Part shown: piece by piece, positions 1 to 61,387 of the stretch | Numbering within the stretch: position 1 is the stretch's first letter | Layout of the letters: every line of letters starts with the position of its first letter | From: Scytonema sp. RU_4_4 | GTDB lineage: Bacteria; Cyanobacteriota; Cyanobacteriia; Cyanobacteriales; Nostocaceae | Direction: 5' to 3' | DNA: 61,387 nt | NCBI GenBank assembly: GCA_012031965.1 | Contig: JAAUSC010000009.1 | Span: 1 to 61,387, forward strand | Notes under the pieces: generated by a model | Seen by the model: the letters and a program-made list of their open reading frames with translations, nothing else | Told to the model about the DNA's origin: nothing | The model's database searches: none | Translations under genes and position numbers: made by a program

Positions 1-445
1 TTTTAAGCAGTTCTTCACGCTCAACAGTTGTATACACCATTGGACTATTTGAACCTACGCGAGCGCTTACAATTTCACCGTCTCGCCGCATTTCCCATAA
101 AGCGCGTTTGACTTGCTCAAATTTTTTGCTATGTTTGACATTTTCATAAATTTCTAATTGAGTATAAAAACCAGTTGACAAATAATTTAAAACTCTTTTT
201 TTAAAAAGATATTGCTGATTTTTAGTTGGATAGTTGTGCCTAGCTTTATAATTACGTTTAGTCTTTTTAGGAGATACAGCTTCTATAGCTTGTGTTACAG
301 CTTGCACACCTTGAAAACGTAAACTATTAAGACAGTCCTGACAAATATACCTATTATTGTACCTACCAACTATTAAACGAAAATGGCGGGTAGTTGCAGT
401 ACACCAGCCATAAAAATGTTTTGTTTCAAGCTCTATTTTTGTCAT
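1..445 (-). CDS. 5' part of HTH/zinc-finger protein that spans the circle junction
   Basis: This is the amino-terminal part of a protein that continues at the right end of the window. Reading from the ATG at 443-445 down to base 1 and then on from 61260 gives one frame of 223 residues ending at 61034 (672 nt including the stop). The N-terminus has paired cysteines (GWC, then CQDC about 20 residues later) that could bind zinc. A helix-turn-helix like segment follows later. I do not recognise the family. It heads the minus-strand series that continues into the ParB-like and methyltransferase genes, so a regulatory role is possible. The continuous frame supports circularity. Confidence 0.7.
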   Translation of the reverse strand, partial: MTKIELETKHFYGWCTATTRHFRLIVGRYNNRYICQDCLNSLRFQGVQAVTQAIEAVSPKKTKRNYKARHNYPTKNQQYLFKKRVLNYLSTGFYTQLEIYENVKHSKKFEQVKRALWEMRRDGEIVSARVGSNSPMVYTTVEREELLK

Positions 446-471
446 AGTAATCACACTCAAAAAAGCGAGAA

Positions 472-495
472 CGCTAGAGAAAGATTTCCCTAGCG
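472..495. repeat. 24-bp palindrome, copy a
   Basis: The arms are CGCTAGAGAAA and TTTCCCTAGCG around centre GA. It lies 14 bp beyond the stop of the ParB-like gene and upstream of the junction-spanning gene. Confidence 0.85.
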
Positions 496-509
496 AACAT
501 TAATAAACA

Positions 510-2870
510 TTAGGCAACAGCAGTGTGTAAACGCTCGTCAGCGCTAGATATAGCCAGGGTTTTAGCTGTGCTTTCGTCAGGTAGATTTTCAGCAATGCGC
601 TCACCGTTAATCTCTGCAAAATACGTACCATCTACGGACTTGATAACGCTTAGTCGATAATCTCCATAACTAGCGGTCGCGGCATTGCCATTACCTGACC
701 AGGTTGTATCTCCGATAGAGGTAAGATTGACCTGCGGAGCATAAGACTTATCAAATGCCCATCTAGCAATTCTAACGTCAGCATGAACATCAAAAACGTC
801 AAAGAACTTACGCCAGTCAGTACCTAGATAGTAAACAGTCATGTCTACTTGTCGATAGGGCTTGTCTCTCAAAGTCAAATCAACAGGGCGTAAAATCACA
901 GCGCTCGCGGCTGCAATGCGTTTTAGGATAGCTCTAGACTTGTTATCAAGATGATGAACAATCAACAATCCTTCGTTAATGTTGCCTTTTAGCCATTGAG
1001 GTTCAGCGCTCGCTGTCCAGTCACGCAAGTCAGCACCATAGAGATTAGCGAACACTTTGACAGCGCCCTCTTTGTTGGGTAACTGCCACTCAGAACGCAG
1101 TGCATCAAGCTCAGGAGACACGGCAGTCATATGATGTGCTGCGTTAACATATAGTGATGAGTCTGCATTCAAATCAATGTCAATCTCACCCAGAGTGTTG
1201 TAAACAAGTCTCATTAACCATTCTGGTAGACGCGGATGTTCTGTCACTTGTGCGACTTGCTCTGTCTGTTCTACGTTTACTGGAACAGTACCAGGCGCGG
1301 GCAAATGTACGCCCTTGGGTTTTGGCTGTGCAGGGGTTGTGTTAATTCCAACTTTTGCAAGCGCTTTAGGTACGCTTTTAGCTTCTCCTGAAAGAATCAA
1401 GTCAGCAACCTTATGAGCGGTTTCTGGCTTCAACTTGATTAACTCCAAACACGTCTCGGTCTTCTTGTCGTCCATGTTGAAGACGTTAAGAACCTTCCTA
1501 GCGAGCGCTTTATCAGGAAAATGGTCAGCAAACTGCATAATTTTCGCTTGTTTGGACGCAGTTTTACCAGAAACCCCGCTATCTTTTGCAGCTTTTTCCC
1601 AAGCTGTACCCGATTCACCTGTTGTCTCTTCTGCTTTGCCGCGATTCTGTGTAAGCTGCTGCAATTGACGCTGCCGCGCTTCCTCAGAGCAATACTTGTG
1701 ACGCGCCATGATTTCACGGGCTTTTTGTTCTGGGGATTTTTCACGCTGTTTGTTCGCGTCAAGTAAAGCGTCTACAAAATCCGCTTCTGTTGCAAAGTGT
1801 TGAACCTCAATAGGCACGGACTCAGTGTTAGTTCTTAAAGCTGCTAACGCACGTCTGTAACCTGCATAGATTCTACCGTCGTCGGCTATTCCTAAACGTT
1901 GGCGAATAGGCTTACCTGCATTTAAATCTTCTTCAATGTCACTTGTATCTTCCTCTATGTTGTCAGGATGATACACTTCTTTGTTGACATCATCAAAAGC
2001 AAGAAACCAAGGATTGAAATTAATTTTGTCGCCCGCTTTTAACTTTTCTGTACGTCTATGGAATTCACGGACAATCATAGACCGCGCTCCGTGAAAACGT
2101 GGTACAGGAGGCGTTTGCATTAATAGCTCATATTCTCCTTCACCTTGTTTGCGTAAAAATGGAGGTAACTCTTGATGTAAACGCCCTACATAAAGTGTGT
2201 CATCTGTCACGCCTACTTCAAACAAAAAGCCATCAAGCGTTTTAGTGACAACATTTTTCAATCGCAGAGCTTCGTCTGTAACTTCCAATAGCTCATCGTC
2301 TAGCTCTGTAGTTGCCTCGATAATCTCTGTCATATCGCTTTCTACGATAGATGTCTTATTAGACATCGTATCAGAAGCCTCTGAAATCTCCCAAAATTCA
2401 GCAGGAATCAAACCATTCACGCCTTCTAATTCTGCTTGTCCTGGATAGATAATTTTGGAAAGTTTGATATGTTTGCCTGCAAGCGCTTTATCAGGATGAG
2501 TTTCTAGAATCTTGATAACAGTGTTTGCACTCGGCTCAAGTCTTTGTGCTTTCTCATCAATCATTAAGTCTGCAATGTCTACTGCTTGCTCAGAACCATC
2601 AAAGCATTGCACGATAACTTTAGTTGAATTATCACCCTCAATATCAGCAATACGTCCTACTTCTGAATCAATATCCTTTGCTACGTAGCAACCAATAATT
2701 GACCAATCATTGTTAACTAATTCCGCGAACGCATTTAAGTTACTAGCTTTAATGTCCAGTTCTTCTAACTTGCGTTGTGTTGCTTTTGTCTGTTTCTTAG
2801 CGCTAACTGTTTTACGCTCATCCGCTAATTTTTCTTTGGCTGCTTCTATTAGTTGTAACTCTTGACCCAT
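510..2870 (-). CDS. Large ParB-like protein with degenerate methyltransferase-like C-terminus
   Basis: A 786-residue protein. The central part (about residues 330-400) has the ParB/Srx-like pattern: GRIYAGYRRALAAL, then a VPIEV strand, then DANKQREKSPEQKAREI. An HTH-like region follows (GVSGKTASKQAKIMQFADHF), as in ParB partition proteins that bind a centromere-like site. The last 230 residues resemble the phage N6-adenine methyltransferase (Dam) fold, with an acidic strand (EIDIDLNAD) and VFANLYGADLRDW where such enzymes have an NPPY motif. The prolines are missing, so catalysis is doubtful. It is far from parA (8.8 kb). The start is the ATG after TAAGGAGAGG. The partition or regulatory role is inferred; the methyltransferase comparison is tentative. 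Confidence 0.7.
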   Translation of the reverse strand: MGQELQLIEAAKEKLADERKTVSAKKQTKATQRKLEELDIKASNLNAFAELVNNDWSIIGCYVAKDIDSEVGRIADIEGDNSTKVIVQCFDGSEQAVDIADLMIDEKAQRLEPSANTVIKILETHPDKALAGKHIKLSKIIYPGQAELEGVNGLIPAEFWEISEASDTMSNKTSIVESDMTEIIEATTELDDELLEVTDEALRLKNVVTKTLDGFLFEVGVTDDTLYVGRLHQELPPFLRKQGEGEYELLMQTPPVPRFHGARSMIVREFHRRTEKLKAGDKINFNPWFLAFDDVNKEVYHPDNIEEDTSDIEEDLNAGKPIRQRLGIADDGRIYAGYRRALAALRTNTESVPIEVQHFATEADFVDALLDANKQREKSPEQKAREIMARHKYCSEEARQRQLQQLTQNRGKAEETTGESGTAWEKAAKDSGVSGKTASKQAKIMQFADHFPDKALARKVLNVFNMDDKKTETCLELIKLKPETAHKVADLILSGEAKSVPKALAKVGINTTPAQPKPKGVHLPAPGTVPVNVEQTEQVAQVTEHPRLPEWLMRLVYNTLGEIDIDLNADSSLYVNAAHHMTAVSPELDALRSEWQLPNKEGAVKVFANLYGADLRDWTASAEPQWLKGNINEGLLIVHHLDNKSRAILKRIAAASAVILRPVDLTLRDKPYRQVDMTVYYLGTDWRKFFDVFDVHADVRIARWAFDKSYAPQVNLTSIGDTTWSGNGNAATASYGDYRLSVIKSVDGTYFAEINGERIAENLPDESTAKTLAISSADERLHTAVA

Positions 2871-2941
2871 TTTTTTACCTCTCCTTATATATTTTCTTTC
2901 ACTTTATGATATGACATTTTTGACATAAAACGCAACTTTTT

Positions 2942-2965
2942 CGTTAAAGAAACATTTCTATAAGT
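2942..2965. repeat. 24-bp palindrome, copy b (degenerate)
   Basis: The left arm CGTTAAAGAAA is intact; the right arm TTTCTATAAGT has decayed. It lies about 70 bp upstream of the ParB-like start. Confidence 0.5.
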
Positions 2966-3033
2966 AACAAAAACGCTGTAAATTCATACAGCGCTGGATA
3001 TTCAAGAATTGTTAAGTTTTAGATAGCTTTTTC

Positions 3034-3270
3034 TCATCCCAAGTGTGACAGGATTCTGCGAATTGCAAACCAGTAATCAGCATAGGTTTTTTGCAAATAC
3101 TGAGATAAGACTGACAACAATCCTATTGACTCCCAAAGACCGCAATCTTTACCTTTGATTATCAATTTCTAAAAGCAACTTTCATACATAAGTGAAGCGA
3201 TTATGTCTTTCCCTTTGCTACGCAGCAGCTTGACAAGATGATTGATATCAGTGTGGTAACAAACTGTCAT
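3034..3270 (-). pseudogene. Small 79-codon reading frame interrupted by one amber codon
   Basis: From an ATG at 3268-3270 (AGGA about 10 bases upstream) the frame gives a 33-residue peptide ending MYESCF, meets TAG at 3169-3171, and continues open for 44 more codons (LIIKGKDCGLWESIGLL, then YADYWFAIRRILSHLG) to TGA. The two halves share the wording KGKD followed by a hydrophobic helix, so both look protein-coding. It may be a small gene broken by CAG-to-TAG or a similar point change, or the amber may be read through. It occupies the otherwise gene-free stretch 2871-3344. Confidence 0.35.
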
Positions 3271-3296
3271 TATAGCTCAATCCTTGGGATTATGGA

Positions 3297-3320
3297 CGTT
3301 AGAGAAAAGTTTCCTTAGCG
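3297..3320. repeat. 24-bp palindrome, copy c
   Basis: The arms are CGTTAGAGAAA and TTTCCTTAGCG around centre AG. It lies 24 bp past the stop of the 3345-3914 gene. Confidence 0.85.
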
Positions 3321-3344
3321 ATTTTTGACGATTTTTGATATAGA

Positions 3345-3914
3345 TCAATTAGATGTCAGTGCTGACAATTCTTGTTCTATATCAATAGATGATTCTGGTT
3401 TTGTGACATATTGAACACTATTGTTAATGCGCTCTAACTTGTGTGATATCATGTTTTGTTTAATCAGCGCGTGCGCCCTACAAAAGTCTTCTTTGACTGA
3501 TTTATGTAACGACGCTTCTGGGCACAATCCTAGACCGGATAAACCGCCTACAACACGTAATGCTTGACGGGCATAAGGTGTTAGCACTTCTACTCGCGCT
3601 CTTGCATCGTCAGCGCTCATTCTAAGAGCATCTAAGATGTGTATCCATTCTGTGAGCGCTTCTGCCTCATCTGTACCTTTGACTAGCTGTTTAAACTGCT
3701 GTGGTGTAGGATGAAAGTTGCACTGTCTGTAAACTTCGGCTTTTGCCTTTTCTCGCTCATCTGCACTCAGGTCGCTGTAAGCTTCCAACCAAACCGCGAC
3801 CGCCGCAGTGGGCATAGCAAGAGCAACAGCATCCGACTTGCCATGCAGATAGGAGAAGTAAGCGTTAAAGTCCTGTAACATTTCTAATACTTCTAATTCA
3901 AGATCTGGACTCAT
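3345..3914 (-). CDS. Unidentified phage/plasmid protein, possible replication accessory factor
   Basis: A 189-residue, mostly helical soluble protein. The N-terminal 75 residues (aromatic-rich helices, then YRQCNFHPTPQQFKQLVKG) recall the helical domain of phage helicase-loader or replisome-accessory proteins, which often contain an FxPTxxxF stretch. I cannot assign a family with certainty. It lies two genes from the ASCH protein and upstream of the ParB-like gene in the same minus-strand series, flanked on its 3' side by palindrome copy c. No signal peptide or membrane segment is visible. Confidence 0.6.
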   Translation of the reverse strand: MSPDLELEVLEMLQDFNAYFSYLHGKSDAVALAMPTAAVAVWLEAYSDLSADEREKAKAEVYRQCNFHPTPQQFKQLVKGTDEAEALTEWIHILDALRMSADDARARVEVLTPYARQALRVVGGLSGLGLCPEASLHKSVKEDFCRAHALIKQNMISHKLERINNSVQYVTKPESSIDIEQELSALTSN

Positions 3915-3969
3915 TATTTGCCTCTTGAAATACCATGCCTATTTTGACATATTAAGACACGACTGTCAA

Positions 3970-4350
3970 CTATGCAAGTGTAAAGGATGACCAGCGCACA
4001 ACCCACAGGATTTTATCTGGATCGCCTTTTCCTACATCGTCAATAAAGTCTTGCTTGGTCAACCAAAATCCGCCCTCACGCTGCAAATCTGTTTCTGGCA
4101 TATCTGCTAATCGTTCTGGGTAGGGTTCACAGCTAAGTGTAAAATCTCCTAGATGATAAGCGCCCTGCACAAAGGGCAATGCTGAGTAAGCTTTGTGTAC
4201 AATCTCATCCCGTCTATAAGCGCTTATCCAACGCTGAGCTTGTTTGTCTGTCCAATCACGACGCGAGACTGTTTTAACACCCGTTCTAAGCGGGTCAGAA
4301 ACACCATGCTGACGGGCAAGCGCAATCGTAAGAGAAAAACTAAGTATCAT
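3970..4350 (-). CDS. ASCH-domain protein
   Basis: A 126-residue protein. It begins with the ASCH-type strand MILSFSLTIAL, followed by KTVSRRDWTDKQAQRW, the basic TVxRR segment usual for this fold. Later come CEPYPERLADMPETDLQREGG and a closing strand ILWVVRWSSF. ASCH domains are beta-barrels related to PUA that bind RNA or modified nucleic acid, and they are frequent in phages and plasmids. The eight residues RQHGVSDP between the first strand and TVSRR look like a small insertion. The domain call is good; the biological role here is unknown. Confidence 0.75.
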   Translation of the reverse strand: MILSFSLTIALARQHGVSDPLRTGVKTVSRRDWTDKQAQRWISAYRRDEIVHKAYSALPFVQGAYHLGDFTLSCEPYPERLADMPETDLQREGGFWLTKQDFIDDVGKGDPDKILWVVRWSSFTLA

Positions 4351-4429
4351 GATTTTTCGCCTCTACCAAACGCAAAAATGTTGTTATTTTCCTCTGTATG
4401 TCTATTTTTTCACATTTGCTGCTCATAGT

Positions 4430-4453
4430 CGCTAAAGAAACTTTTCTTTAGCG
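4430..4453. repeat. 24-bp palindrome, copy d (perfect arms)
   Basis: CGCTAAAGAAA and TTTCTTTAGCG are exact complements around centre CT. The third and fifth arm positions differ from consensus on both sides together, which suggests selection for symmetry. Confidence 0.9.
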
Positions 4454-4462
4454 ACTATCTTG

Positions 4463-4609
4463 CTAATCTTCCTCTAAATTCCGGATTAGCTCTCGAATTA
4501 CGTCTGTAGCTGGTCGCCCTGTGCGAGCGCAATATCTTTCTAGCTTTTCAGCCTCAACAGCAGCTAGATTAACAGTAATACGCTTGATAGCCCACTTCTT
4601 ACTGGTCAT
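4463..4609 (-). CDS. Small ribbon-helix-helix DNA-binding protein
   Basis: A 48-residue gene. The protein has the RHH pattern: a basic strand WAIKRITVNL, a first helix AAVEAEKLERYCARTG, a turn RPATDV and a second helix IRELIRNL. RHH proteins act as dimers or higher oligomers and repress plasmid, phage and toxin-antitoxin promoters. A strong ribosome binding site (AGGAGGATT) lies just before the ATG at 4607-4609. It follows the 4623-4991 gene by 13 bp and ends 10 bp before palindrome copy d, so it is a candidate ligand of that family or an autoregulator. Confidence 0.75.
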   Translation of the reverse strand: MTSKKWAIKRITVNLAAVEAEKLERYCARTGRPATDVIRELIRNLEED

Positions 4610-4622
4610 AATCCTCCTACAC

Positions 4623-4991
4623 CTAAAATGGTAAAACTAACATCTTGAACAATGAACCAACCTTGACACAAATAGTAGCCGCAGATAAACGGTGACGTTC
4701 GTTATCCGTGTGAAACCAAAACTTGTCCCAATCAGCTTTGGAGCGATCGCCCCATTGATATGGTTTATACTGAAAACTCAAAGGTGACAAATAAATCTCG
4801 TACTGTGTACCATAGATGACTGAACGATGGTGTCCAACCCATGACCAGGGATAACTTCTAGTCATTTGAACTTTCCAGTATTGGTTATCTCGCCAAATGA
4901 TGTCATCTTTCTGTAAGTCGCAAACGAACGTCTCTATTAGCGCGTCCACTGCCCTTGTTGTGGGCTTTTCTACTAGTGCTAGATTAGGCAT
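4623..4991 (-). CDS. Hypothetical protein, tryptophan- and tyrosine-rich
   Basis: A 122-residue protein that I do not recognise. It is rich in Trp and Tyr (for example YPWSWVGHH and FQYKPYQWGDRSKADW), which suggests a compact beta-rich fold with an aromatic core or a nucleic-acid or sugar binding face. It lies 13 bp upstream of the small RHH gene on the same strand and is probably co-transcribed with it. There is no signal peptide or membrane helix. Confidence 0.5.
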   Translation of the reverse strand: MPNLALVEKPTTRAVDALIETFVCDLQKDDIIWRDNQYWKVQMTRSYPWSWVGHHRSVIYGTQYEIYLSPLSFQYKPYQWGDRSKADWDKFWFHTDNERHRLSAATICVKVGSLFKMLVLPF

Positions 4992-5276
4992 GGTAGGATA
5001 GTTGTGAAAAAAGATTTACGTCAGAGCGGGTGTTACTCGCTCTTTTCTTGTTTGGAAAAGCTAAGAGAGGGTGGTAAACTTAGCTTACAAATGCTCACGT
5101 TAAAGCCTTGCAAAACCTTATTGATTTATGCAAATGCTGTACTTGTTGTTGAGCTTTTGTTCTAGCGCAAAGTCACAGTCTTAGCGGTTTCCGGCACGAT
5201 TGTGAGCTTTGCAAGAGAGCGCTCACCCTTTGCGCTTATTTTAATATGTCTTATATGGCATTAATCCGTCAAGGGT

Positions 5277-5300
5277 CGTTAGAGAAATCTTTTCTTGACG
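5277..5300. repeat. 24-bp palindrome, copy e
   Basis: The arms are CGTTAGAGAAA and TTTCTTGACG with an extra T beside the TC centre. It lies 175 bp past the stop of the replication gene. Confidence 0.75.
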
Positions 5301-5301
5301 G

Positions 5302-5418
5302 CTAGAAAGAACGATTCTTAGCCCTCATCAAAGTGTCCATAAGCGTAGCGTCATCTGCTATCTCTTCATGTGACAGCCTATTACCTGTTGCTATGTTTAT
5401 GAACGCTTGTAAAGGCAT
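5302..5418 (-). CDS. Possible 38-residue small protein
   Basis: A short frame starting MPLQAFINIATGNRLSHEEI and ending next to palindrome copy e. It has an amphipathic helical look but no strong ribosome binding site. It overlaps another tiny frame starting at 5480. Reported as a weak candidate only. Confidence 0.2.
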   Translation of the reverse strand: MPLQAFINIATGNRLSHEEIADDATLMDTLMRAKNRSF

Positions 5419-5476
5419 AAATAGCCATTGCTTGTAATAGCTATTTGTATTGCTGCTTCTCTAATTGTTTCTGGGT

Positions 5477-6607
5477 TCATAAACCGAGCATTTTTTTAAC
5501 ATAGTTCATTTGTAACTCACTTTTGCTGTTAAACTTCTCAGTTGCATCTACATACTTGCTGATACTTTCAATTTGCGCCGGGGTCAAATCTGTCTCAAAG
5601 AGTAATCGCCCTAGTTCAGAGTCAACCCGTCTTAAAAGCAATTCTAGAGGTGGATTAGATGATGTTTGTAATTGAGACGTAGTTTGAGGCTTGATAGTCT
5701 GATATTTATCTCTAAGCGTGGTTGCTTTGCCCTCCCAGAGTAAAGTATCAATGCTACGACTTGAGTAAGTCTCACGCCACCATTTATTAGCATTGATGAA
5801 CGCGATAGCGTCTAACCAGACTTGCTCAACGTGTTCAATTTCTTTCCATTCGTCAAAGAGTTTCTTAAAGCCTTTGATACGTTTGTTGTTGAGCTTATCG
5901 CAACGCGCCCATGTTGCAGGTTTACGCTCATTGTAAATGTCAACAAAACGTTGGTATTCTGCGAGCGCTGTTTGTTTTTTCGCCTCACGGACTGGGGGTG
6001 TTTTGTCCTCATGAGTAGATGTGTTGTCAACATGAGAATTCTTTGATTTGTCCTGGTTAGTGGGTACTATCTCTGTATGACTTTCTTCTTCCAAGATTTC
6101 TATAGAATCTGTAGAAAGTTCAGTCAGCGCGGCAGCGCTCTCTTGTGTGTTCTTTAATTGATTTTCTTCATTTTGTTTTATTGCATTTGTATTCTTATGT
6201 GGGGGGTGCAATCCATCAGATGGAGTGTCCACCTCTGGATTGTCCGATACTGGATTACCCAAGGATGGATAATAAGAATCTGGATTCGACTTTCTAAAAG
6301 CGATCGCTTCATCTTTGTCTACAAAAATGTAGTAATCCCAGTCAAACAAACCTGTTTGAGCATCACGGGTCTTTGTCCTGACTAAATAATCATTAATCTC
6401 AGCATTCTTGACAGCATTCCTTAGCTTATCTTTGCCCCATTCAAGCATAGAAAGAATGCTCGAAAAACTGATTTCAAAATCATCACTGTGAGAAGTAACC
6501 CAGCAAATCAATCTGTATGCTGAGTCAGTAACTTGTGTATCTCTAATCAGGTCGTTAGAGATAAGCGTGAATTTTTTTTGTGGTTTACCTTTTTTGATTT
6601 TTCCCAT
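5477..6607 (-). CDS. Replication initiator (winged-helix, phage/plasmid type)
   Basis: A 376-residue protein. Residues about 12-95 (FTLISNDLIRDTQVTDSAYRL onward, ending DWDYYIFVDKD) have the winged-helix pattern of phage and plasmid replisome organisers, which bind origin repeats and open DNA. Residues about 110-135 are a five-residue repeat (NPDSY, YPSLG, NPVSD, NPEVD, TPSDG) because the DNA there is a 15-bp iteron array. A Ser/Thr/Glu-rich linker and a C-terminal helical domain with WRETYSSRSIDTLLW follow, as in DnaD-like initiators. Having the origin inside the initiator gene matches lambda O and related systems. This makes it the best candidate replication gene of the element. Confidence 0.75.
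   Translation of the reverse strand: MGKIKKGKPQKKFTLISNDLIRDTQVTDSAYRLICWVTSHSDDFEISFSSILSMLEWGKDKLRNAVKNAEINDYLVRTKTRDAQTGLFDWDYYIFVDKDEAIAFRKSNPDSYYPSLGNPVSDNPEVDTPSDGLHPPHKNTNAIKQNEENQLKNTQESAAALTELSTDSIEILEEESHTEIVPTNQDKSKNSHVDNTSTHEDKTPPVREAKKQTALAEYQRFVDIYNERKPATWARCDKLNNKRIKGFKKLFDEWKEIEHVEQVWLDAIAFINANKWWRETYSSRSIDTLLWEGKATTLRDKYQTIKPQTTSQLQTSSNPPLELLLRRVDSELGRLLFETDLTPAQIESISKYVDATEKFNSKSELQMNYVKKMLGL
6188..6209 (+). repeat. 22-bp block shared with the 20.1-kb locus
   Basis: It contains ATTCTTATG followed by six G and TGC and borders the first iteron. The same 22 bases occur on the other strand at 20143-20164, also next to iterons. Confidence 0.85.
6221..6295 (+). repeat. Five 15-bp iterons inside the replication gene (probable origin)
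   Basis: Units start at 6221, 6236, 6251, 6266 and 6281, exactly 15 bp apart, each beginning TGGA (for example TGGATTACCCAAGGA). The period equals five codons, so the array also encodes a pentapeptide repeat. Such iterons are the usual binding sites of a plasmid or phage initiator. Confidence 0.8.
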
Positions 6608-6733
6608 GTTAATATAGTCTTAGTATTTATATTTGGTATTTGATGGTTCCCCTCGGTGTTAGCGCACTTGAGGGGCTTAACTTGTCACTTTTATTGTGTC
6701 ATACTTGACGCATTATCACAAGTTTGTGAAATC

Positions 6734-6757
6734 CGTCAAAGAAATCTTTCCTTGACG
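6734..6757. repeat. 24-bp palindrome, copy f
   Basis: The arms are CGTCAAAGAAA and TTTCCTTGACG around centre TC. It lies about 130 bp upstream of the replication gene and past the stop of the 6831-7079 gene. Confidence 0.85.
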
Positions 6758-6788
6758 TGATAAAAAATAGACATAGACACGACAAAGA

Positions 6789-6805
6789 CGCGGTTATTAG
6801 CCGCG
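6789..6805 (-). terminator. Possible terminator after the 6831-7079 RHH gene
   Basis: A CGCGG/CCGCG hairpin with a 7-base loop. On the minus strand it is followed by TCTTTGT. The U-tract is weak, so efficiency is uncertain. Confidence 0.4.
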
Positions 6806-6830
6806 CCCTGTTGTTGGACTGCTACAGTTA

Positions 6831-7079
6831 TTAGGCGGCAAGGCTTTTGAGTCGCGTTACTTGTGCCTCTAGCATACTTATAGCTATTTGCAATTCTGAC
6901 TCATCTGAGCCATCGTTTATATTCAACATTGTTCTGATAATGTAACGTAAGCCTTCATTGCGGTTCTTGTTGTTTTCTTTGCACCAGTCATCTAGCTGTT
7001 GACGTAGTTCATCGCTACAGTATCCAGCAACACGAATTTTCTTGAGCATTTGCTCTGAGTCATTTGTGTCATGCGCCAT
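6831..7079 (-). CDS. Small regulator, ribbon-helix-helix-like, with C-terminal coiled coil
   Basis: An 82-residue protein. The core KKIRVAGYCSDELRQQLDDW, then NKNRNEGLRYIIRTML, has the strand-helix-turn-helix spacing of RHH regulators. A C-terminal helix (ELQIAISMLEAQVTRLKSL) with heptad spacing could mediate oligomerisation. It starts 4 bp after the stop of a second RHH-like gene (7084-7371), so the two form a tandem operon transcribed divergently from the Rad52-like gene. It is likely a repressor of that intergenic region or of replication copy number. Confidence 0.6.
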   Translation of the reverse strand: MAHDTNDSEQMLKKIRVAGYCSDELRQQLDDWCKENNKNRNEGLRYIIRTMLNINDGSDESELQIAISMLEAQVTRLKSLAA

Positions 7080-7083
7080 CGTT

Positions 7084-7371
7084 TTATATACCTCCTCTTA
7101 ACATTTCTTCTAGCTCTTTACGTGTTTTCTCTAGACGATAACGAGGTGCTCTTTGATAGCCACCGTCAAAGAATCTTTTTACTAGGTCACATAAAGCTTG
7201 CGATTCCGGCAAATTTTGCATTTGCCGCCAGTTTTCAAAAGATTCGTATTCAGATAATGTTAGCCTTGCAGTAATTTGATGCATACAGGTAATTTTATCA
7301 TAATCTATGACAACTCTATCATATACCAGCGCTTGTTGCTTGGCAACACTCTTGTATGTCAGTTTTGACAT
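7084..7371 (-). CDS. RHH-like regulator
   Basis: A 95-residue protein. The middle section ITARLTLSEYESFENWRQ, then NLPESQALCDLVKRFF, matches a beta strand followed by two helices, as in ribbon-helix-helix proteins. The tail is basic (RAPRYRLEKTRKELEEML). It lies first in a two-gene minus-strand operon, with its start 49 bp from the start of the divergent Rad52-like gene, so it probably controls that shared promoter region. Assignment is by pattern only. Confidence 0.6.
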   Translation of the reverse strand: MSKLTYKSVAKQQALVYDRVVIDYDKITCMHQITARLTLSEYESFENWRQMQNLPESQALCDLVKRFFDGGYQRAPRYRLEKTRKELEEMLRGGI

Positions 7372-7420
7372 AATAAAAGGATATAAGATATGATTACAAC
7401 ATCAACAATCACAATCAGTC

Positions 7421-8575
7421 ATGATAAGCAAAGAAGTGCGCGAAGAGTTACGAGCAGTACACAGTGAGCTAAGGAAACCTTTCCCTGTCGAGTCTCACTC
7501 TATTAGAGAACTGCCAGGTACTAGCAATTTATATATTTACTTGCCTTGGGAAGCAATAAGAGACAGGCTAGACGAGATTTGTCCTGATTATCAGTTCGAG
7601 TTTACCTTGCCCGAATATGACCATACAGCAAATCTTGTGACTTGTGTAGTGACGCTTGAAATTTTGGGTATCAAAAAACAAGCGCTTGCGGCTGTACCTA
7701 TCACACAAATCAACGCTAAAACTCAAAAAGACATGAGTCGAGGTAATGCCGTTGACAGATTACACGCCGAGGCTATTAAAAACGGGGCAGAGGCTCATTG
7801 CTGTGGTCGCTACATCAGCAATCAATTGTTCTGTTACAAATTGCTATTGAAGCACAAAGAACGTTTGGATGACGAAACACGTGGCAAACTTAATAAGATG
7901 CATAATCAATTCAGAGAGGCAATGCAGTCAGCGTTAGGATATGCGGACGCTCCCAAACCTCAGAAACAGAGTGAGAAAAACCAACCTAGCATTCTTCACG
8001 CTATGGCAGGAGTTAATCACAAACACAAAATCAGTGAGGGTCAAGTTAGACGACTCTGGGGTATGGGCAAAGGCGAGTTAGGATTGTCCACAGAGGCGAT
8101 TAAATTGGCGTATAAACAGTATGGCTTTGACAAAGCTGAGGACATCAACACTGATAAGTATGACGCCGTAATTGACTACATGAAAATACTGTCAGAGCGC
8201 AAAGCAGAACCACACTCTTCAAAAACTGATAATGTTGTACCTTTTACCTCCTCTTTGTATCCTCAACACAATGCATTTGTAAAGCGTATTTCCGTCATTA
8301 CAGGGCATAATGCTGACTGGATAATGAAACAGTGCTCTCACTATGGTGGAAATGAACCAGGAGATTTAGACCCCAGCAAATTACGCCTTTTGATACAAGA
8401 CATTGCAGTTGACTATGGTTTCAGTAGTTGTGTATACGCGGATAGAGAAAAGGCAGCGATCGCGTTTCATGGCAAAGTGGCATTCTATGAGGGTGCTGGA
8501 CAAAAGTGGGGGCAAGGGGTCTTGGATTGGATAACTGAGACACAACAAGCAGCACAACAACAAACGGTACGTTAA
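7421..8575 (+). CDS. Rad52-like single-strand annealing protein
   Basis: A 384-residue protein. The N-terminal 160 residues (LPWEAIRDRLDEICPDYQFEF, then VTLEILGIKKQALAA, then SRGNAVDRLHAEAIKNGAEAHCCGRY) follow the Rad52/Rad22 fold of phage and plasmid annealing proteins: a W-x-x-I-x-x-R-L-D strand-helix, a beta-sheet, and a DNA-binding helix with an A-x-x-x-A-x-x-R/C region. The C-terminal half is less conserved and includes a helical segment that could contact SSB. Such proteins pair complementary strands during phage recombination or genome circularisation. It is divergent from two RHH genes, and its stop is followed 5 bp later by palindrome copy g. Confidence 0.75.
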   Translation: MISKEVREELRAVHSELRKPFPVESHSIRELPGTSNLYIYLPWEAIRDRLDEICPDYQFEFTLPEYDHTANLVTCVVTLEILGIKKQALAAVPITQINAKTQKDMSRGNAVDRLHAEAIKNGAEAHCCGRYISNQLFCYKLLLKHKERLDDETRGKLNKMHNQFREAMQSALGYADAPKPQKQSEKNQPSILHAMAGVNHKHKISEGQVRRLWGMGKGELGLSTEAIKLAYKQYGFDKAEDINTDKYDAVIDYMKILSERKAEPHSSKTDNVVPFTSSLYPQHNAFVKRISVITGHNADWIMKQCSHYGGNEPGDLDPSKLRLLIQDIAVDYGFSSCVYADREKAAIAFHGKVAFYEGAGQKWGQGVLDWITETQQAAQQQTVR

Positions 8576-8580
8576 TCTTA

Positions 8581-8604
8581 CGTTAAAGAAATCTTTCCTT
8601 AGCG
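8581..8604. repeat. 24-bp palindrome, copy g
   Basis: The arms are CGTTAAAGAAA and TTTCCTTAGCG around centre TC, immediately downstream of the Rad52-like stop. Confidence 0.9.
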
Positions 8605-8689
8605 AAAAAACGATGACTTATTTGGCATTTAGTGACAGACTTTACATACTATGTTAGGAAAACAACGCCAATCTATCTCACGGCTGGCA

Positions 8690-8753
8690 TATAATCTACA
8701 GGTATACACTCTAACGTGTATACATATAAAATTATCAACTTGTATACAAGTTG
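8690..8753 (+). promoter_or_regulatory. parA promoter/centromere-like region with GTATAC palindromes
   Basis: A TATAAT hexamer at 8690 is followed by three GTATAC cores (8702, 8718, 8742). The last lies in an 18-bp perfect palindrome, CAACTTGTATACAAGTTG (8736-8753), just before parA. This arrangement is typical of an autoregulated partition operon, where the RHH partner binds the operator. Confidence 0.6.
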
Positions 8754-8771
8754 AAATGTAGTATTCTCGAC

Positions 8772-9392
8772 ATGAAAACAGTTGCTATTATCTCTAGAAA
8801 AGGTGGTGCAGGCAAAACCACCCTGACTGTGCATCTAGCAGTTGCAGCCTGTATTGATGGCAAAGAAACAGCGATTATTGACCTAGACCCACAAGCTTCT
8901 GCGGCTGGCTGGGGAGACAGTCGAAAACAAGAAACCCCTGCTGTCGTCTCAGCACAAGCCGCTCGTTTGCCAAAAGTTCTGGAAGCAGCCGTCAATAATG
9001 GTGCAGACCTAGCCATTATTGATACGGCTCCCCATTCAGAAACTGCTGCCTTAGCTGCTATCCGTGCTGCTGACTTGATTTTGATTCCCTGTCGCCCAGC
9101 GATTCTTGATTTACGCGCAATTGGTGACACCATTGATTTGGTCAACCTGGCTTCTAAAACAGCAATCGTTGTCCTCAACGCTGTACCCCCTCGCGGTTCA
9201 TTGGCTGATGAAGCAGTAGAAGCGATCGCACCATTAGGCGTTTCTATTGCCCCTATTAGGATAGGTCAACGCGCTGCTTTCGTTCACTCGCTCACCGCAG
9301 GACAAACAGCACAGGAGTACGAGCCGGAGGGCAAAGCTGCCGAGGAAATTCAACAAGTTTACAAGTGGATGTGTAAACAACTTATAATGTAA
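8772..9392 (+). CDS. parA: ParA-family partition ATPase
   Basis: A 206-residue protein from the ATG at 8772. It starts MKTVAIISRKGGAGKTT, the deviant Walker A box of the ParA/MinD family, followed by IIDLDPQASAAGW (switch/Walker A' region) and LAIIDTAP. I prefer this start to the upstream TTG at 8751, which would add seven atypical residues and overlap the operator. ParA ATPases of this short plasmid type act with a small DNA-binding partner to segregate low-copy replicons. The partner is probably the RHH gene at 9533. The 3' end is included in a tandem duplication. Confidence 0.85.
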   Translation: MKTVAIISRKGGAGKTTLTVHLAVAACIDGKETAIIDLDPQASAAGWGDSRKQETPAVVSAQAARLPKVLEAAVNNGADLAIIDTAPHSETAALAAIRAADLILIPCRPAILDLRAIGDTIDLVNLASKTAIVVLNAVPPRGSLADEAVEAIAPLGVSIAPIRIGQRAAFVHSLTAGQTAQEYEPEGKAAEEIQQVYKWMCKQLIM

Positions 9393-9533
9393 ACATATAA
9401 ACTTGTATACACGTCAATATGTATAGTCAGCAGGACAAGGCAACCAAGGAAATTCAACAAGTTTACAAGTAAATGTGTAAGCAACTTATAATGTAAACAT
9501 ATAAACTTGTATACACGTCAATATGTATAATCA
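9332..9533 (+). repeat. 104-bp tandem duplication covering the parA 3' end and spacer
   Basis: Bases from about 9343 (AGGAAATTCAACAAG) to 9430 recur from 9447 to 9533 with few changes. Each copy carries the last codons of parA and an ACTTGTATACACGTC element related to the parA operator. The second parA tail is not translated. This yields two operator-like sites before the RHH gene. Confidence 0.8.
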
Positions 9534-9811
9534 TGGCTAATAAACCAAACCTAGCGGCTGCTTTGCACAAAGCATCAGGAAAACCAGATTTTAGCGAACC
9601 CAAGCAGGAAGAGTTGCAGCAGTCATCGACTTTAAAACCCGAACTACCACCAAGCAGGCAGGGTAAGAAAGCAATCGCCGGTCACTTCGACCCAGCTGTA
9701 TCTAAGCAACTGAAGCAACTCGCACTCTCGCAAGATAAAACTGTCCAAACACTGTTAGCTGAGGCATTGAATGACTTATTTGAGAAATATGACTTTAAAC
9801 CGATAGCGTAG
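9533..9811 (+). CDS. Small RHH partition partner (ParG-like)
   Basis: A 92-residue protein. A flexible, charged N-terminus (about 45 residues) precedes a C-terminal RHH core: KKAIAGHFDPAVSKQLKQL, then QDKTVQTLLAEALNDLF. This is the arrangement of ParG and similar centromere-binding partners of short ParA ATPases, whose flexible N-terminus stimulates the ATPase. It lies directly downstream of parA and of the duplicated GTATAC-containing spacer that could be its operator or parS. The role is inferred from context and fold. Confidence 0.7.
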   Translation: MANKPNLAAALHKASGKPDFSEPKQEELQQSSTLKPELPPSRQGKKAIAGHFDPAVSKQLKQLALSQDKTVQTLLAEALNDLFEKYDFKPIA

Positions 9812-9921
9812 TTTGTCTAGGAAAAATGTAGCGTCTGGATTTAGTGCCCCCAAACCAGTAAGTAGATCCGGATTTCTGAAATTGCTAATTACAGGACAAG
9901 AACTTTTTGGTGATGGATACT

Positions 9922-10860
9922 TCACTCAGTCGTCTTTGGCTGATAGATTTGACGCAGTTCTTCAACTGTCTGAACTGTTTTTATTCCTGATTTTATCGCC
10001 CTTAATTGTTCTATGTCTTCAAATTGGGAAATTTCTGACATTAAGCTTAAGGCATGAGTGCCAAACTTGAGTTCCAAACCAAGTTCAATCGCTTCTAACA
10101 ATTCTTCCCTTCGGGCTATTCGCTCAAAAGAAGTAATGTACCGCATATGTAGCTCCGCTTCCAATTGTTCAACTTCCCGCCGAAACTCTTGTTCCAAATT
10201 TAATGGTAACGTTAGTAGCCAATCGATAAAAGCCAACAAATTGAGAACTTCCTCCCGCTCAAACCCTTGAGAGTACAACTGCCGAACTAAAGCCAGTTTG
10301 GATTGTTTTCTTTGTAACCTATCATTACGAGTTTGTACTGCTGCCAAGTGCGCCATCACCACGATAGCGAATGGGTTGTGACTGGCTGAAAGTTCGGGTA
10401 ACCTTTGTTGATAGTCTAGCAATTTTATCACTGGAAACTGGAAATCAACCTTACAACCAAAGAGCTGGTAGCCAAACTGCTGTGGTCGCCAATCAGCATG
10501 TTCATCTCCCAACACCGCCAAAGAAGCAACCGAGCGCTTGTAGCGATCATAAATACGGTAGTTATAAACAAACATCCTCTCGGCAAAGTTGCTCTCTTGT
10601 TGACTTTGTATCTCGACATGTACAAGAACCCAAGCTTCTTCTCCCCCATGACGATAAATCTTGACTAACTTATCAACCAGTCGCTTTCCAAGAGTTGCAT
10701 CGCGCACTACTTGTTGCAATTCTTTATCTAAAAATTCAAACCCTCTTAACCAGTCAATTTCCCCATGCACTTCGGGGAAAAAGAACCGCATGAAGTCCTC
10801 AAAATATCGTTGCAGGATGTCTTTCCAGGGGCTATCAAATTCAGTTTGGGGGTTGCTCAT
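9922..10860 (-). CDS. Rpn/PD-(D/E)XK family putative nuclease-transposase
   Basis: 312 residues from the ATG at 10860 (an upstream in-frame ATG at 10899 would add 13). The N-terminus (FDSPWKDILQRYFEDFMRFF, then PEVHGEIDWLRG) and the nuclease-like stretch GGEEAWVLVHVEIQSQQESNF match the cyanobacterial proteins related to Rpn recombination-promoting nucleases (DUF4351 or cytosolic-transposase group). The E-x-Q after the LVHV strand is the usual PD-(D/E)XK position. These genes are abundant in Nostocales genomes, often as mobile genes. It sits between the partition genes and the recombinase and lacks the phage backbone repeat. Confidence 0.7.
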   Translation of the reverse strand: MSNPQTEFDSPWKDILQRYFEDFMRFFFPEVHGEIDWLRGFEFLDKELQQVVRDATLGKRLVDKLVKIYRHGGEEAWVLVHVEIQSQQESNFAERMFVYNYRIYDRYKRSVASLAVLGDEHADWRPQQFGYQLFGCKVDFQFPVIKLLDYQQRLPELSASHNPFAIVVMAHLAAVQTRNDRLQRKQSKLALVRQLYSQGFEREEVLNLLAFIDWLLTLPLNLEQEFRREVEQLEAELHMRYITSFERIARREELLEAIELGLELKFGTHALSLMSEISQFEDIEQLRAIKSGIKTVQTVEELRQIYQPKTTE

Positions 10861-10987
10861 GTAAGAAGTGTGTTTTATGTAGTGCGATTCGGTATTCAAA
10901 TCTACACCCTAGTGTAGAGAAAAGGTTTTGCAATATTCCCGTCACATAGTCTATCTTTGCTTTCCCATCTTCCTCTGGGTCAATATC

Positions 10988-11881
10988 CTACAAATACAAA
11001 GCGCTGCTATCATCGGGCAATGCGTGCAAGTATTTGCTGGTAATTGCGATATTGCTATGTCCCAAAGTCTTCTGAATCAAAGCAAGGTTCGTACCCTTTT
11101 GAATACTATGCGTTGCATGAGCATGGCGTAACCAGTGGCACGAAGCTTTTTCATTCACCCCCGCACGCAATGCAGCAGCCTTAACAATCGGGTGAATGTT
11201 CTGTCTGTGCAAGTGTCCCTTAGTTTTGCGGCTAATAAACACCGGGGCATCAGGTGGGGCATCTCCTCTCAAGCTTAAAAGAAGCTGCCAAAGGTCTAAT
11301 GGCAATCGGATAGAACGCCGTTTATTCCCCTTCCCTAGTACCGTTATCTGCCCACCGTCGCCGCGTGGCATCAAATCTTTCCACTTCAATCCGCACAGTT
11401 CACTCACTCGCAATCCTCCTTTATAAAGTAAAGTTAAGATGATATAATCGCGAGTGTTTGTAGCCCCATTAATGAGCAGGTCCACCTCTTCTTTAGACAA
11501 ATAGCGCTCAGTCAGATTGTCGTCAGATTTCTTAACTTTGAGAGCGCTACCGACATTAAAGGGGATATACTCCATCTTGGCAGCGAAAGAAAATAGCGAC
11601 TTGATAGCCGACAGGTGATTTTCTTGAGTGACTGAAGAATTTCCCTCTGCTTCCAACTGCATCCAGTAATCGTGCAAATCTTCAAGCGTGACTTCAAGTA
11701 AGGATTTTCCCACAAAGCCCAAAAACTTGGTGATATAGCGGCTGTAAGCTTCTTGGGTTAAAGGAGCTTTGCCGTGCAGCCACATTTGAATGAGTTTTTG
11801 CTGAGCGTCAACAGGTGCTAGGTGTCGCAGCTGCTTGCGATCGCGTATGGAATGAACCAGGGCAAGAGGGGTCATTGTCAA
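10988..11881 (-). CDS. Tyrosine recombinase (Xer/integrase type)
   Basis: A 297-residue enzyme. An N-terminal SAM-like core-binding domain (about residues 25-110) is followed by the catalytic domain. The catalytic set is complete: Arg158 (GGLRVSELCGL), Lys184 (LGKGNKRR), His249 and Arg252 (HWLRH), His275 (LGHSN) and Tyr284 (KYLHA). Such enzymes cut and rejoin DNA through a 3'-phosphotyrosine. It could resolve multimers of the circular element or integrate it into a chromosome; I see no nearby tRNA-like attachment core to decide. The start ATG at 11881 follows no strong ribosome binding site. Confidence 0.85.
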   Translation of the reverse strand: MTMTPLALVHSIRDRKQLRHLAPVDAQQKLIQMWLHGKAPLTQEAYSRYITKFLGFVGKSLLEVTLEDLHDYWMQLEAEGNSSVTQENHLSAIKSLFSFAAKMEYIPFNVGSALKVKKSDDNLTERYLSKEEVDLLINGATNTRDYIILTLLYKGGLRVSELCGLKWKDLMPRGDGGQITVLGKGNKRRSIRLPLDLWQLLLSLRGDAPPDAPVFISRKTKGHLHRQNIHPIVKAAALRAGVNEKASCHWLRHAHATHSIQKGTNLALIQKTLGHSNIAITSKYLHALPDDSSALYL

Positions 11882-12023
11882 ACAGAACAGTTAAGTTAAC
11901 AATTAACAGACAAAAGGTTTCTTCTGTCTGATTATCCCCCAGCGTCAATTCCTTTGATGAAAAAAAAGTAGCCGATATGATTCTTACTGACGAAGTTCAA
12001 CAACTTCGAGGTCAATTTCATAG
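11882..12023. other. Non-coding left flank of the methyltransferase relic
   Basis: No reading frame or repeat is evident apart from a short A-tract. It separates the recombinase start from the interspersed repeat at 12024. Confidence 0.4.
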
Positions 12024-12059
12024 GCGATAAGCCGGAGGCTTGACGGCACGCTGCGCGAT
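12024..12059 (+). repeat. Cyanobacterial interspersed repeat (GCGAT-bounded)
   Basis: It begins GCGATAAGCCGGAGGCTTG and ends GCGCGAT. The same left half recurs at 14341. It abuts the left end of the methyltransferase relic. Confidence 0.7.
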
Positions 12060-12060
12060 T

Positions 12061-12196
12061 GACAACTGGTTCCTTTTGCACGCTTCACCGTCATGTAAAT
12101 CTTTCTCTAACGCAAACACAAGCAAAGGGCGTGCCTACTAAGCTCTACGAGGCAATACTAGGAGAAATTTTTAAACATTATGAATCACAAAATTAA
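12061..12196 (+). pseudogene. Internally deleted cytosine-5 methyltransferase relic
   Basis: The first 67 bases encode DNWFLLHASPSCKSFSNAN, nearly identical to the motif IV region of the methyltransferase at 32154-33146. After a junction at about 12128 the sequence jumps, in another frame, to the C-terminal coding region (GVPTKLYEAILG, then IFKHYE). Roughly 600 bp between them are missing. The junction shares GCAA with both parental sites, consistent with microhomology deletion. The fragment carries the same embedded copy of the 24-bp palindrome (12089-12112) as the intact gene. It cannot encode an enzyme. Confidence 0.85.
12089..12112. repeat. 24-bp palindrome-like copy h, inside the methyltransferase relic
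   Basis: The left arm CGTCATGTAAA is poor; the right arm TTTCTCTAACG is exact. It matches 32879-32902 in reverse orientation. Confidence 0.6.
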
Positions 12197-12457
12197 TTGG
12201 ACTACAGAAAAGGTCATAAAGTTTGCAGTGTTGCATAAATATATTGTTGACTCTGATTTTGTGAACCTATGTATAGATACTTTCTCTACGAGGTGTAGAA
12301 AAGTGTTATCAGGCTGTCTGTACTTTTTCTATACGATAGTCCGTACTCAGTGCTGCATTAGGCGGAGAGAGGGTTCAAGTTTTTTCGTGTTCTTTCTCAC
12401 TGGCTTCTACAAACATAGTTTTAGCTATATTTGAGCTATTCTGTTGAATCGCCTAGT

Positions 12458-12481
12458 CGCTTGAGAAAGATTTCTCTAACG
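12458..12481. repeat. 24-bp palindrome, copy i
   Basis: The arms are CGCTTGAGAAA and TTTCTCTAACG around centre GA. It begins a block of about 110 bp that is homologous, inverted, to 43395-43607. Confidence 0.85.
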
Positions 12482-12484
12482 TCA

Positions 12485-12575
12485 GCATATTGTCTAACTC
12501 TCCTATCAATTACTGTCTCACTGCTGTACTGTTATCAGTTTTGATATCAGATGTATTATCACCAGCGCTGCTATA
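12485..12575 (+). repeat. Block homologous to the region beside the portal gene
   Basis: The reverse complement shares GATATCAAAACTGATA and GTGAGACAGTAATTGAT with 43395-43580. The copy here lacks about 95 bp that interrupt the other. Confidence 0.7.
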
Positions 12576-12619
12576 TCATGCATAATAATTGATTTTAATG
12601 CTAGACGAAGATTTTCCCT

Positions 12620-12853
12620 ATGCAACCCATTCAACAACAAGTCATTGAAACACTCCAAACACTGTCTCCTGCCGAGCAACAAGAGGTTCTGGACTTTGCA
12701 GAGTTTCTCAAAAGCAAGCGGCAAAGATTACCATCCGCGAACATAGAACCAGTTCAATCGTTCTTAGAAACAGCCCAAGCCTATATCGGTGCAGGCTCTG
12801 GTCCTGGGGACCTCTCTACTAATCTTGAGTACATGGAAGGATATGGTACCTGA
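12620..12853 (+). CDS. Antitoxin of a VapBC-like pair
   Basis: A 77-residue protein. The N-terminal half (QQQVIETLQTLSPAEQQEV, then LDFAEFLKSKR) is the helical DUF2281/VapB-like pattern common in cyanobacterial antitoxins. The C-terminal tail is flexible and acidic and would wrap the toxin. Its stop TGA overlaps the ATG of the PIN toxin by one base, a typical antitoxin-toxin coupling. Antitoxins of this kind also repress their own promoter. It lies just after the non-coding block homologous to 43.4 kb. Confidence 0.75.
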   Translation: MQPIQQQVIETLQTLSPAEQQEVLDFAEFLKSKRQRLPSANIEPVQSFLETAQAYIGAGSGPGDLSTNLEYMEGYGT

Positions 12854-13272
12854 TGCGTCAGCAAGTTCTCCTTGATACTGGTCCCCTCATAGCCCTTATT
12901 GATCGCCGCGATCACCATCACTCCTGGGTAACGACAGAACTTGCTACAATCCAACCTCCACTACTCTCCTGTGAAGCAGTGCTTTCAGAAGCATGGTTCT
13001 TATTGCAGCGTGTGAACAATGGGCGAGAAACTTTAGTTGAATTACTCAAAAGTCAGCAAATTTTGGTAGCTTTTCAGTTTAATGAGGAAGTTGAGTCAAT
13101 CACCGAGCTATTAACCCGATATCGCTCCGTTCCCATCTCCTTCGCTGATGCGAGTTTAGTACGAATGGCAGAGAAGTATCCTGGTAGCGAAGTCTTGACC
13201 TTAGATAGTGACTTCCTCATCTATCGAAAGCACAAGAATCAACCCATTTCAGTCATCATGCCGGAGGTTTAA
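12853..13272 (+). CDS. PIN-domain ribonuclease toxin (VapC-like)
   Basis: A 139-residue PIN domain. It starts VLLDTGPLIALIDRRDHHH with the first catalytic Asp, has a mid-protein Glu (LSEAWFLL), and ends with ISFADASLVRMAE and VLTLDSDFLIYR, which supply the other acidic residues. PIN toxins are magnesium-dependent endoribonucleases, usually cutting tRNA or rRNA, and can stabilise a replicon by post-segregational killing. All key acids are present, so it should be active. It is coupled by a one-base overlap to the antitoxin gene. Confidence 0.85.
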   Translation: MRQQVLLDTGPLIALIDRRDHHHSWVTTELATIQPPLLSCEAVLSEAWFLLQRVNNGRETLVELLKSQQILVAFQFNEEVESITELLTRYRSVPISFADASLVRMAEKYPGSEVLTLDSDFLIYRKHKNQPISVIMPEV

Positions 13273-13277
13273 ACCGA

Positions 13278-13466
13278 ATGAAAGCAATCCAAGGCACGGG
13301 GAAGATTGATGTACAAGGTGAATATCAACAGCGTACTTTGATGTCACCAAAACAATTGGAACAGGGATTAAAGCAAGCGTTGATTGAGGCTGGCTATGAT
13401 TCCAGGGAGAAAATTATTCACCTTGTGCAAGAGGTGAAACGAGAAATAGCAGCAGAACGTCAATAG
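13278..13466 (+). CDS. Small hypothetical protein after vapC
   Basis: A 62-residue protein starting MKAIQGTGKIDVQGEYQQRT, with a C-terminal amphipathic helix (REKIIHLVQEVKREIAAERQ). It begins 6 bp after the PIN toxin stop on the same strand and so is probably the third gene of the operon. I do not recognise a function; small RNA-binding or antitoxin-like proteins are possible. Confidence 0.55.
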   Translation: MKAIQGTGKIDVQGEYQQRTLMSPKQLEQGLKQALIEAGYDSREKIIHLVQEVKREIAAERQ

Positions 13467-13851
13467 CAGCAAGATTAGATGAGTAGGGAAACTGGGAAAC
13501 ATCGCGATTACCAAAAAAATCTCGTTGAAGGAAAATATAAAGAAACGTCACAATCTTAATAATGCAATAATCTCTGAGTTTGACAACACTCTAAGAATCA
13601 TTTTAGTGAACGCCAAAAAACGCCCATCTGTTTTCACGGGGACTCCATCTATGGCTCTATAGGACGAGGTTCTTGACCGTCATAGAAATATTTCTTTAGC
13701 GACCATGCCAAAAAATAATCTGGCACAATCCCCTTGCTGTTTTAATGACATTTTTGACATATTATGAAATGTAAGGGCGAGCGCACAGAAACAGAAAACC
13801 GCCCAAGCTTCAAATCACAAACCGCTTCAAAATATTTAAGGAGTCTCAATC
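13467..13851. other. Intergenic stretch before the SAP-domain gene
   Basis: About 385 bp. It contains palindrome copy j and, near its end, a GGAG ribosome binding site for the 13852 gene. No other gene or RNA is seen. Confidence 0.5.
13678..13701. repeat. 24-bp palindrome, copy j
   Basis: The arms are CGTCATAGAAA and TTTCTTTAGCG around centre TA. It lies 150 bp upstream of the SAP-domain gene. Confidence 0.8.
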
Positions 13852-14514
13852 ATGTTATTTTCTACATTCGCAAACAACACAGCTAGCAACATCCAAGCAA
13901 CCGAAGCTCTCATCAACGAACTGCAACAACAGCTAGAAATTGCACGGCAACAGTTAACAGCTTTTCAGCAACAGCAGCAGCTAGAAATGACCGCCAAGGG
14001 CGCGGCAGAAGCAGCACTAGATACCACTCGCAAGGCATTCAAAGCAGTGCTCACAGCATATGGTGCAGAAGGTGTTGCAGAGTTTAGAGACGCGCTGGTT
14101 GCTATCTTGTCCGAGAATGCAGAGATGTTGCAACTACCCGCGAGCGCAACTGATGAAGACAGCGACAACGAGCCTACACCATCTGTGCCACCTGTAGAGC
14201 CAGAGATGAATGATGAACCCGCCACGGTGGTTCAAGCAGAGGTCGTAGTAGATGAGCCTGCAACTGTAATAGAGGAAACAATCAACGTTGAAGCCGATAC
14301 TGAGGAGGTTGGAACATCTGTCGCCTTACCCACTCCTATGGCGATAAGCCGGAGGCTTGACGCTCCGCGTATCGCATCCATGAAAAAGCCTGAGTTAATC
14401 AAGCACTTGCAGGCTGTTGGACTGCCTACTGATGGAGTCGTCAAGGATTTGAGAACCCGTCTTACTACCCACATCATGAGTCAGCGTAAAGTGACTGTTA
14501 AGACTGCGGCATAA
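13852..14514 (+). CDS. Coiled-coil protein with C-terminal SAP-like DNA-binding domain
   Basis: A 220-residue protein. Residues about 15-60 are a Gln-rich coiled coil, 65-105 are helical, and 106-165 are acidic and low in complexity. Residues about 175-215 (MKKPELIKHLQAVGL, then VVKDLRTRLTTHI) match a SAP motif, a helix-turn-helix that binds AT-rich DNA. It may act as a nucleoid-like or scaffolding protein of the element. The acidic linker contains an interspersed DNA repeat that adds an AISRRLDAPRIA segment without breaking the frame. A clear terminator follows. Confidence 0.6.
   Translation: MLFSTFANNTASNIQATEALINELQQQLEIARQQLTAFQQQQQLEMTAKGAAEAALDTTRKAFKAVLTAYGAEGVAEFRDALVAILSENAEMLQLPASATDEDSDNEPTPSVPPVEPEMNDEPATVVQAEVVVDEPATVIEETINVEADTEEVGTSVALPTPMAISRRLDAPRIASMKKPELIKHLQAVGLPTDGVVKDLRTRLTTHIMSQRKVTVKTAA
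14341..14375 (+). repeat. Interspersed repeat inserted in frame in the SAP-domain gene
   Basis: A 35-bp unit bounded by GCGAT and ATCGC, sharing its first 20 bases with the copy at 12024. It is translated as about 12 residues. Confidence 0.75.
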
Positions 14515-14525
14515 CAAATCTACTA

Positions 14526-14547
14526 GGGCGGATTGCACCGCCCTTTA
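14526..14547 (+). terminator. Rho-independent terminator after the SAP-domain gene
   Basis: GGGCGG and CCGCCC form a 6-bp GC stem with a 6-base loop, followed by TTTAA. It lies 11 bp after the stop. Confidence 0.7.
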
Positions 14548-14573
14548 AGCTCAAAATAATCGGAGTACAGAAG

Positions 14574-14687
14574 ATGACTAAACGCACAGCGCATCCATGC
14601 ACAGCCGAACTGAATAGAACACCTCTGAAGCTGAAATACTCGTCAAAGAAATCTTTCCTTATCGACTCAAAGACTGATGTATCTTAA
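14574..14687 (+). CDS. Possible 37-residue small protein
   Basis: A frame starting MTKRTAHPCTAELNRTPLKL with GGAG about 10 bases upstream. It is translated through palindrome copy k and overlaps the end of the opposing gpD-like gene. No family is recognised. Confidence 0.2.
   Translation: MTKRTAHPCTAELNRTPLKLKYSSKKSFLIDSKTDVS
14641..14664. repeat. 24-bp palindrome, copy k
   Basis: The arms are CGTCAAAGAAA and TTTCCTTATCG around centre TC. It lies two bases past the stop of the gpD-like gene. Confidence 0.85.
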
Positions 14688-15686
14688 GTCTAACTGCGTT
14701 CGCCAGCCATCTGATTTTCTGATTGTATGTACAGCTTGTTCTATCAACCAGAATCCATAATCAGGATAAAAGTCTGCTAGTTGTACCACATTACCAACTC
14801 TAAGCAAATAGTGACCTTCACAAGATATTGACATTCTATTCCAGTTTCTATTACTCTCCTTAATTTGTCCGTAACCTCTACGACTTGCTGAGTCAAAATT
14901 GTTGTAATAGCCTTCAGATGATAAGTTAATCGTGTTGTTGGTTAATGCTCCATCATCAGCGGTCGCTGTGTACACCCCCGTAGCTGCTGAACCGTTGTTG
15001 TTGTAACTCACTTGAACATTTTTGAAATTGCCTGATGTTGTCTTGCGTGACTGCGGTACTACATCGTTACAGACATCAGATTTTGTGAGGACTCTAGCCG
15101 CTGGTTGAGACTCTAAAATACTAATATCTCTGAAAATCAATTGTCCTAAGTAAAGATTGAAGAAATAGCCATATTTCCTAGCAAGTAATGCAAGCATCTC
15201 GGCTCGACTTTCTGCTTTTTCCACTTTAGGGTCAGTCACATTAGTGCTAGTGCCTGCTATTGCACCTGATATTGTATTTAAATCTGGAAGAGACAAGCCA
15301 AATACACTTGATTGTGTTTCTACAATTGCTCTAATACTTGCGTTGGTGTAACTAATTGGAATTCTATTACCTAGATTGTAGTCAAAAGCGTTCGCTCCTA
15401 TGGAAAGCAAAGGATAGTCATATCTACGTACAGTATCATCGACTCGCATTGTGCCTGTGTTGACTAGATTTGCTGCTGGGTCATCAGCATACTTAAACTT
15501 GATTTCCAGATAGTCTCCTATAGTGGGTTTAATAGACGCGCTATCAGCTAAGTCAAACTCAAAATGGCTTGCAGCAGCACCCCAGATTTCTGTATAGCTA
15601 AAGTTGCTTATGTGAGCGCCTATGGATACTGTCGCGGTCGCGGCATTGATGACAACACTAGAAAAGATTGGCTTTTTAACAGGCAT
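14667..15686 (-). CDS. gpD-like baseplate hub protein
   Basis: 339 residues from the ATG at 15684-15686 (MPVKKPIFSSVVINAATAT). An upstream in-frame ATG at 15791 would add residues encoded by the edge of the TnpB insertion. The order is a beta-rich first domain, then IGDYLEIKFKYADDPA, then a middle region (SRAEMLALLARKYGYFFNLYLGQLIFRD) and a C-terminal strand-rich part ending QAVHTIRKSDGWRTQLDL. This is the pattern of phage late control protein D and XkdQ-like hub proteins, which sit at the centre of contractile-tail baseplates. Its position after tape measure and gpU-like genes fits. The usual spike and wedge genes do not follow it. Confidence 0.65.
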   Translation of the reverse strand: MPVKKPIFSSVVINAATATVSIGAHISNFSYTEIWGAAASHFEFDLADSASIKPTIGDYLEIKFKYADDPAANLVNTGTMRVDDTVRRYDYPLLSIGANAFDYNLGNRIPISYTNASIRAIVETQSSVFGLSLPDLNTISGAIAGTSTNVTDPKVEKAESRAEMLALLARKYGYFFNLYLGQLIFRDISILESQPAARVLTKSDVCNDVVPQSRKTTSGNFKNVQVSYNNNGSAATGVYTATADDGALTNNTINLSSEGYYNNFDSASRRGYGQIKESNRNWNRMSISCEGHYLLRVGNVVQLADFYPDYGFWLIEQAVHTIRKSDGWRTQLDLRYISL

Positions 15687-15689
15687 ATT

Positions 15690-17300
15690 TACGATGATTA
15701 ACGCGGGATGTTGAAAGCCCTCTCTTTTTAAAGGAGGGATGAAAACGGACACGCCAGGTGCTACAAGTCGGCAGAGCGTTTCCCTTCGCACTGACTCAAC
15801 TTTAGTTGCCGTCTACTCTAATCAATCTTTCTAAGTACTCGCTTACACTTATACCTATTTCTTTGGCTTTAATAACGGCAATCTCCCACGCGGTGTCTGT
15901 TAGCATGATGCCGCGTTGCTTTTTAGTTTCTTCATAAAGTACTGGAACATTCTTTATTCTCTTTTTTCCTTTTCCTGTTGACATAATTAGAACATATAAT
16001 TAAACTAATAGTAGATTATCAAAGACATAGATGTTAGTCAAGCGTGTTAGTTATTGAGTACAAGACAAAAGGTAATCAAGCACAATATCAAGCAATTGAA
16101 GAAGCCATTAAGACAACTCAATTCATAAGAAATAAATGTCTTAAATATTGGATAGACTCTTCTAGAGAAGACAATATCAACAATGCTGCCATCAGTCGAT
16201 ACTCAACAGTACTACGCGCTGACTTTCCCTTTGTTGCTGCACTAAATTCAATGGCGGTTCAAGCTGCCGCTGAAAGAGCATGGCTTGCAATTTCACGGTT
16301 TTACGATAACTGCAAAAACAAGAAATCTGGGAAGAAAGGATACCCGCGCTTTCAGCATGACAATAGGTCTGTGGAATACAAGACATCAGGATGGGCGCTA
16401 CATCCAACAAAACGACGCATCCGATTCACCGACAAAAAAGGTATTGGTGAAGTCAAGCTACTGGGCACATGGGATATTCACACTTATCCCGTTAAGTCCA
16501 TCAAGCGAGTTAGGATCGTACGTCGCGCGGACGGGTACTATGTCCAATTCTGCGTTGATGTGGAATGCAAGGAAACAGTTCCATTTACAGGTCAAGAAAT
16601 TGGCTTAGATATGGGCTTAGAACATTTCTACACCGACTCAAACGGACATCACGAACCAAACCCTAGATTTCTGCGTAAAGCCGAGAAACAAGTCAAGCAC
16701 TGTCAACGCAAAATCTATAAGAAACAGAAAGGCAAGAACGGCAGAAAGAAGGCACGAAACCGATACGCACGTAAGCACCTCAAGATAAGTAGGCAACGTA
16801 CCGAACACGCCAAATCAAGGGCGCGTCACGTCATGCAATCTAACGATTTATGCGTCTATGAAAACTTGCAGGTTAAGAATATGGTGCGTAACCACCATTT
16901 AGCAAAAAGTATTAATGATGCTGGATGGAGACAGTTTCGGAGCTATTTAGAGTACTTTGCCCAAAAGTATGGGAAAGTGGCACTAGCTGTAGAACCTCAC
17001 TATACCTCTCAGCAGTGCCCGGATTGCGGCACAATGGTTAAGAAGTCGCTATCAACTAGGACGCACACTTGCAAGTGCGGATGTGTTTTGCAACGCGACT
17101 ATGCCGCAGCCATTAACATACTTCAAAAAGGCAAGGAAAAGATTGCTACCTCAGGGCATGGGGGAAGCAAGGTTTCTTCTAAGAAGAAATCAAGAAACGC
17201 TAGGGGAGTTGGAACCGCTACTCTTTCTGGGGTAACCCTGACTGAGCAAGTTCTGACGATGAGCCTAGAATCTCCGTGTATGCGCGACCGGAGAGTGTCA
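15690..17300 (+). mobile_element. IS200/IS605-type element carrying only tnpB
   Basis: A plus-strand tnpB and a small opposite-strand gene sit between the minus-strand gpU-like and gpD-like tail genes. The edge near 15710-15735 (CCCTCTCTTTTTAAAGGAGGG) can fold, as IS605 ends do. No Y1 transposase (tnpA) is present, so movement would need one in trans. Exact ends are not determined. Confidence 0.6.
15802..15984 (-). CDS. Small RHH-like protein next to tnpB
   Basis: A 60-residue protein. VPVLYEETKKQRGIMLTDT, then AWEIAVIKAKEIGISVSEYL, has the strand-helix-turn-helix pattern of Arc/MetJ-like proteins. Small genes of this kind are common beside tnpB in cyanobacteria (recalled, not checked). It is divergent from tnpB, with the starts about 60 bp apart, so it may repress tnpB. 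It probably belongs to the mobile element and not to the tail module. Confidence 0.6.
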   Translation of the reverse strand: MSTGKGKKRIKNVPVLYEETKKQRGIMLTDTAWEIAVIKAKEIGISVSEYLERLIRVDGN

Positions 17301-17315
17301 AACGGGATTAGCTAG
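16044..17315 (+). CDS. tnpB: TnpB RNA-guided nuclease of an IS605-type element
   Basis: 423 residues from a GTG start giving MLVIEYKTKG, the usual TnpB N-terminus. The RuvC-like triad is present: Asp189 (GLDMGLEHF), Glu273 (VYENLQV) and Asp352 (LQRDYAAAINIL). A zinc finger lies between them (CPDCG and CKCGC). TnpB uses an RNA made from the element's right end to cut DNA beside a short motif and keeps the element in place. The enzyme looks intact. Its 3' end overlaps by 18 bp the end of the gpU-like gene on the other strand. Confidence 0.9.
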   Translation: MLVIEYKTKGNQAQYQAIEEAIKTTQFIRNKCLKYWIDSSREDNINNAAISRYSTVLRADFPFVAALNSMAVQAAAERAWLAISRFYDNCKNKKSGKKGYPRFQHDNRSVEYKTSGWALHPTKRRIRFTDKKGIGEVKLLGTWDIHTYPVKSIKRVRIVRRADGYYVQFCVDVECKETVPFTGQEIGLDMGLEHFYTDSNGHHEPNPRFLRKAEKQVKHCQRKIYKKQKGKNGRKKARNRYARKHLKISRQRTEHAKSRARHVMQSNDLCVYENLQVKNMVRNHHLAKSINDAGWRQFRSYLEYFAQKYGKVALAVEPHYTSQQCPDCGTMVKKSLSTRTHTCKCGCVLQRDYAAAINILQKGKEKIATSGHGGSKVSSKKKSRNARGVGTATLSGVTLTEQVLTMSLESPCMRDRRVSNGIS

Positions 17316-17692
17316 AAATATTACTTTGGCATCTATTTTGATAGGTTTGCCTGTACCTGCTGTCTGCAAAACAGTCCAGTTTATTTTTTTAACTAAGTAA
17401 TTGCCCAAGTTGACACCGTTGAGTGTTAATGCTTTAGGGGTTGTGCTTCCTATCTCGGCTCTCAACAAGTCAAGTTTGTCCTTGGCTGAAGTGTTATAAC
17501 TTAAGCCTGTAAACCTGAGTCAAATCTTAAAGTCAAAGCAAGTTCATAAAGAGGGTCACCCAACTTGTGCAAGCGAGGATAGCCACTTATAACTGGCACT
17601 TGTATGTATTCGGCATACTCTTCATATTCTGTATTCATGATTTCAGGAACTATAAATGTGATGCTCCCGAAACTCCCAGCCACTAGTGACAT
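17298..17692 (-). pseudogene. gpU-like tail protein with a -1 frame change
   Basis: Frame 0 from the ATG at 17692 gives 63 residues (YPRLHKLGDPLYELALTLRF) and stops at 17501. The -1 frame is open from about 17519 to TGA at 17298 and reads FTGLSYNTSAKDKLDLLRAE, then LTLNGVNLGNYLVKKINW and a closing strand. Together they make about 130 residues resembling the gpU/LysM-adjacent tail proteins found between tape measure and hub genes. The switch lies between 17504 and 17519. The sequence AGATTT-ACAGGC appears to be interrupted there by 11 bases, which would explain the shift. Either a mutation or recoding is possible. Confidence 0.65.
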
Positions 17693-17702
17693 GAACTCAC
17701 CT

Positions 17703-17726
17703 CGTTAGAGAAAGATTTCTTTAACT
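17703..17726. repeat. 24-bp palindrome, copy l
   Basis: The arms are CGTTAGAGAAA and TTTCTTTAACT around centre GA. It overlaps the last two bases of the tape-measure stop and ends 11 bp before the gpU-like start. Confidence 0.85.
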
Positions 17727-20052
17727 AAAAAACTGTGCGAGATTGTCTGCTATTTGCTTGCTGAAGCATCAATATAAATTCTCTCGCATAAGGTCTAAGA
17801 GTTTCTATCAATTTCTTTGCATCGTCGTTTGTAGCCGTTCCTGTCAATGTAATCTGTGGCTGAAAATTAGCGGTGATTGTTGTTGAGCCACCGCTTACGG
17901 GCATTGCTGGCGCTCGCGTCACAGCCATAGCTGAGTTAGCTGAATTTGCAACATTAGAAGCGGCTGATTCTACAGTACGAATATTGCTATTCATGCCATA
18001 AGCAAAAGTTGCTGGTAAAGCGCTACCGGATGCAGTTAAGTCAGATAAAGCGCCTAATTTTGCATCAGAACTAGGAAGATAAGAGCGGACTTTGTTGACA
18101 ACTTCTTGAATAGCGTTAAAAGGTGCGCTCGCTGCATCTCTAATACCTTGTGCAAAGCTATTCATCATTCCTGTACCTGCACTTTTTAAGGAATTAACGA
18201 TTGTAGATCCAAAACTTGCAGCAGCTTGAGAAATCTGACTAAGAGCACTTTTAACAGCGCTAATAGCTGAGGACATAGCGTTAGAAATAGCGCCAGGTAA
18301 TTGCTTAAAAGCGTTCACTATTGCATCAATACCTTGAGACACAATGCTAGGAACTTGCTTTATCATGTTACCGATAGTGTTGGTAACACTTGTCATTGCA
18401 GAAGTAACTGTACTGCTGATTTTCTGACCAGCATTAACAATGCCTGTGATGATTTTGCCAATGACAGCAATAATGGACGCGGGTAATGTTGCGATCGCCC
18501 CGACTATGTAACCAGTTACGTAAGCAATTGTATTAGGCAACTGTTTGATGAAGTTGATAGTGTTGTCAATTCCTCCTTTGACTGCGTTCGCTATCCCGTT
18601 CCAGATAGCGCTCGCCTGAGATTTTAACCAATCCCAGTTTTGATAAATAGCAACACCAGCAGCAACGACCGCCGCGACAACCGCTGCTATAGCAACACCA
18701 ATCAACACGGGACCAGAAGCAACAACAGCAACAACACCAGTGATAGCAGTACCAATTCCTGCAATCATGGGCGAAATTACGCCTATAGCAGTACCAATAG
18801 CCCCTACTGCTGAGACAACGCTACCCACTGCAACTAGGACAGGACCAATTGCTGCTACAAGCGCTAAGAATGCTACACCAAGTTGCATAATCTTAGGATT
18901 AGCTTCTGCAAACTTACCAAACTGGTCAATCAAAGGCGTGACTGCTGTCAGCAACGACGCGACCGCAGGTAAAATAGCAGCACCAATTGTGATACCTATT
19001 GAGTAAAGCTTGGACTGCACAATTCCAGCTTGATAGGCAGTTGTTTTCTGCGTTTCCGCCCATTCTCTTTGTGCTTTCGCGGCTGCGGCGCTGGTATCAC
19101 CTGCCTTTTGAAAAGCTTGAGCAAGTAAGTCTGTACGGTCAATAGTTACACCGATTGTGTCATTGTAGTTATTGCCGTAAAAGGATGCGATCGCGAGCGC
19201 CTTGCTGCTACCTTGCAACTGATTAAATCTGTTGTTCAGTTCTAGGATTGCGCCGCTCATGCCTTTTTGCTGGATGATTTGAGCTAGTTGTTGATAGCTC
19301 AGTCCTACTTGCTGCAACACGGCGTTATGCTCTTTGCTTTTGCCTGTGGAGGCTGTGAAAATAGCATTGACCTGAGCCTTGATTGAGTTGGACGCTACAG
19401 AAGCCTCTACGCCTAAACGTCCATAAGTTGCAGCGAGCGCTGTTATCTCACCTGCACTCATCTTTGCTGCTGATGCGGTCGCACCACTAGCAGCCACAAT
19501 CTTGAGTATTTCTGACTCCTTACCGCCTATCTCGTCACCCAGATAATTGATTTTTGCTGCAAAGTTTTCTATTTCTTTGGAAGACATATTGTAGACAGAA
19601 GAGACTTTACCAAATGCCTCTGCTGTCTCTTTAGCAGGTAGGTCTAGTAAGACAGAAGCTTTAGCAACTGTTTGAGATATGCCTAGAATTGCTTCCTTAC
19701 CCGTCACACCCGCCTTTGCTACCTCTTCTGCTATCTCTCCAAACTGCGGTGGTAACAAACCAAACTGGGCTGACAAACTCTTGATATCACTTTCTAAACC
19801 TTTGACACCTGTAGCGCGTGAAATGCCGCTCATCTGCTTTTCAAAGTCCATTGCTGACTTTGTAGCAAGCCCTAATCCTGCAACAATAGGCGCTGTCAAT
19901 CCAACCGTCATCTGTTGACCTATGCCTGTCATGCTTGCGCCTATGGCTTTTAACTTGCCTCCCATTGCATCGGCTGCATCACCTACCTTTCCTAGTCCTG
20001 CGACCGCGTTTGTAACATCTGACAGGACTTGAATTATGACTTTAGCTACCAT
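17725..20052 (-). CDS. Tail tape-measure protein
   Basis: A 775-residue protein. The N-terminus (VIIQVLSDVTNAVAGLGKV, then ASMTGIGQQMTVGLTAPIV) and the region SRATGVKGLESDIKSLSAQ are the TP901/P2 tape-measure signature. A long hydrophobic stretch of several predicted membrane helices lies at about residues 350-470, and the C-terminal part is helical and Ala/Ser rich. Tape measures set tail length and may enter the host membrane on injection. 775 residues implies a tail of roughly 110-120 nm by the usual 1.5 Å per residue rule. A GAGG ribosome binding site overlaps the end of palindrome copy m. Confidence 0.9.
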   Translation of the reverse strand: MVAKVIIQVLSDVTNAVAGLGKVGDAADAMGGKLKAIGASMTGIGQQMTVGLTAPIVAGLGLATKSAMDFEKQMSGISRATGVKGLESDIKSLSAQFGLLPPQFGEIAEEVAKAGVTGKEAILGISQTVAKASVLLDLPAKETAEAFGKVSSVYNMSSKEIENFAAKINYLGDEIGGKESEILKIVAASGATASAAKMSAGEITALAATYGRLGVEASVASNSIKAQVNAIFTASTGKSKEHNAVLQQVGLSYQQLAQIIQQKGMSGAILELNNRFNQLQGSSKALAIASFYGNNYNDTIGVTIDRTDLLAQAFQKAGDTSAAAAKAQREWAETQKTTAYQAGIVQSKLYSIGITIGAAILPAVASLLTAVTPLIDQFGKFAEANPKIMQLGVAFLALVAAIGPVLVAVGSVVSAVGAIGTAIGVISPMIAGIGTAITGVVAVVASGPVLIGVAIAAVVAAVVAAGVAIYQNWDWLKSQASAIWNGIANAVKGGIDNTINFIKQLPNTIAYVTGYIVGAIATLPASIIAVIGKIITGIVNAGQKISSTVTSAMTSVTNTIGNMIKQVPSIVSQGIDAIVNAFKQLPGAISNAMSSAISAVKSALSQISQAAASFGSTIVNSLKSAGTGMMNSFAQGIRDAASAPFNAIQEVVNKVRSYLPSSDAKLGALSDLTASGSALPATFAYGMNSNIRTVESAASNVANSANSAMAVTRAPAMPVSGGSTTITANFQPQITLTGTATNDDAKKLIETLRPYAREFILMLQQANSRQSRTVF

Positions 20053-20059
20053 AAGCCCT

Positions 20060-20083
20060 CGTTAAGGAAATCTTTCGTTAGCG
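20060..20083. repeat. 24-bp palindrome, copy m
   Basis: The arms are CGTTAAGGAAA and TTTCGTTAGCG around centre TC. It sits between the tape-measure start and the iteron array. Confidence 0.85.
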
Positions 20084-20164
20084 CCCACCCTTGGGTCATC
20101 CACCCTTGGGTCATCCAGGGGTGGATTGTCCAAGCATGGATAGCACCCCCCACATAAGAATACA
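20073..20164 (-). repeat. Second iteron locus with 22-bp block (origin-like)
   Basis: On the minus strand, 15-bp units begin at 20132, 20117, 20102 and 20087; two are TGGATGACCCAAGGG, close to TGGATTACCCAAGGA in the replication gene. The 22-bp block at 20143-20164 repeats 6188-6209 exactly. AT-rich DNA follows at 20165-20210. This is probably a second binding site for the initiator. Confidence 0.8.
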
Positions 20165-20583
20165 CACTTCGATAAAAAAAACGTAAGAAAACAAAACGAA
20201 GAAACACACAATGCAAAAGCGCTGTCGCGCTGACTGAGTATTTATACTTTGTCTTTTAATTTTGTCAAAAGGTTTTGAAAAACGACCATATTGACCGATG
20301 CTACCAGTTGTTGACCGAGCGCTGTTCACGACACCTCTAAAAAACATATTGACTCGCAGCGCTCAGTCACCGCTTCGCTACAACTGGTTTAGAAGAACGA
20401 ATATGGATGATATTTTTTGTCAATGCGTAAGTCCTAATTACTTGTTTTGACAACAAATTGATTTATCAAGGTCACTATTCCGCGTCTCGAAATTCAATTC
20501 TCAATCAAATATCCTTTGATTTGCCTCTATAAGAGTCACTAAGCCGGATTGACACAGCTTGTAATGTTCCATCATTTCAACAA
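20165..20583. other. Non-coding AT-rich region beside the second iteron array
   Basis: No convincing gene is present. It has A-runs next to the iterons that could serve as a DNA unwinding element, then ordinary intergenic sequence. A minus-strand frame here (20111-20347) reads mainly as iteron translation and is not believed. Confidence 0.45.
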
Positions 20584-20620
20584 AAACACCGCCCTTAAAG
20601 CTTAAAAAAAGGCGATGTTT
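20584..20620. terminator. Possible bidirectional terminator
   Basis: ACACCGCC and GGCGATGT flank a TTAAAGCTTAAAAAAA loop. An imperfect stem with A/T runs could terminate the tail chaperone transcript. Confidence 0.4.
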
Positions 20621-20648
20621 ATCATGTCGTCTTGAGAGCAGGTTTTGT

Positions 20649-20672
20649 CGCTAGAGAAATCTTTCTATAACG
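20649..20672. repeat. 24-bp palindrome, copy n
   Basis: The arms are CGCTAGAGAAA and TTTCTATAACG around centre TC. It contains the stop codon of the downstream chaperone frame (20665). Confidence 0.85.
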
Positions 20673-20796
20673 TTGAGCGTTCACGGCGCTCAATTTCTTC
20701 TTTCTCTCGATTCATTTCGGCTATGATTTCAGTCAACCAACTATCAAGCTGTTCTAGAGATTTAAAGTAGTTAAAGTCTGCGAGTGACCAACCCAT
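20665..20796 (-). CDS. Tail assembly chaperone, downstream (gpT/E'-like) frame
   Basis: From the ATG at 20794-20796 this encodes 43 residues (MGWSLADFNYFKSLEQLDSW, then a Glu/Arg-rich tail). The same frame is open upstream to 20859, past the stop of the 20835-21485 gene, and is -1 relative to it. Contractile and lambda-like phages make a second chaperone by -1 frameshifting at this place, and the MGWS plus acidic-basic helix resembles such extensions. The shift would have to occur between 20838 and 20859 (codons GAC CAG GTA AAG CAA CAA). No classic slippery heptamer is obvious, so separate initiation is possible. Confidence 0.55.
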   Translation of the reverse strand: MGWSLADFNYFKSLEQLDSWLTEIIAEMNREKEEIERRERSTL

Positions 20797-20834
20797 GTAA
20801 CGACAGACCCTTAAAATTGTTAAACGGCTTGGTA

Positions 20835-21485
20835 TTAGTTGACTTGTTGCTTTACCTGGTCAAAAATGACTTTCCCTGCTGCAAGCCCGATACCGCCTTC
20901 TGATTCAGTTCTGATAAACATTTCTTCTGTTAAGCGCTCACCGTTGACTCTGTAATATTTCTTAGCTAGATTTTTATAAGCCTGAGCGGGACTAATCTGA
21001 ATGTCTTTGTAGAAGTCATCACATGCCTCCCAAGGGATATTTAGGAATGTAAACTCGCGATCGCCTATTTTGAAGTGTTTCGAGTCAGTATAGTCAATGG
21101 GGTTGCTGTCTTCTGAGTCCAGCAATTCTATCTCGGCTTGCATTGTGACTAGTGGTGCTAGAAGCCGATTAGCTTCTCTCATTGTCAGCTGCAAGCTGTT
21201 GAGTTTGATAGCGTCTAAGGGTTCGCCGTTGAGATAGTAGCATTGCTCAAATAGCCATTGTTGAGCCAGTTTTGCGCCGACTGCACGACCAGCTGCTGCG
21301 TTACTCATTTCTGGCGGTACGACTTTTTCATTAAATAGGAAATACGTCCATGCAGATATGGGCTTAAGTTCAAAAGTGTAAATATCTCTCAGTACTACAG
21401 TTGCAATTGTGGGTGGTGCTGAATTTTGCAGTGCGTCCGCTTCAGGATTAAGTTGAGGAGGTTCAATCACTTGAATTTTTGACAT
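20835..21485 (-). CDS. Tail assembly chaperone (gpG/gpE-like)
   Basis: A 216-residue protein between the tail tube and tape-measure genes, where all tailed phages keep their tail assembly chaperones. It begins MSKIQVIEPPQLNPEADALQ, has helical stretches with LQLTMREANRLLAPLVTMQ, and ends GKVIFDQVKQQVN. Chaperones bind the tape measure before tube polymerisation. It starts 1 bp from the stop of the tube gene. It is somewhat longer than many P2 gpE proteins. Family assignment rests on position and on the overlapping -1 frame behind it. Confidence 0.6.
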   Translation of the reverse strand: MSKIQVIEPPQLNPEADALQNSAPPTIATVVLRDIYTFELKPISAWTYFLFNEKVVPPEMSNAAAGRAVGAKLAQQWLFEQCYYLNGEPLDAIKLNSLQLTMREANRLLAPLVTMQAEIELLDSEDSNPIDYTDSKHFKIGDREFTFLNIPWEACDDFYKDIQISPAQAYKNLAKKYYRVNGERLTEEMFIRTESEGGIGLAAGKVIFDQVKQQVN

Positions 21486-21486
21486 A

Positions 21487-22020
21487 TTACATACCTAATG
21501 CTGTTTTTCTTGCTGCCCAAAGATTTGTGCCTTTCCAGTTCCAAAGCATATTATCAGGATCATACTCAAAAGTTTTGCCTTTCCATACGTCTTGATAGTA
21601 ATTGACCCCTAAAACTATTTCGTTTTCGGCTGTTTCATTTTTGAACTGCCAACCGATTGGATATTTAAGTATTATTCCTCTAAGAGTTGCTGCAAAAGTC
21701 GCAATATCGCAAGCATCCCTTTTGTTTTCTGCCACGGCGCTAAGAGTAAAAGTCACGTTAGAGCACACGCTTTCCATGCAAGCATCTCTAAGAGCATCCG
21801 TGATACCCATTAACTTGATGGTTGCTTTCATAGCGTTGAAATCACCTTGATAGCTAATTGCACCTGCCGCGCCTGGTCTGCGATCGTCGTCCGCCTCACG
21901 CTCTAAACCATCTATAGTAAATTCTGATGCTGCACCTGTAAAGGTTGCAGGGGTCGCGCCACCTCCTACCATAGAAACAGCCCACTGACCCTTAATTTTG
22001 TACTCAGTTGGTAATGGCAT
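21487..22020 (-). CDS. Tail tube protein
   Basis: A 177-residue protein directly downstream of the sheath gene. The sequence is beta-rich, with PTEYKIKGQWAVSMVGGGAT, FTIDGLEREADDDRRPGAAG and DFNAMKATIKLMGITDALRD, which fit the tube-protein beta-sandwich of contractile tails. Tube subunits form hexameric rings around the tape measure. The gap to the sheath gene is 4 bp. The assignment is by order (sheath, tube, chaperone, tape) and fold pattern. Confidence 0.7.
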   Translation of the reverse strand: MPLPTEYKIKGQWAVSMVGGGATPATFTGAASEFTIDGLEREADDDRRPGAAGAISYQGDFNAMKATIKLMGITDALRDACMESVCSNVTFTLSAVAENKRDACDIATFAATLRGIILKYPIGWQFKNETAENEIVLGVNYYQDVWKGKTFEYDPDNMLWNWKGTNLWAARKTALGM

Positions 22021-22024
22021 TTCT

Positions 22025-23146
22025 TTATACTCCTATTGTTAGACCAATCTGAATTAATCCAACAGGCAAAATAGAATGAGCTTCTAATTGGTATTTAAGT
22101 TTTCCTGCGTTTAAATCGCTGTCTGCTTCGTTCCATGTTGCTTTTCCTGACTCAATCTCACCTTGAGCCGTCATTTCATAGAACATGGCGTTGAATGAAG
22201 CTTGAGCAAGTAAGGCGGTTGTCACAGTTGCAGGTTGGTCAATAAACTTGCGAGCGCGTTCTATCGCTCTCTGCATAATTGCATCTTCCAATCTGACAAC
22301 AGTGATGTAGCTTCTATCACTCATCGCTGAAGGATATAAAGCATTTCTATCACCCCAAGTTTTGTAGTTATTACCATCAACAATAATGGTCACTACACCC
22401 TTGGCGTTCAATTTAGCTGTATCAGAATTTTCATCTGTCAACGACATTGAAAGAGTAATGCTAGGCTCTAACACGCCGAGCAACGTCAAGCTTGATGTTG
22501 ACTTACCATAGCTACCATCTTTGGCGACAGACCCAGCAATATGAACGCTTAATGGTTCAAAGATGGTAGGGGCGCTCGCTCTTTTCAATGATGGATAAGC
22601 AATTATCAAGCGCTCACTCTTTTTACCTATGCCTGTTGCAGTGTCACGCGCTGTGAGAACCGCTGCAACTGTATCGCCGTCTGTGGCGTCTAAGATTCCA
22701 TAGCTTCTGACAGCATTAATCACAGAATCGAGAGCAACTGCAACAGCATCACTATTAAAACCAGGAACCAGCACAAAAGCAGGATAAACATTAAATTTTG
22801 AGGGGATATCTTTCACTAGATACAAACCTGTGCGAGCGCCTGCTGTGTCTGCTCCTATCAAGTTTGTCTCGTTCGTGGCAGGTGTCGCGCTGTATGTTGT
22901 ACGGATAACGTAGATATTGTTACAGCCATATCTCAGCAAAACCTCTAGACTTCTGGGTATTGTATCCCCTGCGGTGTGCGTTCCAAATTTAGCGATCGCA
23001 TCTGCCGTACTCGTGACTTTTGTGATTGTGTTCACTGCTGCGATCGCACCCTGAGCAGTCCCTACAATCACAATAGGTAATGCTGAACCAGTCAGCAATG
23101 GTGCAGTCGTGCCGCTGTAAATTTCTATTCCTCTAACTAAAGCCAT
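22025..23146 (-). CDS. Contractile tail sheath protein
   Basis: A 373-residue protein. The N-terminus (LVRGIEIYSGTTAPLLTGSA, then PIVIVGTAQGA) and LLRYGCNNIYVIRTTYSA are typical of sheath proteins. The C-terminal third (RNALYPSAMSDRSYITVVRL, then ERARKFIDQPATVTTALLAQ, then GLIQIGLTIGV) has the conserved sheath domain with its closing strand. The sheath contracts to drive the tube into the host, so the virion would be a myovirus. It is short compared with P2 or T4 sheaths but complete at both ends. Confidence 0.85.
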   Translation of the reverse strand: MALVRGIEIYSGTTAPLLTGSALPIVIVGTAQGAIAAVNTITKVTSTADAIAKFGTHTAGDTIPRSLEVLLRYGCNNIYVIRTTYSATPATNETNLIGADTAGARTGLYLVKDIPSKFNVYPAFVLVPGFNSDAVAVALDSVINAVRSYGILDATDGDTVAAVLTARDTATGIGKKSERLIIAYPSLKRASAPTIFEPLSVHIAGSVAKDGSYGKSTSSLTLLGVLEPSITLSMSLTDENSDTAKLNAKGVVTIIVDGNNYKTWGDRNALYPSAMSDRSYITVVRLEDAIMQRAIERARKFIDQPATVTTALLAQASFNAMFYEMTAQGEIESGKATWNEADSDLNAGKLKYQLEAHSILPVGLIQIGLTIGV

Positions 23147-23151
23147 TTTCT

Positions 23152-23355
23152 CTATTCCTCAGTGACTTGAGCGCGTTTCTTGGTTGTTTTTGACTGAGGT
23201 TCTTCTATGCGTTCAGCCCAACCACGTGTTAAAGCATTGAGAAAGTACTCTGAGTCGTCAGGCACGTCATAAGTCTCGCCAAGCAACGGTTGTATAGCCT
23301 CTCCCTCTCTTATCGTTACTACAGAAAGTGTCTCTACAAGCCATTTGATTTTCAT
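23152..23355 (-). CDS. Small protein upstream of the sheath gene (DUF2635-like)
   Basis: A 67-residue protein ending in a basic tail (SKTTKKRAQVTEE). Mu-like contractile phages often have a small gene just before the sheath gene, and length and place match, although similarity is only general (LLGETYDVPDDSEYFLNAL). Its ATG overlaps the stop of the tail terminator gene by 4 bp and it ends 5 bp before the sheath start. No function is known. Confidence 0.5.
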   Translation of the reverse strand: MKIKWLVETLSVVTIREGEAIQPLLGETYDVPDDSEYFLNALTRGWAERIEEPQSKTTKKRAQVTEE

Positions 23356-23897
23356 GTGACCACCTCAGTCATGGTCGCTGTATTGATTGTCACTTCCGTA
23401 ATCATAGGTGTAATGTCAGGTGTAATGTCTGTATCTTCCAAGATGTTGATGTCAAATTCAAAGTTGGATTCAATGATCCATTGACTTTCGTCACGCTTGA
23501 ATTGCCAGCCAGCAGTGGACGCTCTGATGGTTGATGTTGCATAAGGAGGTTTAAAACCAATGAGCAAGTCACGCGCTTTTTTAAGTGCATCGTACAACCC
23601 TTTTGATGTGTATCGATGCGGTAACATGATGACGAGCAACAGTGTCCAGGCTTCAGCAGTGACTCTGTTATCAGTGTCTCTATTTTCATCCTCAACTGCT
23701 CTACCTGCTCTGATTAAGTGATAAATGTCACCGTAATCAACGCGCTCGCCAAATCCTGCTGCAACGTCAGGAAGCGCTCTGACTAACACGTTTTCATCAC
23801 AAAGATAGTCACGCAATGGTTGCAGACGTTCTGAGATAGCCAAATCCACATCTGACCATTCATTTCTTCTGGGATCATCGCCACAATACATTTGCAA
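23352..23897 (-). CDS. Tail terminator/completion protein (Mu gp37-like)
   Basis: A 181-residue protein at the position of the tail terminator, between the gpG-like morphogenesis gene and the sheath gene. It has an early helix (VDLAISERLQPLRDYLCDEN) and then FGERVDYGDIYHLIRAGRAV. The middle alternates strand and helix (AEAWTLLLVIMLPHRYTSKG) and the C-terminal strands read TAGWQFKRDESQWIIESNFE. Terminator proteins cap the tail and join it to the head. The call rests mainly on gene order. Confidence 0.55.
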   Translation of the reverse strand: MQMYCGDDPRRNEWSDVDLAISERLQPLRDYLCDENVLVRALPDVAAGFGERVDYGDIYHLIRAGRAVEDENRDTDNRVTAEAWTLLLVIMLPHRYTSKGLYDALKKARDLLIGFKPPYATSTIRASTAGWQFKRDESQWIIESNFEFDINILEDTDITPDITPMITEVTINTATMTEVVT

Positions 23898-24323
23898 TTA
23901 CCTCAAAATGTCAGTTAAATAGCCCTCGAAAATTGCTTGACCCTTTGCTAGACGTTTCTCTGTGACACCCAATACTGTACGCGGTGGCATTCGATTTGTA
24001 CCCCCGTGAAAATAGATTGTGTGTTCAGCCGATAAACCTATTTCACCCTCTAAATTGCTGACGCGAGTGTACAAACTGTTAATCATGATGCTATCCTCTC
24101 GTCCTATAGTTTGAGAGCGTTTTCTAGCCCATGTCTCAGGCTTCAAATCAGCCCAACGAGAACCGTCAGGGTCGCTCTGAGTGACAAATTGAGTTTTGGT
24201 TTCTAACTCTAGATAAGCCATGAACTGTTTCATGGGCTTTTGTAGATTACTGACCTTGGTTTTGATGCCCTTGATTTTGCCAAGTTCAGTATCATTAATA
24301 GTGATTTTGATAAAGTCAGCCAT
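23898..24323 (-). CDS. Phage virion morphogenesis protein (Mu gpG/HK97 gp10-like)
   Basis: A 141-residue protein. ELETKTQFVTQSDPDGSRWA followed by LKPETWARKRSQTIG and ending YFHGGTNRMPPRTVLGVTEK is the recognisable signature of phage virion morphogenesis (tail completion) proteins, in which the H-x-G/R-x-x-P-R region near the C-terminus is conserved. It probably acts at the head-tail joint. Its start codon touches palindrome copy o, whose minus strand supplies an AAGGAAA that could serve as a ribosome binding site. Confidence 0.75.
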   Translation of the reverse strand: MADFIKITINDTELGKIKGIKTKVSNLQKPMKQFMAYLELETKTQFVTQSDPDGSRWADLKPETWARKRSQTIGREDSIMINSLYTRVSNLEGEIGLSAEHTIYFHGGTNRMPPRTVLGVTEKRLAKGQAIFEGYLTDILR

Positions 24324-24347
24324 CGCTAGAGAAAGATTTCCTTAACG
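24324..24347. repeat. 24-bp palindrome, copy o
   Basis: The arms are CGCTAGAGAAA and TTTCCTTAACG around centre GA. It fills the gap between the 24354 stop and the 24323 start. Confidence 0.9.
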
Positions 24348-24353
24348 TCAACG

Positions 24354-24776
24354 TCACGTCAAACGAACTATTGAACCTGTGCCCACCTCTAATTTAATGC
24401 GATCGCAATTGATTATCTTCCAGCTAATCTGAGACACAGGTAGCAGCTTGCAGTTGTTGCGTTCGCCATCTTCAAACTCAATAATGCCAATGACCCCAGG
24501 TTTTAACTCTGCTGGCATTTTGGAAGGTTTGATTAAGTGTCCTTCCATCACGCGACTATCTTTGGCGTACGCTTCTGAATCTGTTGTGTTGCCTTGACCT
24601 TGACCTGCTCTATCAATTTGCGCGGTCAATTCAATGCATGATTTGCTCTTGAAATTACCGCGCTCGTCAACGTCATCACAGCAAGTAGAATCAACTACAC
24701 CAAAAGTGATTTTTGCGTGTTCAAAAATCTTACTAGAAGCAAAAATCTTGTGCATAGAACATTTCCTTGATGACAT
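24354..24776 (-). CDS. Head-tail joining region protein, unidentified
   Basis: A 140-residue beta-rich protein (EHAKITFGVVDSTCCDDVDE, SCIELTAQIDRAGQ, GVIGIIEFEDGERNNCKLLP). It has five cysteines, unusual for the neighbourhood. It lies between the neck protein with the frame change and the gpG-like protein, a place usually held by head closure or neck proteins. I cannot name the family. It is separated from the next gene by palindrome copy o. Confidence 0.5.
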   Translation of the reverse strand: MSSRKCSMHKIFASSKIFEHAKITFGVVDSTCCDDVDERGNFKSKSCIELTAQIDRAGQGQGNTTDSEAYAKDSRVMEGHLIKPSKMPAELKPGVIGIIEFEDGERNNCKLLPVSQISWKIINCDRIKLEVGTGSIVRLT

Positions 24777-24781
24777 CAGCG

Positions 24782-25353
24782 TTAAGGTTCAGCATAGCCT
24801 CTGATAGAGACAGTCATAAACACGGGCGCTTTGAATTTGTTTGGATTGACTGCGGGAGGCAGGAAGTATGCAGCGTCCTCACCAGCTTGTATCTGCAAAA
24901 TCCATCCACAGTTTTTTGTATATCATTTAATTCAGTATTGTCATGCTTTTTAACAAAGAACTGCGGATGAGTACTGAGATAGCTAGCCGCGCTCGCATAG
25001 ATTCTATATGCAGTTCCACCCGTTTTGAGAGTACCTTTGTTAGCCTCTAGTATCCTCTCTACATGCGGTCGCTCTGACTCTTCATACAGTTGAGCGACCG
25101 CAGGTATTTGTTGAAACTGTGAAAGAGCATCATTTACGTTTAGTGGTGGTACTGCCACTTGTGCTACCCTCCGTAGTTTTCCTGATTCTCCTGTGTCTTC
25201 TACACTGCTTGTATCTTCTACAACGGTAGAGCTAGTGACTTTAGTTAGGTTTAGAGCCTCTGCTACCTCGTCTGGTACTTCTGCAAAACCAGAATCATCA
25301 GGAAAATAGGTTATCCCATTGTATAACACAGCGCTTTCTATGCTGACTTTCAT
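24782..25353 (-). pseudogene. Neck/connector-type protein with a -1 frame change at an A6 run
   Basis: The start is the ATG at 25353, preceded by GGAGTAAGC. Frame 0 reads MKVSIESAVLYNGITYFPDD and continues to HDNTELNDIQK, then runs into a poor tail. At the six-A run (24912-24917) the -1 frame becomes open and clearly protein-like: CGWILQIQAGEDAAYFLPPA, then PVFMTVSIRGYAEP and stop at 24782. The joined product would be about 190 residues. The A-run makes either a one-base deletion or slippage plausible. Position suggests a head-tail connector; the family is not recognised. Confidence 0.6.
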
Positions 25354-25355
25354 GC

Positions 25356-25568
25356 TTACTCCTTTGTCCAATTGTCAATACTTTCAGGGTCAAGATAAGC
25401 ATCTGGACAAGCCTGCAGTACGCCTGAGCCTAGAGCTAGAATGCCCATTGCAGAGTCTATCCTTGTTCTAGTTGTAGCACTAACAGACGTTTCAAACACC
25501 TCGTTATCGTATTCTGTGAACGTTACTATCAACGTTGTCACACTCTTAATGTTTCTGTCATTCATCAA
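25356..25568 (-). CDS. Small hypothetical protein after the capsid gene
   Basis: A 70-residue protein (SVTTLIVTFTEYDNEVFETS, then ending PESIDNWTKE). Its ATG overlaps the capsid stop by 4 bp and its stop overlaps the ribosome binding site of the next gene, so it belongs to the head operon and is translated in series. It may be a small connector or decoration protein. No motif is recognised. Confidence 0.5.
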   Translation of the reverse strand: MMNDRNIKSVTTLIVTFTEYDNEVFETSVSATTRTRIDSAMGILALGSGVLQACPDAYLDPESIDNWTKE

Positions 25569-26797
25569 GGTGTAGGCTCATAGACATTTAGTACGAAGTG
25601 CGCTTCTGGGGCTGTTAAAATTGCTAATCCCTCCTGTATGACCTCGGCAGTAAATGAGGGTGGATGTAACTTGTCTTCTAAAAGTCTGTTAAGAACCCGT
25701 CCTGGGTTTTGATGCCCAACACAGCGCCCTATTGCAAAGTATCCAAGCGTGTTGGTTAGCAGCACTTTACCTATGGGATTGGGTAATGTGATAGTCCACT
25801 CTCTACGAGTCCGGCAAGTTAAAATTACAGGATTGTATTTCTTCCCTGTACCGTCCACTTTATCCATGAAGCCAGTGGTCTGAATGATGCCATTGGCGTC
25901 TTTGTAGTTGTAAGTCTTGTCGTAGAGTTCCCAAGGTGGTAAACGCCATTGACGCAGAAGTGCGTCTACACCATCTTCTGTCACCATGTTGGGCAATGCA
26001 CTGGTGCTGATACCTGTACCGCCTGCACCTGGCGCGATCGCAACGCCTGAGAATCTATTCTTGATTGCTGGGTTATTCATAAATGCTCGTTTCGGCTCCC
26101 AGCTTGACGCAATTCTGACAATTTCTAATCCTTTTTTCCTGGCAACAGTTTGAATTGCTTGCAAGTCAAGCATAGAGTCATAGCTGCCATCGGTCTTGTA
26201 CCATCCTAATGGCGCTGCGACGGTTCCACCTGGAATTATCACTCTTTGTCCTGGGCTGTTTGGATATCTTACGTCCTCATAGTATCCGTTAGCGCCTCTA
26301 CGTTTCACAAGCGCGTCAATAATGGCTTGCGAACGGAAAAGCTCATTTAAGTCCATTTGCGGCTTGATGATGTTCTGATTCGTCCAATCTAAAACGGCTT
26401 CAGCAGCCGTTTCAAGATTACTCAGATTTGCAGAGTCATCACTCAGTTGCAAGATGTCATGAATTGCTTCATAGGTGGCGACATCAAGCACATCTTTTTG
26501 ATTGGTAAAACCCAATTTGTAGTCAAACGTGCCAATGATTTGACCACCTTTATTGATGTCAGTAGGGGCGTAGGAACTTCCAGAAGCAGCAAGTGTAGAA
26601 CGGTATTCAATGTTACCTTCTGTGCCTTGATTTTTTGACACTAACCTTTCTGGTAATAGTTCTTGAAAGAAGTACGGGGCATCATCCGTACCAAATTGCA
26701 ACATGGGCGAAATTGTCAGTTTATCAAACTCTGACCATCCATCCTTCCCAGGCTTGCTCAAAAATTCAATAACGTCTCGAAAAACTGCGAACGCCAT
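25565..26797 (-). CDS. Major capsid protein (probable)
   Basis: A 410-residue protein, the largest in the head segment after the MuF gene. It lies downstream of the scaffold and a possible decoration gene, which is the normal place for the capsid gene. The sequence mixes an N-terminal helix, long loops (NYKDANGIIQTTGFMDKVDG) and C-terminal strands (REWTITLPNPIGKVLLTN, ending TAPEAHFVLNVYEPTP), in keeping with an HK97-type shell protein. I cannot identify a specific capsid family from sequence alone, so the call depends on context. Confidence 0.6.
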   Translation of the reverse strand: MAFAVFRDVIEFLSKPGKDGWSEFDKLTISPMLQFGTDDAPYFFQELLPERLVSKNQGTEGNIEYRSTLAASGSSYAPTDINKGGQIIGTFDYKLGFTNQKDVLDVATYEAIHDILQLSDDSANLSNLETAAEAVLDWTNQNIIKPQMDLNELFRSQAIIDALVKRRGANGYYEDVRYPNSPGQRVIIPGGTVAAPLGWYKTDGSYDSMLDLQAIQTVARKKGLEIVRIASSWEPKRAFMNNPAIKNRFSGVAIAPGAGGTGISTSALPNMVTEDGVDALLRQWRLPPWELYDKTYNYKDANGIIQTTGFMDKVDGTGKKYNPVILTCRTRREWTITLPNPIGKVLLTNTLGYFAIGRCVGHQNPGRVLNRLLEDKLHPPSFTAEVIQEGLAILTAPEAHFVLNVYEPTP

Positions 26798-26822
26798 TTA
26801 CAAAACCTCCTTGCTGATGCCA

Positions 26823-27455
26823 CTAAGTTCCGATATACATTTGATATGCAGCACGTAGCTTAGTTTGAAGCCCACTGCTATAAGTTGAGAACTTAGGTAG
26901 ACGATTTTCTTTCACACGAGTTTGATGTCTCACCAAGACGATTTCCTGATTTCTAAGTGCGTCAGGAACGTCAAAGGCTATCAAATAAATTTCATCATCC
27001 GTGTCAGCAGCAAGTGTGAATGGTGTACCAGCGTCACGCTCTGCGAACGTCCGCCCTACTGCCCAACCAGAGTACAGCGGGCGAGCGCCGTATCCTGGAT
27101 AGTTATAACTTGTATCAGCAGCAATAACACCTGGAGAGGGAAAAATCTCAAGTGTTGTTGCGTCACTTGATGCCCATCTACTTGTAATGACGCTTGTAGC
27201 GCCAAATGTGAGGGTCATCCCACTGGGAATACCCGCACCGTTGTTTATTTTGTTCTTAAGCTCTATTTTTTTGTCGTTTGCTGCGATCGCTGTCTTAACT
27301 TCTAAAGTTGCTTTGTCTATTGCCTCTATACCAATCGGATTGATTAGAGCGCCATGAGGCATCAACGTATTATAGTTCAGCGCTTCGCCTATCCATGCCG
27401 CGTCCTGGGTGATAATCGTTGGATTAAACCGGATTTCTGCCATAGCAAAACTCAA
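26823..27455 (-). CDS. Possible head decoration protein
   Basis: A 210-residue protein between the scaffold and capsid genes. It is Thr/Ala/Gly rich and beta-like (MTLTFGATSVITSRWASSDA, GVIAADTSYNYPGYGARPLY), as in capsid decoration or head-fibre proteins. An internal Met at 27443 could be the real start. A function in stabilising the shell is inferred from position. Confidence 0.5.
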   Translation of the reverse strand: MSFAMAEIRFNPTIITQDAAWIGEALNYNTLMPHGALINPIGIEAIDKATLEVKTAIAANDKKIELKNKINNGAGIPSGMTLTFGATSVITSRWASSDATTLEIFPSPGVIAADTSYNYPGYGARPLYSGWAVGRTFAERDAGTPFTLAADTDDEIYLIAFDVPDALRNQEIVLVRHQTRVKENRLPKFSTYSSGLQTKLRAAYQMYIGT

Positions 27456-27731
27456 CGATACAATAAACTATCGTGCTTGCCCCTCTGGGTCACTTTGATA
27501 TTTTTGTCTCGCCCTCTGGCTCAACTCAAATACTGCATCCGGTTTATACGGCTTCCCGGTACTCGCCGTTTTACATCTCTCTAGATGTGGTTAAGGAAAG
27601 ATTTCTCTAACGCCCCTCTGGGCTGAAACAATACTAGCATAATGTACGTCTTAAAGTCTTAAATAGCAATAACAACGCACACTTGGAGGCGAGCGCTGCA
27701 ACGCATTCAAGAACAAGAGCGACTTATCAGA
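27456..27731. other. Intergenic stretch in the head module
   Basis: No gene is seen on the minus strand. It holds palindrome copy p. A short open plus-strand stretch leads into the 27732 small frame. Confidence 0.4.
27589..27612. repeat. 24-bp palindrome, copy p
   Basis: The arms are GGTTAAGGAAA and TTTCTCTAACG around centre GA. The first base differs from consensus. Confidence 0.8.
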
Positions 27732-27854
27732 ATGGTACAAGTACAGCCTTTTTATGACGAAGATAGGGAATTTTGGATAGCCTACTGGACTGGACAAGAC
27801 TATCGAGAATGGCTAGCTTTTTTTGAATCTAGAAGCACTGACACGACTATTTAG
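27732..27854 (+). CDS. Possible 40-residue plus-strand protein
   Basis: MVQVQPFYDEDREFWIAYWT followed by YREWLAFFESRSTDTTI looks like a real, aromatic-rich small protein. The frame is open upstream for about 20 more codons with no ATG. It overlaps the 3' end of the opposing scaffold gene by 42 bp. Confidence 0.35.
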   Translation: MVQVQPFYDEDREFWIAYWTGQDYREWLAFFESRSTDTTI

Positions 27855-28457
27855 ATAATTGTCAGCCAAGGAGCCGCCTTGCGAGGTCGTACCCTTTGTA
27901 CCCGCGCTTGGTAGTGACGTTGATGAATTTTGTGATGCTTTGTTTTTGTAAGACAACGCATTTTTTTTCCATTCCTCTAAGCTTTCTACATATTCCTCAA
28001 GTAAAACCTCTTTGCCATCAACAGTAATTTTGATGCTATCCTCTGAAACGTTAAACGCCCCTGTGTCAATATCTTTGAATAGGCTCTCAAAAGCACTATA
28101 GTCAAAGTTAAATCTATCAGAGATTGTACGGAAAACTGCGCCGCGCTCTAGATTTGTTTTCTCTGTTTTGAGTGCGTCGCGCTCGCTGACTACTGTGTCA
28201 TGCTGTGTCTTCAAGTCGTCACGTTCCTTAGTCAGTTCGGCAAGTTGAGTCTTTAGCCCCTGTATGACCTCTTCTAAATCCTCGCCCTCACCTGCTAATT
28301 CCGAGTACCGCTTTAGCTTTGCCTCTGCATCACGAGCGGTTAGCTTATGCTTTTTGGCTTCATCAGATAAAACCTTGACATAAGCTCTCACAGCTTCTAC
28401 GTATTCGCTACCGCCTTCTTGCTGGTTCATCCAGTCTAAAGCCTGTCCGTAATCCAT
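27813..28457 (-). CDS. Head scaffolding protein
   Basis: A 214-residue protein. Residues about 25-100 form a long charged coiled coil (LKTQLAELTKERDDLKTQHD, then VVSERDALKTEKTNL), followed by a short globular segment and a basic Ser-rich tail (SRVSASRFKKS). This is the build of phage scaffolds, whose C-terminal basic helix binds the capsid protein. It stands immediately upstream of the decoration and capsid genes, as expected. Palindrome copy q lies 12 bp upstream of the start. Confidence 0.7.
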   Translation of the reverse strand: MDYGQALDWMNQQEGGSEYVEAVRAYVKVLSDEAKKHKLTARDAEAKLKRYSELAGEGEDLEEVIQGLKTQLAELTKERDDLKTQHDTVVSERDALKTEKTNLERGAVFRTISDRFNFDYSAFESLFKDIDTGAFNVSEDSIKITVDGKEVLLEEYVESLEEWKKNALSYKNKASQNSSTSLPSAGTKGTTSQGGSLADNYLNSRVSASRFKKS

Positions 28458-28468
28458 AATCTAGTAAT

Positions 28469-28492
28469 CGTTTGAGAAATCTTTCCTTTACG
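28469..28492. repeat. 24-bp palindrome, copy q
   Basis: The arms are CGTTTGAGAAA and TTTCCTTTACG around centre TC. Confidence 0.85.
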
Positions 28493-28604
28493 ATATCACG
28501 GACACAATTGGAACTGTGTCTAATATTCTTATACGTTTATATAAAACTTGATTGATTATATTAGCAAGTGTGTTGTTTTAGTGAGCGCCTAATATTTTGT
28601 TACC

Positions 28605-28898
28605 TCAAGTTTGGACATCTTTGAAACTCCTAATTTTAGGAACAGGGTCAACAGAAATGATTGTGTATTCTGTTGCAGATAATTTTGTTACTGCTGCATA
28701 AAGGTCAGCGTTTGTTGTTTCTTCTATATGCAAGATGTGACCATATGCACCATGAGAATTGGATAGCGAGCGCTGCAATCTTTCTATAGCAGAATCATCG
28801 CCTTGCCAGTTTATGTCAATAATATTGTCTGGATTATTTGTGTCAGTTTGAATTATAATTATCTCCTGTAAAAGTGTGTCTTTAATTTCAATTCTCAT
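28605..28898 (-). CDS. Hypothetical protein after the MuF gene
   Basis: A 97-residue protein (EIKDTLLQEIIIIQTDTNNP at the start, ATEYTIISVDPVPKIRSFKD at the end). Its start overlaps the MuF stop by 11 bp. Small proteins translated directly after a toxin-like MuF C-terminal domain are often immunity proteins, so it is a candidate inhibitor of the metallopeptidase. That is inference from position only. Confidence 0.5.
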   Translation of the reverse strand: MRIEIKDTLLQEIIIIQTDTNNPDNIIDINWQGDDSAIERLQRSLSNSHGAYGHILHIEETTNADLYAAVTKLSATEYTIISVDPVPKIRSFKDVQT

Positions 28899-31662
28899 CA
28901 GCTAGTATTACTCCCATAATTAAGTCGAAATGTTGTTTATCTGTCTCACGTAAACGGCGCATCGCCTTGGCATCTGTAAAATGTTCTATTCCCATAGATA
29001 GCACTTCTGTAGAATCGTTAGCATAAACTTTGCCAACATAAGGGTCAAGATATTTGTCCTCTAAAGCTACTTCATCATCATCATAATCAATTCCTGTTAA
29101 TTCTTTGAGAGATTTATATTGCAAAGAGTAAGCACGCTGATTACGCCAGATGTTCATAGCCATCTGTAAATCTTTAGATTCAAACTCTACATGATGCCCA
29201 GCTTCGTGGAATTGTGTGCTTTTTTCCGCTCCTTTACCAATATTGATTACATTTTCATATCTAGAGGCATACGCTCTAGGGTCATCATATTTAAGAGTCT
29301 TGATACTGCGAGCACCTTTACCACCTGTGAGTTCAAAAAAGTCTTGATAAGTGCTTTTAAGAGTTTGGGTTGTTATTTCTCCTAAATTTTGGAAATTAAT
29401 TTTATCAACTAATGCTTGTGCGTCTAGTTTGCCGTGTTTTTTCTTGATAGCTTGTCTTAGTTTGTCATATTCTTTCGTCTCGGCTTCCTGGCGTTTTTCT
29501 TGTTCCTTGTAATAAGCATTTTCTGCTTTGCGAAAAGCGTCAATAGTCTTTGGAGATGGTGAACCAGCTTGTACCTCTTCTTGGACTTTTTGTCTCGCAT
29601 TTGCGAGCGCCTTTTTTAGTTGTCTCTCTTTATCAGATATCTCAGGAATTTTTAGATTTTGTACTGTGAACTTTGCACCCAGTTGTATTAATTCTTCAGG
29701 ATTATAACGATTAACAGAGTAATTGATACTGGGTTGCTTAGGTTTAGGAGTTCTCTTGATTTTTGCTTTAGGAGTAGCAGTCACCATCTCTGCACTACCT
29801 GATGTAATCACAGGCTTGGGCGGCACTGTAATAACGGGTATGTAAATTGGTTTAGGCAGACTCTTGATACCCGCTGCGCGTTCAAATGGTGCAGGTTCTT
29901 CTTTGGGGTCTACTATCGCCTCTTCTAGCGCTCGCTGACGCTCTGAACGTAGCGTGTTAACATCAACAATACCCGCTTCTATCCAAGACAAATTAACTGG
30001 GGCAAGTGTACATCTACAATTATGTACTACAATATTGTTACAGGTATAATAACCTGTTTCTGTTTCTAAGTTATATACGTAACCTTTATGAGTACTCCTG
30101 GTGATATTGACTATGCGATCGCGTTGCATCAGTCCGGCAAATCTGTTGAGGATGCTGCTAGGGGTGCTGGGGTCTGTGCCAAAAGGCTGCGGCGTGTCTT
30201 GAGAGAAAGAGGGGTTAGTCGTCCCACTATCAACACTGGCGAGAGGGCTGCTATCAGCAAAAGAGCCAAATGGGAGCCATTTAAACAACAACTGATTGAT
30301 GATTATGTGGGCGGTGCGTCTGAGAATGTCGTTGCTAAAAAGTATGGCGTTACTCGTGGCACGGCTAGACGAATCTTGGAAATAGCTGGAGTTGAAATCA
30401 GGGGTCAAAAAACAGCTAATCAATTGATGATGAGTAAGCGCTCTTTTGAGGAGAATAGGCGGAATACAGAGGCTGCTAGGGCTGTAACTAGAGCGACCAA
30501 TGCCACAAGTACAGAAGTCTGCAAAATTAAACGAGCGCTCACCAAGCAAAAGATGGGCTTGCCCGATACTGGAGACGAAGCGCTTCTGAAACAATGGTTT
30601 GACCAGATGAGATATTACACCGTCCCGCAGCAAGCCATCGGTATTTACAATATCGACATCGCTTTTCCTGGTTCCAAGGTCGCTGTGGAAGTGTTTGGAG
30701 GCAACTGGCATTTTAGCGGTCACCATTTGGCTAGATTTGTTAAACGCTGTAAATATCTCTTCGATAACGGTTGGAGTTTGATTATCGTCTGGATTAGCCA
30801 GGGCTTGACTCATCCTCTGACTATCGATGCAGCTAATCAAGTCATCTCCTACCTTAAGGAACTGCGGCTTGACCCATCCCTGCGCGGTCAATGTTGGATG
30901 ATTGGGAGTAATGGTGAGCTTGTTGCCACTTGCCGTCTCAATGACGAAAATATCGCCACTATAATAACGCCTCGTAGCATTACGAATGCGGTCGCTTAAC
31001 ACAAGAGAATCGCCAGTCACACAAGATGGATGCAAGGGTGGACGCATACTGCCACGTTTGTAAATCTTCATATGGCGAGAGAGGCAATAAGGACAGTTAT
31101 GCACTAATATCCTGTTTGCGTAGTATTCAGGATATTGCTCAACCGTGAGATTATAGACAATTGGCGCATGATCAGGTTTGATGACAAACAAATTCTCGAC
31201 ACTCAAAATTTGCGCGAGACTGTTATTATCAAGCTTCACAATACATCCCGGCTTGATTTTTCTAGCTTGCGTCCAACCTTTAGTAGTCCAGATAGGATGA
31301 TTAGATGTGGACACGACGGAGCGATCGCTTAACTGCAATCTAGTAAATTCACCACAATAAGGGCGAGATAAAGTTTTAACAACTCTTCTATAGCCAAAAC
31401 GAGTTAAGACTTTATCCCCTTCTTTTATGCTTTCTATTGGGCGCTCTCCATCAATTGTCTTAACAAGAGTACCCGCAGGGAAACAAGTCCGCTTGTCTCC
31501 TATTGCAATCCACAATACGCCCTCTATCTCAGCATCGGCATAGCGCTGGTCAGCAGCGTCATTATAGGCGGCGATTGTCTCTGTCCGTGCAATCATCTCG
31601 GCACGACTTTTTGTGACCCCTAGTTGTTGTTGTAGCGGCTGCCTAATTTTTGAATGCCCCAT
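28888..31662 (-). CDS. MuF/SPP1 gp7-like head protein with two inteins and a zinc metallopeptidase domain
   Basis: A 924-residue precursor. Residues 1-59 continue the MuF core (RAEMIARTETIAAYNDAADQ, ending IGDKRT). Intein 1 is residues 60-189, the extein segment CPYC to PPLHPS is 190-213, intein 2 is 214-548, and the extein resumes CRCTLAPVNL at 549. The exteins together form the MuF motif with its CxxC and CxC cysteines. Residues about 600-780 are a linker. Residues 819-823 (HEAGH) with Glu886 (STEVLSMG) form a zincin-like metallopeptidase. MuF proteins sit at the portal and can carry effector domains into the host. The N-terminal MuF part is in the preceding gene, one frame away. Confidence 0.85.
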   Translation of the reverse strand: MGHSKIRQPLQQQLGVTKSRAEMIARTETIAAYNDAADQRYADAEIEGVLWIAIGDKRTCFPAGTLVKTIDGERPIESIKEGDKVLTRFGYRRVVKTLSRPYCGEFTRLQLSDRSVVSTSNHPIWTTKGWTQARKIKPGCIVKLDNNSLAQILSVENLFVIKPDHAPIVYNLTVEQYPEYYANRILVHNCPYCLSRHMKIYKRGSMRPPLHPSCVTGDSLVLSDRIRNATRRYYSGDIFVIETASGNKLTITPNHPTLTAQGWVKPQFLKVGDDLISCIDSQRMSQALANPDDNQTPTVIEEIFTAFNKSSQMVTAKMPVASKHFHSDLGTRKSDVDIVNTDGLLRDGVISHLVKPLFQKRFVSSIGQAHLLLGERSFNFADFCTCGIGRSSYSPSSLCIPPILLKRALTHHQLISCFLTPDFNSSYFQDSSSRATSNAILFSNDILRRTAHIIINQLLFKWLPFGSFADSSPLASVDSGTTNPSFSQDTPQPFGTDPSTPSSILNRFAGLMQRDRIVNITRSTHKGYVYNLETETGYYTCNNIVVHNCRCTLAPVNLSWIEAGIVDVNTLRSERQRALEEAIVDPKEEPAPFERAAGIKSLPKPIYIPVITVPPKPVITSGSAEMVTATPKAKIKRTPKPKQPSINYSVNRYNPEELIQLGAKFTVQNLKIPEISDKERQLKKALANARQKVQEEVQAGSPSPKTIDAFRKAENAYYKEQEKRQEAETKEYDKLRQAIKKKHGKLDAQALVDKINFQNLGEITTQTLKSTYQDFFELTGGKGARSIKTLKYDDPRAYASRYENVINIGKGAEKSTQFHEAGHHVEFESKDLQMAMNIWRNQRAYSLQYKSLKELTGIDYDDDEVALEDKYLDPYVGKVYANDSTEVLSMGIEHFTDAKAMRRLRETDKQHFDLIMGVILADEN
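30019..31023 (-). other. Intein 2 coding region (335 residues) of the MuF gene
   Basis: It starts CVTGDSLVLS (block A), has GNKLTITPNHPTLTAQGW (block B with T-x-x-H), and ends YVYNLETETGYYTCNNIVVHN, split here as blocks F and G, followed by extein Cys549. All splice residues are present, so splicing should work. No LAGLIDADG or HNH domain is seen in the sense frame. The opposite strand carries a homing endonuclease gene over nearly the whole length. Confidence 0.9.
30088..30999 (+). CDS. Homing endonuclease (EDxHD/Vsr-like) encoded antisense inside intein 2
   Basis: A 303-residue protein on the plus strand. Two helix-turn-helix segments come first (SVEDAARGAGVCAKRLRRVL and ENVVAKKYGVTRGTARRIL), then a basic linker. 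The nuclease-like core at about residues 185-235 has IYNIDIAFPGSKVAVEVFGG with Asp190 and Glu201, followed by NWHF (His208) and DNGWSLIIVW. This is the pattern of the EDxHD/Vsr-like homing endonucleases found in phages. The gene lies wholly within intein 2 DNA (30019-31023). Coding signal on both strands is evident because the sense frame keeps intact splice blocks. The upstream ribosome binding site is weak. Confidence 0.75.
   Translation: MSTPGDIDYAIALHQSGKSVEDAARGAGVCAKRLRRVLRERGVSRPTINTGERAAISKRAKWEPFKQQLIDDYVGGASENVVAKKYGVTRGTARRILEIAGVEIRGQKTANQLMMSKRSFEENRRNTEAARAVTRATNATSTEVCKIKRALTKQKMGLPDTGDEALLKQWFDQMRYYTVPQQAIGIYNIDIAFPGSKVAVEVFGGNWHFSGHHLARFVKRCKYLFDNGWSLIIVWISQGLTHPLTIDAANQVISYLKELRLDPSLRGQCWMIGSNGELVATCRLNDENIATIITPRSITNAVA
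31096..31485 (-). other. Intein 1 coding region (130-residue mini-intein) of the MuF gene
   Basis: CFPAGTLVKTIDGERPIESI is block A, RSVVSTSNHPIWTTKGW is block B, and HAPIVYNLTVEQYPEYYANR followed by ILVHN gives blocks F and G. The next residue is extein Cys190. With 130 residues there is no room for an endonuclease, so this is a mini-intein. Confidence 0.9.
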
Positions 31663-32141
31663 CCTTGAATTAGCCCTTGGTCAATGATAGCGGTCGCAGT
31701 TGTGGCAAATGTCTCGCCGTGTCTCTGCAATCTCTCATAAGCGTTTTTAGAAGCGCTTGCGACCGCCTCTATGGGAACTTCCGCAAAAGGTTTGACATCA
31801 ACAGCAGGATTAATTGTCTTGATTAAAGAGCCTCCTAAATCTGCGCCCGCATCAATTGAGTTATCAATCAAAGTCTGTAACACCGATTGATACATCTTTG
31901 CGTCTTGCGGTCGCACTATCTGTAACAAGCTTCCTAGCTGTTGTAGTATCAGCGCTTTCCTTTGCGCTTGTAGTATCGTTGCATTACTACCTATGTTGTC
32001 ATAGCTTTTAGTCAACTCTTTGTCAAGCTGCCTAAACGCTGCATCTAGTGCTTTGTTCATGCGTTCTATAGCAGCATCTTCCATCTTGATGAGTTCCTGG
32101 TCATAGCGTTCAGCTAACTGTATCGCTTTGTCTATCGCCAT
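31620..32141 (-). CDS. N-terminal part of the MuF protein, ending at a -1 frame junction
   Basis: A 173-residue protein with helices (MNKALDAAFRQLDKELTKSY and YERLQRHGETFATTATAIID) ending GLIQGWGIQKLGSRYNNN. The last residues read IQKLGSR in this frame and LQQQLGVTKSRAEMIARTE in the -1 frame, which begins the 28888-31662 product. The joined sequence IQKLGSR-LQQQLGVTK is a normal MuF sequence. The change is at about 31635, equal to loss of one base. Either two overlapping polypeptides are made, or the gene is damaged here. The start codon is inside palindrome copy r. Confidence 0.75.
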   Translation of the reverse strand: MAIDKAIQLAERYDQELIKMEDAAIERMNKALDAAFRQLDKELTKSYDNIGSNATILQAQRKALILQQLGSLLQIVRPQDAKMYQSVLQTLIDNSIDAGADLGGSLIKTINPAVDVKPFAEVPIEAVASASKNAYERLQRHGETFATTATAIIDQGLIQGWGIQKLGSRYNNN

Positions 32142-32159
32142 AGAAACCTTTCCTTAACG
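32136..32159. repeat. 24-bp palindrome, copy r, containing a stop and a start codon
   Basis: It includes the TAA of the methyltransferase (32154) and the ATG of the MuF N-terminal gene (32141). On the minus strand AAGGAAAGG within it acts as a ribosome binding site. Confidence 0.85.
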
Positions 32160-33146
32160 ATAACTCTGCTCATAATGTTTAAAAATTTGTCCTAGTATTG
32201 CCTCGTAGAGCTTAGTTGGCACGCCATTGCCTACGACTGCGCCCGCGATTCTCGACTGTGGGGGCAAATAATACCAATCAGGGATTGACTGTAGTATCGC
32301 ACAATCACGCACTGACAGGTCAAGCCACTGCCCTTTGTACCAGATATTAAGGAATGACTTTCTGTTAGCTGCCTTGTTGTCTGTGAAAATCGCACAAGTA
32401 ATAGTAGGTGCTAATTCATACGGATGCCTGATTATTACGTTGTCACGAATTGACAGACGTTGAACTAAAAAAGCTTCTGTGTCAGGATATAGCAAACGAT
32501 GCTCGTATAATGCTTGTTTCTGCGTAACCGTAGGTTCTGCAAAGTTCATGTAATCAATGCGATGAGCGAGCGCATCCATCCAAGATACAGGACGCTGACG
32601 TACTGGCATTCCTACAAGCGAGTTACCACGGTGAGCAATCAGACACATCCTCTCTCTGTCTTGTGGGACACTGTAACTAGAAGCGTTAATCACATCAAAA
32701 CAGATTGCATAGCCTAGCTCTACAAGCGTCTCGTAGATGAGAGCAAATGACGCTGACTTGACGTAACCCCGCACTTGCTCAAGTGTAAAGTAATGTGGTT
32801 GCATCTCTCGAATTGCTCTTGCTACTGCGATCGCTGCTGTCAAATCTTTTTCTTTCTCTCCACCGTTGCTTGTGTTTGCGTTAGAGAAAGATTTACATGA
32901 CGGTGAAGCGTGTAAAAGGAACCAGTTGTCATAGTAATTTCTAAAATTAACCGTTTCAACTGACTGTCTAAGTAGCTGAGTATCCGGATAGTTGGCTGCG
33001 TAAACATCTGCAATTGCATGACTTAATTCTGGATTGCTTGGGTCACCTTCCACGGCTAAACGTACGCTTAAACCTTTATCTGCATACTTCATTATGGCGG
33101 CGTCGAGAACTCCGCCACCACTAAATAATGTTGCTGCTTTAAGCAT
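32154..33146 (-). CDS. DNA cytosine-5 methyltransferase
   Basis: A 330-residue enzyme. Motif I is ATLFSGGGVLDAA, motif IV is ASPSCKSFSN with catalytic Cys84 (PSC in place of the usual PPC), motif VI is FTLEQVRGY (EQV in place of ENV), motif VIII is PQDRERMCLIA, and motifs IX/X end NGVPTKLYEAILGQI. It probably transfers a methyl group from SAM to cytosine C5, perhaps for protection against host restriction. The ENV and PPC variations are unusual and could affect activity. The DNA encoding motif IV contains palindrome copy s. A deleted relative is at 12061-12196. It is the last backbone gene before the 33-43 kb cargo. Confidence 0.8.
   Translation of the reverse strand: MLKAATLFSGGGVLDAAIMKYADKGLSVRLAVEGDPSNPELSHAIADVYAANYPDTQLLRQSVETVNFRNYYDNWFLLHASPSCKSFSNANTSNGGEKEKDLTAAIAVARAIREMQPHYFTLEQVRGYVKSASFALIYETLVELGYAICFDVINASSYSVPQDRERMCLIAHRGNSLVGMPVRQRPVSWMDALAHRIDYMNFAEPTVTQKQALYEHRLLYPDTEAFLVQRLSIRDNVIIRHPYELAPTITCAIFTDNKAANRKSFLNIWYKGQWLDLSVRDCAILQSIPDWYYLPPQSRIAGAVVGNGVPTKLYEAILGQIFKHYEQSYR
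32879..32902. repeat. 24-bp palindrome-like copy s, inside methyltransferase motif IV
   Basis: CGTTAGAGAAA is exact; the other arm, TTTACATGACG, is imperfect. It encodes part of CKSFSNA right after the catalytic Cys. Confidence 0.6.
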
Positions 33147-33254
33147 TGATTTGTATCATCTTTTTTAGGTCTAATTTGACATAAAAAACTGAAAGAGTCA
33201 AGGATGATGTCGTTGAAGAAATAATTTATCTCCGATTCGCCACCATTACCCCAT

Positions 33255-36221
33255 TTAAGAGCTAATTTGATAACCACTGAAAACTGTCATCGGCTCGGTT
33301 TCGCCTTGGCAAATCCAAGCACCCCAGAAAAAGGGATGAGATAATAGTTGAACATCTTCATCGCCAAAATTAGAATTTCCTGTAAGTTCTTTTAAAACTT
33401 CTAGTCCTAATGGCAATTCACGTAATTCTCTAACTGTAATGTAGCGGATATAATTTTGTGCCTCTTGCAAAGCTGCACTGCGTCCCATCCCATTTTTGAT
33501 ATTGTTGAAGAAACGCTCCATTAATAGAACAGAAGCTTTTTCTGGGACTGACCACAAGCTCATCACTAGGGTTTTGGCTCCCGCTACGGCAAAGGCGCGA
33601 CGCAAGCCAAAGACACCCTCGCCGATACTGATGTCGCCAATGGCACTATTACAAGCACAGACAACAGAAAGTTCGTTTGCCCATAAATCTAATAAGGCGA
33701 CATCTTGAGCAAAGAGAAAGCCTTTTCCGGCTTCGGGTGGGAGAGGAAGATTCTTGCACCAGTTAATTGCACCAGCAAATGCTAATGCAGAACGCATCAT
33801 TGGGTTAGGTGCTTGACGGGAGCGAGCAAGGCGATCAAAGCTAGCAGTTTGTAGGGGAGAAGGGAGGGGTTCTTCAGTTTGAGAAGAATAGAATCCATGA
33901 GTGCCGATTAAGAGGATGTTAGGACATTGATTATGAGTTAGGTAAGTGGTGAGTGCATCTTCTTGGAGGTGAGGTTCGACTTTCAGTAAATCGGCTACTG
34001 TTTTAGCCAATAAACCTGTAGTTTCGGCTCGGTTTAAGTCTTCTTTGTCTAAAAGACTCATTACTTGTAGCTCTTGTATAGTAACAGCTTCCCTATTGCT
34101 CGCAGTAATATTTGATTTACCCAGTAAGAATTTAGGATCGGCAATGATAGTAGGAGGAAAGGGAGGGCGATTTGTTGCTACTGTGGAGCGCAATAAGTCC
34201 CGTCCTGCGGATATATAGCTGATGGAGTAACGATCTACTAATAATTCTTCTGCTGATTTGTCTAGGGGTAGGAACTGAAAGGAAACGAGACTTAAGCCAG
34301 CATCCGGAGAAATCAATAGTTGTTGACTATTGGCTAAATACTGGCAAATCGGGTCAAAAATGGCTTGACGAAGTTGGATGGCTGCATTGGGATAGTAGCG
34401 GTATTGAGATATAGTGGTAGAGGATGAATTTTCAAGAATGGCATCGAAATCAAATTCTAATGTCCCGTTCCCATCGAAGCGAACTAATTTACCCTCTGCG
34501 GTATTGACATAGGTAATAGCAGAGAGTCGATATCTTTGGATGAGTTCCTCAATTTCGTCTGCTTCTCCCAACACTTTCATTGTTACTTGTTCTGGTTGTC
34601 TCGCAGGAAGGATGAATACTAGATAGCGAGATGAACCCCATTGGTTATTGTCAAAATCATAGAGATTGAAGCGCACAAACTCTAGTAAAACACTCCCTAC
34701 TGGCAAGCGCTGTGCCAGGATTTGACGGTCGATGGTTTGGTCTTGTAATTGAATCTCTGGTACTTGAGAAGCAAGCTCTCGTTCTAGGCGATCTGTCTGT
34801 TGTTGCAGTTGTTGCAAGCGTTCTCTGTCTTTGGCAGTGGATTGATTAAAAGTCCAATGGGTAATTTGTTCGCATAGAGAACGCCATTGTTGTAATTTTT
34901 CTGTTAGATGTTGGTAGCGTTCTTCGTAGATAGCCGCATTAAATGCCGTCACCGCAGCCGCACTGAGACCTTTGCGTTGGAGAACGACATCAAAGACAGC
35001 TTGTACTATTTCAAGGTTATCATTAAAATAAGTAACCACGAGGGAAAGCAAAGCTTCTGTAGTCGTTCTAATTTGCTGGAGGTATTGTAGGCGATCTGCT
35101 TCTGAACTTAAAGCAAATACCCGACGAGTGATTTTGTTTTCTACTGCAACTGCTTCTTGAAATGTTTTTAAAGCTTCTGGATAGCGACCGCTAATTACTA
35201 ACAATACACCTAGATTATTAAGAATGATATTGACATCGGGATGGTCACCATCAAATAGTTTCTTATACATCGCCAATGCATCACCAAGATAATGTCGAGC
35301 TTCGGCGAGTTTCCCCTGTGCTTGTAACAATAAACCCAGATTATTGAGACTGAGAGCAACATCGGGATGGTCGCTCTCAAATAGCCTCTTTTTCATCTCC
35401 AATGCATCGCGATAACAAGATTCAGCTTCAGCGAGTTTCCCCTGTGCTTGTAACAATCCACCCAGATTATTGAGACTGGTAGCGACATCAGGATGGTTAT
35501 CCCCAAATAGCCTCTTTCTCATCATTAATGCATCGTCAAGATAAGGTTGAGCTTCGGCAAGTCGTCCCTGTGCTTTGAACAATAAATAACCCAGATTATT
35601 GAGACTAAGAGCAACATAAGGATGGTCGCCTTTAAATAGCTTCCTATACATTGTTAATGCATCGCGATAATAAGGTTCAGCTTCGGTGATTTTCCCCTGT
35701 GCTTCTAACAATAAACCCAGATTAGTGAGACTGATAGCAATATCAAGATGGTCGCCTTCAAATAGCCTCTTTCTCATCTCCAATGCATCGCGATAATAAG
35801 GTTCAGCTTCGGCAAGTTTCCCCCGTGCTTCTAACAATCTACCCAGATTACTGAGACTAGTAGCGACATCGGGATGGTTGTTTAACCAAATACTTCTAGC
35901 TATATCTAAAGCTTGTTTAGCACTGTCGATAGCTTCCGCATAACGGCATTGGTTGTATAGTTCAACTGATCTTTGATTGTGTTGCCTAAAAGTGTTAAGA
36001 GTTTGTTCGAGTTTTTGGCGGAAATTTTGCAACCATTTAGCCGCTTTGGTACTACCTTCCTCGATAAGTTGTTGTTCTACTATCTTCATCACTTCTACCA
36101 ATCCTGCGTCGATCAGAAGGCAGTTTTCTCGTAATAAAGTAGTTATCAATGCCTCTTTATCAAAAGCATTTAATAACTTGCTGATTAAGTGACAATACTG
36201 CTCAAACTTTGCTTTATCCAT
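33255..36221 (-). CDS. TPR-CHAT protein (caspase-like protease)
   Basis: A 988-residue protein. An N-terminal helical domain of about 90 residues is followed by six or seven 42-residue kinesin-light-chain-type TPRs (about 90-380), with repeats such as HPDVATSLNNLGGLLQAQGK. A helical linker (about 390-560) follows, and then a C-terminal CHAT domain (about 640-980) with the His in ILLIGTHGFYSSQ and the Cys in VVCACNSAIGD. CHAT domains are caspase-like proteases that act in regulated cell death and in defence systems such as type III-E Craspase. Both catalytic residues are present. With the next gene it forms a cyanobacterial CHAT cassette outside the phage backbone. Confidence 0.85.
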   Translation of the reverse strand: MDKAKFEQYCHLISKLLNAFDKEALITTLLRENCLLIDAGLVEVMKIVEQQLIEEGSTKAAKWLQNFRQKLEQTLNTFRQHNQRSVELYNQCRYAEAIDSAKQALDIARSIWLNNHPDVATSLSNLGRLLEARGKLAEAEPYYRDALEMRKRLFEGDHLDIAISLTNLGLLLEAQGKITEAEPYYRDALTMYRKLFKGDHPYVALSLNNLGYLLFKAQGRLAEAQPYLDDALMMRKRLFGDNHPDVATSLNNLGGLLQAQGKLAEAESCYRDALEMKKRLFESDHPDVALSLNNLGLLLQAQGKLAEARHYLGDALAMYKKLFDGDHPDVNIILNNLGVLLVISGRYPEALKTFQEAVAVENKITRRVFALSSEADRLQYLQQIRTTTEALLSLVVTYFNDNLEIVQAVFDVVLQRKGLSAAAVTAFNAAIYEERYQHLTEKLQQWRSLCEQITHWTFNQSTAKDRERLQQLQQQTDRLERELASQVPEIQLQDQTIDRQILAQRLPVGSVLLEFVRFNLYDFDNNQWGSSRYLVFILPARQPEQVTMKVLGEADEIEELIQRYRLSAITYVNTAEGKLVRFDGNGTLEFDFDAILENSSSTTISQYRYYPNAAIQLRQAIFDPICQYLANSQQLLISPDAGLSLVSFQFLPLDKSAEELLVDRYSISYISAGRDLLRSTVATNRPPFPPTIIADPKFLLGKSNITASNREAVTIQELQVMSLLDKEDLNRAETTGLLAKTVADLLKVEPHLQEDALTTYLTHNQCPNILLIGTHGFYSSQTEEPLPSPLQTASFDRLARSRQAPNPMMRSALAFAGAINWCKNLPLPPEAGKGFLFAQDVALLDLWANELSVVCACNSAIGDISIGEGVFGLRRAFAVAGAKTLVMSLWSVPEKASVLLMERFFNNIKNGMGRSAALQEAQNYIRYITVRELRELPLGLEVLKELTGNSNFGDEDVQLLSHPFFWGAWICQGETEPMTVFSGYQISS

Positions 36222-36272
36222 ATTTTTTTATCTATAAAAAGCTATTTTTATATTGTTTTTTATGATATGAAA

Positions 36273-37193
36273 TCAACGACTATTAGCTGGTTGTATAATT
36301 TTGAACTTCGTGCCTATAACTTCACAATTTGGCTCTTGCTCAAGAAAATTCAAAAACTCCTGCAAGTCACTTTCCTTTAGTTGTAATGGCTTTTGATCCT
36401 CCGTTTGAATGCAACTTAAGCTAGGTTTGTTCTGACTAATAATAGCGATTACCCAATCCACACCTGTGATACCTGCCTTAAGTGGCAGAAAAGAAAGTCG
36501 AGAACTAGGAAATCGATGATTTTGTGCTGGTTGAGAAGGTTGTTTGATTAAACAAGAAGGGGAAAAAAGATATAATTTTTCAGAAGAGTATTTTTGAATT
36601 AACGTCAAATAGCCATGTTGTTGCGAATTGATTTCATAGCTTAACTCACTGCTCCAAGGAAATGTAGGCATTTCATCTTCTTGCTCTAAACCTATTTCTT
36701 CTAAATTAAACTCTAAAGTACTGATTTCAGCACCGATTTCTTTTAATGAGCTAATTTTTATTCCTGTGAAAGAAGTTACTTTATTCCATAATTTTTCCCA
36801 AAAACTTATAGGTGATATTTTCGGTTCATGTATTTTCAACCATTTATTAAAATAATCATTACGCAAAAATTTAATCAAATCGTCCCAAGTTATAATTTTT
36901 TTGTCGCCAAGTTCCCAGTTATTTTGTTTTTTAATCTTTCTTAAGACTTCTCTCAGTTTATATATAGCTTCACTTGACAACCATTTCGAGTCTTCCTCTT
37001 CATGCCGAGAAGGAAAAACAGTTTTTAAAAAGGTCTTATCTTTTACTAATTGAGTAGTTTTTGCACAACTTTCACTAAACCGACGAGTAACGCGCGCCTT
37101 GAAAAAATTGGCTGACTCATCAACAAGACCCAGTTCATCCGCCACACTATCAAGGAATTGGGATTCGTATTCATTGTATTGAGGACTCGCCAT
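36273..37193 (-). CDS. CHAT-associated protein with DUF4384-like C-terminal region
   Basis: A 306-residue protein that starts 52 bp upstream of the TPR-CHAT gene on the same strand, so both are probably co-transcribed. The N-terminal 120 residues are helical and charged. The C-terminal half (LSYEINSQQHGYLTLIQKYS followed by LYLFSPSCLIKQ and ITGVDWVIAIISQ) resembles the DUF4384-type domain that in cyanobacteria and myxobacteria accompanies CHAT and caspase-like proteases. It may sense or recruit substrate. The assignment is tentative. Confidence 0.55.
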   Translation of the reverse strand: MASPQYNEYESQFLDSVADELGLVDESANFFKARVTRRFSESCAKTTQLVKDKTFLKTVFPSRHEEEDSKWLSSEAIYKLREVLRKIKKQNNWELGDKKIITWDDLIKFLRNDYFNKWLKIHEPKISPISFWEKLWNKVTSFTGIKISSLKEIGAEISTLEFNLEEIGLEQEDEMPTFPWSSELSYEINSQQHGYLTLIQKYSSEKLYLFSPSCLIKQPSQPAQNHRFPSSRLSFLPLKAGITGVDWVIAIISQNKPSLSCIQTEDQKPLQLKESDLQEFLNFLEQEPNCEVIGTKFKIIQPANSR

Positions 37194-37386
37194 AACATTT
37201 ATTACCCAATTTAATTAACTGTCCTAAAAACATCCTATTTTTTTCTTGAAATGAGGTCAATAGCTAAACAACTTTCTCCACCTAAATACATCATTTTCCC
37301 CCCTTTTACCCCTTCTATATTAATAGCAATTTTGTCAACATAAATATAGAACTCGATTTAGTATTAGACACACATATAGAGGACAT

Positions 37387-37746
37387 ATGAAACTAGTACT
37401 TGGAGTGGGCTGTATAATTTCTGCAACCGCATTGGGGTGGCACAGCTACCAGAACTATGTATCCGAAGGAGTATCCCATAAGAAAGCATTGTTTCTGAGT
37501 TTGTCATCTGGGGTTAATTCTCTAGTTGCTTTGGGGTCAATTGTACGCTTGTTTACCTTTCAACCCGATCATAATCCTTATGACGTAAACTTTACTGCTC
37601 AACATCAGGAACCATCAATTGATATAAACATTGAAAATCTCCCTCCTGAACCGCCGACATTTAACATTCCTTGGGTGCTCATTTTAGGTGTGGGAGCAGC
37701 ATTGGTTGCCCCAGAATTTTTACCTTTTGTCTTCGCATTAAGGTAA
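37387..37746 (+). CDS. Small membrane protein
   Basis: A 119-residue protein with an N-terminal hydrophobic segment (LVLGVGCIISATALGWHSY), a second (ALFLSLSSGVNSLVALGSIV), a Pro-rich hydrophilic stretch (IDINIENLPPEPPTFNIPW) and a C-terminal membrane segment (VLILGVGAALVAPEFLPFV). It is divergent from the CHAT-DUF4384 pair, and it could be the membrane partner of that cassette. No family is recognised. Confidence 0.55.
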   Translation: MKLVLGVGCIISATALGWHSYQNYVSEGVSHKKALFLSLSSGVNSLVALGSIVRLFTFQPDHNPYDVNFTAQHQEPSIDINIENLPPEPPTFNIPWVLILGVGAALVAPEFLPFVFALR

Positions 37747-37784
37747 ATCAACGTAATAAACGGTTCAGATAAGAAGTTGACGAG

Positions 37785-37960
37785 TGAAGGTAAGCAGAGG
37801 GGCAGAGGGGCAGAGGAGAAATCTGATTCACGTGGATTGGTTTTCCCCTCTGCTCCCCAATACTCGCGCTTCCCCTCCAGGGGCGCTGCGCAAATGCTCT
37901 CTACCCCATCCCCTCCGCTGTCTCAACGAATAAATGTCTTAACTGAACCGTATTGGTTTA
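37785..37960 (+). repeat. Nostoc-type GC-rich interspersed repeat
   Basis: AGAGGGGCAGAGGGGCAGAGG and its partial complement near 37845 (TTTTCCCCTCTGCTCCCC) form an imperfect inverted repeat. Similar sequences are common in Nostocales genomes. Confidence 0.6.
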
Positions 37961-38123
37961 TCACCTACGGGGAGAGGGCGATACGCTTCACGTTGTTCCG
38001 AATCAAACTATAGCCAAATCTCTTGCAGACGAAGAGTTTTTGCAGACAAAAAGTTAATTAATCTGCCACAGCCAAAATTTTACAACCTAAACAACTTCTG
38101 TGACTTACTCAAGGAGAACAAAA

Positions 38124-38540
38124 ATGATGAACATAAGTTCCAACAAACTGATGGGTAGCTTTTCCAAAAAAGCTCGCAATTTCTTTGCACCGCTTCTTGC
38201 TGTAGGAATAGGAACTTGGCAAGCTTCGATCCCTGTTGCGCTATTGCTGACATCTCCTGTATTGCTTACTGCTGAGGTTGCACATGCTGCCGAATCGATG
38301 CCCGTTACGCTCGTTCAAGCATTTGGTTGGGACCCATCGAATGCTGCATACAAGGTCTTGATTCAATCTAGAAACGGCAATCAATACTTTGTGTGGTATG
38401 ACAATTTGATTGGGGCAAAGGTTGGTTCGGTGATTACACTCACATACGAAGGATCTGGCCCTTCCCTCTGGTTCTACAAATTAATCAACACTGGGAATGG
38501 AAAAGAATCAAACATCCGTCGATATTTAAGAGCCAATTAA
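38124..38540 (+). CDS. Secreted small protein
   Basis: 138 residues from the ATG at 38124, which follows AAGGAGAACAAAA. The N-terminus is positively charged and hydrophobic (SKKARNFFAPLLAVGIGTWQ, then SIPVALLLTSPVLLTAEVAH) and ends AHAAE, a good signal-peptidase I site. The mature part of about 80 residues (VTLVQAFGWDPSNAAYKVLI, then FVWYDNLIGAKVGSVITLTY) is beta-rich. It is exported to the periplasm or outside. I do not recognise the family. Confidence 0.65.
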   Translation: MMNISSNKLMGSFSKKARNFFAPLLAVGIGTWQASIPVALLLTSPVLLTAEVAHAAESMPVTLVQAFGWDPSNAAYKVLIQSRNGNQYFVWYDNLIGAKVGSVITLTYEGSGPSLWFYKLINTGNGKESNIRRYLRAN

Positions 38541-38627
38541 GCTTCCACATCTATAAGCCAGTTTCCAACTAAAACAAACAATAACTGTTTTTGGTGGCGA
38601 CAACTTTAATCTAGTTTGTTTTCAAAG

Positions 38628-38752
38628 CGATTGCGCGGAGCGCAGACGCCAAGGGCGTATCGCATACATAAATCCTAGCACCTGAAATGCGATAAGCCTC
38701 TGGCTTTAGCTTTGCGCGATACGCACAAGCTAAAGCCCGCAGGGGCATCGCT
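38628..38752. repeat. Cyanobacterial interspersed repeat pair
   Basis: GCGATTGCGCGGAGCGCAGA to GTATCGC (first unit) and ATGCGATAAGCCTCTGGC to GGGGCATCGC (second unit). Both are bounded by GCGAT/ATCGC and can fold. Confidence 0.65.
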
Positions 38753-38826
38753 TTTATTGACGCAAGCATGAGAACTCATCGTGAATATAGGTTTTAGCTG
38801 ACAACTTCAGGAGAAACTGAATCATT

Positions 38827-38940
38827 ATGTTGAAAAGATTGATTTTTTCCATAAGTAGTTTATCCGATAAAAGTACAGAAATCCCCAAGCTTGGAGATGA
38901 TGATGACCCAGATGATGATCCAATTGTTCCGCCCAATTAA
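38827..38940 (+). CDS. Small acidic-tailed peptide
   Basis: A 37-residue frame: MLKRLIFSISSLSDKSTEIP, then a tail rich in Asp (GDDDDPDDDPIVPPN). AGGAG lies 13 bases before the ATG. The hydrophobic-basic front and acidic tail resemble a short leader-bearing peptide, and an ABC transporter and secreted proteins lie within 1.5 kb. A role as an exported peptide is speculation. The opposite-strand frame here reads as low-complexity Ser and is not believed. Confidence 0.4.
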   Translation: MLKRLIFSISSLSDKSTEIPKLGDDDDPDDDPIVPPN

Positions 38941-39018
38941 TTTTGGATCTTAATGGCTATAAAGTGCAATCAAATAATTAATTTGGTTTGCTTCCTTACA
39001 TGAAGTTCATGTACAGAT

Positions 39019-40014
39019 TTATTCACTTTCATCGTTCAACGTTCGACGCGCTTCTAATTGCCAAATATTTAATTCCGACAGTTTACAGTCTTGTCCTTTT
39101 AGTTGTTGGTTATCGTAGTCAGATTTCAGGCAGTCTTTCCATGATTCTAAGGCACTTTGCTTTTCTCCTTGAGCTTCTTGGACTTTTGCTAATAAACAGT
39201 GAGTTAGAGGGCGATTGCTATCTAATTTAAGTGACATGAGCAGATGTTTTTTCGCTTGCTTATATAGCTTTTGCTCAAAATATGCCCAGCCGAGGTTCTT
39301 ATGCAATGAAGCTTTCACCATGCTATCTTGAACCCGCAACAAAATTGGCTGAATCATCTCAACGGCTACAGCACTATTTCCTTTGAGAATCGATAAACGA
39401 GCTAGATTATTGATTGCAGCATCAGCAGCCCGGTTGCTATATTTCATCGCAATTTCGTAGTGATGGCAAGCATTGGACAATTCCTCCAGTTTTTCGTAAG
39501 CTGAACCCAGATTGTAGTGAGCTTCCGCAAAATCAGGGTTAAAAGTAATTGCCCATTTTAAATAACATACTGCACTTTGGAAATTCCCCTTTAGGTAGTC
39601 GTTGTGACCAATTTTATTCAAAGATTTAGCGATTTGAGTCTTTTCTTCATCGTCCGAGAGTTGGAACTGCTTTTCCAGGTATTCTTGAACAGGTATATTG
39701 GCTGAAAATAACTGTAACAAGAAATTTTCAGATAAATTTGTACTCGTAAAAGCACGTTCTTGAAGTAACTCTGGTTTGTATTTAGCAAATAAGGCGACTA
39801 AATCAGAGCGTTTGTAGCGACGTCCATCAGAATGTTCATTTTCTAACCCAAATTCCTGACAAATTCTTTCAATATACTTTCTGACTGTAGATTCTCCAAT
39901 GCTCATAGCTTTTGCAATTGCAGCATCTGTCTCACCTGCCAAAATTCTTCTTAACACTTCTTTACGCCTGGGTGACAGATGCTCAAATATTTTTTCAAAC
40001 TCTTGCTGATTCAT
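39019..40014 (-). CDS. LuxR-type HTH protein with TPR repeats
   Basis: 331 residues from MNQQEFEKIF (an upstream in-frame ATG at 40047 would add 11). Residues about 5-65 (HLSPRRKEVLRRILAGETDA, then AIAKAMSIGESTVRKYIERI) form a LuxR/GerE-type helix-turn-helix of the kind often fused to effector or NTPase modules in cyanobacteria. From about 125 to 310 there are four or five TPRs (HNDYLKGNFQSAVCYLKWAI and related units). It probably senses a protein partner and controls a promoter nearby, possibly the divergent ABC transporter operon. Confidence 0.7.
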   Translation of the reverse strand: MNQQEFEKIFEHLSPRRKEVLRRILAGETDAAIAKAMSIGESTVRKYIERICQEFGLENEHSDGRRYKRSDLVALFAKYKPELLQERAFTSTNLSENFLLQLFSANIPVQEYLEKQFQLSDDEEKTQIAKSLNKIGHNDYLKGNFQSAVCYLKWAITFNPDFAEAHYNLGSAYEKLEELSNACHHYEIAMKYSNRAADAAINNLARLSILKGNSAVAVEMIQPILLRVQDSMVKASLHKNLGWAYFEQKLYKQAKKHLLMSLKLDSNRPLTHCLLAKVQEAQGEKQSALESWKDCLKSDYDNQQLKGQDCKLSELNIWQLEARRTLNDESE

Positions 40015-40258
40015 TCTTGATTTCAAATTGCAACCATGTAAAGCCACATCTGTGACTTTATACTAAGTTAACAAAATTTGATTACCTGCTAATGCATCCA
40101 ACTTGACAATCGCAAAATTCTGTGTCACAGTGGTGACTATAAAAACCAGCAACTACGTAAGAAGGCGACCTGCAATGCTAAAGGTTAAAATTTCTCAAAA
40201 ATACTTAGCTTAGTTTGATTTAAGTAAAACGACTGCAATTTTTTCTAGTTTTTGTAGT

Positions 40259-41116
40259 ATGATATACAAATCAAAGTCAGCAAGAGATTATGCAGAAAAT
40301 TATCTTCTTGAACTAAAAAATGTTACATTTAGTTACAGAAACCCGCCAAAGTTATTATTGGAAGATGCCAATTTTCAGCTACTTCCCGGAGAAAAGATTG
40401 GAATTGTAGGAGATAATGGCTCTGGTAAGTCTACTATTGCAAAGTTGTTCCTTGGCTTATGTAAACCCCAGAGGGGGTTTATAAGGTTATTTGGGGAAGA
40501 AGTTTCTTGGGGAAATCACTATCCAATGTTAGGTTATATTGGCGACCCCTCCTATAATCCAGGAGGTTTGGGTTTGCCTACTAATGTTCTAGTTGGGGAT
40601 TTAGTTGATTGTTTCAAGAAGCTTTGGAGTAATTCGATTCAAGATTCGTCTTTAGAGCTAGAAGACCGATTGAATCTGCCTCTTCTTTACAAGAATGACA
40701 TTGGTGTTCTATCGAAAGGGGAGAGGATGAGAGTAATGGCATTTCTCGCATTAAGTAAACAACCTAAGCTGCTAATTGCAGATGAAGCTACAGAAGGCTT
40801 AGATAAAGAAAGTAAAAAAATCATATTATCTGAATTGAAGCGAGCCTTTGAGAGATCAGAATTCGGCATGGTATGGATTTCACACCGTCATCATGAGATT
40901 GCTATTTTGGTTGATCAAGTTTACGAGCTTACTAGTTGTAAATTAAAAAAACACTCTCTAGGTAATTTCAACTGCGAAGTAGAAACTGAATTTAAAACAG
41001 AGACCTATAACAATCTTTCTTATGAAGCTTTCCAGGAGGTCTTTGGGGAAGTTTTTACAAACTCATTGGTTTCTAATTTTAACATTAAGGGAACTCGAAA
41101 GACTCAAACAGAATGA
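40259..41116 (+). CDS. ABC transporter ATP-binding protein
   Basis: A 285-residue ATPase with Walker A GDNGSGKST (residues 51-59), a short signature LSKGERMR, Walker B LLIADEATEGLD and the H-loop WISHRHHE. The 50-residue C-terminal tail is extra. It starts a plus-strand operon with a permease 6 bp downstream and three small secreted or membrane proteins. The half-size ATPase plus single permease fits an export-type (ABC-2-like) transporter. The substrate is unknown; small proteins in the same operon are candidates. Confidence 0.85.
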   Translation: MIYKSKSARDYAENYLLELKNVTFSYRNPPKLLLEDANFQLLPGEKIGIVGDNGSGKSTIAKLFLGLCKPQRGFIRLFGEEVSWGNHYPMLGYIGDPSYNPGGLGLPTNVLVGDLVDCFKKLWSNSIQDSSLELEDRLNLPLLYKNDIGVLSKGERMRVMAFLALSKQPKLLIADEATEGLDKESKKIILSELKRAFERSEFGMVWISHRHHEIAILVDQVYELTSCKLKKHSLGNFNCEVETEFKTETYNNLSYEAFQEVFGEVFTNSLVSNFNIKGTRKTQTE

Positions 41117-41122
41117 AGCGAT

Positions 41123-41944
41123 ATGACTCTTAAAAGGATAGGAATCTTAGTGATTCCAAATATAAAAAGAATGATTGTGTCCCGATACTCATTTTGGGTA
41201 TATGGAATTGTTGGCATTTTTACTTTGATTGATGTTGGTCTTGGTTGGAATGGGCGAAGTGTAACATTATTTTCTATTCCTCTGGAATCATGCTGTAGTT
41301 CAAGAGAGCAAGCTTTGTTAGGAATTTTGCACGAGCATTTTTCTTGGGTATGGGTTTTCATAGCTTTTGTTTTTGTGCTGCCTAAATTGCTATCTCCATT
41401 AGGGGATAGCTTTTTGGTCAGTCATGTTCTTTGGCTTCGCCTTACTTCCTGTCTCTCCTATGAAATTGCAATAGCCAGGGCAGCATTGGTAATAATCTGT
41501 AGTTTGTGGCTTTGTGCTTTGGGATTTTTTTGGGTATTAATCAATTCTTTGTTTCATCAAATTCCACTAATTAAACTGCTCATAGATGTTGAAGGTTTAG
41601 TAAGTTATGTACTCCTATCTAGTGGTATCGTTGTAGCATTAGATTTTGGTCTTTCTATTGATTATTCTGGAAGAAGATTTATTTCTAGCTTTGCCTTTTT
41701 GATTCCTTCCTTACTTCTACTCATTTTTACGTTGATAAGTAATACGAAATACGCGAACTATTTTCCTTATACTATTCCGTTTATAACTGGTGCTCCACCA
41801 TATACTCAATTGTCAGTTGCTATCCCGTATCATTTTGGATCTGCTGCTGTTTTAGGAATTTTATTGCTTTGTTTTCATGTAATGAGTAAAGTTCAGTATT
41901 CACGTATAGAACCTAAAATAGTTGGAGGAACTGAGTTGCCATGA
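41123..41944 (+). CDS. ABC transporter permease
   Basis: A 273-residue integral membrane protein with about six hydrophobic segments (SRYSFWVYGIVGIFTLIDVG, FSWVWVFIAFVFVLPKLLSP, AALVIICSLWLCALGFFWVL, LVSYVLLSSGIVVALDFGLS, FAFLIPSLLLLIFTLIS and a last near the C-terminus). It resembles ABC-2-type or bacteriocin/lantibiotic immunity permeases in size and placement after a lone ATPase, but I cannot name the substrate. It overlaps the next gene by 4 bp (ATGA). Confidence 0.7.
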   Translation: MTLKRIGILVIPNIKRMIVSRYSFWVYGIVGIFTLIDVGLGWNGRSVTLFSIPLESCCSSREQALLGILHEHFSWVWVFIAFVFVLPKLLSPLGDSFLVSHVLWLRLTSCLSYEIAIARAALVIICSLWLCALGFFWVLINSLFHQIPLIKLLIDVEGLVSYVLLSSGIVVALDFGLSIDYSGRRFISSFAFLIPSLLLLIFTLISNTKYANYFPYTIPFITGAPPYTQLSVAIPYHFGSAAVLGILLLCFHVMSKVQYSRIEPKIVGGTELP

Positions 41945-42369
41945 AAACATTGAATAAGAAAGTTGTCATATTCTGCTTCTGCTCTACATTCCTATTGATA
42001 TCGTTAGTAATAGGAGGTAAACCTGCTGTAGCATCAGTAGGAGAAATTTTTTGGAACGTTATCTATTGGATTGGAGATTCGCTTGCAAAAACTTCAGTGG
42101 GTCAGTTTATTGAAAAGGGATTTAATGCAATTTTCAGTTTCTTTGATATTCATTTTGGCAAGCATATAGCGCCTGATTACTGGGGAGCACTTACAGGAAG
42201 CTATTCTAGTGACATGGGTTTTAAAGTCAATATAGATGGAGTAGATTATTCATGCAATCTTCCTAACCCTAGAATGCACCGAGATTCAGTTGATTCCCCT
42301 TGGCAGCTTGACTCATTTGAAGAAACGTTCTTGAGAGATTGTGGTGAGACTCTAAACAAAGGTTATTAA
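41941..42369 (+). CDS. Secreted protein, family A of the chimeric trio
   Basis: 142 residues with a signal peptide (MKTLNKKVVIFCFCSTFLLI, ending PAVAS). The C-terminal 65 residues (APDYWGALTGSYSSDMGFKV, then NIDGVDYSCNLPNPRMHRDS, then a Cys near the end) recur in the next gene. Two conserved Cys could form a disulfide. It is coupled to the permease by an ATGA overlap and so belongs to the transporter operon. No known family is recognised. Confidence 0.6.
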   Translation: MKTLNKKVVIFCFCSTFLLISLVIGGKPAVASVGEIFWNVIYWIGDSLAKTSVGQFIEKGFNAIFSFFDIHFGKHIAPDYWGALTGSYSSDMGFKVNIDGVDYSCNLPNPRMHRDSVDSPWQLDSFEETFLRDCGETLNKGY

Positions 42370-42868
42370 CTGCAATCAAGAGAACAAGATGAACAGACTG
42401 ATTCAGATTGCTAACGAAATCGTTGCTGTGTTAAATGTACTTCTTTTTCTATATGGAAGTATTGAATTTTCTCGTTTTGAAGCAGCAGAACTTCTTCCAA
42501 CAGTTGGCGGGTATATAGCTCCTGACTACAGAGGAGCGCTTACAGGAAGTTATTCTACTGACATAAGTTTTAAAGTCAATATAGATGGAGTAGATTATTT
42601 ATGCAGCCTTTATAAACCTATAATGCATCGAGATTCAGTTGATTCCCCTTGGCAGCTTGACTCATCTGAAGATACTTTCTTGAGAAATTGTGGTAAAACC
42701 ATAAAGCAAAATTTATTAACTGCAATGAAGAGGAAAAATGAAGAAACTAATTCGGATTATTAGCGGAATCTTTGCTGTGTTAAGTGTACTTCTTTTTCTA
42801 TATGGAAGTATTGAATTTTCTCGTGTTGAAGCAGCGGAACCTCTTCCAAAAGTTGACGTTGATATTCC
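42170..42868 (+). repeat. Tandem duplication, unit about 350 bp
   Basis: The segment from about 42170 to 42519 repeats from about 42520 to 42868 (for example TTAAAGTCAATATAGATGG at 42221 and 42570). Each unit includes the 3' part of one gene and the 5' part of the next, so the middle gene is a hybrid. Confidence 0.85.
42389..42763 (+). CDS. Hybrid protein: N-terminus of the next gene, C-terminus of the previous gene
   Basis: A 124-residue protein. Residues 1-33 (MNRLIQIANEIVAVLNVLLF, then LYGSIEFSRFEAAE) match the start of the 42738 product. Residues 43-105 (APDYRGALTGSYSTDISFKV, then MHRDSVDSPWQLDS) match the end of the 41941 product. The fusion follows directly from the 350-bp tandem duplication. 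It has one N-terminal membrane or signal segment. It overlaps the next gene by 26 bp. It may be a functional variant or a by-product. Confidence 0.65.
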   Translation: MNRLIQIANEIVAVLNVLLFLYGSIEFSRFEAAELLPTVGGYIAPDYRGALTGSYSTDISFKVNIDGVDYLCSLYKPIMHRDSVDSPWQLDSSEDTFLRNCGKTIKQNLLTAMKRKNEETNSDY

Positions 42869-43013
42869 TGGAGTTAAGTTTGAGCGTCAGTCCGCGAAAG
42901 AGCAAGATAAAGAATCTGTTCAGACTCTAATTGGAGTTTCTATCGTAGGTTTTGTAGCAAGTGTCGCTGGTTTTGTGCTTAGTTCAGGCAAAAGTGTTGA
43001 AGAGACCAAATAG
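42738..43013 (+). CDS. Small membrane protein, family B of the chimeric trio
   Basis: A 91-residue protein. An N-terminal hydrophobic segment (IISGIFAVLSVLLFLYGSIE) and a C-terminal one (TLIGVSIVGFVASVAGFVLS) flank a short polar loop. It is the last gene of the transporter operon. Its N-terminal segment is copied in the hybrid gene before it. No function is known. Confidence 0.6.
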   Translation: MKKLIRIISGIFAVLSVLLFLYGSIEFSRVEAAEPLPKVDVDIPGVKFERQSAKEQDKESVQTLIGVSIVGFVASVAGFVLSSGKSVEETK

Positions 43014-43116
43014 CAAGGCTATTTTATTCTAAAAAGTTGCAGGAGTGTGTCTAGACCAAAGGAGCATAGTCGTTGCGCTTGAGCCATGTTTTCAAACCCT
43101 AGGTCAAAAAGAAGAA

Positions 43117-43285
43117 GTCAGAATTTAGAATTCAGGAGTCAGAATGCAATTAGTGAGGGCTTGAACCCACCACTAATTGAAGACCGCCAAATCTTCGATT
43201 TGGTGGGGGCGGTGAGTACCCCCAAATCATCCACCACTCGCACAGAATTCAGAATGAATTCTGGCTCCTGACTCCTGACTGCTTT
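43117..43285. mobile_element. MITE-like inverted-repeat element
   Basis: AGAATTTAGAATTCAGGAGTC on the left is complementary to GAATTCTGGCTCCTGACTCC on the right. The inside holds CCCACCACTAATTGAAGACC and GGTGGGGGCGGTGAGTACCC, as in small repeats of Nostoc. No coding capacity. Confidence 0.6.
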
Positions 43286-43394
43286 CTTGATCACGATACA
43301 AGTTGAGAGCAAAATTACGAGCGATCGCCAAAATCTGGGGCAAAGGGGCAGGGCTATTTCATTCTAAATAATACCAATTTTATGTGAAGTTGAT

Positions 43395-43580
43395 ATTACT
43401 GATAGCAGCGCTAGGATAGTACACTTGATATCAAAACTGATAGCAGTACCTGTCAGTTCGCAGACTATTTGAAAATTCTGTCGCGTAACCTTTATGCTGT
43501 CATGATACCAGAGTGAGCACGTTTTGTTCAGGTTTTCCCTCGGAGTGAGACAGTAATTGATGGGAGAATTAAACAATAGC
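43395..43580 (+). repeat. Block homologous to 12485-12575 with a 95-bp insertion
   Basis: The left part (GATATCAAAACTGATAGCAG) and right part (GTGAGACAGTAATTGATGGG) match the 12.5-kb copy. The segment 43450-43545 is absent from the other copy. Confidence 0.7.
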
Positions 43581-43583
43581 TGT

Positions 43584-43607
43584 CGCAAGAGAAATCTTTC
43601 TTCAACG
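43584..43607. repeat. 24-bp palindrome, copy t
   Basis: The arms are CGCAAGAGAAA and TTTCTTCAACG around centre TC. It lies one base from the portal stop and marks the right limit of the 33-43 kb cargo. Confidence 0.85.
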
Positions 43608-43608
43608 A

Positions 43609-45078
43609 CTAGGCAGCGTCTTCAATATTTGGTCTAGGCAAGTCAATGATATCACCTGTTACATCCTCATTAACGGTTGTATTGGCACTCGCCTCCTTGT
43701 TAATGTTCTCAACTTCTGCGGCTGGATTGTCAACGTAACCATTAAGAGAGATTGCTGTTTGTTGACTTAGTAATCCTGCTTTGTAATCCTCACGGACAGC
43801 GGCGCGTTCTTCGGCGGAGGGTTCGCCTAGTTCTAGAAGTAAATCAACGACAATATCATATTTCTTGATGGTTGCTATCTGTCCTTGCAGCAGCATAAAC
43901 AATGCAGTCGCCCAGCAATCAGCTAGAATTGCCTCTAGCGCTACTTTGTCAGTACCTAGAGATGTCTTGAAATCGGCTCGTAACTGCTGACGCGATATAC
44001 CGCTTATGGTCATATCAGATGACAGTATATGAGCTTGATTAGTTGTTTCGTAGATGACCGCGCAATGAGTTTTATAAGCGTTGATAAGTGGAGCGACATC
44101 GGCTATACCTTCTGTGCTAACAGAAGGTGTCGTATAGTTTAAGATGTTCCCTGCGTTGTCAAAAGTGGGGATTCCTGCAACGAAATTAGTAACTCCTGGT
44201 GAGAAAAGCAACTCTCCTGTAGGGGTAAAAGTTTCTCGACCATTTATGACTTCCCACGTCCCAGGTGGTAGTCCGTTTGCAACAACTCTTGTCAAAAAAC
44301 CTGAGTATTCGATGTTCGTTGGCATCATCGTCAGAGCGTGATTAATCGCATCTTGAGCACGTCTAACTGTGTCCGTAATGAGGGGCGATCGCTTAATTTC
44401 ATAAACAGTGAAATGTCCGCCCAAATCTAGCTTAATCTCATCTAGACCGTTATCCATCGTCACGCGATTGCCGTTTGCATTCTCCCAATGAAAGACTGTT
44501 CTACCCTGCTCATCTAACTGTTGAACTTCCTTGAGCGCTTCATTTTTATATATAAATGTATACTCTATCTTGTCTACGAATTCATCATTATCTCTAATAA
44601 TGTTAACGGATTCAATATCTGGTGAATGCAGTCCAATGCGTTGATAAATATTAGCAGACTTTGCAAATCTTGCAGGACTCCATAAACGCAAATATCCGTA
44701 GCCTGTTGTGAGCGCATCGTCAACCGCCTTTGCAATAGGGTCAGAGTGCAAAGGATAGCGACCTATGGACATACGCAACCATTGAGCTTGTAATCGCCTT
44801 AGATGCTCTGCTATTGCGCTTGCAGTGCTACTTTCTTCGCGTTCACCTTGCTGATTGACAATGTACCAAGTAGGCGTATTTCCTATTAGCGCGTTTCTAT
44901 GGCGTACAACTACCTCTTGACATTTGTTTGCTACTTGAAAAAGCCTTTTGACACGCTCCATAATCCGGCGAGCGTTATCTGATTCTTCCTTCATCTTGGG
45001 CAATATTGCAGTATCCCAGAATGTCAATCCTGTGTAATATCCAAGATTTTTCCTGATAAGTTCAATGTCTTTTTCCAT
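43609..45078 (-). CDS. Portal protein
   Basis: A 489-residue protein. It begins MEKDIELIRKNLGYYTGLTF, has NKCQEVVVRHRNALIGNTPT and DDALTTGYGYLRLWSP, then SPLITDTVRRAQDAINHALT and a C-terminal helical region with KTSLGTDKVALEAILADCWA. This is the pattern of SPP1-like portals: an N-terminal wing, a mid-protein clip and a helical stem. Portals are dodecamers through which DNA is packaged. It lies after the terminase (split) and before the MuF gene in the minus-strand order, although cargo and a plus-strand cassette now separate them. Confidence 0.8.
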   Translation of the reverse strand: MEKDIELIRKNLGYYTGLTFWDTAILPKMKEESDNARRIMERVKRLFQVANKCQEVVVRHRNALIGNTPTWYIVNQQGEREESSTASAIAEHLRRLQAQWLRMSIGRYPLHSDPIAKAVDDALTTGYGYLRLWSPARFAKSANIYQRIGLHSPDIESVNIIRDNDEFVDKIEYTFIYKNEALKEVQQLDEQGRTVFHWENANGNRVTMDNGLDEIKLDLGGHFTVYEIKRSPLITDTVRRAQDAINHALTMMPTNIEYSGFLTRVVANGLPPGTWEVINGRETFTPTGELLFSPGVTNFVAGIPTFDNAGNILNYTTPSVSTEGIADVAPLINAYKTHCAVIYETTNQAHILSSDMTISGISRQQLRADFKTSLGTDKVALEAILADCWATALFMLLQGQIATIKKYDIVVDLLLELGEPSAEERAAVREDYKAGLLSQQTAISLNGYVDNPAAEVENINKEASANTTVNEDVTGDIIDLPRPNIEDAA

Positions 45079-45207
45079 AGCGCTCGCCGGATTAAAAGTC
45101 AGGGATAATGGATGGTCGTCCCTTCTAACATAAACTCATTATTGATTGCAACATCTAACAAATATTATCATGTTCATCATACTCTAATTGTTTCATCATG
45201 TTTTGAT

Positions 45208-45375
45208 ATGGAAGACAAACAAGTATTACATCCTAGCAGTACAGTAAGCCAGAATATTAAAGAAGAAATAAATTTAGAGATGAGAGCTTACTATCAGAAA
45301 CTACAGAATTACTACAATCAAAAGCCTAAGTTTATTTCTGGCTATAAGTCTCCTGAGTCTGGACAAATGCGTTAA
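45208..45375 (+). CDS. Small hypothetical protein before the tail-fibre cassette
   Basis: 55 residues from the ATG at 45208 (MEDKQVLHPSSTVSQNIKEE, then MRAYYQKLQNYYNQKPKFIS). The upstream in-frame ATG at 45112 would add a sequence that looks non-coding. It is helical and charged, with Tyr-rich ends. It is the first gene of the plus-strand cassette. Palindrome copy u contains its stop codon. Confidence 0.5.
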   Translation: MEDKQVLHPSSTVSQNIKEEINLEMRAYYQKLQNYYNQKPKFISGYKSPESGQMR

Positions 45376-45393
45376 GAAAATCTTTCTCTAGCG
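45370..45393. repeat. 24-bp palindrome, copy u
   Basis: The arms are CGTTAAGAAAA and TTTCTCTAGCG. It contains the TAA of the 45208 gene and ends 7 bp before the next ATG. Confidence 0.85.
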
Positions 45394-45400
45394 AGGCGTT

Positions 45401-45853
45401 ATGACCGCGATATTACACTTAACTGATTGTGACCGCAGAGGCAGACTTTTAGCTATAGAACAGGGCGCTAACTACAGAAAAGTTACGATACTTGCAGAGC
45501 GCGATTTAACAACATGGACACTGAGAGGACACATCAGAGACGGGTACGCCTCACGAGGAGGTACATTACTTGCTGAGTTTAGCTTTGAGCCTGTTGAGTA
45601 CAAAAACGTGACTGTCTGTAACAAGACTGTAGCGCGGTCAATCATTAAGCCATTCTTAACGGTCGCAGATACTCAAGTTTTGTCAATAGTTTGGATAACT
45701 AAAAATATGTACAAACGTACAAGCTATAGTGAGCCATTGCTAGGACAAAATGTATTTTGCTACGACATTGAAGCAGAAGCCGCAGATGGTGAGACATTAC
45801 GGCTTGCACAGGGATTTGTGGAGATAAGTTTAGAGGTGACTGCTGATGTCTAG
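45401..45853 (+). CDS. Tail-fibre cassette protein 1
   Basis: A 150-residue beta-rich protein (ANYRKVTILAERDLTTWTLR, then GGTLLAEFSFEPVEYKNVTV). The pattern of an interleaved beta-sandwich followed by VADTQVLSIVWI and EPLLGQNVFCYDIEAEAADG resembles the N-terminal parts of receptor-binding or baseplate-upper proteins. It overlaps the next gene by 8 bp. Together with the next three genes it forms a plus-strand cassette inside a minus-strand module, as in many phages where host-range genes are exchanged as a unit. Confidence 0.5.
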   Translation: MTAILHLTDCDRRGRLLAIEQGANYRKVTILAERDLTTWTLRGHIRDGYASRGGTLLAEFSFEPVEYKNVTVCNKTVARSIIKPFLTVADTQVLSIVWITKNMYKRTSYSEPLLGQNVFCYDIEAEAADGETLRLAQGFVEISLEVTADV

Positions 45854-46211
45854 ACGATTGTGTAATGACGATAAATTAATCATTAATAATGAATGTGTAG
45901 AAGTTGATGAAACAACAGAGAGTGCGGTTACATTCATCGAGGAACGAGTTTATATAGAGGTCCCTAATCAAATCTGTTATGGACAAAAGCCTTATACAAT
46001 GAGGTTTACTCAAGCTGATTTAATAGGTTCATTGCTTCCAGTTGTACATGGTTTGTTTGCGGTAGATGGCGTGGTAAACATCACTTTAGTTAATGATAAT
46101 CGTGACCAAGTAGAGCCAACTAATGTCACTTTTGTTAATGAAAATCTAGCGCACATCTCGCTGGATGGCTATACACCAATTTCTAATACTTGGATAGTAA
46201 GGGCGTCATGA
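45846..46211 (+). CDS. Tail-fibre cassette protein 2
   Basis: A 121-residue beta-rich protein. The middle ADLIGSLLPVVHGLFAVDGV, then NITLVNDNRDQVEPTNVTFV and SLDGYTPISNTWIVRAS, looks like an adaptor or fibre-shaft domain. Start and stop both overlap neighbours (8 bp before, ATGA after), so translation is coupled through the cassette. No family is recognised. Confidence 0.5.
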   Translation: MSRRLCNDDKLIINNECVEVDETTESAVTFIEERVYIEVPNQICYGQKPYTMRFTQADLIGSLLPVVHGLFAVDGVVNITLVNDNRDQVEPTNVTFVNENLAHISLDGYTPISNTWIVRAS

Positions 46212-47260
46212 AACAGGCAATTTTACAACTTTTGGTAAGCTCATCAATTTGGACATCACTTAGACCATCATCAGCGCAAACATCTAACATTGATTACATA
46301 GCGCCAGCGGTCGCTCCTACAGAACTACAAATACTCAGAGCGTCATCAGGTTCGTCAACACAACTAGAATGGGCAACTATAGCAACAGGGGGCGGAACAG
46401 TCACGAGTATTGCAGTAACAGCGCCTGCTAACGAATTCAATGTTACAGGCTCACCAATTGCTAGCAGTGGGACTATTGCGCTTGCTTGGAAAAATCAAGC
46501 TCAAAATACTGTGTTTGCAGCACCAGTAGGCGGCGCGGGCGCTCCTAGTTTCCGAAGTCTGATTCCTGCTGATATTCCTGCACTTGATACTGCAAAGATA
46601 TCTACGGGTATTTTTGATATTGCAAGAATTCCTGTAGGCACAACAAGCTCTACCGTAGCCGCTGGTAATGACAGCAGATTTCATCAGCAAAACACTGACA
46701 CGGGCACAAGTAATTCTTCTTTTGTAATTAACAATACTAGCTCAGGTGTCCGCCTTCTAGATATGTCTGGAGCGTTGGCGCTACGAACCTATGCAAACGA
46801 TGGTTACGCTGATATCATTGTGCGTAATCTAACCGTACAGGGTACACAGACTATCATCAACACGGAGCAGGTAGAAGTAGCTGACAACATCATCAGACTT
46901 AACTCAAACTACTCTGGTTCCACTCCTACAGAAGACGCAGGTTTTGAAGTGAACAGAGGAACCTTAGCGCTCGCTCGCTTCTACTGGAGTGAAACAAATC
47001 AGAAATTTATGTCTGGGCTAGCTGGCTCAGAAAAAGCTGTAGCCAACATTGTTACTCAAGATATCACCAGTGGTAGTCTTTCCGGAGGAGTTTATACATG
47101 GTCGCACGGACTTGGACGTAAACCTTTGCTCTGGGCTGTTTGGGATAATACAGGTGATGGTGTTTTAATTCAACCCAATGCAGTAAATGCTAATACGATG
47201 ACATTTAATTTCAGTGGGATGACCTTAACAGGTACTTGGACACTTGTAGCGGCTGGTTAA
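46208..47260 (+). CDS. Tail fibre protein
   Basis: 350 residues from the ATG at 46208, which overlaps the preceding TGA. The N-terminus is Ser/Thr rich with a repetitive beta pattern (GGGTVTSIAVTAPANEFNVT, then SGTIALAWKNQAQNTVFAAP). Residues about 195-275 (NLTVQGTQTIINTEQVEVAD, then NIIRLNSNYSG, then EDAGFEVNRGTLALARFYWS) match the conserved segment found in T4-like and cyanophage tail fibre proteins. The C-terminal 75 residues (GLGRKPLLWAVWDNTGDGVL) form a beta tip. It probably binds the host surface. Confidence 0.75.
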   Translation: MKQAILQLLVSSSIWTSLRPSSAQTSNIDYIAPAVAPTELQILRASSGSSTQLEWATIATGGGTVTSIAVTAPANEFNVTGSPIASSGTIALAWKNQAQNTVFAAPVGGAGAPSFRSLIPADIPALDTAKISTGIFDIARIPVGTTSSTVAAGNDSRFHQQNTDTGTSNSSFVINNTSSGVRLLDMSGALALRTYANDGYADIIVRNLTVQGTQTIINTEQVEVADNIIRLNSNYSGSTPTEDAGFEVNRGTLALARFYWSETNQKFMSGLAGSEKAVANIVTQDITSGSLSGGVYTWSHGLGRKPLLWAVWDNTGDGVLIQPNAVNANTMTFNFSGMTLTGTWTLVAAG

Positions 47261-47270
47261 GGAAAACAAG

Positions 47271-47855
47271 ATGAAGTTAGACTTACTTAATCAATCAAGC
47301 AAGAACACAATCATAGGTGGTCAAACTGTTAGCTACGGCGATAATCCACACGCCAGTCCTGCTGATTTTGATTTATGGTGGGAGCCTTTTGCGACTGCCC
47401 CACAGCCCTGGATGTACTTTAGTGGTAAGTGGTACTCGAATGTACTGCTGGTACAGAGCAATCTTTCGGGCGTTATCTCTTCTTCTTTTGGGACTGCCCA
47501 GCTTCAAGATATCATCCCTATAAATCACGAATATCAGGGCTTTGATATTTTTCTTAGAAACGTAACATTTGATGCAAACTTAACCAATGGTGGGCATTCT
47601 GGAAGTGCTAATTATAGTTTTCCAGTTAGATGGTATGGGACATCCACTACAGGTGATTTTAGCTCTCCAGCGACCGCCGCTTTGACCACTTTTAGCACAT
47701 CAACTATGACAGCTAACGGCATTTATCGCAAGACTTATAATCATAATGCTCTGTTGGTCAATTGTCGCGGATTTTACATTACTAGCACAAAGACAGGCTC
47801 GCCAGCAGGCTTTAACTGTGCGTTGTCATTTTCAATGAGGATAACCAGGAAGTAA
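47271..47855 (+). CDS. Tail-fibre tip or accessory protein
   Basis: A 194-residue protein with many aromatic and Gly residues (DLWWEPFATAPQPWMYFSGK, then HEYQGFDIFLRNVTFDANLT) ending in strands (YITSTKTGSPAGFNCALSFS). It follows the tail fibre gene by 10 bp and may be its tip or chaperone. No homologue is recalled. Confidence 0.5.
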   Translation: MKLDLLNQSSKNTIIGGQTVSYGDNPHASPADFDLWWEPFATAPQPWMYFSGKWYSNVLLVQSNLSGVISSSFGTAQLQDIIPINHEYQGFDIFLRNVTFDANLTNGGHSGSANYSFPVRWYGTSTTGDFSSPATAALTTFSTSTMTANGIYRKTYNHNALLVNCRGFYITSTKTGSPAGFNCALSFSMRITRK

Positions 47856-47856
47856 T

Positions 47857-47973
47857 GTGAGTTACAGTGTACCATATGGGACTATTGGTGGCTTAACTGT
47901 CCTAGTCATCTTAGGGGCATTGATGTTTGTTTTTGCTATGACGTTGGCAGCACAAAAAAGAGATAATAACTAG
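47857..47973 (+). CDS. Small single-helix membrane protein (holin-like candidate)
   Basis: 38 residues from a GTG start: MSYSVPYGTIGGLTVLVILG, then ALMFVFAMTLAAQKRDNN. One hydrophobic helix with a basic C-terminal end is the plan of small phage membrane proteins, including some holins. It begins one base after the fibre accessory gene and ends one base before palindrome copy v. It is the only lysis-type candidate I see. Confidence 0.45.
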   Translation: MSYSVPYGTIGGLTVLVILGALMFVFAMTLAAQKRDNN

Positions 47974-47974
47974 T

Positions 47975-47998
47975 CGTCAAAGAAATCTTTCCTTAACG
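47975..47998. repeat. 24-bp palindrome, copy v
   Basis: The arms are CGTCAAAGAAA and TTTCCTTAACG around centre TC. It ends the plus-strand cassette. Confidence 0.9.
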
Positions 47999-48078
47999 AC
48001 TTTTTAGTTATTTTCTTGGGTTGGGTCCATATCCGCGTTTGCTCTTGTTCTAACCTGCGGGTTGACCTGTAAGAGTTT

Positions 48079-49167
48079 TCATGACTGTACAATAGAAGAA
48101 ACAGGCGATCGCCGTTTTCTCATCTTGAGTTGATAGTAAATCATTGCTTGTGAGGTCATGTCAACGATATCGTCAGTATCGTAAACCCCAAACTTGACAA
48201 ACTCTATTTTGACACTTTCTAGCCAGCCTACACCATCTTTGATGTGAAAGTTGCCGGACTCAAAAGCAGGAGCTATAAGCTGCGCTCGCTGCTCTTTGCT
48301 GCCAAATTCATCAGGATTAAATGCTAATACACCTGGGAATTCTTCTTGCAACTTCTCAATCATCGCTGCACCAGAAGCTTTTTTCTCTATCAATTTGGTT
48401 GCGATAATGCCGTAAACAGGTTCGTTTCTGTTAATCAGTTCTCTGATGCCTTTTTGCGCGTCGTTAAAGCCACAGCGTTTGTGGAAAAGGTCTATCAAGT
48501 AGAAGTTGGGATAGGCGATCGCAAACAAGCCTACAGACACAAATGACGCTGTGGTTGATGTAGAGCCAAAGGACAAGTCACCGCTGATAATGAGTTCATA
48601 TCTAGCTGGCAATTCCGTAAAAGTTTGCCAGACTGCTTTACTGAAAACGCCACCTTCTAATGGTGCTGGTTCTTGGTCATGGCGAGCGCTGTAAGCATAT
48701 GCACCTAAATCTCGCTTGGCTTCTGCGTCTTCTTCCTCTCCAAAACGATGAGGATGTAGCAACTCGCCTGCTTTGCGCTCTACAACAGTCTTAGAACGTG
48801 GGAAAACGACTGTTTCATTTTTGCGAGCGCGGGTGGGTAGTTTGACAATCTTAAAACGTCTGCTAGGGTCTTTTTCCTCTGCGGCTGTCTTAATGATGTA
48901 GCCACTTACGTCGCTCTCGTGCGTTCGCTGTTGTACAACAATTGTCTTAGTCCGCTTCGGGTCGTTGGCTCTTGTTGTCAAGTAGTTCTTAAACTTGGTT
49001 AACGCTCCCTCTCTGACTACATCTGACTCTTTCTCTGGATTATTGGGATCATCACAATTGTGAATCAAAATACCTCCAGCAAAGTAGTTTCTATTGGCGG
49101 TCGCTATATTGTAGGTTTGTTCTGGTGCAGGCTTTCGCTTAATAGCCTTAACAATTTTTCTTTGCAT
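48079..49167 (-). CDS. Terminase large subunit, C-terminal half, with split-intein IntC
   Basis: A 362-residue protein. Residues 1-37 are an IntC: block F YNIATANRNYFAGG and block G GILIHN, followed by extein Cys38. From there the terminase continues CDDPNNPEKESDVVREGALT, with TIVVQQRTHESDVSGYI (coupling region) and a nuclease domain containing SGDLSFGSTSTTASFV, LIDLFHKRCGFND and DTDDIVDMTSQAMIYY, which supply the acidic residues. Trans-splicing with the 54967-55782 product would rebuild a 500-residue enzyme with the Walker B text GTYII-CDDP. The two halves lie 5.8 kb apart with cargo between. Confidence 0.9.
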   Translation of the reverse strand: MQRKIVKAIKRKPAPEQTYNIATANRNYFAGGILIHNCDDPNNPEKESDVVREGALTKFKNYLTTRANDPKRTKTIVVQQRTHESDVSGYIIKTAAEEKDPSRRFKIVKLPTRARKNETVVFPRSKTVVERKAGELLHPHRFGEEEDAEAKRDLGAYAYSARHDQEPAPLEGGVFSKAVWQTFTELPARYELIISGDLSFGSTSTTASFVSVGLFAIAYPNFYLIDLFHKRCGFNDAQKGIRELINRNEPVYGIIATKLIEKKASGAAMIEKLQEEFPGVLAFNPDEFGSKEQRAQLIAPAFESGNFHIKDGVGWLESVKIEFVKFGVYDTDDIVDMTSQAMIYYQLKMRKRRSPVSSIVQS

Positions 49168-49328
49168 TGCTCCCTCTGTTCAGTTGATCCATGCAACCCA
49201 CCGTGGCAAGTGTGACAAAGTGCCACAAGGTTAAGTGGGCTGTTGTTGGCGTTGAGCCGAAATCTCTGCAAAAACGGAAATCTAGGCTGAAAAAGCTCAT
49301 CATATATAGGTTTCAGCTTTTTACTTCT
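49104..49328 (-). pseudogene. HNH endonuclease relic upstream of IntC
   Basis: In a frame different from IntC, the DNA reads RLNANNSPLNLVALCHTCHG followed by GLHGSTEQREQ. This is the second half of an HNH motif (Asn, then C-x-x-CH). The front half, with the first His pair, is missing, and the frame meets a stop at 49331. The terminase intein therefore once had an HNH homing domain between IntN and IntC, later broken by the cargo insertion. Confidence 0.75.
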
Positions 49329-49518
49329 CTATTTTAACCAAATACAAGAAGGCTACAAGCAGACACATCTTAGTACATAGTTACTAGTTCATCCAGTTTG
49401 AACTCAGATACCAACTTCTGACCTGTTGTTGGGAAAACACTCAAGGACTGAAGCAATGCTTCGCCAACGTGTCTTACTTTTACCCCAACTGAATACAAAA
49501 TTTGCTTTCCTCAAATAA

Positions 49519-52500
49519 TTAACCATCGCCCTTTCGATTTGCAGTACCAATGCCATTGCAGAGTTGCTTGTCGCTATCGCTAACATTGGGATTTGTCTGT
49601 AAATAGCCGCGTACCCAATCGCAACCGCGTGCCAGTAGATTGTCAAGAGTTAAATTCGATAACGCTTTTAAATCCCATAAAATAACTGTTCCAGACCTAC
49701 TCCCTGAAGCTAGCAGTCGCCCATCTGGACTGAAACTAATGCTTTTAACCTCAGCCTTTGCATTGAAGATATTAATTTTTTTATGGGTGGCGACATCCCA
49801 AAGTATGATAGTGTTGTCATTGCTAGCAGAAGCCAGTACGCGCCCGTCAGGGCTAAAGCTGACGCTGTTAACCCCAGCCTTGTGTCCGGTAAGGGTAGCA
49901 AGTTCTTTACCTGTGGCTACATTCCATAATTTGATGGTTGTTGTCTCACCAGCGGAAGCCAGCAGTCGCCCGTCGGGGCTAAAGCTGGTAGTGTTAACTT
50001 CACCTCTGTGTCCGGTGAGGGTAGCAATTATTGTACGTGTGGCTACATCCCACAGTTTAATAGTTTGATCGCGACTGGCAGAAGCTAGTAGTCGCCCGTC
50101 CCGACTGAAACTGACTGCAGTGATCGTATCCTTATGCCCAGTCAAGGTGCGAATTTCTTTGCCTGTGGCGACATCCCTGAGCTTAACAGTTCTGTCCCAA
50201 CTATCGGAAGCTAGATATTTTCCATCAGGACTAAAACTGACGCTATTTACCCAATGTTTATGTTCAAAGAAAGTCTTGATTGGTTGACCAGTAGCAACAT
50301 CCCAGAGTTTAACAGTTCCGTCCCAACTACCGGAAGCTAGATATTTTTCATCAGGACTAAAACTGACGCTACTTACCCAATGTTGATGGCCCATGAAAGT
50401 CTTGCTTTGTTGACCAGTAGCGACATCCCAAAGTTTGACGCTGCTTTCTTTATCACTAGAAGCCAGTCGTCGCCCATTGGGGCTAAAACTAACACTAAAG
50501 ACATAATCGTCATAGCTAGAGAGACTTTTGACTTCTAGACGCTGGGCGATATACCACAGTTTGATACTACGGTCGCTACTAGCGGAAGCTAACCATTGCC
50601 CATCGGGACTGAATCTAATATTATGAACCATAGCGCTATGTCCAGTCAAGCTAGGTATTTTTTTGAGTGTGTCAACATTCCAAAGGTTGATGTCATAGTT
50701 AAAACCGCTAGCAGCCAAAAGTTGACCATTGGGGCTGAAACTGAGGTTCGTAACTCGCTCGTTACCTGTAAAATTAGGGAGATCGGCAAATTTCGTGCGT
50801 GTGGCAACATTCCAGAGTATGACGCTGCCACCATCACCGCCTGAAGCCAGCAATTGCCCATCTGGGCTGAAACTGACGCCACAGACCCAAGGGTAATGCT
50901 GCATATTGCTAGGAATTTCTTTGTAGGTAGTGATATCCCAGAGTTTGACCGTACCGTCAAGACTAGCAGAAGCCAGCAGTCGCCCTTTTGGGCTGAAACT
51001 GACGCCATCGACCCTATCTTTATGTCCAATGAGGGTAGCTATTTTTTGGCGGGTGGCGACATTCCAAAGTTGGATGGTGTTTCCTTTACAGGCAAAAGCC
51101 AGTAGTTGCCCATCTGGGCTGAAACTGACGCCATTATTGCCCTGATCGTCAGCCTGATACCCGCTGAAAGTAAAGATTTCTTTGCCAGTTGTGATATCCC
51201 AGAGTCTAACAGTTTTGTCACCGACGCTGGCAGAAGCCAAGGTTTTGCCATCAGGGCTGAAACTAACAACAGTGACCACATCATTATGCCCAGTCAAGGT
51301 GCTAATTTCTTTGCCAGTGGCGACATCCCACAGTTTGATAGTTTTATCAGCACTAGCAGAAGCCAAGGTTTTGCCATTAGGGCTGTAGCTAACACTAATG
51401 ACTCTAGCTTTGTGCTTTTCCAAGCGGTTTCGCTCTTTCACCCCATAAATTGCCTGTTGTAACGCAACTTTAAGCTGAAACTGCATATCGGAATTTACCC
51501 CGAATGCTGCCTGTTTGACTTGCTTGCCCGCATTTAGGCTTGCCAGCAGCGCATCAAATTCTTTATTTGAGTCAAATAGTTCTTCTGAGGCAGTCGTAAG
51601 ACCAGTAATGGTTTGTTGTCTTTGAAATTCTGTAGACAGCCAGCCCAACCCAGCTGCACCAGCTAGAATCAACGCAACTACAGAAAAGCTAGTAAGCCCT
51701 ATAATAGTTTTGCGCCGTTGGCGATCGCGCAATCCCACACTAGCATCAATAAATTGGTTTGCTGCATCATTAAATCCCCCCAGAACTTGATTAAATGTCG
51801 CGTCTTTTCTAAGTTCTAAAATTTGTTCCAACTTTGAGCCATTCCATAGTTCATCATCTGCTTTTTGGAACTTCCAAAGTGCTACATCATCATTGAGTCG
51901 GTTACGAAGAGCTATAGCTTGACGATTTTGCTTAATCCAAGTATTCAAAGTTGTCCAAGAAGTCAGCAGGATTTCATGGGTAATGTCTACTGTAGATTCT
52001 TGGGATTGTGGCTCTTGGTCACTCACCAAAAGATTTTCATTTATCAACTTAGCTAGCACGCTTTGTTCAAGTTCATCATTAAACTCAGACTTCAATGCCC
52101 TTCTGCGGACTGGCTTCCACTCAGTACCAAATTCAGTATCTTTACCAATGTCAACCAGTTTTAGAAAAATTCTTTGAGTTGCGAACTTTTCCACTTCTGG
52201 TAAGCTGTCATAGATGTAATCTATATGTTTTTGTAGCGCACCCCTGACCCCACCTATTTGTCGGTAAGTACTAATGCTTAGTGTACGGTCATTGATACTA
52301 TTAGTTTCTACTTCTATTTCCCAAAGTAAATTCAGGGTGTACTGTAATAACGGTAGATAACCTGCTTGCCCCTGTACGTCTTTAATGATTTCTTCTACTA
52401 GTCCAGTTTCAAACACTACACCATGATGAGCAGCAGGTTGTTCAATCGCCAACCGCAACTCATCGGGTTGCATTTCTGCAATCAGTGGACGATGCTTATC

Positions 52501-53262
52501 CGTAGCTTTTACCAATCGAGGATAGGGGCTTAGTTTGTCAAGAAAATCAGCCCGCATCGTTACCATGATTTTGATAGAACGCTCCTTTGTTTTACTCAAT
52601 TTTGCTAAATTGGTAATAAACTGGTCACGTTTCTCCGACTGACTGGTAGTGAATAATTCCTCAAACTGGTCAATAAAAATAAACCAATAATCATCAGGCT
52701 GCTTCAGCCTTGTCACCACTTGAGTCAGCGTATCCGCTTTAGCTTCACGGGCAATTTGGGCTTCTGCTTGCTTGTATTTTCCCAGTAAACTGGCATAAAA
52801 AGATTCAAATGGGTCAGTATCTGGAGTAAACATTAAGTTAACTAACCGTGACCCAAATTTTTGTGACAGCCACGGAATTAAACCCGCACGCACTACTGAT
52901 GACTTGCCACTACCACTAGCTCCCAAAAGCAAAATTAGATTGGTTTGTTCCAATTCATTTAGCAAACCTTTAAGAAATTGATCCCGACCGAAAAATAAGT
53001 CTTTATCTGCTGGCTCGAATTTCTTCAAGCCCTTATAAGGTGAAGTAACTATAATTTTACGGGTTTTAATCTCTTCAATAGAGATTTGCAAAATCTTTGT
53101 TTCGTTAAAAGTAACAATATTAATATCACCTTGAACCTGGATATTACCATCACCTATAATAGCTTGCATTCCACTATCAAATGTGGAATTATCAGCCTGT
53201 ATTTGAATAATTGGCTGTTGGGTAAATGGTAAATCATCTGGAGGATACTCTTGCTGATTCAT
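49519..53262 (-). CDS. nSTAND NTPase with WD40 repeats
   Basis: A 1247-residue protein. Residues about 15-60 include the repetitive MQAIIGDGNIQVQGDINIV. SPYKGLKKFEPADKDLFFGR leads into the NTPase, with Walker A GASGSGKSS (114-122) and Walker B YWFIFIDQFEELF (about 192-204). A helical region follows, then one hydrophobic helix (KTIIGLTSFSVVALILAGAA), then about 14 WD40 repeats (for example GHNDVVTVVSFSPDGKTLAS). STAND NTPases are molecular switches of bacterial innate immunity and cell death. It is transcribed after the CHAT gene, and together they look like a two-gene conflict module. Confidence 0.85.
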   Translation of the reverse strand: MNQQEYPPDDLPFTQQPIIQIQADNSTFDSGMQAIIGDGNIQVQGDINIVTFNETKILQISIEEIKTRKIIVTSPYKGLKKFEPADKDLFFGRDQFLKGLLNELEQTNLILLLGASGSGKSSVVRAGLIPWLSQKFGSRLVNLMFTPDTDPFESFYASLLGKYKQAEAQIAREAKADTLTQVVTRLKQPDDYWFIFIDQFEELFTTSQSEKRDQFITNLAKLSKTKERSIKIMVTMRADFLDKLSPYPRLVKATDKHRPLIAEMQPDELRLAIEQPAAHHGVVFETGLVEEIIKDVQGQAGYLPLLQYTLNLLWEIEVETNSINDRTLSISTYRQIGGVRGALQKHIDYIYDSLPEVEKFATQRIFLKLVDIGKDTEFGTEWKPVRRRALKSEFNDELEQSVLAKLINENLLVSDQEPQSQESTVDITHEILLTSWTTLNTWIKQNRQAIALRNRLNDDVALWKFQKADDELWNGSKLEQILELRKDATFNQVLGGFNDAANQFIDASVGLRDRQRRKTIIGLTSFSVVALILAGAAGLGWLSTEFQRQQTITGLTTASEELFDSNKEFDALLASLNAGKQVKQAAFGVNSDMQFQLKVALQQAIYGVKERNRLEKHKARVISVSYSPNGKTLASASADKTIKLWDVATGKEISTLTGHNDVVTVVSFSPDGKTLASASVGDKTVRLWDITTGKEIFTFSGYQADDQGNNGVSFSPDGQLLAFACKGNTIQLWNVATRQKIATLIGHKDRVDGVSFSPKGRLLASASLDGTVKLWDITTYKEIPSNMQHYPWVCGVSFSPDGQLLASGGDGGSVILWNVATRTKFADLPNFTGNERVTNLSFSPNGQLLAASGFNYDINLWNVDTLKKIPSLTGHSAMVHNIRFSPDGQWLASASSDRSIKLWYIAQRLEVKSLSSYDDYVFSVSFSPNGRRLASSDKESSVKLWDVATGQQSKTFMGHQHWVSSVSFSPDEKYLASGSWDGTVKLWDVATGQPIKTFFEHKHWVNSVSFSPDGKYLASDSWDRTVKLRDVATGKEIRTLTGHKDTITAVSFSRDGRLLASASRDQTIKLWDVATRTIIATLTGHRGEVNTTSFSPDGRLLASAGETTTIKLWNVATGKELATLTGHKAGVNSVSFSPDGRVLASASNDNTIILWDVATHKKINIFNAKAEVKSISFSPDGRLLASGSRSGTVILWDLKALSNLTLDNLLARGCDWVRGYLQTNPNVSDSDKQLCNGIGTANRKGDG

Positions 53263-53329
53263 CAGTTTATCCTACTTATTTGAATGTTACTATGCTATAA
53301 TTTCCCCTTTCTCGACTAGACAAAATCGA

Positions 53330-54361
53330 TTACTCGACTTGCTCCAAATTTTCTATAAACGGTATTACCAAAGTTACTAGAGGATGATTAATTTCATTTT
53401 TTAGAGCTTCCAAACCATTTACTTTTAGTTCTCTAATGACGCAAGATTTCAAATTTGGGCTATTTTCAATTTTTTTAACAGCTTTAGCAACAACTATCAG
53501 TTTTTCAGTGCTTGTTTTAGTAGGATAAGTCTGCTCTAGTTGTTGTAAAATTTGTTGAATTCCCTTTGCGACTTCTACCAGATTTGACTTTTGTTTAGGA
53601 ACAGCATTGTTAGTCATAGTTTGCACATTATTGTCACCCTGTGTCGCTTGTATCCCACCGCCTATGTTACCGCCGCTAATGTTGAAAGAAATTCCACTAC
53701 TTCGTTTTTGTTGTGATTCTTTTTCTGACTTAACATCTGATTTCATAGCTTGTTTAACAGAAATAGAAGATGGTCTAGATTTGAGTACTGGTGTTAAATT
53801 TTCCTTGCTGTCTTTTAGTTGAATAGCAGTACGTCCCATGTTAAAAGCATAGTCATAACTTTCAAGAGCACTCAAAGCATCATAAAAACCAGTGGCAAAC
53901 TCGATTGCAGCTACATCCCCAATTGGCTGATTCATACCAATTACATAATCAACGTGTTGATGAATTGCTTGTGCTTGAACTTCGCTATAGCAGGCGTTAA
54001 GTAGGACACACTCAACTGTTCCACGAAACAACTCAAACAAACTTGCGAGAGCTTCGCTACTTACCAGTTGCGTTATCCCAGAATTATCCTCAAATGCTAA
54101 ACCCCCTGTTCCCGCTCCATGTCCGGAAAAATGAACGATATGAGGCTGGTGATCTAACATTGCACGGCGCAAGTCTTCCACTCGTACCGCCCAATAAGTA
54201 GCAATTTCAAACTGATATCGATGTTTCGCTAGTTTCAGCGCTTCCTGGATTTTCCGTGCCTCTTCCCCCAAGCGCAAAAGGTTTGTGTTCTTGGGATTTG
54301 CCGATAATATTAAGATTTTTTTCACGTTATTATGGTTCGTGAGAAATTTGTTAACGTTCAA
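53330..54361 (-). CDS. CHAT-domain caspase-like protease with C-terminal adaptor
   Basis: A 343-residue protein. Residues about 14-185 are the CHAT domain (VKKILILSANPKNTNLLRLG) with catalytic His81 (HFSGHG) and Cys124 (LLNACYSE). Residues about 220-245 contain FNISGGNIGGGIQATQGDNN, a repetitive motif like the GDGNIQVQGDINI of the neighbouring nSTAND protein. A helical C-terminal domain of about 90 residues follows. It probably acts as the effector released or activated by the nSTAND partner. It lies 67 bp upstream of that gene. Confidence 0.85.
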   Translation of the reverse strand: MNVNKFLTNHNNVKKILILSANPKNTNLLRLGEEARKIQEALKLAKHRYQFEIATYWAVRVEDLRRAMLDHQPHIVHFSGHGAGTGGLAFEDNSGITQLVSSEALASLFELFRGTVECVLLNACYSEVQAQAIHQHVDYVIGMNQPIGDVAAIEFATGFYDALSALESYDYAFNMGRTAIQLKDSKENLTPVLKSRPSSISVKQAMKSDVKSEKESQQKRSSGISFNISGGNIGGGIQATQGDNNVQTMTNNAVPKQKSNLVEVAKGIQQILQQLEQTYPTKTSTEKLIVVAKAVKKIENSPNLKSCVIRELKVNGLEALKNEINHPLVTLVIPFIENLEQVE

Positions 54362-54769
54362 GCCTTAATACAAACTGAGCATACTATTTTTCGGAATTTT
54401 GGTTTGTTTCTCAAAAAGCAATTACCAAAACAGCTTTCTTTCGTAGCTCTGGGTCACTCCATGAAGATAATTAAAATAAACGCCCTTAAAAATATTTTGT
54501 AAATACCAACTAATAACCGAATCTTGGTAAAACGAGAAAAAATTGGCATACTGGCAGCAACGCTAACCCTTGTTTCGTCGAGTTTCGCCGTATGTCTGCA
54601 CGCTCATACCTTACTCAATCCCCAATCATCAAAAGTTGGTAAGCTGCTGCGCTTTTAATTTGCACATTATTTTTATCGAGTCAATGCTTAAAACCCTCTT
54701 CCCTTCTGCCGTCTGCCTTCTGACTTCTGCCTTGCTGTTGTACATTAAAAATGCACAACAGCTTAAACG
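54362..54769. other. Non-coding upstream region of the CHAT/nSTAND pair
   Basis: AT-rich sequence that probably carries the promoter, then a Nostoc-type pyrimidine-rich repeat (about 54700-54740, CTTCTGCC units). No gene is seen. Confidence 0.5.
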
Positions 54770-54966
54770 GAAAAAAGTGAGCCTGCTGTCTCCAGGCGCA
54801 AGTCTCCGAATCAACGCAGATATAACGAGATGAAAAAACTGCCCTAGATATGGTGGTTTGAGATGTGCCTGACAAAGCACCAAGATGTTGAGGAGCGGAA
54901 TGAAAGCAAACTTTCACGTTCCGTTTTGAAGACCAGCAGGGCTGGCGACAGCCTTGCTGAGTTTAA
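54770..54966 (+). other. Probable group II intron fragment at the cargo boundary
   Basis: From 54893 the plus strand reads GAGGAGCGGAATGAAAGCAA, then CTTTCACGTTCCGTTTTGAA, then GACCAGCAGGGCTGGCGACA. In my recollection this resembles the segment that precedes the reverse-transcriptase frame in bacterial group II introns. The fragment ends where the IntN frame begins (54967). Both intron ends and any RT gene are missing. Confidence 0.45.
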
Positions 54967-55782
54967 TCAAAGGCACAATACAGCATCTCCAGGTTCCATA
55001 TCACCTGCTTTGATATAACCTTTGCCCTCTACCCAAACTGGATGGTCGTTCGTGCATTCAAGAATACTACCATCCTCTAACTCAATTTCTATAATTTCCC
55101 TACCTGGGTTTTCTTCATATCTGAGTATGGGTTGCCATTCGACTTCGCCCGTTTCATGGTTGAAAGTTGCCACGTCAACGTCAAGCTTTTTGTTAACGAT
55201 GTCGCCAATAGGAATTTCACCCCGCGATGTCGTTATCCTCTGATGTGACGGCAAACAAATAATATAAGTTCCCCCAACGCCAGTCACAGAGCCGTCCAAA
55301 CCACGGGCATATATAATACCACCAGAGTTGTTGCTATATTCCGTGATGCGGTTCCGATTATCACTAAGAACGCAGCGACCGCGTGACAAACGCTGATACC
55401 ATTCTGATTCGATAACCTGTCGGCGCTTGTAGCTCAAGTCGTTTGCCAAAGGAGTCGAATAGCTCATGCACAGGAACGACGCCCAAGGCTGACGTAACCA
55501 TACCCAGCATGGGAAAAAGACAGATACAAGCAATGATTTCAGCGAGCGCGGCATCACATTGACGAGTAAGCGTCTAGTGTTGCCGAGTGCTACATCAGTC
55601 AAAATTTCTGCTATGTATGCATGATGCCAATTCCAATCCAGGGGCGTGTTAGGCTCCAAAACTGCCCACGCCCCTGGATGCTTGTCATCATAACCTCTGA
55701 TAAATTTCTCAAAGTCACGTCTGAGAATTTCCCTAATTGCTAACTCTCGCCGTGCTAGTTCTTGTTTGTTAAACTGTCCCAC
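54967..55782 (-). CDS. Terminase large subunit, N-terminal half, with split-intein IntN
   Basis: A 271-residue protein. Residues 1-175 are the terminase ATPase front: a helical start, Walker A-like NVMPRSLKS (about 75-83), the motif CMSYSTPLANDLSYKRRQV, and DGSVTGVGGTYII. Residue Cys176 begins IntN (CLPSHQRITTSRGEIPIGDI), with block B SILECTNDHPVWVEGKGYIK, ending GDAVLCL and stop. The break is exactly at Walker B, so neither half can hydrolyse ATP until trans-spliced with the 48079-49167 product. It lies 6 bp after the small subunit. Confidence 0.9.
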   Translation of the reverse strand: MGQFNKQELARRELAIREILRRDFEKFIRGYDDKHPGAWAVLEPNTPLDWNWHHAYIAEILTDVALGNTRRLLVNVMPRSLKSLLVSVFFPCWVWLRQPWASFLCMSYSTPLANDLSYKRRQVIESEWYQRLSRGRCVLSDNRNRITEYSNNSGGIIYARGLDGSVTGVGGTYIICLPSHQRITTSRGEIPIGDIVNKKLDVDVATFNHETGEVEWQPILRYEENPGREIIEIELEDGSILECTNDHPVWVEGKGYIKAGDMEPGDAVLCL

Positions 55783-55788
55783 AATTAA

Positions 55789-56352
55789 CTAACCACCGCT
55801 GGCAATTTTCTCTAGCTCCTCATCAGATAACTGTGTAGGGTCAAATAAATCAGCATCAATATCTGTAGACATCGGCAAAACATTGATGACGCGCTCGCCC
55901 ATCCTATCAGCTAACACTTTTACTGTTTGATGATATACTTCAGGTGGTAAATTTTGATAAGCGTACATCATTAAATCAATCAGCTTGTTGTCTACTGCTA
56001 CCTCGATTCTTTGGGTGTTCGCCCATCTCTCAGGACGCTGACGCTCTAACCACCACGCCGCTGCCCTCCAGTCGTTTGTGGATGCCGTCATGATGCGAGC
56101 GCTTAACGTTATTTCAGCCGCTACAACCGCTCGGTTCAACTCTTCTGCAAACTCTGCAAACTCATTGCTAGTAGGACGCTCATGTGTGCCTTCACCACGC
56201 CGTACCCACTCGCGTACAGTCTTATGACTAACCCCCGCATAATAGCAAGCGTTCTCAATCCCTACGCCCGCTTTAATCGCCTGTAACAGTTTTTGTTTTG
56301 TTTCTTCTGTTAACTTAGACGGTCGTCCTGGTCGAGCCGCTTTTTTGCTCAT
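55789..56352 (-). CDS. Terminase small subunit
   Basis: A 187-residue protein. The N-terminus (RPGRPSKLTEETKQKLLQAI, then IENACYYAGVSHKTVREWVR) is a homeodomain-like HTH of the TerS family. A central helical region (FAEELNRAVVAAEITLSARI, then WRAAAWWLERQRPERW) and an acidic C-terminal tail follow. TerS recognises packaging sites and feeds DNA to TerL. Its stop is 6 bp from the TerL-N start, the normal terminase gene order. Confidence 0.85.
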   Translation of the reverse strand: MSKKAARPGRPSKLTEETKQKLLQAIKAGVGIENACYYAGVSHKTVREWVRRGEGTHERPTSNEFAEFAEELNRAVVAAEITLSARIMTASTNDWRAAAWWLERQRPERWANTQRIEVAVDNKLIDLMMYAYQNLPPEVYHQTVKVLADRMGERVINVLPMSTDIDADLFDPTQLSDEELEKIASGG

Positions 56353-56359
56353 ATTACCA

Positions 56360-56383
56360 CGTTAGAGAAATCTTTCTTTTACG
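56360..56383. repeat. 24-bp palindrome, copy w
   Basis: The arms are CGTTAGAGAAA and TTTCTTTTACG around centre TC. It lies 7 bp upstream of the TerS start. Confidence 0.9.
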
Positions 56384-56485
56384 ATATCAAATTAAGTTGA
56401 AAATTTCTTTTATTCACCCTTGACTCTTAAATGCCTATTTTGACATAATAGAGATGTAAGCGTAAATCACTAAAGGATAAGTGAA

Positions 56486-57631
56486 ATGACAAGCGTAACA
56501 ACTGATATGATTATTGATTCATCTTATGACACCTTTGACTTAAAGTTTAACATTGATACGAGTAATCAGCAATACGAGCAAGGTTTTCACTTTGACAAAG
56601 AGGCTGTCAAGAAAGCGAGCGCAGAAATTAAAGGACGTTTACGCCAGAATGGTTATAAAGGACTTGTAAATGATAACTATTATAAAGGTGTAGGTGCTCC
56701 TGTAGAGTCTAACTGGTCGCTAGACCACAAGCTGCAAGCTGCTAATCTAAATTGGTCTGTTGATACTTCTATTCTTAGATACGGTGACAAGCTGCAATTC
56801 TTTGACACTAACAATCAAGCTGTATACCGCTCTGACACAGGTACTCTATTCTCTGTCACTAGCGATACTTGGACACCATTCCAAAATGTAGATGTTGTCA
56901 ATGCTTTCGATGAGTTCTGCAACAGTGCCGGAATTGAAATGGAACGTCTAGGACATCTGCGTGAAGGTCGTCTAGTGTTTGCGAGCGCAGTAGTTAACGA
57001 GTCTTGGGCAGTTATGGACACTGACGACATAATAGCCGCTCGACTGCTGCTGACTAACTCACATGAATATGGCAAAGGCTTAACAGCAAAGCTCAACGCA
57101 ATTCGTTTAGTATGCTGTAATGGCATTACTCGTAAAGTGTCCATCGGTCAACGCTCCATTTCTCACACCAACGGCTTTAGTAAAGCGGCAGTACAAGCAA
57201 TCCTGGAAAGCAGCAAACAAAACTTTGTTGACTTGGGCTTGCTCATTGACAAATTCGCACAGACTCAAGTTAATAATCGTGAAGCGCGTGAGATTCTTGT
57301 TGAAACACTGGGCGATCGCAACGAAGAAGGCAATCTCGTACAATACGATGACCAGAATCGTCTAGTACAGTCCAGCTTTACCGCGTTCGCAAATCATACG
57401 TCAATCGGCGCTCACTACGAAACTAGCCGGGGTACTGCTTGGGAATTGCTCAACTGTGTCACAGAACAAATCAATCATCACAGCCGTAGCGCTGGCGAGA
57501 CTCACATGAACTCTATGTGGAACGGTGGCAAAGCACGAATAGAGAGCAAAATGGTTAACGCCCTTGCGCTCGCTTATGTCTCTCCCTCTCGTAACAAACA
57601 AGCGCAAACCGTAGGGGTAAGCGCTTTCTAA
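56486..57631 (+). CDS. DUF932 phage/plasmid-like protein
   Basis: A 381-residue protein. LRYGDKLQFFDTNNQAVYRS, then FSVTSDTWTPFQNVDVVNAF and DEFCNSAGIEMERLGHLREG, with NSHEYGKGLTAKLNAIRLVC, is the DUF932 pattern (phage/plasmid-like protein TIGR03299). The H-x-Y-G...R-x-x-C-x-N region is conserved. The biochemical function of the family is not settled; it is common in large phages and plasmids. It is followed by a strong terminator. Confidence 0.8.
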   Translation: MTSVTTDMIIDSSYDTFDLKFNIDTSNQQYEQGFHFDKEAVKKASAEIKGRLRQNGYKGLVNDNYYKGVGAPVESNWSLDHKLQAANLNWSVDTSILRYGDKLQFFDTNNQAVYRSDTGTLFSVTSDTWTPFQNVDVVNAFDEFCNSAGIEMERLGHLREGRLVFASAVVNESWAVMDTDDIIAARLLLTNSHEYGKGLTAKLNAIRLVCCNGITRKVSIGQRSISHTNGFSKAAVQAILESSKQNFVDLGLLIDKFAQTQVNNREAREILVETLGDRNEEGNLVQYDDQNRLVQSSFTAFANHTSIGAHYETSRGTAWELLNCVTEQINHHSRSAGETHMNSMWNGGKARIESKMVNALALAYVSPSRNKQAQTVGVSAF

Positions 57632-57666
57632 AATACTAAGTTTATCATTGTTGTAAATCTTACAGA

Positions 57667-57689
57667 GGCTGTACATAACAGCCTTTTTT
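57667..57689 (+). terminator. Rho-independent terminator after the DUF932 gene
   Basis: GGCTGT and ACAGCC form a 6-bp stem with a 5-base loop, followed by six T. A classic terminator 36 bp after the stop. Confidence 0.85.
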
Positions 57690-57715
57690 ACTTTATAACA
57701 TAATCGTTATTGTAT

Positions 57716-57739
57716 CGTCTAAGAAAGATTTCTCTGACG
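57716..57739. repeat. 24-bp palindrome, copy x
   Basis: The arms are CGTCTAAGAAA and TTTCTCTGACG around centre GA. It is between the terminator and the 57881 gene. Confidence 0.85.
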
Positions 57740-57880
57740 ACAACTCGCAAATATTTCAACCCTTTAGAGTAGCATTTTTTTTAGATATATAGAACTTTTC
57801 AAAAAATATTGTTTTCACCCTTGCGGCAATATGACATACCTGACATATTTAATATAGAAACGAAACAAGAGGAGAAAGAA

Positions 57881-58771
57881 ATGCAAGCCATCAAATATCC
57901 AGAACTCGCTCAACAATTTATAAATTCAGGTTTTGAACTACTCAAGCTCGGTAAAGCTGGTTATATCGTTAACCACAACGGTCAGAAAATACGCTTTGGT
58001 AATTTACAAACTGCTGCTAATTGGTTAAATGAGCGCATCACGGAACGCCAGGAAGTCATCAAGGCTCAAACATGGGGCGGCAGTGTTCTGACTCAGTTCG
58101 TTCTTCAAGCAAGTCTAGCAGCATTAGAGCAAGCATGGTCAGCACAGCTTGCAGCTAAAGAAGAAATGCAAGAAACCGCTGTTGCTACTATATACACGAC
58201 AGCAAACGCGATACATGATATACCAGAACTGACATTAGAAGCTGTAGAACTTGATTTGATGAACGGCAAAAAACGCCGTTGGCGCTCTGTCAAGACTTTA
58301 GATGCTGAAAAACAATTGGCTGTGTACAGAGCACAGAACGCGAGCGCTGTAGATGCTAAAGAATGGGAAGAAATCAAAGGTTTTCAAGTGCCTGTTAAGG
58401 GCGAATTGTTTGATGATTTAGGCGGTTTTATCTCTAAATCAACAGAAGAAAAAGACAAAAAAGACAAGCCTGAAACTGTTAAACCTGAGCAAGTATCCGA
58501 CCACATTGGCGCAAATGGCAAGCCCAAAGCAGTGAAGACAGAAGACGGAATATATCAAGCAGGCAAGACAGTTAAAAGCGTTCGCTCTGGTTCTAAGATT
58601 GACCAAATTATTAACTTATTGCGTGAAGGCGCTACTATTGAACAAATTAATGCCAAGGTTGACACAGGCAAGAAAATGAGTGCTAGCTATATCGCTCAAC
58701 GTCTCGCGCTACGCGGTTATGGTATGGCAAAAGATATTGCAACAAATCGATATTTTTTGTTAATTCCCTAA
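57881..58771 (+). CDS. Hypothetical protein with C-terminal winged-helix-like segment
   Basis: 296 residues from the ATG at 57881, preceded by GAGGAGAAAGAA. An upstream in-frame start would add a sequence covering the promoter. The N-terminal region has a helix-strand pattern (FELLKLGKAGYIVNHNGQKI). The middle is helical and the linker is Lys/Glu/Asp rich (TEEKDKKDKPETVKPEQ). The last 60 residues (KIDQIINLLREGATIEQINA, then MSASYIAQRLALRGYGMAKD) look like a winged-helix DNA-binding domain. It may regulate the nearby genes. Confidence 0.6.
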   Translation: MQAIKYPELAQQFINSGFELLKLGKAGYIVNHNGQKIRFGNLQTAANWLNERITERQEVIKAQTWGGSVLTQFVLQASLAALEQAWSAQLAAKEEMQETAVATIYTTANAIHDIPELTLEAVELDLMNGKKRRWRSVKTLDAEKQLAVYRAQNASAVDAKEWEEIKGFQVPVKGELFDDLGGFISKSTEEKDKKDKPETVKPEQVSDHIGANGKPKAVKTEDGIYQAGKTVKSVRSGSKIDQIINLLREGATIEQINAKVDTGKKMSASYIAQRLALRGYGMAKDIATNRYFLLIP

Positions 58772-58786
58772 GTAAAGAAAAATAAT

Positions 58787-58811
58787 CGTCAAAGAAAGAT
58801 TTCTTTGACGA
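58787..58811. repeat. 24-bp palindrome family, copy y (25 bp)
   Basis: CGTCAAAGAAA and TTTCTTTGACG are exact complements around a 3-base centre. It lies between convergent genes. Confidence 0.85.
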
Positions 58812-58838
58812 TTACATCAAGAACTTACTACTTAATAG

Positions 58839-59525
58839 CTAACCAACCTGCAAATTAGACCAGCGCCAGATGCATTCTACTTGATGAAAACCAGCGTTTT
58901 TTAATGCTTGTTCATTAGCGCTCGCAGTCCAAGGAACTAGTACACCTTCAAGGCTTAATCGTTTGCGCTGTATCTCATAATCTGAATAGCCGTTTTCTGC
59001 CTTTAATTCATAATAAATGTTTGTTATGAGATCATCAACTGTAGCTGTCGCTCCGATGACCTTTTCTACTAACACAAATGCCCCGTTTCTGTGCAAGCTA
59101 TTATAAATACGTTGTAGTAACTTCATTCTATGCTCTACAGGAACAAATTGAAGTGTAAGGACAGAGAGTACAACATTAGCTTTAACATCTAGGAACTGGG
59201 AGCGCAAGTCTAAATCATGCACTGTAACGTTTTTGTAATCAGCAAAACGCTCTGTCAAAGCTGCAAGCATTGAAGGTGAATTATCAATGAGATGAAATGA
59301 ACACTCAGGAAGTTTTACAAGCGGCGCGATCGCCTCACCCTTACTTGCACCTATATCTATCAATACACCACCCTTTGAGAGGAATTTAAGCGCAATTGCT
59401 GACACAAGCGCTCTCATATTGGAATAGTCAGGTATAGAGCGTTGTAACATTTCGTCAAATGCATCAGCTACACGCTCATCAAATCGCCACTGATTAGCTG
59501 GGAAAACAATATCTTTGTCATGCAT
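58839..59525 (-). CDS. SAM-dependent methyltransferase (CmoA-like)
   Basis: A 228-residue class I methyltransferase. WRFDERVADAFDEMLQRSIP is the opening typical of CmoA and related enzymes, GGVLIDIGASKGEAIAPLV is motif I, HLIDNSPSMLAALTERF is motif II, and ANVVLSVLTLQFVPVEHR is motif IV. CmoA transfers carboxymethyl groups to tRNA wobble uridine; phage relatives may act on other substrates. It overlaps the preceding cytosine methyltransferase by 8 bp. The substrate here is unknown. Confidence 0.65.
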   Translation of the reverse strand: MHDKDIVFPANQWRFDERVADAFDEMLQRSIPDYSNMRALVSAIALKFLSKGGVLIDIGASKGEAIAPLVKLPECSFHLIDNSPSMLAALTERFADYKNVTVHDLDLRSQFLDVKANVVLSVLTLQFVPVEHRMKLLQRIYNSLHRNGAFVLVEKVIGATATVDDLITNIYYELKAENGYSDYEIQRKRLSLEGVLVPWTASANEQALKNAGFHQVECIWRWSNLQVG

Positions 59526-60518
59526 TGATGGACACCTTTAGTAGTTGATTGCTGACAACAGTTGCGAGCGCTCGCATTAGAAACGGTGGTACGGCTCTAC
59601 CTAGTCTCTCCCATTGTTCCGAAAGGCTACCGGGCAAGTAAAAATCGCTTGGAAATGTGCAGATGATTTTGAGTTCATCAATTGTGAACTGCCTGCGCTC
59701 GCCTTGCATTGTCTCTATCCAGCCGCCGCCGCTAAAGTATGCTGTTTCTTTGCGCTCGTAGTCGTTTGCCATAATAGTGGGCGATGCATTTAAACCAGCA
59801 GCTTTGTAGTTATTAGCTTTGCCGCTAAACTTGACGAGTTTGATATGAGGTAGCACGTCCTTGACAGTGTAATGATATTTCAAGGGTGAGGGAAACACAG
59901 GTTCTAGTCCTAAATCATTACGGAAGCCCACATAAAACAAGCGTTGACGCATCTGAGGAACGCCTAACCATTGAGCATCTAGAACAGATGCCTTGACCCT
60001 GTAGCCACAGTTTCTAAGCGCTTCTATGATGTCTAGGAAATAGCCTTTAGCAGCACCCTTGACTAATCCTGAGACGTTCTCAGCTATAAATGCTTTGGGC
60101 TGTAAGTCCTTTAGTATCCTTGCGTACTCAAAAAACAAGTCATCTGAGCGTTGGCTAACATCTCCTGAGTATTTCTTTGTTTTGCCCAGCCCTTTGAGCG
60201 AGCGCCAGCCGTTGAGAATGACTGGCAAGGGGGTGAGCCGTCTAAAATGTCAATCTCTCCTACTTGGTTTAAGATGTCCTGGGCTTGCACTTCTCTAACG
60301 TCACGTGTATCCAGATAAGTGTTAGGATGATTTGCTTTGTACGCTGCGATCGCTTCAGGTACAAACTCAACGGCATAGACGACATCACAGCCAGCCAACT
60401 TGTAACCCAGACTAGAGCCGCCGCAACCAGAGAACAAAGATGCAACTCTTAAACCATTCTTTTCTATGTTTGCAATCTCTTTCATTGTTGGGAGCGCGAA
60501 CGCTGGCTTATTGCTCAT
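59518..60518 (-). pseudogene. Cytosine-5 DNA methyltransferase split by a -1 frame change
   Basis: Frame 0 from 60518 gives motif I (VASLFSGCGGSSLGYKLAG) and motif IV (LDGSPPCQSFSTAGARSKGW), then fails. The -1 frame takes over near 60184-60190 with GKTKKYSGDVSQRSDDLFFE, motif VI (AENVSG), motif VIII (QMRQRLFYVG) and the C-terminal motif. Joined, the enzyme has about 330 residues with all motifs. The junction is a short G-run followed by AAAACAAAG, consistent with loss of one G. As written, neither half would be active unless frameshifting occurs. Confidence 0.75.
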
Positions 60519-61050
60519 GACCCTTGGCTCCTTGCGAGAATCTATAACCGCACTTAGGGCAAGTCACATCTAATGATTGTTTCATCTTGTTCTCGTCCAC
60601 TTCCTCAAAGTCTTTAGGCGGTTCCACCTCTTTAAGTAAGTCGTCAATCTCGTCAGGGTCAAAGCCCGTTAACAACATATCAACGTCCATGCCCAGCAAG
60701 TCAGTTAACTCTAGACGCAACATTTCAGCGTCATAAGGCGATTCAGCAACTTTATTGTCAGATAGTCTTAGCAGTCTTATTTCTTCCTCCGACAGCCCTT
60801 GGCGAACTATGACAGGGATTTCTTTGCATCCTGCAAGTATCGCTGCTTCTTGACGCGCATGACCCTTGACTATTTCCATATCAGGAGTACATACCACAGG
60901 ACAATCAAAACCAAGTTTTTTAATAATGTTTGCAAGTTTAGCTATCTGTACTTGACTGTGTATTTTTGCATTCTGCGGATACGGTTTTAAGTCCGCAGGA
61001 TTAATCATAATTAGCTCCCAGTTATCGCCCTGTTTAATTGTTTTTGTCAT
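60508..61050 (-). CDS. ParB-nuclease-domain protein with zinc ribbon
   Basis: A 180-residue protein. NPADLKPYPQNAKIHSQVQI, then IVKGHARQEAAILAGCKEIP and VIVRQGLSEEEIRLLRLSDN, is the ParB/Srx N-terminal domain that phages often place before a DNA methyltransferase. The C-terminus has a zinc ribbon, CPKCGYRF. It overlaps the next gene (cytosine methyltransferase) by 11 bp and the previous one by 17 bp. It probably assists the methyltransferase in site selection or acts as a nuclease or CTPase; the role is inferred. Confidence 0.75.
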   Translation of the reverse strand: MTKTIKQGDNWELIMINPADLKPYPQNAKIHSQVQIAKLANIIKKLGFDCPVVCTPDMEIVKGHARQEAAILAGCKEIPVIVRQGLSEEEIRLLRLSDNKVAESPYDAEMLRLELTDLLGMDVDMLLTGFDPDEIDDLLKEVEPPKDFEEVDENKMKQSLDVTCPKCGYRFSQGAKGHEQ

Positions 61051-61387
61051 TGTTCAACCAACAAAATTTACTATGTCCATGTTCGCCTTTAATATGCCTT
61101 ACTTCTGTCTGTATCACTCCCTCTTTTTCTAGTTCATCAATCCAATGACAAATTGTTGAGCGCGCTCGCTTCATCAAGTCTGCAAGTTCGTTTATCTTTA
61201 ACTCTCCATGTACCTCTAAATAGTCTGATATCTTGTCCTTGAAATTGCCTCCTAAATGAATTTTAAGCAGTTCTTCACGCTCAACAGTTGTATACACCAT
61301 TGGACTATTTGAACCTACGCGAGCGCTTACAATTTCACCGTCTCGCCGCATTTCCCATAAAGCGCGTTTGACTTGCTCAAATTTTTT
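61034..61387 (-). CDS. 3' part of the junction-spanning HTH protein
   Basis: This is the carboxy-terminal half of the 223-residue protein that starts at 445. The visible part contains a winged-helix or MarR-like pattern (DYLEVHGELKINELADLM, then RARSTICHWIDELEKEGVI), which resembles a DNA-binding recognition helix followed by a wing. It overlaps the start of the downstream ParB-like gene (61050) by 17 bases, so the two are probably co-transcribed and translationally coupled. A start at 61351 would be an artefact of the linear window end. Function is inferred from the fold only. Confidence 0.65.
   Translation of the reverse strand, partial: KKFEQVKRALWEMRRDGEIVSARVGSNSPMVYTTVEREELLKIHLGGNFKDKISDYLEVHGELKINELADLMKRARSTICHWIDELEKEGVIQTEVRHIKGEHGHSKFCWLNNDKNN
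61261..61387. repeat. Terminal duplicate of bases 1-127 (circular assembly overlap)
   Basis: The last 127 bases are identical to the first 127. The length 127 equals a common maximum k-mer of de Bruijn assemblers, so this is most simply the overlap left when a circular contig is written linearly. It is less likely to be a biological direct terminal repeat. Confidence 0.9.

What the first reader, a model, noticed from the sequence alone, without database searches (positions are those of the whole stretch)
48079..55782. Terminase large subunit split by a split intein, with a CHAT caspase and nSTAND-WD40 cassette between the halves
TerL-N (54967-55782) ends in a 96-residue IntN, and TerL-C (48079-49167) starts with a 37-residue IntC. 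Splicing would join GTYII to CDDP and recreate the Walker B box, giving a 500-residue enzyme. The 5.8 kb between the halves holds a CHAT protease and an nSTAND-WD40 switch, which resembles an immune or cell-death module. Split inteins in fractured genes are known (Dassa and colleagues, 2009), with a homing endonuclease between the halves. Here the space is occupied by conflict genes. The cassette becomes physically tied to an essential virion gene: losing the DNA between the halves risks breaking terminase, and packaging depends on protein trans-splicing. I know of no described example of this arrangement.
Basis: partly seen in the sequence, partly recalled or inferred. Interest (0 to 1): 0.93.

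Follow-up and report, generated by a model that had tools for sequence, protein, structure and literature searches.

The report
Immune genes inside split phage terminase
In a circular phage-like element of a cyanobacterium, the gene for the DNA-packaging motor is cut in two by a protein-splicing element, and the selfish DNA-cutting gene that relatives carry between the halves has been replaced by a pair of immune-type genes.

Summary
TerL-N ends in a 96-aa IntN, TerL-C starts with a 37-aa IntC, and their profile matches abut exactly. Between them lie a CHAT protease gene and an nSTAND1-WD40 gene. The window is a circular element of about 61.26 kb in the genus of Brasilonema. Relatives give an allelic series: an intact intein-free TerL in Scytonema plasmid2; the same split intein with an HNH endonuclease between the halves (L005); the window, which keeps only the last 145 bp of that HNH gene; and Brasilonema UFV-L1, with the same stump and right border but a caspase-nSTAND1-WD40 gene, read across one contig break. 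Another relative has the halves fused as a mini-intein. So this is a fractured terminase gene whose homing endonuclease was replaced by exchangeable immune cargo. The idea that the cassette is tied to terminase for protection is not supported: the gap is permissive. Trans-splicing is inferred; both halves are under purifying selection. The kind is known; the cargo swap was not found described in the searches made.

The parts
55789..56352 (-). terminase small subunit
   Evidence: phrog_4102 E 2e-35
55258..55782 (-). N-extein of terminase large subunit (ATPase half, 175 aa)
   Evidence: phrog_38 and phrog_4758; dS 0.079, dN 0.002 against Brasilonema UFV-L1
54967..55257 (-). IntN, 96 aa, with stop codon
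   Evidence: TIGR01445 E 6.1e-11; NrdJ-1 intein 8ubs E 1.2e-9; C176, T244, H247 invariant in 6 of 6
54459..54642 (-). left flank of the cassette: dispersed Brasilonema repeat, present at the same site in UFV-L1 (83%)
53330..54361 (-). CHAT protease gene, 343 aa (a GTG at about 54325 may be the true start, by comparison with two chromosomal homologues)
   Evidence: Pfam CHAT 5.1e-11; PADLOC chat 2e-18; homologues on C156 (83% aa over 215) and C384 (59% over 335)
53627..53656 (-). RHIM/BASS-like motif GIQATQGDNN in the CHAT tail
   Evidence: block shared with the STAND head, 0 of 500 column shuffles reach it; a regex written after seeing the two motifs finds only these two places in six frames of the window
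49519..53262 (-). nSTAND1 NTPase with WD40 propeller, 1247 aa
   Evidence: Pfam nSTAND1 2e-110 and WD40 2e-147
53143..53172 (-). RHIM/BASS-like motif GMQAIIGDGN at the STAND N-terminus
49249..49441 (-). right flank of the cassette: repeat fragment, present at the same site in UFV-L1 (about 92%)
49104..49248 (-). stump of the HNH homing endonuclease gene (last 145 bp; overlaps the start of TerL-C)
   Evidence: 98% identical to positions 717-861 of the L005 HNH gene
49057..49167 (-). IntC, 37 aa, start codon inside the former HNH gene
   Evidence: H36 N37 C38 invariant in 6 of 6; no nonsynonymous change among window, L005, UFV-L1
48079..49056 (-). C-extein of terminase large subunit (325 aa, rest of Walker B and nuclease domain), with stop codon
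   Evidence: phrog_38 5.2e-33; dS 0.232, dN 0.007 against UFV-L1

Best explanation
The window is a circular phage-like plasmid of a Brasilonema-genus cyanobacterium. Its packaging ATPase TerL is made as two proteins that carry the halves of a natural split intein; they are expected to associate, trans-splice and give a 500-aa TerL with its Walker B box rebuilt (sequence shown, splicing inferred). The intein came into an intact TerL gene with an HNH homing endonuclease encoded between, and overlapping, the halves, as a close relative still shows (by comparison). In this lineage the endonuclease gene, all but its last 145 bp, was replaced by DNA of Brasilonema type that carries a CHAT protease and an nSTAND1-WD40 receptor (replacement shown; donor inferred). 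The cassette can be exchanged: UFV-L1 has the same stump and right border but a caspase-nSTAND1-WD40 gene (shown, across one contig break). The CHAT tail and the receptor head share a RHIM/BASS-like motif. The likely action is that of an NLR pair: WD40 senses a trigger, nSTAND1 oligomerises on nucleotide, its N-terminal motif templates the CHAT tail, and clustered CHAT cleaves targets to stop growth or kill the cell, which would exclude other phages (inferred). The intein does not drive the cassette and the cassette does not hold terminase hostage: a disused homing-endonuclease slot in a trans-spliced gene is a place where foreign DNA can sit inside a packaging gene without breaking it.
For: Halves and intein. 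Circular element (127-bp terminal direct repeat) with partition, replication, head and tail genes. Intact allele in Scytonema plasmid2. HNH allele in L005. HNH stump in the window. Second cassette in UFV-L1. Upstream of the site, 5 of the first 6 blocks of 100 bp are 65-80% identical to the intein-free allele (the other 94%), then 86-99% over fourteen blocks; downstream the first ten blocks are 90-99%, as one-sided co-conversion by homing would leave. Purifying selection on both halves between two cassette carriers, summed 58 synonymous to 7 nonsynonymous changes. Host-type cassette: chromosomal pair and paralogues, near-equal G+C (0.418 and 0.420), CHAT with no hit in 50,697 phage records but hits in 85 of 72,556 plasmid records at E 1e-5. 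Shared motif.
Against: No splicing, expression or immunity assay exists. The cassette could be silent cargo. The UFV-L1 cassette spans two contigs joined only by inference. The shared left border with UFV-L1 is only four bases beyond the point where L005 departs. Window and UFV-L1 may have recombined, so their divergence need not all date from after the replacement. With the two window sequences alone the shared motif is weaker (35 of 2000 shuffles reach it). CHAT against C156 gives dN/dS about 0.16, which speaks for the family, not for function in this element.
Confidence: 0.82

Rival explanations
1. The element is a decayed phage remnant: the terminase is broken, the intein halves are relics, and the immune genes are random chromosomal debris.
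For: HNH lost; transposase genes elsewhere in the element; a cytosine methyltransferase reads as two overlapping frames where Scytonema has one gene; UFV-L1 cargo interrupted by a transposase gene.
Against: Both TerL halves are full length with intact splicing residues and strong purifying selection (58 synonymous to 7 nonsynonymous between window and UFV-L1); small terminase subunit, portal-like (weak match), head and tail genes are present.
Confidence: 0.12
2. The TerL halves work as two separate polypeptides that assemble without splicing, as described for a nuclease-split ribonucleotide reductase.
For: A gene in pieces that works as two peptides is cited in PMC10448857 (passages seen).
Against: The break lies inside the Walker B box; IntN and IntC residues needed for splicing are invariant in 6 of 6; IntC has no nonsynonymous change among the three close relatives.
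Confidence: 0.05
3. The arrangement is selected: the cassette benefits from lying inside an essential gene, by tight linkage, by protection from loss, or by giving the element immunity in place of homing.
For: Two different immune cassettes at the same site in two elements with a shared right border; intact CHAT and STAND frames in the window.
Against: Relatives lose or change the DNA between the halves without losing TerL (CT11 fusion, L219, L040); a second island outside terminase also holds a CHAT protein; the UFV-L1 cargo is interrupted.
Confidence: 0.2
4. Assembly chimera: the cassette was joined to terminase by mis-assembly.
For: Draft genome of 400 contigs with dispersed repeats at the cassette flanks.
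Against: A different strain, UFV-L1, has the same right flank, HNH stump and TerL-C in one contig; the window contig closes on itself.
Confidence: 0.03

Closest known systems
Fractured genes with split inteins and an intervening homing endonuclease (Dassa et al. 2009, doi 10.1093/nar/gkp095; paper not held; content recalled, entry seen in reference lists)
   Same: Essential phage-type gene in two genes, each with an intein half; an endonuclease gene between them in the close relative L005.
   Different: In the window the endonuclease is reduced to a 145-bp stump and replaced by an immune gene pair.
Split PolB intein with HNH gene between the halves in jumbo phage MIJ3 (PMC6892783, passages seen)
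   Same: HNH gene between the halves of a split intein in a phage gene, as in L005.
   Different: Other host gene; only an HNH gene is reported between the halves.
AceL-TerL and GOS-TerL naturally split inteins (PMC11766414, passages seen)
   Same: Natural split inteins of TerL that trans-splice in the laboratory.
   Different: Atypical split with IntN of 25 and 37 aa; here IntN is 96 aa and IntC 37 aa.
Bacterial amyloid-signalling (BASS) NLR pairs, some with CHAT effectors (PMC7889193, passages seen)
   Same: Adjacent effector and NLR genes, shared motif on the effector C-side and at the NLR N-terminus, filamentous cyanobacteria.
   Different: Amyloid formation untested here; the pair sits inside a phage gene.
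TerL inteins of mycobacteriophages (PMC5050341, passages seen)
   Same: Inteins in the ATPase domain of TerL near functional motifs; five tested ones splice.
   Different: No split form or cargo in the passages seen (the word split does not occur).

Membership tests
Natural split intein (class 1) | IntN and IntC in separate genes, each fused to one half of the same host protein | tested here: met
Natural split intein (class 1) | Cys1, block-B Thr and His, penultimate His, last Asn, Cys+1 (roles recalled) | tested here: met
   invariant columns of A1 and A2, 6 of 6
Natural split intein (class 1) | trans-splicing activity | not testable with these tools
   needs protein expression
Fractured gene (Dassa type) | intervening homing endonuclease gene | tested here: not met
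   only a 145-bp stump in the window; present in L005
Fractured gene (Dassa type) | intein-free allele at the same site in a relative | tested here: met
   Scytonema plasmid2, BAZ19347.1
BASS-type NLR-effector pair | adjacent NLR and effector genes sharing a short motif at NLR N-terminus and effector C-side | tested here: met
   0 of 500 column shuffles; single-sequence test weaker, 35 of 2000
BASS-type NLR-effector pair | amyloid templating and cell-death output | not testable with these tools
   needs assay
CHAT protease | CHAT domain above the curated score | tested here: met
   Pfam 43.0 bits against cut-off 24
nSTAND1 NTPase | nSTAND1 domain above the curated score | tested here: met
   Pfam 370.5 bits against cut-off 27.1
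Phage-plasmid | circular element with phage structural genes and plasmid-type maintenance genes | tested here: met
   127-bp terminal repeat; ParB-like (1.3e-7), replication O-like (1.9e-8), tail sheath, tape measure, head, terminase; relative recorded as plasmid
Phage-plasmid | makes particles | not testable with these tools
   needs induction and microscopy

The most novel reading that the evidence does not exclude
The gap of a split intein in an essential phage gene is a docking site for exchangeable host-immunity cargo: a selfish endonuclease opens it, and later cassettes, swapped through dispersed repeats at its flanks, turn the homing slot into a superinfection-exclusion locus whose frame is kept by protein trans-splicing.
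Probability: 0.25. Interest if true: 0.85.

Novelty: new variant of a known kind. Interest (0 to 1): 0.67.

Why it matters
It gives, in related elements, the states intein-free gene, split intein with endonuclease, endonuclease replaced by immune genes, cargo exchanged, and halves fused. That makes the fate of a homing-endonuclease slot directly testable, and suggests that protein trans-splicing lets foreign genes lodge inside an essential packaging gene.

Tried and rejected
Hostage model: rejected as the main reading, because relatives keep TerL with the DNA between the halves absent, short, long or interrupted.

Transposition as the entry route: the cassette flanks are dispersed Brasilonema repeats; in the one place where both flanks lie side by side I saw seven short inverted pairs but no ends that I could define, so the route stays open. 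A hairpin at the left edge suggested an insertion-sequence end, but its relative on C262 lies between two open frames that did not look like transposases to me (no family search was made on them).

Promoter and terminator scans gave no clear excess over shuffles (17 against 15.5; 6 against 7.5). Pfam supports HNH in L005 only weakly (0.0019 and 0.0091) and in relatives down to 1.5e-6; at E 0.001 it gave L005 nothing. For the genes with a GIY-YIG-like start (L045, L058, L060, L063) Pfam gave no GIY-YIG match; that label is a recalled motif only. Left out of the split count: two loci (L280, L285) that are split without intein signs. The 69 loci are not freed of near-duplicates (L006 and L087 are one contig); L059, L061, L065 and L074 were not read separately.
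Full report
WHAT IS THERE. On the minus strand the window carries, in order, a terminase small subunit (55789-56352), TerL-N ending in IntN (54967-55782), a CHAT gene (53330-54361), an nSTAND1-WD40 gene (49519-53262) and TerL-C starting with IntC (48079-49167). The terminase profile phrog_4758 is matched at positions 6-162 by the first half and 163-241 by the second, so the break falls exactly at the intein. IntN resembles the NrdJ-1 intein most among solved structures (1.2e-9). The splicing residues are invariant in six of six aligned sequences.

THE ELEMENT. The contig has a 127-bp terminal direct repeat, so it is most likely a closed circle of about 61,260 bp. It carries ParB-like and replication-O-like proteins, an integrase, tail sheath, tape measure, head, portal-like (weak matches) and terminase proteins. 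Scytonema sp. NIES-4073 plasmid2 covers 38,655 of 61,387 window bases at 85% identity or more. The host lies in the genus of Brasilonema: the genome with a contig of the same length and the same TerL match as Brasilonema sp. UFV-L1 scaffold132 is of the same genus as the window's genome.

ALLELES OF ONE LOCUS. (1) Scytonema plasmid2: one uninterrupted 506-aa TerL, GLGAEYLLF-DDPNN at the site. (2) IMG/VR record 3300035014_000038 (L005): the same two halves, each 98% identical in protein, with a 286-aa HNH gene between them that overlaps the end of one half and the start of the other. (3) The window: the last 145 bp of that HNH gene remain at 98% identity and the rest is replaced by 5.7 kb. (4) Brasilonema sp. 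UFV-L1: the same HNH stump and the same right flank (92-93% over the shared stretch), and on the left the same four bases after the point where L005 departs, but other cargo: two reverse-strand genes without Pfam match at E 0.001, a caspase-nSTAND1 gene that breaks off, a CopG-like gene and a transposase gene at the contig end, and on the next contig the end of a transposase, the rest of nSTAND1 and WD40 repeats. The join of these contigs is inferred: nSTAND1 profile positions 1-148 lie on one and 139-378 on the other, and transposase profile DDE_Tnp_1_6 positions 2-90 on one and 86-125 on the other; the contig ends share no overlap of 15 bases or more. (5) Brasilonema angustatum (L006, L087, one contig): split, with an HNH gene that reads in two frames, so decayed. 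(6) Brasilonema CT11: the halves are one open frame with a nine-residue linker, a mini-intein. (7) A second UFV-L1 locus (L088): split with HNH. One search of 217 genomes of the family found a TerL-C match at E 1e-30 or better in 11, the own genome included.

HOMING LEFT A TRACE. Window against the intein-free allele: the six blocks of 100 bp upstream of the site are 65, 75, 94, 68, 73 and 80% identical, the next fourteen 86-99%, and the last, at the end of the alignment, 33%; downstream the first ten blocks are 90-99%, after which the alignment leaves the conserved stretch (44, 49, 50, 0%). L005 shows the same upstream pattern. This fits one-sided co-conversion when the intein entered.

BOTH HALVES ARE STILL SELECTED. 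Between window and UFV-L1, neither with an endonuclease gene at this locus, changes are 9 synonymous to 1 nonsynonymous in the N-extein, 6 to 1 in IntN, 0 to 0 in IntC and 43 to 5 in the C-extein. Recombination between the elements could have brought part of this from before the replacement; the synonymous distance differs between genes (0.079 in the N-extein, 0.232 in the C-extein, 0.016 in the small subunit), which itself points to recombination.

THE CARGO. The two genes belong to families present in the host genome: a chromosomal-type CHAT plus nSTAND-WD40 pair lies on contig C384 (59% and 52% identical in protein), and a CHAT gene on C156 is 83% identical over 215 residues. CHAT had no hit in 50,697 phage records and hits in 85 of 72,556 plasmid records at E 1e-5, at least 34 of them of Nostoc, Tolypothrix, Calothrix, Microchaete and Acaryochloris. 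Its G+C (0.418) is close to that of the window (0.420). The flanks are fragments of repeats dispersed in the genus. The CHAT tail and the STAND head share the block GG[IM]QA..G[DN].N.Q; no column shuffle of 500 reaches the observed score, and a regex written after seeing the motifs finds only these two places in six frames of the window. With the two window sequences alone the likeness is weaker (35 of 2000 shuffles reach it). CHAT-bearing BASS pairs are described in PMC7889193 (passages seen); the RHIM likeness is recalled. nSTAND1 was named in PMC8195603 (passages seen).

SURVEY OF GAPS. Of 69 loci classed (the window, the hits, and one plasmid; near-duplicates kept), 19 are split, 24 contiguous with an HNH gene in another frame, 17 contiguous without, and 9 partial. 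Of the 19 split loci, 9 have same-strand HNH sequence between the halves, 6 a gene with a GIY-YIG-like start (motif recalled; two not read separately), 3 a reverse-strand gene (two not read separately), and 1, the window, immune genes. Beyond these, UFV-L1 has immune genes (classed partial because of the contig break), L219 has 37 nt between its two open frames (a frameshift could also explain it), and L040, a contig with a 124-bp terminal repeat, has about 7.0 kb with a replication-initiation gene and an antitoxin-like gene between the halves. L034 has its halves near opposite ends of a contig without end repeat, so its gap is unknown. One search adds two loci, L223 and L225, split with HNH. 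So immune cargo in this slot was seen only in the window and UFV-L1.

WHAT IT WORKS LIKE AND WHAT IT IS. It is a fractured terminase gene with a split intein in which the defining endonuclease is gone. It would work like a trans-spliced terminase plus an independent NLR-type immune pair. No link between the two was found except position. Searches for a described example (split intein with terminase and homing endonuclease; fractured gene; split intein with phage and defence island; TerL inteins) showed none among the listings and passages seen; Dassa et al. 2009 was not held.

SCORES.

Noticed in passing
L031, L035, L036, L038, L044, L051, L052, L054, L056, L057, L062, L066 and others (24 of 69 loci): TerL-intein genes open in one frame from end to end while an HNH endonuclease is encoded in the +1 frame over the intein, 24 of 24 in the same frame; synonymous shuffles of the HNH frame leave the TerL frame open in 0 to 6 of 2000 (near-duplicates kept, shuffled stretch includes the ends that overlap intein coding). 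An out-of-frame HNH inside a phage methylase insertion without intein domains is described in PMC11855218 (passages seen). In several split loci (L006, L008, L009, L032, L088) the halves are still in one frame, so stops in such a linker may create the split.
   Followed up: partly
window 33222-43580: A second variable island between a DNA methylase and the portal-like gene, absent in L005: a TPR-CHAT protein of 988 aa, a DUF4384-like protein (below the curated score), a LuxR-TPR protein and an ABC-type ATPase. Scytonema plasmid2 has a WD40 protein of 1256 aa and other genes there.
   Followed up: partly
window 59518-60518: A cytosine methyltransferase reads as two overlapping frames, where Scytonema plasmid2 has one gene in the matching stretch; decay or sequencing error, not compared base by base.
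   Followed up: no
window 16044-17315: TnpB-like (OrfB_IS605) gene in a stretch without match at 85% in Scytonema plasmid2.
   Followed up: no
window 54640-54766: A repeat of about 127 bp at the left of the cassette, with further copies on many contigs of the host genome.
   Followed up: no
L064 9306-9965: In this split TerL the gene between the halves lies on the opposite strand and has no Pfam match.
   Followed up: no
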